Origin: a virus
Virus record (IMG/VR): IMGVR_UViG_3300001748_000018
Location: 1 to 28,774 of that record
DNA: 28,774 bases
Reading direction: 5' to 3' (one strand)
The first letter of the stretch is position 1; every line of letters starts with the position of its first letter. Below are positions 1 to 28,774 of this stretch, piece by piece. Made by a program: the position numbers and the translations under genes. The notes under the pieces are model-generated. The model made no database searches. It worked only from the letters and a program-made list of their open reading frames with translations, and was not told the DNA's origin.

Positions 1-1062
1 ACAAAGACACCAACAACACAAGCTCTAGAAGATTCTGAAATAGCTCCCCTGTTCTTTAGTGGTGACGAGGGAGCTTGGTATGATCCTTCAGACTTTGATA
101 CAATGTTTGAGGACTATCAGGGCACGATTCCTGTTACGGGAACTAGCCAACCTGTTGGTCTTATTCTTGACAAGAGTAAGGGCTTGCAGAAAGGTAATGA
201 GTTATTTAGCTCCTTTGATTTTGTAGGGGCTGGTTGGGCCTTTACTGACGGAGTATTAGAGACTTCAGGAGGCACAGCTACTTCTTGTTATGCAAATATA
301 ACGACTCCAAACAAGTGGTATGAAGTATCCTTTGATGTTAGCTTAAGTTCAGGAAGCCTTCAAGTATATGTTGGAGGGGACTTAGCCAAAAATATAGTTG
401 GTTCAGGAAGCTATAAATTTGTAGACACAGGGGCAACGAATAGCAGACTGCAATTCACGCCAGCCTCCTTTGTAGGCGCTATATCTAACATCTCAGTAAG
501 AGAACTCCCAGGCAACCACGCATATCAGCAAACAAGCACAGCAAGACCTACTCTTCAGGTTGATGCTTCTAGCAACTATTACCTGGACTTTGATGGGGTG
601 GATGATTGGATGTCGACCACGTTTGGTGCGTCTATTCCGCAGCCGTTGACCTTTGCAGCGGCCGCGTTGTGGGCAGACTCCACATCCACAGCAGCAATTC
701 ACTGGTCGTCGGATTCTGGGTTCCAAACTTACTCTGTTAAAAACAGCTCTGATATGCAAATGACCCCAGGGAGTATTGTATACGCAGAACCGGACGGAGT
801 ATCCAATAACGTTTGGGTGCAGCATTTTGATGCGGCAAGCTTTTACCTTCGCAAAGACGGGTCGGTGCAGACGCCGATTTCAGGCTCATCCACTGGCACC
901 ACCTCGTTGGATTCGCTGCGCCTAGCAATCAATCCTCTGGGAAGCGTTTCCTCTCACGCATCTCGCTGGTATGGCGTTGTGTTGGTTGCCCGCACCCTAA
1001 CCACCGCCGAAATCAACAACCTGGAGTCCTATCTAGCATCCAAGTCAGGAGTGACACTATAA
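1..1062 (+). CDS. Tail fibre/adhesin-like structural protein with LamG-like C-terminal domain (5' end outside window)
   Basis: The reading frame is open from base 1, so the gene begins upstream; the first internal ATG at 103 is not a convincing start, because the typical phage motif around it (GAWYDPSDFDTMF, then the PVGLILDKS segment) straddles that codon. This motif introduces many phage tail-fibre and structural proteins. It is followed by a beta-rich segment resembling a carbohydrate-binding module (about 205-510) and then by a concanavalin/LamG-like jelly-roll region starting near YLDFDGVDDWM (about 580-1050). The family context suggests a surface-exposed adhesin binding host glycans, acting at the tail or capsid periphery. 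The 3' half is visibly GC-richer than the 5' half and than neighbouring genes (33/60 and 36/60 G+C at 601-660 and 661-720), consistent with an exchanged module. Exact role and virion location are inferred, not shown. Confidence 0.72.
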   Translation, partial: TKTPTTQALEDSEIAPLFFSGDEGAWYDPSDFDTMFEDYQGTIPVTGTSQPVGLILDKSKGLQKGNELFSSFDFVGAGWAFTDGVLETSGGTATSCYANITTPNKWYEVSFDVSLSSGSLQVYVGGDLAKNIVGSGSYKFVDTGATNSRLQFTPASFVGAISNISVRELPGNHAYQQTSTARPTLQVDASSNYYLDFDGVDDWMSTTFGASIPQPLTFAAAALWADSTSTAAIHWSSDSGFQTYSVKNSSDMQMTPGSIVYAEPDGVSNNVWVQHFDAASFYLRKDGSVQTPISGSSTGTTSLDSLRLAINPLGSVSSHASRWYGVVLVARTLTTAEINNLESYLASKSGVTL

Positions 1063-1087
1063 TACAACTATATAATTGGAGTAAATC

Positions 1088-1549
1088 ATGGCAGATATTT
1101 TTAGAACAATGATCGTCCCCGAATCACATCAGACAATGGCACAGGACTTAGCAGTTACTGTTAAGCCTGTCGCAGGTCAGAACATGTGGATTACAGGTCT
1201 TAGAGCAGTAGATCTAGACCCTGCCCCAAGCGCAGCATCACACTTTATCAGCACAGGATTCATTAGTCCTGAATGGCAAGTGCTCATGCCTTGGAAGTCT
1301 TGGGAAAAGATTGTAGACCCTGATACACAAGAAGTAACCTGGAATGTTACAGCCTCATCAGCAGGTAATCCAGCAATGCTTCACGCAGCACTACAGGAAC
1401 TTGGGTCACCAATTACTTTAGAGGAAATTGAAGGTCTGTTCGTAGCAGCAGATGTAACAGATCAGCCTCCTTTTGACGCAATGGAAAGACTTGGGCTGAA
1501 GATCTTCGATCCTGAAGAGTTTGTCCCACCTGAAGAGGAGCCTGTTTGA
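1088..1549 (+). CDS. Small phage protein of unknown function
   Basis: A 153-residue protein with ATG at 1088 and a TTGGAG ribosome-binding site a few bases upstream. The N-terminus (RTMIVPESHQTMAQDL) and the later FISTGFISPEWQVL segment resemble a group of small phage proteins often found next to tail-fibre genes, but I cannot name a family with certainty. There is no signal peptide or membrane segment; the C-terminus is acidic and proline-rich (PEEFVPPEEEPV). Its position between an adhesin-like gene and further tail genes suggests a structural or assembly role, for instance as a fibre accessory protein or chaperone. That role is only inferred. The gene ends in TGATG, sharing one base with the next start, so the two are probably translationally coupled. 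Confidence 0.75.
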   Translation: MADIFRTMIVPESHQTMAQDLAVTVKPVAGQNMWITGLRAVDLDPAPSAASHFISTGFISPEWQVLMPWKSWEKIVDPDTQEVTWNVTASSAGNPAMLHAALQELGSPITLEEIEGLFVAADVTDQPPFDAMERLGLKIFDPEEFVPPEEEPV

Positions 1550-2583
1550 TGAGAGGTGTAGTGGAAGTCTATTACGGAGGCGAAAAGATTGCCTCCGAAC
1601 CTAATATGATTATGGATAACTTGGGGGAAGTCATCACAGACTTCATGACACTTCCAAGAGCACTAAAGAACATTGCTAGTGCTTCCGGTCTATTAGACGC
1701 TTCCAACTACACCGTCAGAGCAGCTAGTTTAGGGAAAGATGCTCCCGGATATCAGTTCCATGCTCACTCCTCAGAGTTATCAGCAGCTATGGCTGTTGAT
1801 GGTATTCTACGTGTTGTATCTTATGGAGATGTCTCAGTATCTAGTTATCAAACAAGTAGCTTTTATGTTTCAACGGGTAATAAGCTTTTACCTGAGTTCC
1901 CGAAACCTACTATGGATAGGTTAGAGGAGAGATCTACCCAAGTCTCTTACCTATCAAGTAGTCTAAATGTAGGACATAACCTAAACTTTATACCTAGTGG
2001 GGGGGTATCAGCTAGTTTAGGTTGTTATGCGCCAACGGGTGTATTTATAGCGCACATCTTATCTGCTAGTGTTGGAGCAGGACAACCCTTAAGTGATAAC
2101 TTAATAATTTCGGCATTATATAATAATGTTAGTGGTTTTAATTGTTACGAAACTATAGATTCAAGGGGATTTATCCTTATGGATGTCTCTAATGTTTTAG
2201 AGGGTCGGCAGAGAGAAAACTCCAACATTTTTGGCGGTTTAATAATGTCTTACGTAGATGATTGGAATGACCCGGCGACAGGAGATCTTTCTGTCGATTA
2301 TATCTTAAACATAGACTCGAAGGATTTTCTATGTTTAAATATGTTTGGGGGTATATACAATATAGGGCTATGGTGCTATGATATTAGAGCCATGCTTGAT
2401 AAGGGTATGCAACCTCCATTTAGTCAGTATAGTAAAGAAGATTTAGAATACAAATTAGTAGCGAGAAAAACATTTACAAGAGATTTAACCTATTATTGTG
2501 ATTCTACTGAGCCTGGAGGGACCATCCCAGGAATTGAACTCGTCCAAGATTTAAAGTTAGTTTGGAGTTGGAGATTTAAATGA
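1549..2583 (+). CDS. Virion structural protein of unknown function, paralogue of the next gene
   Basis: I choose the ATG at 1549, which overlaps the previous stop by one base (TGATG) and has a GAGGAG ribosome-binding site at about 1535-1540; a TTG one codon earlier is a weaker alternative. The protein has 344 residues. It opens with a short beta unit (VVEVYYGGEKIASEPNMIMD) and ends LVARKTFTRDLTY, then LKLVWSWRFK. The same opening and ending pattern is seen in the next gene, so the two look like diverged duplicates with different middles. The middle is AT-rich (13/60 G+C at 2101-2160). No enzyme motif is visible. Similar proteins occur in the structural regions of T4-like environmental phages. 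A tail or baseplate component is likely by context, but this is an inference. Confidence 0.75.
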   Translation: MRGVVEVYYGGEKIASEPNMIMDNLGEVITDFMTLPRALKNIASASGLLDASNYTVRAASLGKDAPGYQFHAHSSELSAAMAVDGILRVVSYGDVSVSSYQTSSFYVSTGNKLLPEFPKPTMDRLEERSTQVSYLSSSLNVGHNLNFIPSGGVSASLGCYAPTGVFIAHILSASVGAGQPLSDNLIISALYNNVSGFNCYETIDSRGFILMDVSNVLEGRQRENSNIFGGLIMSYVDDWNDPATGDLSVDYILNIDSKDFLCLNMFGGIYNIGLWCYDIRAMLDKGMQPPFSQYSKEDLEYKLVARKTFTRDLTYYCDSTEPGGTIPGIELVQDLKLVWSWRFK

Positions 2584-3188
2584 AAAATTTTATTGAAGAT
2601 TTAGATGTTAAGGGCCACCTTCAGATCACTAAAGTTTTTACTAATGGTCGTCAAGAGATTGTTTTTGATGATCATAACATTATTGTTTCTGGGATGGGTT
2701 TAGGTCTGTCTTACTTGTTTAGCTTATCTGGGTCCCAAGATATTCTTGATTATCAGATAGACCGATTTCAAGTTGGTGTTAGTGGAAGCCCTGCTGCCGA
2801 GGTTAGCTCCACTTACGAATTAGTTGGCCCTTTAAGTTCTACTGAGTATGGAGATAACGCTCTACTTTATGTTGTAGAGGGTTACCACGCTAGAGATTCT
2901 CAGTATTACCAAGGCCCCGAATCTTATGGGTATATCCCCCCACACAAAGTAAGTAAAGTGGGGGAACGCAGTGTTCGCTACACTATTACCTTAGATAAGG
3001 ACTCTTGCAATAGCCTAAACCGCGACGGAACCGATATGGCTCTTAATGAGATAGGATTATTCATGAAAAATCCTTTAGGTAGCAAATTAGCTCTAGATAA
3101 TTCAGTTCTAGTTGCTTATAGATATTTTTCAGGAATAGAAAAAACTGAAGACTTTTCTCTAGTTTTTAGATGGACAATTAACTGGTAA
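2580..3188 (+). CDS. Virion structural protein of unknown function, paralogue of the previous gene
   Basis: A 202-residue protein whose ATG overlaps the preceding stop (ATGA, 2580-2583), with GGAG a few bases upstream, indicating translational coupling. The N-terminus has a beta hairpin-like unit (LQITKVFTNGRQEIVFDDHN) followed by IIVSGMGLGLSYLFS. The C-terminus reads VLVAYRYFSGIEKTEDFSLV and closes FRWTINW, a pattern I associate with structural proteins of T4-like phages. The protein aligns by eye with both ends of its upstream neighbour but lacks that protein's longer middle. No catalytic residues, signal peptide or transmembrane segment are visible. Context (fibre genes before and very large structural genes after) suggests a tail or baseplate accessory component. 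Confidence 0.78.
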   Translation: MKNFIEDLDVKGHLQITKVFTNGRQEIVFDDHNIIVSGMGLGLSYLFSLSGSQDILDYQIDRFQVGVSGSPAAEVSSTYELVGPLSSTEYGDNALLYVVEGYHARDSQYYQGPESYGYIPPHKVSKVGERSVRYTITLDKDSCNSLNRDGTDMALNEIGLFMKNPLGSKLALDNSVLVAYRYFSGIEKTEDFSLVFRWTINW

Positions 3189-3192
3189 TATT

Positions 3193-6100
3193 ATGGCTCT
3201 TCCTTTTCACCTTGACGATCTTTACACTGCTTCAGGAACAGCTAAACCCTTTGGGTGCTGGACAGATGTCGTTACCAAATTTAATGCCGCATCTTTTTAT
3301 AACTACGAGCAAGATAACCTGCCTTTATTTGATTTAGAGGAAAGAACTTACTTCTTGTGGGAGAAGTTCGGCTACCCTACGTCGTCAATCCCAGGCATGG
3401 TTCTTCTAGTTTCTGGAAATGCTTTAGATGCTGACATTGTTTGCAATGGTAATATTTTCCTAAGCGTTAGTGCTGCTGTAGACGCATTACCAAGATATCT
3501 TAATTTCCCTGTTATTATTGAGGTAGCCTCGTTTGGAGATTTAGGTGATCTAGAGATAACTGATATAAAGATGGGTCCTAACGGGAGCCTTGAGATTATC
3601 AATAGAACTACTTATGACTCGAAGATAGAACTAAATAATTACTCTTACGATGCTTCTGGAGACACTAAACTTTCTTTAGGGTCCCACACAGAATACCAAA
3701 ATATGTGGGAGAGAATTAAATCAGCAAAAGATACCAGCTATGACGGTTTAATTAACTTCTTTAGTTGTATAGAAGGCTACAGCCCATCGTCATTACTAGG
3801 TTATCCAATCTTCTCCGGCACGTATGACACTATTTCGGATAATGTGGCTCTAAAGAATCTAGATAGCAGAATTCAAGATTCATATTCTGCATTCTTTGGT
3901 AACCCTGCTGGTCTTTACAATACTTTAGTCAATAACTACGAGTTTGGTAGATTAACCGCAGCAAAGCTTACTCTACCCGCAGCAATCAATGCTATTTCTG
4001 AGCTTGACGTGACTTCGGTCCTTATCGACCATTCCCCAATAGTCCCAAATATAACTCAATACGACCCAAGCTCCTACTCGATCGTTGATGGTTATTCTTT
4101 TGCAAACGAGCTATACAGAACTAACTCAATAACAGCAGATCCAGGCAGCAGACCAATCAAAGGAACTTACTACGGTAATAATCTAAAGTCCCTTACGATT
4201 AAGTCTTGCACAGGACCAATTTACATTAGAGGCTTCTACTGTTCAGGTGATGGAACCACCGATGAGACAGGAGTCACTATCGAAAATTCTACTGTTTTCC
4301 TTGATAACTTAGCTGTCGCTCGATACGTAAAGCATGGAATGAATATAAAGAATTCCAAGGTGTCTTTCATCGGTTCTCTTTATATACATCGCTGCTATGC
4401 CTTAGACTCCAATGGTGATCGAACGTCAAAGGAATGGCTAACTAACAGCAAGCTTATTAAAGCACCAAAAGACGATTCTGCTGGTATTCACGCCGTCAAC
4501 TCACATCTGAATTTCGTAGACTCAACTGATAGATACGAAGGGATTATTACCGATAAGGGGTATGGCACTGCTTACTATAGACAAGGTATACACAACCTAA
4601 GAGTAATATCAAGAAACTCTACAGGAGTTAGACTAATCAACTCTGTAATTTCAGGGGGTAGATCTCGTCAAGTAGATGCAATCAACACTTCCCTAGCTTA
4701 TGCTACTGCTGATCTCCTAACCATAGAGGGAAATGCTAACTATGGAATTGAATTAGATAACAGTGAATTAGGTTACGAGGGCCGTTTAGAGCTAGTTGGC
4801 AATACCCGAGGAGTGAATTCGAACAATTCAATCCTAAAGCTTGACGAAGTCTGCGTGGAGAATAACCATCTTTACGGTATAAACCTTGATAACTCAGAGT
4901 TTGTATACGGAGCTTATTCAGTATCAGCAGCATCTAGATATGATTTCTTATTAATGAATATTGCTCTAGATACTGCTTATCCAAAGAGATACTCCTACAA
5001 GTTCGCAGGAAACGGACAGCACATCAGAGCTTTAAATTCCAAAGTCCTGATACCGGAATACACCAAAGATACTACAGCTTATTTAGGTAGACTACATATG
5101 AGTAATGCTCATGGTAGTGATACTTTAGATAATTTACTTCCTTCAGTAGAGTTGCTTAACTCCACAGCTAAGTTCATTAACTTAGTCTCCCTTCGTGAAG
5201 GGTCTGCTGACAAGGTCTCCGAAGGTGCTCACATTCTAGCTAAGGATAACTCTGAAGTTTATGTTCTAGGAACGACCTCATCAGTATGTTGCTTCTTAGC
5301 GGGATACCCCACAGTGCCTTCATACGATTCTATGAAGTATTACGCTGCGTTAGCTGCGGAGGATAACTCAACAATTCATTTCAGAGGCCCTGTAATGATC
5401 TGGGATGGTGCGGTTGGGGCTTATGCTAAGTCTAACTCAAACCTAATATTTGAGCCTCATAGACTTTCAAACGGAACATTAGATGTTGAGGGTTTCGAGC
5501 TAACAAACTCAAAAGCTCACACAATGATCGAGGTCAAGAGTTATAAATCATGTTTAGTAGCTGACAAGAACTCTAACATCGAGATGAACGATCTAGGAAC
5601 TTTTAGAAGATATTGGGCTACATCAGACACAACAGATAGTATCTATAATACTAACCTGCTCGATATTGATAACCACATATCCGCAGGATACTTCCAATTC
5701 TTACCTAACCCTAATGATATAGATGCTTACTCAACTATAGCTGGTGCTAGTTTATCTACTAGACCTTCTGTAGCTACAATCGCAGGAACAGCCGGTCGCC
5801 ATTACTGGTCTAGGGACCCTTTTAATTCTGACCCCTTCCACCTCTCATCAGTCACCCAGGGTGGATTATGTCTAAAGGCTTTAAATGGATCACACGTAAA
5901 TGTTAGAAACGTTCACTTCCCTTGCGGTTACTGGAATGCTAGTTCTGTAGTTTATGACTACAACGCAGCAGATAGTCACTGCTCTAGATTATTTATTTGG
6001 AACTTATCTAATAACTCAACTCTGCACGCAAACCATTTATCCATCAGCGGAACATATCCATCCCTCGCGGGATACCATGGACCGATGGCAGTTTGGTTAA

Positions 6101-6693
6101 GTGCCACAGACTCCCCTGCATATGGGGCTCCATCTTCGACCCCTGACACTTCTACACTGTCGGTATTAGATTATTATGGGAGCGGATACAACGATATTTG
6201 GAATCTACCTAATGACACTAGTGCAGCTTACGGTCAAAATGGATTCCTTAATCAAGGACCGTTTAGAATTTATGTTGGCGTAGACTCCCTAGCAAACTAC
6301 TTATTTGCAGGAGACCAAGAGCCTGGATACGTAAAACAGCTTTTCGCTCAAGGCTATAATACTTCAGGAAACTTATCTTCGATACCTGAGACTAGCGGTC
6401 TATATGGTAAAATCTTAAGAGTATCTGAAACTAGTGGCTTAGAGTCAAGTGGATTCTACTATGCAAATGAATTCGTGAAGACAGATCCCAACTCTATTTT
6501 ACTAGATGAGTCTGCTGCTAACTGCTTTGCTAATGCGAAGAATGGAGCTATGGGAACTTCTAATAGACCTCAAATCTGCACGATATATATCGCAAAGAGT
6601 TCTCTCTACGGAGAAGGGCAATCTACGATATCAGGGGGGGCCGGAGACGGGTTCAAGAGTCCTAATATATTCGATTTAATCCAAGAGTGCTAA
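3193..6693 (+). CDS. Large beta-helix-like virion protein with N-terminal attachment motif
   Basis: This 1166-residue protein starts four bases after the previous stop with only a weak ribosome-binding site. Residues 34-59 hold an NYEQDNLPLFDLEERTYFLW segment that is also recognisable in the next gene (DNIPLKQLMEND), so it is probably a shared docking element. From about residue 356 to 945 the protein carries at least fourteen copies of a short ladder motif, Asn-Ser-x-hydrophobic-x-hydrophobic (ENSTVFL, KNSKVSF, DNSELGY, NNSILKL, DNSEVYV, DNSTIHF, SNSNLIF, KNSNIEM). Such ladders are typical of right-handed parallel beta-helices in phage tailspikes and pectate-lyase-like folds. I see no clear catalytic triad, so glycan binding or a purely structural role is as likely as cleavage. 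Location is inferred to be tail fibre, spike or baseplate edge. Confidence 0.8.
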   Translation: MALPFHLDDLYTASGTAKPFGCWTDVVTKFNAASFYNYEQDNLPLFDLEERTYFLWEKFGYPTSSIPGMVLLVSGNALDADIVCNGNIFLSVSAAVDALPRYLNFPVIIEVASFGDLGDLEITDIKMGPNGSLEIINRTTYDSKIELNNYSYDASGDTKLSLGSHTEYQNMWERIKSAKDTSYDGLINFFSCIEGYSPSSLLGYPIFSGTYDTISDNVALKNLDSRIQDSYSAFFGNPAGLYNTLVNNYEFGRLTAAKLTLPAAINAISELDVTSVLIDHSPIVPNITQYDPSSYSIVDGYSFANELYRTNSITADPGSRPIKGTYYGNNLKSLTIKSCTGPIYIRGFYCSGDGTTDETGVTIENSTVFLDNLAVARYVKHGMNIKNSKVSFIGSLYIHRCYALDSNGDRTSKEWLTNSKLIKAPKDDSAGIHAVNSHLNFVDSTDRYEGIITDKGYGTAYYRQGIHNLRVISRNSTGVRLINSVISGGRSRQVDAINTSLAYATADLLTIEGNANYGIELDNSELGYEGRLELVGNTRGVNSNNSILKLDEVCVENNHLYGINLDNSEFVYGAYSVSAASRYDFLLMNIALDTAYPKRYSYKFAGNGQHIRALNSKVLIPEYTKDTTAYLGRLHMSNAHGSDTLDNLLPSVELLNSTAKFINLVSLREGSADKVSEGAHILAKDNSEVYVLGTTSSVCCFLAGYPTVPSYDSMKYYAALAAEDNSTIHFRGPVMIWDGAVGAYAKSNSNLIFEPHRLSNGTLDVEGFELTNSKAHTMIEVKSYKSCLVADKNSNIEMNDLGTFRRYWATSDTTDSIYNTNLLDIDNHISAGYFQFLPNPNDIDAYSTIAGASLSTRPSVATIAGTAGRHYWSRDPFNSDPFHLSSVTQGGLCLKALNGSHVNVRNVHFPCGYWNASSVVYDYNAADSHCSRLFIWNLSNNSTLHANHLSISGTYPSLAGYHGPMAVWLSATDSPAYGAPSSTPDTSTLSVLDYYGSGYNDIWNLPNDTSAAYGQNGFLNQGPFRIYVGVDSLANYLFAGDQEPGYVKQLFAQGYNTSGNLSSIPETSGLYGKILRVSETSGLESSGFYYANEFVKTDPNSILLDESAANCFANAKNGAMGTSNRPQICTIYIAKSSLYGEGQSTISGGAGDGFKSPNIFDLIQEC

Positions 6694-6694
6694 T

Positions 6695-9112
6695 ATGACT
6701 ATCTACGAAAGCAACTATCGTTTTAACGACCCAATTCGTTACTTTACCTCTAACGATCCATACTATTGGGAGATCGACAACATCCCATTAAAGCAGTTAA
6801 TGGAGAACGATCTCTGGCTAAAGGATCAGTTAGAAGCAGGTATAAAAATAACGATAGATGAAATTGATAGATCAGGCTTCAGTGAACTGAAACCCTACAG
6901 TCTCGGAGTAGACGGTCGCGTAAGAGTGAAGCCCGGACGGTTCTCTGCTAGGATTAATGATCCTATGGTAGATTTCAGATTACAAGAAATCTATCAAGTA
7001 GCTGGTGAGGTGTTCCACGAAGACCAAGCTTGGAAAATGGCTACAATGTCCACTTCCTCACTAGCAGGAAGTCTAAGTTCTCTTACGGCTGTAACTGATC
7101 CTAATAATGCCACCTTTATGAACGGTTTGTATGAAAGAGCTTTCGCTTTAGAAACCTTCAACACTTTCATACCACCAAATTTACAATCTCCTCAATCTCG
7201 AAGAACTAACGCTCCAGGAGAAACATCCATCAATGTCCCTGGGGAATCAACTAACTCCATGCTGTTAGGGAGAGGTTCAATCAGCACTACTGGTGGTAGG
7301 GTTCGTCTTGACGCTAGCGCAGGTCAATATATTCAATATCTTGATTCAAGAGGATATCGGACTGGTGATATAAGCGACCCAGATTATATTCACTTTAGCA
7401 AAGCAATCGAAGCTAACTTCATAAAGTTTTGGCGGGGAGTGACTCGGACAGCAATAGTAGATGTTCCTGAAGAGCTAACGATTGATATTCCTGAGTTTAA
7501 TGTTAATGATTTTGATTATGTAGATGAGCAAGGTTTAAGACAGCAGAGATTAGACGCAGAAGTTCGAATTGACTTACTGTTCATTTATTCAAAACCTATT
7601 GACGCTTCTTATGTGCGAGTTAGAGATTCATCAAGAGCTAATAACAGCACTCCAGTAAGAAATAGAATAATTACTAGAGCTGAACTTGGTTTAGTCAAAG
7701 GTGCGGGGGTCATCCTTCAAAAGAATAGCACTCAGTATGGTTACAATTCATCAGGAGCAGCCTCCAACTTAGGAACTAAGATTTTTGCAAACGTCGCAGA
7801 CAGCTTAAATACGTCAGCAGGGTTCACGCGGGAGCAGATTTATGGTTCGTTCCCCTCTCCTGATGATCTCATGAATATGACTCCATTGCTTACTGAGCAA
7901 TTAGAAGCAGAGAATCATCTTCTGGTAGGTCAATCTGTTTTACCAATTGCTTATGTCATCGTAAGAAAGCCTACCGGAGTTTCTAATGATGTAATAGTTC
8001 GCACAGAAGATATAGTAGATATTAGACCTTTCTTCAGAACCACTGAACTTTCCTACAATGAAAGGGCAGGTATTGCAGCAGCTAACCCTCCATTATCAAT
8101 AGCTAACCCCGTTGTTAGCCGATTAGAGCTAAAACAAAACAATAAGAAGATTAAGATTTATGTAGATGACGCTATAGCCAATATCCCAGCACCCGGAGGT
8201 GGGGGCGGAGGTGGTACTGGTGGTGGAGGTGTTGTCGGGCCGAGAATTGTAGGCACTGGTTATGTCTTTGGTGGCTTAAAGTATGGCCCGGAAGCAACAA
8301 TCATAAACTTTGCGGGAAGGAGATCTGCTGATGTAGATCAAAAGAGGTCTACATTAATTGATGAGTATGGTTATCCAGAGTTCGCTAGAGATGACTTACT
8401 AACACCTGATCCTAATTGGGATCAAGCTGATTGGAGTCTGCGTGCAGGAGTTGCCCCTACATACGCACATGATTATATAGATGTGGCTTATACTGCTGAC
8501 CCAACAGACGAATCTAATGTCTTATCTCAACTTGATTACTTTTGTGAGTTAGATAGGTCTCCTGCATTTACTGGATACGAGTTAGCTGTTGAAGCTCAAT
8601 TTTTAGTATGTGTAGCTAAAAAGAAAATATATTTTGATGACTTAAATATAAGTAATTTCCAAGATATACATATTGATCTAGAATATGTTAATTCTGTTCC
8701 CATAATGCACACTGGGGATCTTCAACGTAGACCTTTTGGCTTAACTTATAGTAAGGGTGTAAATAACTTTACTATTTTTGCTTATTGGCCTTGGGGTTGT
8801 GTTTTCAAAAATCGTGGAGGCTACGCTGCCTTGCAAGATATTGGAGCTGCTTGGGGTGACATGTCTAATTCTACCTTCTCAAATAAACTAAGACTAGAGA
8901 CCCAAAAAAGTTTAGGACATTTTGTTTCTCACAAACTCTTTACCGAAAGAACAAGTAATGCTGGGACAATGAATGGAAGAAGATCGACATTCGGTTTGTG
9001 CGTTTTCCCCACAGTCAGATTTAATGTTATAGGAGTTCCTTCCGGTTACGACGGAATTTTAACAACTCCTGACGCAGGTGAGAACTCTCCTAATCGCTTA
9101 AGATTAACATGA
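6695..9112 (+). CDS. Virion structural protein with DNIPL docking motif and glycine hinge
   Basis: This 805-residue protein starts one base after the upstream TAA. Residues 11-47 (FTSNDPYYWEIDNIPLKQL, then a heptad-like helix) form an N-terminal motif common in structural proteins of T4-like environmental phages and related to that of the upstream gene. The body up to about residue 495 is mixed, with many aromatic and polar residues, and includes VRTEDIVDIRPFFR near residues 436-449. A glycine run at 501-512 (seven Gly, Thr, four Gly) separates this body from a C-terminal domain of about 290 residues rich in Tyr and Phe, as expected of a receptor-binding or decoration domain. The gene overlaps the next one by four bases (ATGA). 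Function is inferred from architecture and neighbours: probably a baseplate, fibre or fibre-connector protein. Confidence 0.78.
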   Translation: MTIYESNYRFNDPIRYFTSNDPYYWEIDNIPLKQLMENDLWLKDQLEAGIKITIDEIDRSGFSELKPYSLGVDGRVRVKPGRFSARINDPMVDFRLQEIYQVAGEVFHEDQAWKMATMSTSSLAGSLSSLTAVTDPNNATFMNGLYERAFALETFNTFIPPNLQSPQSRRTNAPGETSINVPGESTNSMLLGRGSISTTGGRVRLDASAGQYIQYLDSRGYRTGDISDPDYIHFSKAIEANFIKFWRGVTRTAIVDVPEELTIDIPEFNVNDFDYVDEQGLRQQRLDAEVRIDLLFIYSKPIDASYVRVRDSSRANNSTPVRNRIITRAELGLVKGAGVILQKNSTQYGYNSSGAASNLGTKIFANVADSLNTSAGFTREQIYGSFPSPDDLMNMTPLLTEQLEAENHLLVGQSVLPIAYVIVRKPTGVSNDVIVRTEDIVDIRPFFRTTELSYNERAGIAAANPPLSIANPVVSRLELKQNNKKIKIYVDDAIANIPAPGGGGGGGTGGGGVVGPRIVGTGYVFGGLKYGPEATIINFAGRRSADVDQKRSTLIDEYGYPEFARDDLLTPDPNWDQADWSLRAGVAPTYAHDYIDVAYTADPTDESNVLSQLDYFCELDRSPAFTGYELAVEAQFLVCVAKKKIYFDDLNISNFQDIHIDLEYVNSVPIMHTGDLQRRPFGLTYSKGVNNFTIFAYWPWGCVFKNRGGYAALQDIGAAWGDMSNSTFSNKLRLETQKSLGHFVSHKLFTERTSNAGTMNGRRSTFGLCVFPTVRFNVIGVPSGYDGILTTPDAGENSPNRLRLT

Positions 9113-11751
9113 CCCAGTATTTCCCATGTGGTAACGAATATAGGCCAGGGTATAAGCCAATACCCTTCCCTAAAAGGAAGCCTCCTGGGGGTGGTGGAGA
9201 TTTAATCGGAGCTGTAGATCCTATAACTCCTCCAATTATTATACCTCCGTATACTCCTATTGATCCTTTTCCTAGGGACCCGGGGCCAGGAAGTCCGGGA
9301 CTTCCTTCTGTCCCTAATCCAGGCAATGCCTACTACTTTAGGTATCGGTGCCTAGAAACACCTATTTACTGTCCTGATAATCGAACTATTAGAACTTACG
9401 TTAAGACATGTGACTCAATTAGATTGACTGAGTTTCCTCCGTCTCTTGCTGTGAGGCAGGCTTACCCTCATGATAATATAGCGAAGTGTAGAGCTGTTTG
9501 TGGTCCTTCATCGCCTAGTGCATGTCCCCCCGTCGTCATTTCTGGTCCAACCACAGGTGAAGAGCCTCCTAATAGAGAATACGAGCTTTGGAAATGTCAG
9601 GAAACTCCGGTCTACTGCCCTGATAACGAAACAATACAATTTACTAGAAAAAATTGTATATCAATAACGGTTGTTAATTTTCCTCCACCGCCAATAGTTA
9701 TTTTTCAACAATATAGATATAGATCTTTACAGGAATGCCAACCTTGCTGCGTTCCTGACACAGGTTATCGTATTTGTCCCCCAATAACAGGGCAGATTTA
9801 TGATCCTGAACCTCCTAGAGGCGGAAGTAATACTTATGAAGATATAGGTATATCCTTCCCAGATAGATTAATTACTGGTGTAGTTAACCCTATTGCTATT
9901 GAAGGAGGCACTAACTCTAGTAAGCTTATTGACGCTATTAATTTGATGGATGCCGGTAATAGAGAAAACTCTTTCCAAAATGGTCCTAGAATAGGCTCTA
10001 ATGACCCATCAGCAATAATTTATGATCCTGTAAGAAACATTTTTAACTATTCTATTAACAATGGCTTTACAGATAATAATAAATACCTTAATATATTTTC
10101 GAAGAGAATAGCTAGAGAGCTAGATTATATCTTAAAAAATTATAACTCTTCTAACCCATGGAAAGAACGTTATGTTTTCCCTCTAACCTATGACAAAATA
10201 AAAACTAGCTTAAATCCTGAATTTAGAGCTAATTTAGAGAATATTTTAGATGTTGATGGGAGAAAAGTTAATCCTCAATTATTTTTGTATGGTATACAAA
10301 ATCATATACTAAACAACACTATTCATCAACTTGACACCAACTACTTCAGAACCTTATCAATTGCTACCGCATCTAGGGAGCAACTCTCCCTACAAAATTC
10401 TAATCTACAAGGAAATATCCTAGGTATTATGAATTTTGTAAGAAGTAGAATTGTATCGGCTGATCCTAAAAATTATGAAGGCATTAATAAAGCAGAAGTC
10501 GCAAGAATGAGATTTTTGTTAACAGATTTAAATGCAAAAGTAAAAGCTGTTACGACTGCTGAGTCTACCATAACTATACCTTTAGAAGATCCAGGACTAC
10601 CTCTTACGTTAAGCGGTGAAGTTCTTGATCATGTTCCTTTAGGTGATGGTGATGGATATTACTTATACTTAGAAAGCTCCGCAGGAAGTGTTACGTCTGT
10701 CCCTCTAGAGACATCATTAAGCTCTAGCTATTATCTCCCCCTTCAAGATAGAAAAATAGCTTTATCCCTGTTAGGAGAAGCACCTGAGCTTTCTTTTACA
10801 GTTTCATCTAGCTTTATAAATTCAGAGTTATCTTCCGGTTATCAGGAAGTTTATACTGTAGAGCCTCAATACTTTAAGCTTGAGCTTTCATCAATAAAGA
10901 ATAATCTAAAACCAGGTAAATTTATAAATCAAGTGGAGGCGCGGTATACCAAACTAACTGATTTAGATGAGATTACGCAGCATTCAAAAAATTATGGAGC
11001 TAAGGCTACTAAATTAAACGTCCCTTATGCCGACCCTTTTTATCAATATGCAGATCGAGAGGGGACGTTGAGTCTAGCTATGAATGAAATTACCTACCAG
11101 GAAACTGATATAAATGAAACACCTAATAGGGGATTTATCATCTTAAGAAGCCTTCCTGATGCCATAATTTTATATCCTGCAAAGACAACTGAAGAAAATC
11201 CTTTCAACGCGGCCTCCAAAATTACTTATATAACAGATAGTCATGTTGTCAGAAACTTTAAAGCTACATCAAATATAGGGCTAACCACAGAAAGTTCTAT
11301 AAACAGAAACTCGCTACCCTACAAGTATACTTATGATTACTTAGGGACGTTTAAGTATGGTATCGAAGGCATAGTTGAAACAGAAAATTTAGTATACGTC
11401 TACGAACCCAGTAGCTTCCCAGTATCTTACGAAGTGTCTGGTCGGTCGGGTATCGGTCATGCTGTCTATAATATACTTGAAAATACAATAGATAAAAAAT
11501 ATACATACACGTATATTACTTGGTGGGATTTATTTAGACGAATGACTCTAAAAGATTTATTAAACTTTTATCATTCAGCTCCTAATTTTCTTTTACAACA
11601 AATGCAGTCAGGTTGGAGGGGTTATACGTTTAAGCATGTTCTGTATAGAGGGAAGAATTATACTTTAACAAATCTTACAGAAGTTGATCCCAACATAGTA
11701 GATTCTGTGATTCTAACGGAAACTTTCGATAGATCTCTACAAAACTATTAA
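9109..11751 (+). CDS. Large structural protein with proline-rich N-terminus and two tandem six-cysteine domains
   Basis: An 880-residue protein, start overlapping the preceding stop. Residues 12-72 are rich in Pro and Gly (PFPKRKPPGGGG; PPIIIPPYTPIDPFP). Two homologous cysteine-rich units follow: cysteines at 81, 88, 101, 127, 131 and 139, and at 163, 170, 183, 210, 214 and 223, the second with an extra Cys213. Both share C-x6-C-P-D-N and end in a C-x3-C pair, which suggests disulfide-stabilised small domains exposed on the virion. The remaining 640 residues are AT-rich in sequence, with mixed alpha/beta character, and show no family I can name. The C-terminus has a Trp/Phe-rich helix (WWDLFRRMTLKDLLNF). 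It is the last gene of the fibre/tail block, followed by a short gap holding a late promoter. Confidence 0.76.
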   Translation: MTQYFPCGNEYRPGYKPIPFPKRKPPGGGGDLIGAVDPITPPIIIPPYTPIDPFPRDPGPGSPGLPSVPNPGNAYYFRYRCLETPIYCPDNRTIRTYVKTCDSIRLTEFPPSLAVRQAYPHDNIAKCRAVCGPSSPSACPPVVISGPTTGEEPPNREYELWKCQETPVYCPDNETIQFTRKNCISITVVNFPPPPIVIFQQYRYRSLQECQPCCVPDTGYRICPPITGQIYDPEPPRGGSNTYEDIGISFPDRLITGVVNPIAIEGGTNSSKLIDAINLMDAGNRENSFQNGPRIGSNDPSAIIYDPVRNIFNYSINNGFTDNNKYLNIFSKRIARELDYILKNYNSSNPWKERYVFPLTYDKIKTSLNPEFRANLENILDVDGRKVNPQLFLYGIQNHILNNTIHQLDTNYFRTLSIATASREQLSLQNSNLQGNILGIMNFVRSRIVSADPKNYEGINKAEVARMRFLLTDLNAKVKAVTTAESTITIPLEDPGLPLTLSGEVLDHVPLGDGDGYYLYLESSAGSVTSVPLETSLSSSYYLPLQDRKIALSLLGEAPELSFTVSSSFINSELSSGYQEVYTVEPQYFKLELSSIKNNLKPGKFINQVEARYTKLTDLDEITQHSKNYGAKATKLNVPYADPFYQYADREGTLSLAMNEITYQETDINETPNRGFIILRSLPDAIILYPAKTTEENPFNAASKITYITDSHVVRNFKATSNIGLTTESSINRNSLPYKYTYDYLGTFKYGIEGIVETENLVYVYEPSSFPVSYEVSGRSGIGHAVYNILENTIDKKYTYTYITWWDLFRRMTLKDLLNFYHSAPNFLLQQMQSGWRGYTFKHVLYRGKNYTLTNLTEVDPNIVDSVILTETFDRSLQNY

Positions 11752-11779
11752 ATATTTTTATATTAATAAATTTTATAGT

Positions 11780-11790
11780 AATAAATACTT
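11780..11790 (+). promoter_or_regulatory. T4-type late promoter candidate (AATAAATACTT)
   Basis: AATAAATA at 11780-11787 differs by one base from the T4 late octamer TATAAATA and is followed by CTT. It ends 20 bases before the ATG at 11807, leaving room for a short leader that includes the GAGGA ribosome-binding site at 11795-11799. It sits in the only sizeable gap between the fibre block and the prohead-core block. No separate -35 box is needed for this promoter class, which is recognised by a phage-encoded sigma factor in T4. Confidence 0.55.
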
Positions 11791-11806
11791 TTACGAGGAT
11801 AGTATT

Positions 11807-12223
11807 ATGTCAAAGCATGATGATGTTTCAATGTTCCTAGAAGGCTGTGATTGGAATAGCCTTGGTCTTGCTCCTAAAGCAAAGCTGGTTTCTGAGTCAG
11901 TCGAAGAAACCCAGGAGGTTAATGAGAGCGATGAACTAGAAGCTGGTTTCTACGATGTCGATGGTGAGATGTTCTTCGTCAACGAAGACCAGGAGATTTT
12001 CGATGTCTTTTCAGATGAAGATGAGCAGGTTTTTATTCACAACGAAAATTACGGTCTCTTCCAAGTCTTTGAAGACGAAGACAGTCTAATGTTCGAAGAG
12101 GTTGACACTGATGGCTTCGAAGTTCTTGAAGAAGAGGCAGAAGCAAAGCCCGAAGAAAAGAAGACTGTTAAAGGTAAATTTGGTGCTACGAAGCCTGCAT
12201 TCCTAAAGAAGATGGGTAAGTGA
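11807..12223 (+). CDS. Acidic repeat protein, probable prohead core or head-associated protein
   Basis: A 138-residue, strongly acidic protein with a good ribosome-binding site (GAGGA). Residues about 46-112 consist of roughly three degenerate units of 18-20 residues: FYDVDGEMFFVNEDQE, FDVFSDEDEQVFIHNENYG, FQVFEDEDSLMFEEVDTDG, then a partial FEVLEEE. Each unit alternates a hydrophobic strand with an Asp/Glu-rich turn, which suggests a small repeated beta sheet. A basic tail (KGKFGATKPAFLKKMGK) ends the protein. Gene position just upstream of the capsid protease recalls T4 genes 67 and 68, whose products belong to the prohead core, and gp67 is also small and acidic. There is no clear sequence match, so this functional link is only by context. 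The N-terminal MFLE|G could be a weak protease site. Confidence 0.72.
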   Translation: MSKHDDVSMFLEGCDWNSLGLAPKAKLVSESVEETQEVNESDELEAGFYDVDGEMFFVNEDQEIFDVFSDEDEQVFIHNENYGLFQVFEDEDSLMFEEVDTDGFEVLEEEAEAKPEEKKTVKGKFGATKPAFLKKMGK

Positions 12224-12224
12224 A

Positions 12225-12647
12225 ATGAAGCATGATTACCCTAGCATAAGTGTCTCTCAATTTTTTGAGGACATGGTAAACGAAGGTAATGTTACACCGG
12301 AGGCAAGTCCTATGACTGCCTCCGATCCTTCTATGCCAGATCTTAGAGAAGTAGATGAAGTAGATATCAATGATCTCTTCGGGACTCCTAAGCAGAAGAA
12401 GGTTGTCACTGAAGCCAAGGCTCCTCAAAAAGATCTCAAGCAAGAGATGCTAGATCTCATGGTTGAGTTCAAACAAGTTGTTCAGAAGGCTAATAAGCTT
12501 TTTACTGAAATGACAGCAGGAACTACTACAGCAGGTATGCTTGGTGTAAACTTAGCTGGTTCAGCTAAGAAATCAAAAAACTGCTTTAAACGCGAAGAAG
12601 CTAAGAACGGTTATAAGAAACCAGTTAAATTACTCAAAAGGAAATAA
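12225..12647 (+). CDS. Small head-region protein of unknown function
   Basis: A 140-residue protein starting one base after the preceding stop, with no strong ribosome-binding site, so it is likely coupled to the upstream gene. The N-terminal half is acidic and probably disordered, with the stretch LREVDEVDINDLFG. A helix follows (residues about 66-94, KDLKQEMLDLMVEFKQVVQK), then a small-residue turn (TAGTTTAGMLGVNLAGSAKK) and a basic tail ending KLLKRK. The acidic-helix-basic layout fits a capsid-assembly or DNA-associated head protein. I do not recognise the family. Its place two genes into a run of five small genes before the protease suggests a prohead core component, comparable by position and length only with T4 gp68 (141 aa). 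Confidence 0.7.
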   Translation: MKHDYPSISVSQFFEDMVNEGNVTPEASPMTASDPSMPDLREVDEVDINDLFGTPKQKKVVTEAKAPQKDLKQEMLDLMVEFKQVVQKANKLFTEMTAGTTTAGMLGVNLAGSAKKSKNCFKREEAKNGYKKPVKLLKRK

Positions 12648-12649
12648 AA

Positions 12650-13078
12650 ATGACAACACTAAGAAGAGTAGTTTTAGAACAGGATGGCAAACCCTATCTG
12701 AAAGGCAATGCAGAAGAACAAGCTAAGAGAGCAAAGATTCTCGCAGCAACACAAAAAGTTAAAGCAGAGAGAAATGCGAGAGCCGCTAAGACCGGAGGTT
12801 CTGGGACCTCAAGACCTGGATACTCTTCTGTTTCTGATAGCATTGTTCCTCTAACTGCCGACCGCGTTAATGAGATGAAAAGACAGCCCGGGACTGGCCC
12901 ACACACCCCCTCAAGCGATCGCCCAGGCTTCATGAAGAGACAACTAGAGGCCGGGAAAAATAAGCCAGCACCAAAAGAGAAGAAGCCTTTTACTCCTGGT
13001 AATGTAAAGAGACGCGATGGGTCAAGCACTACTACAGACCAATTTGGTTCAAAAACTGAGTGGGGTCCTACAAGATGA
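12650..13078 (+). CDS. Basic, disordered small protein with capsid-targeting-like N-terminus
   Basis: A 142-residue protein with a strong ribosome-binding site (AAAGGA at 12637-12642, inside the end of the previous gene). It is rich in Lys, Arg, Pro, Gly and Ser and looks disordered apart from a charged helix at residues 20-46. Its first residues, MTTLRRVVLE|QD, resemble the short capsid-targeting sequences of T4 internal proteins, which end in a hydrophobic-x-Glu site cut by the gp21 protease; the neighbouring genes show the same pattern. I infer a packaged internal head protein, but the motif is short and could occur by chance. No known family is recognised. The gene ends in ATGA overlapping the next start. 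Confidence 0.7.
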   Translation: MTTLRRVVLEQDGKPYLKGNAEEQAKRAKILAATQKVKAERNARAAKTGGSGTSRPGYSSVSDSIVPLTADRVNEMKRQPGTGPHTPSSDRPGFMKRQLEAGKNKPAPKEKKPFTPGNVKRRDGSSTTTDQFGSKTEWGPTR

Positions 13079-13575
13079 AATTACTAACAAGACTTAACGA
13101 GAAGTCCCGCTGCTGGAAAGGCTACAAGCCTACTCCAGGGAAAAAGGCTTATACCAAAGATTCATGTATGAAAGAAGCTGTTCAACTTAAGGGCGGACAG
13201 AAGAAGATCGACAAGAACAAGAATGGTAAACTTGATAAGCATGATTTCATGATTCTTCGTGGAGAACACGGCCCAAAAAAAGCTGAAGGCGTTGACGAGG
13301 GTTCCCCCGCTTGGCAACGCAAGGCAGGCAAAAATCCAGAAGGGGGACTGAACGCTAAAGGTGTCGCATCATACCGTGCTGCTAATCCTGGCTCAAAGCT
13401 CAAGACAGCAGTCACAACCAAACCATCTAAATTGAAGAAGGGATCAAAGTCGGCCAAGCGACGTAAGTCTTTCTGTGCTCGCATGAGCGGCATGAAGAAG
13501 AAGCTTACTGGAGCAAAGACTAAGAGTGATCCTGATTCAAGAATTAACAAATCTTTGCGGAAGTGGAACTGCTGA
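13075..13575 (+). CDS. Basic phage protein with CWKGYK motif, EF-hand-like loop and conserved FCARM...RKWNC tail
   Basis: I choose the ATG at 13075 (ATGA overlap with the previous stop) over an in-frame GTG at 13060, giving 166 residues. The N-terminus MKLLTRLNE|KS resembles a capsid-targeting sequence. It is followed by SRCWKGYKPTPGKKAYTKDS, a motif I know from many environmental phage proteins. Next, DKNKNGKLDKHDF at about residues 44-56 matches the Asp-x-Asn-x-Asn-Gly spacing of a calcium-binding EF-hand/dockerin loop. The C-terminal half carries AWQRKAGKNPEGGLNAKG and the widespread phage motif KSFCARMSGMKKK ... DPDSRINKSLRKWNC, probably a DUF6321-like family. The protein is strongly basic, consistent with nucleic-acid contact. 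A role as an internal capsid protein or head-associated DNA-binding protein is inferred from charge and position. Confidence 0.78.
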   Translation: MKLLTRLNEKSRCWKGYKPTPGKKAYTKDSCMKEAVQLKGGQKKIDKNKNGKLDKHDFMILRGEHGPKKAEGVDEGSPAWQRKAGKNPEGGLNAKGVASYRAANPGSKLKTAVTTKPSKLKKGSKSAKRRKSFCARMSGMKKKLTGAKTKSDPDSRINKSLRKWNC

Positions 13576-13973
13576 TGAGTTTATACTCTATTATTACTGA
13601 AGCTAAATCTAATATCTATGGTTCTAAAGAAGGAACTAAAGGTAAGGCTCGTAAGGGTGTCGTTAAGTCTCAGAAGTCTAGAGTTAAGATTTACCCATCA
13701 ATTATGACTGCACTAAAGCAAGGTTCTATTGGTGATATCTTCTCAACTGATGGATCTGAAAGACTTTATGTAATCACTAAACAAAAATGGGGAAAAGACG
13801 ATGATCAAGAAGTCGCGGGCAGAGTTGCTAAAGGCTTCACTCCTGGGTCAGCTACTCCTTCGGCAGACTGGTCTTCCATCAAGAAACACTCTGTCAGAAC
13901 AAAGATGAGATATCGTAAGGATATCGGAAAAAAATTAAGAGAGAAATACGGCAAGAGAATCAAACTCAAGTGA
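13575..13973 (+). CDS. Basic small protein with T4 internal-protein-like capsid-targeting N-terminus
   Basis: I choose ATG 13575, sharing one base with the previous TGA, rather than an in-frame GTG at 13563; the protein then has 132 residues. The start reads MSLYSIITE|AK, which closely parallels the capsid-targeting sequence of T4 internal proteins (MKTYQEFIAE|A): Tyr at position 4, then Ile-x-Glu-Ala. In T4 the gp21 protease cuts after that Glu and the mature protein stays in the head and is injected with DNA. The rest is strongly basic, with a compact central part (IYPSIMTALKQGSIGDIFST) and a Lys/Arg-rich end (RYRKDIGKKLREKYGKRIKL). Known family not recognised. It lies directly upstream of the protease gene. 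The internal-protein assignment is an inference from the N-terminus, charge and location. Confidence 0.72.
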   Translation: MSLYSIITEAKSNIYGSKEGTKGKARKGVVKSQKSRVKIYPSIMTALKQGSIGDIFSTDGSERLYVITKQKWGKDDDQEVAGRVAKGFTPGSATPSADWSSIKKHSVRTKMRYRKDIGKKLREKYGKRIKLK

Positions 13974-13980
13974 GGATATT

Positions 13981-15084
13981 ATGCTACTAAAAGAAGTAAG
14001 AGTTCTAACTGATTTGCAGGTTATTTCTGAATCTCGTGAAACAGGAATCATGTGTATTCGAGGCACATTCCAGCGCGCAGAAGAAGAAAACCACAACAGA
14101 AGAGTTTATCCTAAAGCAGTCCTAGAAAACTGCGTAAAGAGTTTAAATGAAAAGCTCAAAGGCAGAGAACTCGTTGGTGAACTCGACCACCCTGCTGATG
14201 GTGTGGTCAAGCTTCAAAACGCTTCTCACCTAATCACTAAACTCGAATGGCAGGGCAACGACTTAATCGGTGAAGCAGAAATCCTCCCAACCCCAGCAGG
14301 CCAAATCGCAAAAAGCCTCATTAATGCAGGCGTAAAGATTGGTATCTCAAGCCGTGGTATGGGCACTCTTTCGGAGGCATCAGAAGGCGCTAAGATCGTC
14401 AACGATGATTACAAGATGATTACGTTCGATCTTGTTGCTGATCCGTCAACTAAGGGAGCATATCCTTCGCTGGCAGAGTCAAAGCAGCACGCTCTTGATT
14501 TCGTAGAGAAGGTCATCAAGCCAGCAATTTCAGAACAAGCTTTCGTTGCTCGTCTAAAGAAGAAACTAGACGAGGCTAAGAAGCCTAACCCGTGGGCCGT
14601 TTGTCACTCTAGTGTTGGTCCTAAGAAAACAGAGAAGTTTGAACGTTGTGTCCAGAAGGTAAAGACGAAAGAAGGTATTTCAGAAATGTGTGGTCCAAGC
14701 CACAGCAAGAAGAAGAAACTAAAAGCTATGAAGACTAACGAAGAGTTAGAAACTAAAGGCCCTAAACCGAACCAAGCAGATATGATTCGTAAGGCTGTGA
14801 CAAAGGCAAGGAATCTACAGGCAAGTCCTACCGCAGGGGGTGAAGCCTCTCGCAAACGAGGTCTAGGTGACTATAAATCAATTGGCGCAGAGCTAAGAGC
14901 TAAGGCTCAGGCTGCCAGAGCAGAAAATAGTTCACGCACTCCACTAACTCTTCCTTCTATAATGGAGTTCTTCCAAAAAGGAAAAGACCCGAAAGCTAAG
15001 AAGGTTCCTGTAGAAGGAATCTTTGATAAGAAGAAGAAACTACAAAGCTCTGCGGCAGTAGCCAATCAGAGGGGAGAGTCATAA
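13981..15084 (+). CDS. 21: Prohead (capsid maturation) protease, T4 gp21-like, with C-terminal extension
   Basis: This 367-residue protein is preceded by GAGGA. Residues 1-166 match the T4 gp21 prohead serine protease family: the VGELDHP segment with the catalytic His at 70, and GISSRGMG with the catalytic Ser at 123 or 124, then FDLVADPST with a conserved Asp near 155. In T4 this enzyme sits in the prohead core, cleaves scaffold, capsid and internal proteins after (Leu/Ile)-x-Glu, and then digests itself. T4 gp21 is 212 residues, so about 165 residues are additional here. The extension holds NPWAVCHSSVGPKKTEKFER then CVQKVK at about 203-228, a motif I know from other phage proteins, usually separate. 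Candidate self-cleavage sites LAE166, ISE185 and LDE198 precede it. It is followed by scaffold and capsid genes, the classic order. Confidence 0.9.
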   Translation: MLLKEVRVLTDLQVISESRETGIMCIRGTFQRAEEENHNRRVYPKAVLENCVKSLNEKLKGRELVGELDHPADGVVKLQNASHLITKLEWQGNDLIGEAEILPTPAGQIAKSLINAGVKIGISSRGMGTLSEASEGAKIVNDDYKMITFDLVADPSTKGAYPSLAESKQHALDFVEKVIKPAISEQAFVARLKKKLDEAKKPNPWAVCHSSVGPKKTEKFERCVQKVKTKEGISEMCGPSHSKKKKLKAMKTNEELETKGPKPNQADMIRKAVTKARNLQASPTAGGEASRKRGLGDYKSIGAELRAKAQAARAENSSRTPLTLPSIMEFFQKGKDPKAKKVPVEGIFDKKKKLQSSAAVANQRGES

Positions 15085-15118
15085 AATAAAATATATTTAG
15101 TAATTTTTTTACTGAATA

Positions 15119-15129
15119 CGTAGATACTA
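15119..15129 (+). promoter_or_regulatory. Weak late promoter candidate before the scaffold gene (CGTAGATACTA)
   Basis: CGTAGATA at 15119-15126 matches TATAAATA at five of eight positions and continues CTATT, like the extended T4 late consensus. It ends exactly 20 bases before the scaffold ATG, the same distance as the candidate before 11807, and the GATACTA core recurs before 17569. The gap 15085-15145 also holds AT-rich sequence with a weak AGTAA/TTACT inverted repeat around a T-run (15100-15114), possibly an inefficient terminator. Confidence 0.35.
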
Positions 15130-15145
15130 TTTAGAGAGGAATACT

Positions 15146-15784
15146 ATGAGCAAGAAAAAGAATAAGATGCAATCAATTGCAGAAATTCTTCCTGAGAACC
15201 TATCAGAAGAAACTGTCAATAAGGTTGCTGAGTTAGTCAATGAGGCTATTCAAGATGAAGTTGCTCGACAAGTTGAAACATTAAGCACGAAGTTCCATGG
15301 TCTTCTTCGACTCAAACTTGATGAGATGAAGGAAACCGCTCGTGCAGAGCTAGAGGCAGAAGATCCAGAGTTCCGCAACCATGAGCTTATGGAATCAATC
15401 AAGGGTATGCTTGCTCTCGAAGTAGCTCCTCAAAATGTTGATGCACTTGTCGAAACTCAACTCAATGAAGCCGCAGAAGCAGTTGCAGATTCAAAGGCAG
15501 TCGAAAACGAACTCGATAATCTGCTATCTGAAAACGAAACATTAAAGAGAACCCTGAAGTTAGTGGAGTCTAAGCTTCACCAACTCAATCAAGAGAAGAA
15601 GAAGTTGCACATTCAGCTTGAACATAAGAAAGCTGATCTGCAAGAATCCAGACTACAGGGCAAGGCAAAGCTCGAAACTCGCTCACTTGATGAGTCTCGT
15701 GATGAGCCAAAAGCAAAATGGAATGATAGTTTAGTTCCAGGAGTTAATCTTGAGGAGCTAAGACGTTTAGCGAATATAAATTGA
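15146..15784 (+). CDS. 22: Prohead scaffolding (core) protein, T4 gp22-like
   Basis: A 212-residue, highly charged, almost entirely helical protein with a strong ribosome-binding site (AGAGAGGA at 15132-15139). Residues about 115-170 form a long coiled coil (LLSENETLKRTLKLVESKL and onward), and residues 20-70 give another helical stretch. Several (Leu/Ile)-x-Glu sites, for example IAE13, LSE21, LVE103, LNE108, LSE129 and LDE183, are suitable for the prohead protease. The C-terminus (PGVNLEELRRLANIN) is a conserved-looking short helix that could contact the capsid protein. Position between protease and capsid genes and the coiled-coil composition indicate the scaffold on which capsid protein assembles, later cleaved into small peptides and lost. 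T4 gp22 is 269 residues, so this one is somewhat shorter. Confidence 0.85.
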   Translation: MSKKKNKMQSIAEILPENLSEETVNKVAELVNEAIQDEVARQVETLSTKFHGLLRLKLDEMKETARAELEAEDPEFRNHELMESIKGMLALEVAPQNVDALVETQLNEAAEAVADSKAVENELDNLLSENETLKRTLKLVESKLHQLNQEKKKLHIQLEHKKADLQESRLQGKAKLETRSLDESRDEPKAKWNDSLVPGVNLEELRRLANIN

Positions 15785-15801
15785 AATTGGAGAAATAAAA
15801 A

Positions 15802-17487
15802 ATGAGTAATCCACTAGACAATGTAGGTGGCTCCGAAAGATTAACAAACAAATGGGAGCCAGTCCTTGAGGGCATTAACGATAACTATACTCGTAAAGTT
15901 ACCGCAACCCTCCTTGAGAATCAAGCTAAGGCTATTCTGAACGATCGTCAGAAGATGATCTCCGAAGCAGCAGTTGGTGATGGCACCACGACTGTCGGTA
16001 TGCTTGGCACCTTCCAAAAGTTCGCCATGCCTCTCGTCCGTCGCGTTTATCCTAACCTGATCTTCAACCAGCTTGGCGCAACCCAGCCAATGCAAGGTCC
16101 TGTTTCACAGGTCTTCTACCTTGGTCACAACCGTGTTTCTGGTAACGACATCCAGAACATCTATAGCAAGTTCAACCTGACTTACCGTGGTTTTGTTGCT
16201 AGCTCAATCGGATCTGCTTCAGGTGATGGTCTTACTTCCAACACGGGCACTTTCGGCACTGGCGCAGGCGGTGGTTTATTTGAGGGTGATCCTTCATACG
16301 CTAGCGGCTTCGATACCAGCAACGTAATCCGTGATCAGTTTGGCTCCCCTTCAACCACTTTCGGTGGAAGAATTGCTTCTTGGCCTGATGCTCAGACGAC
16401 TCTTGGTTGGACTGTCTCAAGCGGTGAAAGGCTCGCAGGCACCTCAATCCCTGAGATCTCACTGCAAATCCAGACTCAGCCAGTCACGGCTCGCACTCGC
16501 AAGATGCGCGCTCTCTGGACCCTGGAAGCATCACAAGACCTCAAGGCTTACCACAACCTCGATCTTGAGCAAGAACTGACCTCACTCCTGTCAAACGAGC
16601 TTCAGCTTGAAATTGACCGTGAGCTAATCGAAGATATGCGAATGATTGCTTATGGTATGGGAGACAGTGATAAGGGCGCGTTTGGTGGTTGGTATCCAAA
16701 GAGCCTTGATCCTCAGAACACCTCAAACAACTTCCCAAGCTTCCCAGGTAAGGAGCCAGATGGTGCAGCAGCTTTCAGCCCAGGCAGCTTCGAATACGAA
16801 CTGACTCAAGACGGCACAAGCACTGCCCCCAATGGAGTTAATGCTAAGGGCATAAATTCAACGCAAGTTCCTGAACTAAACTCAAACGTTTTTGTTGTCG
16901 ATCTTCGTTACTTTGAGGATGGTATGGGCAACTATGCTCCTCAGCACGTTGGTCACGTTTATGCTAACCTGCTTGCAACGATCAACTTTGCATCACAGGA
17001 TATTTTCCGCACGACCATGCGTGGTCCTGGTAGCTGGCTGGTTACCTCCCCACTAATGGCTGCAATGCTTGAGTCTGCTGCCAAGCTGGAAGGTGGTCTT
17101 TCTCTGGCTGACCGTCCAACTAACATTGGTAACACCTCAATAGAGTTCAAGGGCAAGTTCGCTGGTCGCTATGATCTCTATGTTGATCCAATGTTCCCAA
17201 CCGACGAAATCATGATGGGTTACAAGGGTTCTGGTCCAATGGATTCTGGGTTTATCTACTGCCCATATATCCCACTCCAGCAGCTCCCAACGATCACTGA
17301 TCCTGAAAGCTTCCAACCACGTAAGGGTATTCTTACTCGCTACGGTAAGGTCGCTATTCAGCCAGCCTCACGATTCTTCAGAATCATCAGAGTTGTCGGC
17401 GCTGACAGAAACTTCATTGTTGCGCCAACGCAACGCAATAGATCAGTCCGAGGCAATGATGTCCCAGCAGCTCTCCGTAGCTTCTGA
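15802..17487 (+). CDS. 23: Major capsid protein, T4 gp23-like
   Basis: This 561-residue protein with a GGAGA ribosome-binding site belongs to the T4 gp23 HK97-fold family. The diagnostic N-terminal region is present: a helical propeptide, then MISE|AAVGDG and PLVRRVYPNLIFNQL followed by GATQPMQGPVSQVFYL. I predict maturation after Glu55 (ISE|A), equivalent to the gp21 cut in T4 gp23. Other gp23-like parts include RTRKMRALWTLEASQDL, DLEQELTSLLSNELQLEIDR, and the C-terminal PYIPLQQLP and QPRKGILTRYGK segments. T4 gp23 is 521 residues, so there is about 40 residues of extra sequence, probably in surface loops. The gene is GC-richer and uses more C-ending codons than its neighbours, as expected of the most highly expressed virion gene. 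A strong terminator follows. Confidence 0.96.
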   Translation: MSNPLDNVGGSERLTNKWEPVLEGINDNYTRKVTATLLENQAKAILNDRQKMISEAAVGDGTTTVGMLGTFQKFAMPLVRRVYPNLIFNQLGATQPMQGPVSQVFYLGHNRVSGNDIQNIYSKFNLTYRGFVASSIGSASGDGLTSNTGTFGTGAGGGLFEGDPSYASGFDTSNVIRDQFGSPSTTFGGRIASWPDAQTTLGWTVSSGERLAGTSIPEISLQIQTQPVTARTRKMRALWTLEASQDLKAYHNLDLEQELTSLLSNELQLEIDRELIEDMRMIAYGMGDSDKGAFGGWYPKSLDPQNTSNNFPSFPGKEPDGAAAFSPGSFEYELTQDGTSTAPNGVNAKGINSTQVPELNSNVFVVDLRYFEDGMGNYAPQHVGHVYANLLATINFASQDIFRTTMRGPGSWLVTSPLMAAMLESAAKLEGGLSLADRPTNIGNTSIEFKGKFAGRYDLYVDPMFPTDEIMMGYKGSGPMDSGFIYCPYIPLQQLPTITDPESFQPRKGILTRYGKVAIQPASRFFRIIRVVGADRNFIVAPTQRNRSVRGNDVPAALRSF

Positions 17488-17511
17488 TAAGTAAGAAATT
17501 ACTTTGAAATG

Positions 17512-17541
17512 GGTCGGGGGTAAAAACCTCCGACCTTTTTT
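17512..17541 (+). terminator. Rho-independent terminator after the major capsid gene
   Basis: A ten-pair stem (GGTCGGGGGT with ACCTCCGACC, one G-U pair) with an AAAA loop is followed by six T residues at 17536-17541. It starts 24 bases after the capsid stop and separates the capsid unit from the neck unit. Confidence 0.92.
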
Positions 17542-17545
17542 CATT

Positions 17546-17556
17546 TATAGATACTA
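17546..17556 (+). promoter_or_regulatory. Late promoter candidate before the neck genes (TATAGATACTA)
   Basis: TATAGATA at 17546-17553 differs from the T4 late octamer by one base and is followed by CTA. It begins five bases after the terminator's T-run and ends 16 bases before the next ATG, so it would restart transcription for the neck and tail-completion genes. Confidence 0.55.
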
Positions 17557-17568
17557 CATACTAATAGT

Positions 17569-17811
17569 ATGGCTAAGTATATTAATACAACAACTTTTAG
17601 AATTATAGTTAATGATGGAAAAACCCTTATTAACTTCTTACCTGGTGAAGAATTAGAAACAGAAAATTTAATTCCACAACTTGATTCTTACTTGGTTTCT
17701 GAATTAAAACCAAGTAAAATGAAGCTAGTAGAAGAAGCAGAAGAAAAGGTGGAAGTTTCTGGCGAGGCGGTGACAGTAAAAAAGAGAAGCTACAAAGTAA
17801 GAGGTAAGTGA
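17569..17811 (+). CDS. Small protein of unknown function in the neck operon
   Basis: An 80-residue protein beginning MAKYINTTTFRIIVNDGKTL, with a predicted small beta domain (FRIIV..GKTLINFLPGEEL) in residues 1-50 and a charged C-terminal tail ending in basic residues. No Shine-Dalgarno sequence lies before the ATG, and the predicted late promoter would leave a leader of only about ten bases. Small beta proteins of this size are common next to connector and sheath genes of myoviruses, and the 59-residue gene at 25764 has a similar pattern. A head-tail joining or decoration role is possible from context only; I do not recognise the family. Confidence 0.68.
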   Translation: MAKYINTTTFRIIVNDGKTLINFLPGEELETENLIPQLDSYLVSELKPSKMKLVEEAEEKVEVSGEAVTVKKRSYKVRGK

Positions 17812-17812
17812 T

Positions 17813-18676
17813 ATGGTAGTAAAACCTAATGTAGTTTGGGGCAACACTTACGGAGAGTCTAACGGTAGTAGACTCACTGATTACACTCCAAAGGATGATA
17901 TAGGAGCTAACCTATATGCTCCTGCTGCTTCATATGAAACAGACGCCACAGAGCTTAGTCCTTTTTACAGAGAGATTTACGACTTCATTATGGCTAGATT
18001 AGGTCATCCTGTCGTGCGTGTCGAGTTAACTCCCTATCAAGTAAAGACAGCAATTGAAGAAGCTGTTCAGAGGATGAGCTATCACGCTCCTGTATGGACA
18101 AAACAATATGCTGTATTTCAAACACAAATAGGCGAAAATGTCTATGAGCTTCCACAATTCATTGCAGATAATCTCACTTATGTCATCTACAAAAAAACTC
18201 TCTTGTCCATTCAAGCTCAAGCTGGCACTCTGGAGTTTGATTATTTCATTAAGTATTTCCAAGACTCTCATTTGTTTTCAGATTTTTCTGTAGGAGAATT
18301 TTATATCCTACAAATGCACTTAGAGATGGTTAGGAAAATCCTATCGCAGGAGGGCTCCTGGGATGTATTAAATGGCCGCTTCTTACAGGTGACCCCAACC
18401 CCAGTAGTAGATGACTATTGCATCTTAGAGTATAGAGCTTTAGATAGTAATACTATTCATTATGCTTATAAGTCTTGGATAAAAAGATTTGCTTTAGCTT
18501 GTTCTAAAGAAATTCTAGGTCAGATCCGTGGAAAATATAAGACTCTTCCTGGGCCAGGAGGAGGAGCACAACTAAATGGTGAAATGTTATCACAACAAGC
18601 TATCCAAGAAAAGGAAGCTTTAGTTCAAGAACTATTAACTGAGCTTGAAGAACCTCCTCTAATCACAACGTTCTAA
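17813..18676 (+). CDS. 13: Neck (head completion) protein, T4 gp13-like
   Basis: A 287-residue protein, ATG one base after the previous stop, with AAGAGG at about 17799-17804 as ribosome-binding site. The C-terminus is characteristic of gp13-like neck proteins: GQIRGKYKTLPGPGGGAQLN then GEMLSQQAIQEKEALVQELL. The central segment has conserved helices (YREIYDFIMARLGHPVVRVE, LTPYQVKTAIEEAVQRMSYH). In T4, gp13 and gp14 form the neck that joins the packaged head to the tail; T4 gp13 has 309 residues, similar in size. Its place after the capsid gene and before the giant gene with a gp15-like end keeps the T4 order 13-(14)-15. Confidence is good on the family, less on the exact equivalence. Confidence 0.82.
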   Translation: MVVKPNVVWGNTYGESNGSRLTDYTPKDDIGANLYAPAASYETDATELSPFYREIYDFIMARLGHPVVRVELTPYQVKTAIEEAVQRMSYHAPVWTKQYAVFQTQIGENVYELPQFIADNLTYVIYKKTLLSIQAQAGTLEFDYFIKYFQDSHLFSDFSVGEFYILQMHLEMVRKILSQEGSWDVLNGRFLQVTPTPVVDDYCILEYRALDSNTIHYAYKSWIKRFALACSKEILGQIRGKYKTLPGPGGGAQLNGEMLSQQAIQEKEALVQELLTELEEPPLITTF

Positions 18677-18677
18677 G

Positions 18678-21600
18678 ATGACTGATCCTATCCCTATTCC
18701 TCCTGTAGAAATTTTTGAGAGTGGAAGAACCAACCATGATGACGGTATTTTAGGTTCCGGGGATATCTATAGCACTGTTAAAGTAATTAACTTAACTCCC
18801 CACGAAACTACAGAAATTAAGACTGCTGTAATTACATTAAACAAAGACGCATTTATAGTTACACAGCCAGGAAATCAGGCACCATCAATATCAGTTTCTT
18901 CTATTTATGGAGAGTATCAGTATGTTCAATGGGAGCCAATGGGAGATTTATATCCCCCAACTGAAGGCGTAAGTCCTCTTGGGTCGTATAAACATCTAAG
19001 AGTTAAATGGGATTGTAGAGTGCCTGCGGGAAGGGACGACAATAATTACGCAGTTAATGGAAGCATACCTGGTCCATATGCTCACTATGCGGAAATTCTA
19101 TACAACTTTGTTGCTGCGGAGCCTCTGAACACACCAACATTCACTTTAACTGATGCTGTTCGCACTGCTCTTGAGGGTAATGATCGAGTTAAGTTTCAGT
19201 TTTCCGCACATGGGTATGTAAACGAGTTCGATTTTCTGAATGGATTGTATGGACAAGACAAGCAAAACGACCATCCAAATGGAGCCTCCCTGATCCCAGC
19301 ATTCAGAGATATTATTTATAATGACCTATTCGAGCAAGTAGGTTCAGTAAATGATCCTCCGACTATCGCAGGAGCCGAAGTCTGTTTAGCGAAAGAGTAT
19401 GAACTTCACGGAAGAATAGTCCCAGAATTAGATAATAGTGTTGCACATTTCGATTCAGAGACTTGGGATAGCTCAGGTAATGATGCTCCGCCCTTTTGGT
19501 ATCATTTCCATTATGAACTTCAGCATAATAAAAATATTATTCCATTCACCTTTATTTGGGGTGTTGGGATGGTTAACTATGACGAAGGAACATATGACCC
19601 AGAAGGAAAAGATATTGATGAGCAAGACCAAAGAATTAATAAAATATCATCAAATCATGGCCCTAGACGAAGAAGTGATTCTTATTTAGATTATTTATCC
19701 TCAATTCCTAGAATGAAAACGAGTGAGATCAGAGCTACACCAAATAACTATTACTCAAATGACGACGTAACATTCTCAGTTGTAGGTCCCGAAGTCGTTT
19801 GCCATGCCTCTTCAGTCAATGTATGTGCTGTTTATTCAGACTCATTTAATGGAAAAGATAGAACTACATTGAATTGGTTCGATAAAGCTAATGCTTCTTT
19901 TTATGATATAAATGTATTTGGAATTAATAATCTACCGTCACTGACTGCGTGGGTTCTTAGAGGCTGTATAGTTTTAAATGAATCATACACTCCAGTAAAT
20001 TTAACTCCTTTAGATCAAAGTGCTCAAAGATCTATTCGTAAAGAGAGGACCTGGGCGATAGATCAAAATTTTTATGAACGTAAACTTTTTGGAGCACAAA
20101 AATACCCAATAACGAGACCCCCAGAAGAATTCCTAAGAAAGAATGGTTTTGATAACGCTTATCAAACCGCTTGCCATATGATGTATACTTTATGGGAATC
20201 CCCAATAAAAAAGACACTCAGCCACCCTCTATGGCCTACAACTCTTAGGAATACAGTGCCTACCACAGTAACTGGTTGGGACACCCCTGCTGGGTCTGAG
20301 GGAACTTATTTTACTGTTACGATACCTCCTGAGTGGCAAAATCCTTATCAAGGTATAACTGAAATAGCTCGTAGGGAAGATAATCCATTCCTAAAGAATC
20401 TAAGAGAGCCTTGGGCAATGAACCCTATTGGTCTTGCTAACAGACCTGGAGTTGTAGGTGGTCAACCTGGATTCGCTAACGTTGGAGGAGCAGGAGTAAA
20501 TGCCTCAATTGGATTACCCGATATGAGAGCTTACGAAGCTTGTATTGATTTGGAATGGGGTAGTAGACTATTTATTGAGACAGATAGAGATGGTAGCTTA
20601 TTAGATCAATTTAGAGATAGGTGGTTAGTTAATAGATTTATTCCTAACTTTTCTAATAATAAAATCTCAAATATTAACCTGGAAAACGTAGGAAAAGTAA
20701 TTACAGGCGATCAGAATTACACTTGGAGAAATAAAGGATTTGATTCTTTAGAGTTCTCTGGTCTCGATAACATTATTAATTCTAATTCTATTTTTTGTTA
20801 CTATGGGACTAATCCAACCTTTACTGGTTCTTCTAATAAGAATTTTTCAAGAGGATTCCCTAGAAATCAAATAACAAATGAAGCTTCTGGCCTTAATCCA
20901 AAAAAAGAATCTGTCGGTTACGTTTTAGGTTTAGGAACCTTATCGACATCAAGCATTCCTGGTTATAATGCTGATGGTAGCGAAAAGAGAGGAGGGTATA
21001 GATTTAATTATTATAACCCTTCAGCAACTATGAAGCCTTTCGGTTTTCCTGGGTCCAAGCACCAATACCGCACAGGATACCCGTCTGGCGATAAATACGG
21101 TTTTGGGTCGGACAAGAAGCAAAGCTTCACTAACTCTCACGCTGCTTTCGCATTACAACAATCCTATGCTATAGCTAGCGGAGATAAAGTAACCTTAAAG
21201 TTAATTGATTATTATATTAGATGTTTGTTGTGCTCTCACGACCATAATGAAGCAGATAGAACTCTATTCACTAACAAACAGCTATACCCAGAGGGTCAAG
21301 CATATAAAAACGTAGGACGAATGGAAGGTCGTCCCCTACAAGGTATTGTGGGAGGTATAGCTATTACTAGAGATTCTAACTTAAGGGAAAGAGCAATCTA
21401 CTCCTTAGCTAGGAGGTTTTGGAGTAACGTTTATATTGCAAACTGGGAAGATTATCCTTATGGGGTTCCTGGTAAACCTTGGAGACCCATAACTTATCCT
21501 GCTTGGTCATTTGATGGTAATTATATTACTGTAGATCAAAATAAAATTCCTTATAGCACTAATACCTTATCAGGGGTGACTTTAATTCGAGAGAGATCTT

Positions 21601-24600
21601 TTGATGATCATTATGTTGACTTATATTTAGGGCTTCGAGGAGATTTATACTTTAAAAAGTATTTACCCTCTAGAATTCCTATCAAAGATCTGTATCCAAA
21701 TTACAATAGAAATAACTCCGCTTCTTGGAATGCTTTCTCTGTTGATGGCGCTAACACTTCTGATCAAGCAGTATTTTGCGATCCTTATTTCTTATTAGAA
21801 CAAAGTAGCCAAGGAGATTTTGAAGCCCCAGGAATTGTGAATTACCCAGATGGCACCTCTCAAACACAACAAGTCATTTATCGACACTATAACTTAGGAT
21901 ACTTAGGTCACCCTCTTGAACAAAGTTATGCGATACCTCCAAGATTAAATTCTCAGCCAGAAGGAGTGACAGTTAACGCAATCCCAGGAACTAGGATGAC
22001 TGTTCCTGGGGATGTGGCAGAGACTCGTTTAAGGCAATGGAAAGCGGTTGGATCAAATGCAATCAGGTATAAACGACAAGATAGATATTATTCTCAAGGC
22101 TATCAACAAGGATTGTTATATCCTTACATATCTCCTGCTCTAGATTACTTTTATAACTATGCAAAGATATATGAAGCTAGAGCACAGCAAAATCAAACTC
22201 CTGAATTCTTAAATAAATTTGGGACCTATGAATTATTATCAGCAGAATATCTAGATGCTTGGGAAGAAATTAAACAATATTTTATTAGAGCATCAAAATC
22301 CTTAATTCAAAATTGTCTAGTTAGATATAGAGCCCCAGACTTCCCAGAAATTGATGGTTTATATGGTCTGTCTTACTTCATAACTGCTTACTCTTTTTTA
22401 CATCCATTAGAGAATATAAGAGATCAAGAGCAGATTATTGACATTAACCCAGACGGGTCTGTAAGACAGGAGTCCGTTCCGTTTGCTGGAAATCTAGGAT
22501 TAAACTCTGGCGAAAGTTGGCCGGTCACCCCAGGAATCCCAGGATTACTTAGTCTTCAACAATGCAAGAACGGATCATTAACCTACCAACATGACACATT
22601 ACGACTATACAGCAAACACGGGCTCGCTGGATTTATAGGATTATACGCAGCTTCGATAATGCCTAGGAGACCTAATCCTTGCAATCCAGCGAATACAATT
22701 GCTAGTGAGATTGTCGAAGGTAATTATGGGACAAAGATTTGGGCCGGTATCGCTTTTGAGTGGGCTTGGGATATATTAAAAACTTACGGTGATCCAGCCG
22801 ACACTGAAGTCAGCCGTCTTTTAGAGAAATGTAGGTCTTTCATTCAAGGAATGTTAGGCACAGAAAAATATAACTTCGATAGAGATATTAGAGACGGGAC
22901 AGGCCAACCAGCTAGCGTAGAGGCAGCTTTCTATAAGAGAAATTTTGGTTATTTGGGATGGCCCTCTCCAGGGAATAATCCTAATTTTGAAGGAAATGAA
23001 TATTTAGGTCACAACGAATTCTACCCAAACTTAGATGGCGCAGGTAATGATCATTGGAAAGATCGTAGTTTAGATAAAATATTTATTGATGATTTAAGAT
23101 TATCAATGAGTTTATCCAGTAATATTGAGTTCACTCTAATCTCTAATTATTCCTTTATCTACCTTAATCCCTTATTAAGTGGTGCTGCTTCATTCAACAC
23201 TACCTTAACATCGTTTCCAACTTTTATAAATGCTTCAGTTCGAGATTATGGAAATGACTCAATCTCTATTGTAAGCGGGATCACTGAGGTAGATACAAGG
23301 AAATATTTAGAATGTGATTTATTTAATAATCCGACGCTAGGTTTATCAGCTAATATTAATAATTTTACAGTAACATCGGTAATTAATAGTAAGTTTGACT
23401 ACTCAACACTTTTCTCTATAATTTTTCCAAATACTCTAAACTTAGATGGGGTATACCGAGGTGAGTCTTTATTCTTCACGTATCCGTTTAGTCTGAATTT
23501 ATTACTAGATTCTCTTGTTCAATCTTTCTCTACACAACTTAACGTAAATGAGTTAGATATATTTAAGAAATTAGCAAATGCTAGTATTGAATTTTCTACT
23601 GAATATGATACTACCTTAATTAAATTGCTTGGCCTCAACCCAATTAGTAGTGGGGCTACACAACTAAGCTCTACTATAAACGGTTTCTTTGGTGTAGATG
23701 CTTCTATTTCTGGGTCAACCACTTATGACGTGTTCTCAGTTTTTAGTAATATTCCAATGACTGTGGAGGGGGAGTCGAGATTTAACTCTTTAATCTCTCT
23801 TATTAAGGGTCCTGCTTGGGGTATTTCACAAGGCGGTGAGGACGACGGGTTAGTGAATATCATTGAAGAACCAGCAAGCCAAACGAATATTACTAATGAT
23901 ATATCAGAGGCTATCGCAAGAAGTAATATAATCTATAACAGACCGGCCTATAGATTTGAGCGAGACTTATGGGAAGAACTTACTTTAAAAGTTAAGAGTG
24001 ATGAAAATGTATCTCAGATTTTTAAAGAAACTTTAGAGAGTTTAATAAATATCTTCTCAGATGTTGTTTACATAGACGAAGAGTTTAACACGAAAGAAGT
24101 GCCTTGTTGGGGCGGATCTATGGATAGAGTTGTAGCCAAACTCAAGAAAGAAGCTAATACCATATTGCCTGTAATGTCATTAGTTAGATTATCAAACAAA
24201 ACTGATGAAGATAGACGGAGATATGGCTCTTTAATTGTCTATGAAAAATATTGGGATAAACAAAAAGCTCGTGCGGTAAGAGTGGCAAGCTTACCACCAG
24301 TCCCAGTAAATATATCCTATAGGTTAAGTGTTTGGTCTAAATACCAAGAGGACATGGATCATATTACTGAACAAGTCCATAGAAGATTTAATCCAGATAT
24401 TGAAATCTATACTAAATATAATTCTACTACAAAAGCTTATTTAGTTCAAGAATCCTCTGAACCCCCAGCTAAATTAGCTGATGGAGAGAATAGAGTTATT
24501 CGAAAAACATTCGAAATAGAAGTTCAATCTTTTATTCCTAGTCCTAAGTTTATGTTAACTAACACTGGAAAGATTGAGAAGCTTAATGCGGAAGTCTGTA

Positions 24601-24626
24601 TCCCAATAAATAAGAGTAACCGATGA
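18678..24626 (+). CDS. Giant neck-position fusion: glycan-enzyme-like body plus C-terminal gp15-like tail-completion domain
   Basis: A single intact frame of 1982 residues, start one base after the upstream stop, with no visible ribosome-binding site (probably coupled). Suggested architecture: residues 1-150 beta-rich (TVKVINLTPHETTEI; GSYKHLRVKWDCRVPAG); about 150-500 beta sandwich-like; about 810-1430 helical and reminiscent of an (alpha/alpha)6 toroid, with SHAAFALQQSYAIASGD at 820-836 and GRMEGRPLQGIVGGIAI at 880-896; about 1470-1720 beta repeats with SGxxS-type turns; about 1750-1982 a region resembling T4 gp15, the tail-completion and sheath-stabiliser protein (VPCWGGSMDRVVAKL, ILPVMSLVRLS, RVASLPPVPVNISYRLSVWS, EQVHRRFNPDIEIY). 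T4 gp15 has 272 residues. The body recalls exo-rhamnogalacturonan lyase-like proteins, but this is tentative and no catalytic residues are assigned. Gene order (after gp13) supports the gp15 call. Confidence 0.8.
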   Translation: MTDPIPIPPVEIFESGRTNHDDGILGSGDIYSTVKVINLTPHETTEIKTAVITLNKDAFIVTQPGNQAPSISVSSIYGEYQYVQWEPMGDLYPPTEGVSPLGSYKHLRVKWDCRVPAGRDDNNYAVNGSIPGPYAHYAEILYNFVAAEPLNTPTFTLTDAVRTALEGNDRVKFQFSAHGYVNEFDFLNGLYGQDKQNDHPNGASLIPAFRDIIYNDLFEQVGSVNDPPTIAGAEVCLAKEYELHGRIVPELDNSVAHFDSETWDSSGNDAPPFWYHFHYELQHNKNIIPFTFIWGVGMVNYDEGTYDPEGKDIDEQDQRINKISSNHGPRRRSDSYLDYLSSIPRMKTSEIRATPNNYYSNDDVTFSVVGPEVVCHASSVNVCAVYSDSFNGKDRTTLNWFDKANASFYDINVFGINNLPSLTAWVLRGCIVLNESYTPVNLTPLDQSAQRSIRKERTWAIDQNFYERKLFGAQKYPITRPPEEFLRKNGFDNAYQTACHMMYTLWESPIKKTLSHPLWPTTLRNTVPTTVTGWDTPAGSEGTYFTVTIPPEWQNPYQGITEIARREDNPFLKNLREPWAMNPIGLANRPGVVGGQPGFANVGGAGVNASIGLPDMRAYEACIDLEWGSRLFIETDRDGSLLDQFRDRWLVNRFIPNFSNNKISNINLENVGKVITGDQNYTWRNKGFDSLEFSGLDNIINSNSIFCYYGTNPTFTGSSNKNFSRGFPRNQITNEASGLNPKKESVGYVLGLGTLSTSSIPGYNADGSEKRGGYRFNYYNPSATMKPFGFPGSKHQYRTGYPSGDKYGFGSDKKQSFTNSHAAFALQQSYAIASGDKVTLKLIDYYIRCLLCSHDHNEADRTLFTNKQLYPEGQAYKNVGRMEGRPLQGIVGGIAITRDSNLRERAIYSLARRFWSNVYIANWEDYPYGVPGKPWRPITYPAWSFDGNYITVDQNKIPYSTNTLSGVTLIRERSFDDHYVDLYLGLRGDLYFKKYLPSRIPIKDLYPNYNRNNSASWNAFSVDGANTSDQAVFCDPYFLLEQSSQGDFEAPGIVNYPDGTSQTQQVIYRHYNLGYLGHPLEQSYAIPPRLNSQPEGVTVNAIPGTRMTVPGDVAETRLRQWKAVGSNAIRYKRQDRYYSQGYQQGLLYPYISPALDYFYNYAKIYEARAQQNQTPEFLNKFGTYELLSAEYLDAWEEIKQYFIRASKSLIQNCLVRYRAPDFPEIDGLYGLSYFITAYSFLHPLENIRDQEQIIDINPDGSVRQESVPFAGNLGLNSGESWPVTPGIPGLLSLQQCKNGSLTYQHDTLRLYSKHGLAGFIGLYAASIMPRRPNPCNPANTIASEIVEGNYGTKIWAGIAFEWAWDILKTYGDPADTEVSRLLEKCRSFIQGMLGTEKYNFDRDIRDGTGQPASVEAAFYKRNFGYLGWPSPGNNPNFEGNEYLGHNEFYPNLDGAGNDHWKDRSLDKIFIDDLRLSMSLSSNIEFTLISNYSFIYLNPLLSGAASFNTTLTSFPTFINASVRDYGNDSISIVSGITEVDTRKYLECDLFNNPTLGLSANINNFTVTSVINSKFDYSTLFSIIFPNTLNLDGVYRGESLFFTYPFSLNLLLDSLVQSFSTQLNVNELDIFKKLANASIEFSTEYDTTLIKLLGLNPISSGATQLSSTINGFFGVDASISGSTTYDVFSVFSNIPMTVEGESRFNSLISLIKGPAWGISQGGEDDGLVNIIEEPASQTNITNDISEAIARSNIIYNRPAYRFERDLWEELTLKVKSDENVSQIFKETLESLINIFSDVVYIDEEFNTKEVPCWGGSMDRVVAKLKKEANTILPVMSLVRLSNKTDEDRRRYGSLIVYEKYWDKQKARAVRVASLPPVPVNISYRLSVWSKYQEDMDHITEQVHRRFNPDIEIYTKYNSTTKAYLVQESSEPPAKLADGENRVIRKTFEIEVQSFIPSPKFMLTNTGKIEKLNAEVCIPINKSNR

Positions 24627-25207
24627 AAACAAGATATCTAGCAGAAGCTGAACTGTCATTACTTAATGGAAACACATCAAATGTTTATTTGTTGGATGTA
24701 ACCACTAACCCTGCTTACCAGATAGGTTTGCTATCAGCCTTACCTACAAACTTTAACTCTGGGGCGGGAGATAACTGGAAGGGGGCTAGAGAGCTATACT
24801 CCTTAGGAGTATACTCACATCCTGATACTCTTGTTCAATTTAATGGAATTAATCATAATAATTTTGGTTCTCAAACACCTCATGGGTATTCCTCTAGACC
24901 CTTCTTCAAATCAAGTATAAGTCAAGCTTCTTTAACCTACAATAACACCCTAGGTGTTAGCGGCATGGGAATTCAATTTAACTCAGAAATTATATTTGAC
25001 GAAGCTAAACAAAATTGGGGAACAATTAGAGGCATTGTTGTTTACGGAGTTAGATTTGTAGATCAACAATTAAGAATAACCCCTCTTATGGTCTCAGAAC
25101 TGATAACCCCCGTAGTCATCAACACTGGGCAGAGATTCAAGATTCCAAATACGAATTCATCTAGGATAAGATTCATAGAACTTACTCGGATGTTACCTCT
25201 TACCTGA
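24623..25207 (+). CDS. Small beta-rich tail or neck protein of unknown function
   Basis: A 194-residue protein with start overlapping the preceding stop (ATGA). It has the layout of a broad family of small phage beta proteins: an IGLLSALPT segment, an aromatic middle, a segment IIFDEAKQNWGTIRGIVVYG, then VINTGQRFKIPN and a closing strand. The same succession is visible in the gene at 25274 (YVGLLSGIPT, VVIDFPTLPGES, GGDTIRINAQGFTI), so the two may be diverged relatives. Such proteins decorate capsids or tails in other phages, but the precise function here is not known. Position between the tail-completion protein and the sheath suggests a neck or tail accessory protein. Confidence 0.72.
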   Translation: MKTRYLAEAELSLLNGNTSNVYLLDVTTNPAYQIGLLSALPTNFNSGAGDNWKGARELYSLGVYSHPDTLVQFNGINHNNFGSQTPHGYSSRPFFKSSISQASLTYNNTLGVSGMGIQFNSEIIFDEAKQNWGTIRGIVVYGVRFVDQQLRITPLMVSELITPVVINTGQRFKIPNTNSSRIRFIELTRMLPLT

Positions 25208-25221
25208 GAAAAAATATATTT

Positions 25222-25229
25222 TATAAATA
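25222..25229 (+). promoter_or_regulatory. Perfect TATAAATA octamer, alternative late promoter for the sheath unit
   Basis: An exact TATAAATA lies in the 66-base gap 25208-25273, 45 bases before the ATG, but the bases after it (AAC) do not continue CT. A second, less exact octamer lies 26 bases downstream at the spacing seen in other gaps, so which is used is uncertain. The gap is AT-rich, which raises the chance of random matches. Confidence 0.4.
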
Positions 25230-25247
25230 AACTAATTAGGATTGTTA

Positions 25248-25258
25248 GATAAATACTT
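25248..25258 (+). promoter_or_regulatory. Late promoter candidate for the sheath and tube genes (GATAAATACTT)
   Basis: GATAAATA at 25248-25255 has one mismatch to TATAAATA and shares the ten bases ATAAATACTT with the candidate before 11807. It ends 19 bases before the ATG at 25274, and the strong AAGGAG ribosome-binding site (25261-25266) fits in the short leader. Confidence 0.55.
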
Positions 25259-25273
25259 ATAAGGAGCTTAGTT

Positions 25274-25762
25274 ATGGCAAATTACGTAGGCAAAACAAAA
25301 GAGTTTGCAGAAGAAATTATAAATTATTACATAAATAAAAGTTCAATGCCTGACCCAGAACAACTTTATGTAGGCTTATTAAGTGGGATTCCCACTCCAG
25401 GGAACGCAGAACCCTACGACGCTTCAGCAGTAAGAGCTAAAGAGGTATCCGCTGGAGCCTTTAGAGTAGCTTTACCTGCGGCTGTTAATTTTACTACCGA
25501 AAAGTCTGTAGCCCTTAGTGCTGTAACAGCCACAAACAACCTTGGAGTTGTTATTGATTTCCCAACATTGCCAGGAGAATCTACTGATTTAGTAGAAGTC
25601 TCTGGGTATGCCTTAATTCGTGGGTCTAGCAATCAAGATACTAGTGCATACGTGGGATATGAAGTCTTCGCTGCTCCTGGTAATTTAAACAAGCAAAGGC
25701 TGGGTAGAGGTGGAGATACCATTCGTATTAATGCACAAGGGTTCACTATACTGGAGAAGTGA
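25274..25762 (+). CDS. Small beta-rich virion protein upstream of the sheath gene
   Basis: A 162-residue protein with a strong ribosome-binding site (AAGGAG). After an N-terminal helix (KEFAEEIINYYINK) come LYVGLLSGIPTPG, EVSAGAFRVALP, a strand VVIDFPTLPGES, VSGYALIRG and RGGDTIRINAQGFTI. This order of motifs is typical of a widespread type of small phage beta-sandwich protein found near capsid or tail genes; I do not assign a named family. It is the first gene of the sheath-tube unit, so it should be made at high level, suggesting a stoichiometric virion component, such as a decoration or tail-tip-ring protein. This is an inference. Confidence 0.74.
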   Translation: MANYVGKTKEFAEEIINYYINKSSMPDPEQLYVGLLSGIPTPGNAEPYDASAVRAKEVSAGAFRVALPAAVNFTTEKSVALSAVTATNNLGVVIDFPTLPGESTDLVEVSGYALIRGSSNQDTSAYVGYEVFAAPGNLNKQRLGRGGDTIRINAQGFTILEK

Positions 25763-25763
25763 T

Positions 25764-25943
25764 ATGTTAGTTAAATTAAGAAATCAAGCTCTTCAAGGTT
25801 TTAATATCTTTATTGTCACTAACTCTGGAACGAAGTCATTTTGGTTAACACCAAAGGAGTCTGTTATGATTGAAGAGTCTTCAATCTCCCAACAGATTAA
25901 AAATATGGTAAGAAAAAACTTACTAAAGATAGAGAGAGTCTAA
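25764..25943 (+). CDS. Very small protein (59 aa) preceding the tail sheath
   Basis: I choose ATG 25764, one base after the previous stop, with GGAGAAG as ribosome-binding site; a longer frame opening at 25710 would overlap the previous gene by 53 bases. The 59-residue product has two beta strands (FNIFIVTNSGTKSFWLTPKE) and a basic C-terminal helix ending NLLKIERV. Comparable very small proteins occur upstream of sheath genes in other myoviruses. It shows faint similarity to the gene at 17569. The function is unknown. Confidence 0.65.
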   Translation: MLVKLRNQALQGFNIFIVTNSGTKSFWLTPKESVMIEESSISQQIKNMVRKNLLKIERV

Positions 25944-25944
25944 A

Positions 25945-28122
25945 ATGGTAAATATTCTAAGTCCTGGTGTTTACGTAATTGAGAAGGATATTTCTAATTA
26001 TCCTGCAACCCTTAACTCAACAACTGTTGGGGTGGTGGGATTTTCCGCAAAGGGGCCGACTAACAAGCCTACTTTAATCACTAGTCAAGAAAGCTTAATC
26101 AGAACTTTCGGGGAGCCCGATGAGAATCTTCCGGGGCAAGGAATCGTTGGGGCATTAGAAATTCTAGAAGCGACTAATAGCATGTATTTCGTGCGAGTAG
26201 TAGATCAATCTGCTCAGAAGGCAACCGCAACACTAAGTTTCGGTAACTGCCCCGCAGCCGCGGTTAGTTCTTGTGGCATCGGAGTTACAAGATCTGCTGA
26301 GTTTTCAGTGCAAGTTTACGATAATAATGGTATAGCTAAATTCAATTCTCGTAGATTTTTCTCTGTCCCAATTGGAACAGCCGCAACACAGGCTGCGGCT
26401 TTGGTTAAAGTCTTTGGTAGCGATTTAGATGGTCTGGACCTTTTCGCTACTTATGAATACAGTGAAGGAGCGGATGGAAGTAAAACTCCTATAAATAATA
26501 CCTTAGGCTTTACCACTGTTGCTAGCGTCGGAACTTACCAAGGCTACCTTGTAGGTTCTTACGCAGGATCAGGAGCTTACATTGATGTGTCTGCTTCGAT
26601 CCCTGTTCTCAACTCAATAAACCATCTAGGCGACGTTACTGTTATAGTTTCTGGAGGGGTGAGTGCTACCAAGGGAAGCACACCTGAGGGTCTCTCCGAG
26701 TTTTTAGGTTCTGGGATAACCTACGAAGTATTTAAACCTCAAGATACCACTATCGCAAGATCTTTAAGTCTTGGTAATGTCAACTATAAGATTGAAGCCT
26801 TATACCCAGGAGGAGGATACAATCTAAGCACGTTATCTAATGGATCTATTGTAGGAAACTCAGTAGAAGTTGACAACAAAGGCGGTGATAAGTTTAATGT
26901 TACTATAAACAATAATGGTGCATTAGAAGAGCAGTTTAGAGCAACGTTAAATACTAAATACCATCTAACAGAGGTTGTAGGAGCCACGCTAGAAACAACA
27001 ACTTCAGATTATATTATAGGCAATGTTTATAGAAATGGAACTTTAATAGATCTCAATGCTGTAGAGAGTTATCCAAGATCAGCTAGCTCCTTATTTGCAG
27101 GCAGTGTTTCAGGCACGGCTGTAGTGTCTGAAACTGGTTATTGGTTAGCTTCAGGAGTTATGAATCCTCGATTTGTTAAACTCATCGAAGCGACAAAAAA
27201 CCTCACCGGCGGTAGCAATGGAAATACCTCTAACTATCAAGATGATATTATCGGAAACGTCTATAACAGAACTGGTATCTATGCCTTAGATGATGATCAA
27301 TTAAACGTAACGATTGGTATAGTTCCTGGTCTTCATGAGCAATCAATTCAGAATGCTCTTGTCACTCTGGCTGAAACTAGCCAAAACTTCGTTGCCTGTA
27401 TATCTCCCCCGTATGGTGTAGACACCGTTCAAGAAGCAATTGATTGGTCAAACGGTTTCTCTGATTCAAGAAAGGCTGCAATCAACTCTTCTTATGGCGC
27501 TCTATACTGGCCTTGGGTTAAGACCTATGTCCCTCTTACTCAAAAAGATGTATGGATTGATCCTGCTGTGTATGGAGCTAGACAAATAGCTTATACTGCC
27601 GGGACAGCAGAGCTTTGGTTCGCCCCAGCCGGTTTTGTTAGAGGTCGTCTTACTAAGCCTCTAGAAACTCAGGTTAAGCTTAATCAAGGTGACAGAGATT
27701 CTATGTATAGTGGAGGTAACATTGTTAACCCAATTGTTAACTTCCCACAACAGGGAATCACTATCTTCGGCCAAAGAACTACACAAAGAGATCCAACGGC
27801 TCTAGACAGAGTTAACGTTAGAATGCTTCTAATCTACATTAGAAAAGTTTTACTGCTATCAACTCAAAGATTCGCCTTTGAGCCAAATGACGAGATCCTT
27901 TGGGGTCAGATCGTGTCTGTCGTTGAACCTCTCCTTGATGACATCAAGAGACGAAGAGGTATTACTGAGTTTGCAGTAATCTGTGACTCAACTACTAACA
28001 CTCCTCTGAGAGTTGATCGTAATGAAGTTTGGTGTAAGATTCTTCTGAAACCAACGAAAGCAGCAGAAGCTGTTGTATTTGAAATCAATGTGACTTCACA
28101 GTCAGCACAGATTGCAGGCTAA
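25945..28122 (+). CDS. 18: Contractile tail sheath protein, T4 gp18-like
   Basis: A 725-residue protein starting one base after the previous stop. The N-terminus has the family signature (LSPGVYVIEKDISNYPATLN, then VGVVGFSAKGPTNKPTLI and TFGEP). The C-terminal part contains GLHEQSIQNALVTLAE, FVRGRLTKPLETQVKLNQGD, the segment INPIVNFP-like NIVNPIVNFPQQGITIFGQR, and LIYIRKVLLLSTQRFAFEPN, followed by the final domain that links subunits in the sheath. Residues about 100-390 carry an insertion-type domain, probably exposed on the outside. Sheath protein polymerises around the tail tube and contracts during infection. T4 gp18 has 659 residues, so this one is somewhat longer. The tube gene follows directly. 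Confidence 0.97.
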   Translation: MVNILSPGVYVIEKDISNYPATLNSTTVGVVGFSAKGPTNKPTLITSQESLIRTFGEPDENLPGQGIVGALEILEATNSMYFVRVVDQSAQKATATLSFGNCPAAAVSSCGIGVTRSAEFSVQVYDNNGIAKFNSRRFFSVPIGTAATQAAALVKVFGSDLDGLDLFATYEYSEGADGSKTPINNTLGFTTVASVGTYQGYLVGSYAGSGAYIDVSASIPVLNSINHLGDVTVIVSGGVSATKGSTPEGLSEFLGSGITYEVFKPQDTTIARSLSLGNVNYKIEALYPGGGYNLSTLSNGSIVGNSVEVDNKGGDKFNVTINNNGALEEQFRATLNTKYHLTEVVGATLETTTSDYIIGNVYRNGTLIDLNAVESYPRSASSLFAGSVSGTAVVSETGYWLASGVMNPRFVKLIEATKNLTGGSNGNTSNYQDDIIGNVYNRTGIYALDDDQLNVTIGIVPGLHEQSIQNALVTLAETSQNFVACISPPYGVDTVQEAIDWSNGFSDSRKAAINSSYGALYWPWVKTYVPLTQKDVWIDPAVYGARQIAYTAGTAELWFAPAGFVRGRLTKPLETQVKLNQGDRDSMYSGGNIVNPIVNFPQQGITIFGQRTTQRDPTALDRVNVRMLLIYIRKVLLLSTQRFAFEPNDEILWGQIVSVVEPLLDDIKRRRGITEFAVICDSTTNTPLRVDRNEVWCKILLKPTKAAEAVVFEINVTSQSAQIAG

Positions 28123-28133
28123 GGAGCTAAATA

Positions 28134-28727
28134 ATGGCATATAATTCTTACTTTAAAACTCTCTATGGTCGTGAGTTTGTTGCAGGGCAAGGTTTACCTG
28201 TAATTTCTACTGAGCTTGATTCAGTAAGAACCTATCAGTTTGAGATTCAATTTGAAGGTCTTCCTTTAAGTAGACTCTCAAACGCTCAAGATCTGACCTT
28301 AGCAGCCAAGCAAGTGTCTAATGCAGGTATGAAGGTGGAGGATATCAAAGTAAATCGCCTCAACGACACGATTTACTACCCAGGACAAGGAAGCCCCGAA
28401 GGAGAGCTTCAAGTTACGTTCGATCACTTATACCTGAAGCAGACTGCTCCGACCTTGTGGGACTGGTTTAAAAGTGTTTACAACCCTCTCACAGGCGACT
28501 CAGTGGAGAACTCCAGGCCGGGAGGCACCAATAGCCCACACTTTAAGGCAAATAAACTTTCTGTTGTTTATCTAGATAACAAGAAAGTCCCATTTGAAGT
28601 TATTGAGTATTACGGAGTTTATCCAAAATCTTGGACGCCAGCCGAGGTGAATTACGGAACTAGTGAGTTCCACACAATCACGGTTAACTTCCGTTATGAT
28701 CTTATGGATGTTAAGAGAGCCCGCTGA
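28134..28727 (+). CDS. 19: Tail tube protein, T4 gp19-like
   Basis: A 197-residue protein with a good GGAG ribosome-binding site (28123-28126). Conserved tube-family segments are visible: YQFEIQFEGLP near the start, AAKQVSNAGMKVEDIKVNRL and TIYYPGQGSPEGELQVTFDH in the middle, and WDWFKSVYNPLTG. The C-terminal VIEYYGVYPKSWTPAEVNYG and TITVNFRYDLMDV complete the pattern. The protein forms stacked hexamer rings of the rigid inner tube through which DNA passes. T4 gp19 has 163 residues. The order sheath-tube is that of T4 and most myoviruses, and both share one transcription unit ending in the following hairpin. Confidence 0.96.
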   Translation: MAYNSYFKTLYGREFVAGQGLPVISTELDSVRTYQFEIQFEGLPLSRLSNAQDLTLAAKQVSNAGMKVEDIKVNRLNDTIYYPGQGSPEGELQVTFDHLYLKQTAPTLWDWFKSVYNPLTGDSVENSRPGGTNSPHFKANKLSVVYLDNKKVPFEVIEYYGVYPKSWTPAEVNYGTSEFHTITVNFRYDLMDVKRAR

Positions 28728-28749
28728 TTTTTTTAATCTCATAAGAGAA

Positions 28750-28774
28750 CCCGCCTATAAATACTATAGGCGGG
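28750..28774 (+). terminator. Perfect inverted repeat, probable terminator after the tube gene
   Basis: CCCGCCTATA (28750-28759), loop AATAC, and TATAGGCGGG (28765-28774) form a perfect ten-pair stem 22 bases after the tube stop codon. The window ends at the last stem base, so a following T-run cannot be seen. A seven-T run at 28728-28734 precedes the hairpin. Confidence 0.7.
28756..28766 (+). promoter_or_regulatory. Perfect late promoter octamer inside the terminal hairpin (TATAAATACTA)
   Basis: TATAAATA at 28756-28763 is an exact T4 late octamer followed by CTAT, the extended consensus, and it lies across the left arm and loop of the hairpin. At the spacing seen elsewhere, a gene would start about 16-20 bases later, just past the window. 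Confidence 0.6.

Follow-up and report, generated by a model that had tools for sequence, protein, structure and literature searches.

A T4-type tail terminator domain fused to a giant N-terminal body in uncultivated T4-like phages

Tail terminators are among the most conserved and most compact parts of contractile phages. The window analysed here, an entire 28,774-base IMG/VR record that represents an incomplete fragment of a larger viral genome, comes from an uncultivated, T4-like phage and encodes a giant protein with gp15-like features at its C-terminus (Table 1). Is this C-terminus a genuine tail terminator, is the fusion real, and what might a body of this size do at the neck of the phage? 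The giant open reading frame is intact, and its ATG start lies 1 base past the stop codon of the gp13-like gene.

Table 1. Positions in the window of the giant protein, its parts and the neighbouring head, neck and tail genes.
Feature	Coordinates	Strand	Match or remark
Prohead protease, gp21-type	13981-15084		Peptidase_S77
Major capsid protein (gp23)	15802..17487	+	PF07068, E 2.4e-76
gp13-like neck protein (head-tail adaptor Ad2)	17813..18676	+	phrog_211, E 7.5e-21
Giant gp15 fusion protein, 1982 aa, 223.6 kDa	18678..24626	+	
Body, conserved N-terminal part, residues 1-760	18678..20957	+	
Body, middle part, residues 784-1480	21027..23117	+	
Variable low-complexity linker or stalk, residues 1480-1740	23115..23897	+	
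gp15 tail terminator domain, residues 1744-1976	23907..24605	+	
194-aa gene	24623..25207	+	seen only beside type A giants
162-aa gene	25274..25762	+	seen only beside type A giants; weak Gp80 fibre match
Tail sheath protein (gp18-like)	25945..28122	+	phrog_23, E 1.4e-72
Tail tube protein (gp19-like)	28134..28727	+	phrog_4542, E 1.6e-9

Upstream of the head genes (positions 3193-11751), the window encodes three large proteins of 1166, 805 and 880 aa without a convincing family match, the 880-aa protein combining Cys-rich repeats (YCPDN..C) with proline-rich linkers. The head gene cluster also contains a 171-aa protein (13060-13575) that matches DUF6321 with 70 bits and has a weak, below-cut-off EF-hand-like match.

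Several comparisons identify the C-terminal domain. The Pfam family PF16724 (T4-gp15_tss) matches residues 1780-1969 with 47.8 bits, exceeding the cut-off of 25 (E 1.4e-12), and the PHROG family phrog_227 (tail sheath stabilizer) matches with E 7e-12. A 15-member profile of the domain retrieves T4 gp15 from the PDB (E 5e-8), and its alignment by hhalign to seven isolate gp15s, from T-even, RB49, Acinetobacter, cyano- and rhizobial phages, reaches 98.7% (E 3.7e-16, 189 columns) with a score of 113, compared with at most 24 for 100 column-shuffled controls. The gene order fits as well, since the giant follows gp13 and precedes the sheath and tube genes just as T4 gp15 does. On the strength of these profile matches, the C-terminus of the giant is a genuine T4 gp15 (tail terminator or sheath stabiliser) domain; the original prediction of a gp15-type domain of ~230 residues behind a very large body is thereby confirmed, with the motifs it named falling inside the domain and ~1740 residues preceding it in the same intact frame. 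These additional N-terminal residues set the giant apart from T4 gp15: at 1982 aa it is not a stand-alone protein of the usual size (about 220-460 aa; the isolate gp15s inspected have about 260-457 aa). It is the only gp15 in the 28,774-base record, itself a partial genome, and no second gp15 was found in longer giant-bearing contigs of 59.7 and 76.7 kb.

Scanning the viral collection with the giant as the sole query sequence was too strict and gave no relatives; these were instead reached via gp13 and gp23, all of them from other metagenomic contigs. Giants of the same kind as that of the window, referred to as type A, have 2005 aa (L002 and L010), 2172 aa (L009), 2797 aa (L013) and 2807 aa (L005 and L006), and share the gene order major capsid protein, small open reading frame, gp13, giant gp15, two small genes, sheath and tube. 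Two pairs, L002 with L010 and L005 with L006, are nearly the same sequence recovered from separate metagenomes, which speaks against a chimeric assembly. Because the fusion recurs in independent assemblies, an assembly chimera or frameshift was rejected as its source. The type A fusion is thus conserved in at least four other phages. Close body-free sister phages exist alongside (L003, L004, L007, L008 and L012); their gp13 is 77-90% identical, their gp15 is a stand-alone protein of 224-259 aa, and both small genes are missing. In the window, the 162-aa small gene matches the Gp80 fibre family with 24 bits, below the cut-off of 27, and the L005 homologue of the 194-aa gene likewise matches this family (PF23140, Gp80 fibre protein) weakly, with a score under the cut-off.

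The body falls into parts that are conserved to different degrees. Residues 1-760 share 61% identity with L002 and 46-48% with L005, L009 and L013, which is similar to the conservation of the gp15 domain (60% and 52-55%), and residues 784-1480 share 47% with L002 and 30-34% with the others. The linker contains G-x-[ST]-x-hydrophobic repeats; at this position L005 and L013 carry an inserted DUF4832-type stretch (47.5 bits in L005, cut-off 29.2), and L005, L009 and L013 contain a further insert immediately before the middle part of the body. Across 604 body codons, the dN/dS ratio between L101 and L009 is 0.165, indicating that these codons are under purifying selection. In the comparison of L101 and L102 with L009, dS for L101 versus L009 is 0.37 in the body and 0.05 in the gp15 domain, a contrast that suggests recombination swapping bodies while the anchor stays.

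The first 1740 residues have no convincing match in Pfam, PHROGs, NCBIfam or the PDB, where profile searches with parts of the body gave nothing or chance matches. The body was not found in bacterial genomes, plasmids or isolate phages; neither the type A body of the window nor the type B body of L161 (see below) matches any of 50,697 isolate phage records. AlphaFold2 models of residues 1-1198 and 784-1982, built from five-sequence alignments, were unusable (pLDDT 28 and 31), probably owing to the shallow sequence depth. The motifs YVQWEPMG...GSYKYLRVKWD and GRMEGRPLQG..ITRD prompted the idea of a PcRGLX/YetA-type (PL26 rhamnogalacturonan lyase-like) body, which was rejected: PF19501 gave no match at E 10, and hhalign against an alignment of 18 bacterial members collected via PF19501 gave at most 1%.

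The type A body is one of several. In a survey of gp15 open reading frames in the fetched loci that counted N-terminal extensions of at least 300 residues, such extensions occur in several unrelated sequence groups. Type B bodies share common repeated units (L124, L128, L151/L142, L153/L158 and L160/L161); domains that score above their cut-offs are fn3 in L151/L142 and choice-of-anchor Q in L158. The largest type B protein, that of L226, has 3281 aa and is flanked by gp13 and a gp14-like gene upstream and the sheath gene downstream. In the 721-aa giant of L011, the body includes a BD-FAE-type alpha/beta-hydrolase that scores 29.6 bits, above the cut-off of 26.8, and has the nucleophile elbow GRSGG. 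The 907-aa giant of L082 has a body of its own, unrelated to the others. Altogether, the fusions measure 721 to 3281 aa, with bodies of ~480 to ~3050 residues, some of which look like adhesive modules or ones that act on sugars. In a tree built from 85 gp15 domains, a sample that is biased to window-like sequences and whose frequencies are not estimates for all phages, parsimony places 7 changes of the giant state, at least 4 of which are forced by well-supported branches. Judged from this tree and from the differing bodies, the gain of different bodies on gp15 has been recurrent and modular, and the fusion, first taken for a single oddity, instead belongs to a recurrent architecture. A keyword search of the open-access literature turned up no description of a terminator fused in this way, which is not proof of novelty.

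The survey also brought up other unusual neck and tail loci. Three phages have two tandem gp15 genes (L018, 5054-6511; L040, 5059-6516; L085, 3638-5058), the second copies of which branch beside the window clade on the tree with weak support. In L107 (1810-5136), L109 (2548-5874) and L051 (7455-10304), the gp15 domain is N-terminal and followed by C-terminal extensions of 694-871 residues without a PHROG match, so that gp15 is extended at either end, depending on the phage; a sheath fusion was discarded for the extensions of L051 and L107, as they showed no sheath similarity. A giant neck-region protein also occurs unfused, as a 1514-aa open reading frame (L044, 5200-9744) that follows a stand-alone gp15 and precedes the sheath gene, and L158 encodes a second large neck-locus protein of 980 aa (1680-4622) between the gp14-like gene and its giant gp15. 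Tail-tube-like genes form a tandem pair in L129, L130 and L132, the second being about 320 aa long, and the 1080-aa tail sheath of L029 (14130-17372) and L030 (4342-7584) exceeds that of its relatives by about 350-390 residues.

How could such a protein be arranged in the virion? The last sheath row of T4 bears a six-fold ring of gp15 (PMC3004832). By homology and gene order, the gp15 domain of the giant would still form a hexameric ring that closes the sheath at its top. A body of ~195 kDa per subunit is too big for the tail lumen, and on these steric grounds the six bodies would lie around the outside of the ring, forming a collar or neck appendages, so that the collar-like display around the neck that was originally proposed is possible. 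Six copies of the giant would weigh 1.34 MDa for the window and 1.9 MDa for L005. The variable residues 1480-1740 may serve as a flexible stalk linking body and ring, and the bodies would bind or act on the host surface, most likely on glycans, thereby concentrating or orienting the phage or clearing polysaccharide ahead of baseplate engagement. We favour, with moderate confidence, the reading that the giant is a gp15 terminator with a displayed N-terminal module, six copies of which form a neck collar directed at the host surface and probably at glycans. Several observations favour a host-surface role: the bodies are diverse and have modular inserts, one and the same type of anchor bears hydrolase, DUF4832, fn3 and choice-of-anchor Q domains, and fibritin is lacking. 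The link to glycans, the most likely target, is drawn by analogy from other bodies on the gp15 anchor and not from the window's own body.

The nearest functional parallel appears to be the neck passage structure (NPS) of lactococcal 936 phages, in which a constant anchor, a conserved N-terminal stretch of ~180 residues, is combined with parts that vary and are carbohydrate-binding or pectin-, alginate- or esterase-like, and for which one neck module has been shown to bind cells (PMC6669499). Both systems would place swappable modules on a neck anchor; the likeness is functional only, and no kinship is claimed. In contrast with the giants, the 936 phages are siphophages with another tail type, and their NPS, with ~500-900 residues, is a protein on its own rather than a terminator fusion.

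A purely structural role, in which the body forms a collar or sheath-top reinforcement that replaces the fibritin collar, stiffens the neck or docks tail fibres and has no activity on the host surface, is a less probable alternative. The collar and whiskers of T4 are made by fibritin (wac), the product of a separate gene and a trimeric coiled coil, in the same neck region as the proposed collar of the giant; a loop of fibritin contacts gp15 (PMC3004832). The Fibritin_C foldon (PF07921) is absent in the window and related contigs (RB49, the control, was found at 6e-32), i.e. no canonical T4 collar protein is seen in these contigs, and this absence fits a structural replacement, as do the weak matches to a phage fibre family seen for the two small genes next to the giant. 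Phage 7-7-1 provides a precedent for a large external assembly round the neck of a contractile phage, and this collar has no known enzymatic function (PMC12796354); it consists of a separate protein, gp118, in stacked 15-subunit rings and is not part of the terminator (PMC12796354). What speaks against a structural collar is that the identity of the body changes fully between lineages, even to a hydrolase with a nucleophile elbow, and that the wide range of body lengths is typical of surface-interaction modules and not of a fitted scaffold.

If the body were cleaved off while the virion assembles or later, perhaps by the prohead protease, a normal gp15 would be left, and the body would serve as a chaperone of assembly or as a virion protein in its own right. 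A gp21-type protease (Peptidase_S77) is indeed encoded nearby, but sister phages make gp15 without any body, and the covalent linkage has been kept across strongly diverged giants and arose repeatedly; we regard this scenario as improbable.

The original prediction also stated that no gp14-like gene lies between gp13 and the giant, which is true of the window, and that the body may replace gp14. PF11649, the Pfam family of gp14, is absent in the window and its relatives (control: cyanophage S-SCSM2R, found at 1.3e-29). Most of these phages carry a conserved gene of ~190 aa between gp13 and gp15 (u190; 126 open reading frames), which hhalign aligns to gp14 at 83% (E 9e-6, 135 columns) with a score of 44, compared with at most 29 in 200 shuffles; from this profile comparison, u190 is a divergent gp14. 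It lies upstream of the giants of L005/L006, L009, L013, L011, L124, L128 and L226, separated from the giant by one small open reading frame in L124 and L226 and directly adjacent elsewhere. It is missing from the giant-bearing window and L002 and equally from all five body-free sisters, so that the absence of gp14 is unrelated to the fusion. A takeover of the gp14 (stopper) function by the body, for which the gap in the window is the argument, is therefore very improbable and in its general form refuted, given the divergent gp14 beside most other giants, its absence in sisters without a body, and a body without any gp14-like region (hhalign 0.23-0.25%). In the subclade comprising the window, L002, L003, L004, L007 and L008, u190 has been lost, moved or replaced.

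In T4, residues 178-256 of gp14 (the C-terminal arm) bind residues 203-245 of gp15 (PMC12270204). The alignment of the gp15 domain to T4-type gp15 stops at about residue 218 of 272, and the window protein terminates shortly beyond, without most of the segment that binds the gp14 arm; u190 is alignable only to about gp14 residue 182, without the corresponding arm. As both alignments end early, the partners of the gp14-gp15 contact both appear to be shortened in this phage group.

Beyond the window, we consider more tentatively that in a large uncultivated group of T4-like phages the tail terminator serves generally as a platform for display, its N-terminus having repeatedly captured unrelated giant enzymatic or adhesive modules. 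The contractile tail would then bear at its head-proximal end a six-fold collar composed of depolymerases or adhesins, a second host-interaction device apart from the baseplate that is absent from cultured phages. A terminator that repeatedly carries bodies up to ten times its own size suggests that the neck, beside the baseplate, is a hot spot of host interaction in environmental phages. The gp15 ring would offer a defined, testable anchor of known stoichiometry for the display of large enzymes on the virion, and the giant bodies are a candidate source of new glycan-active families.
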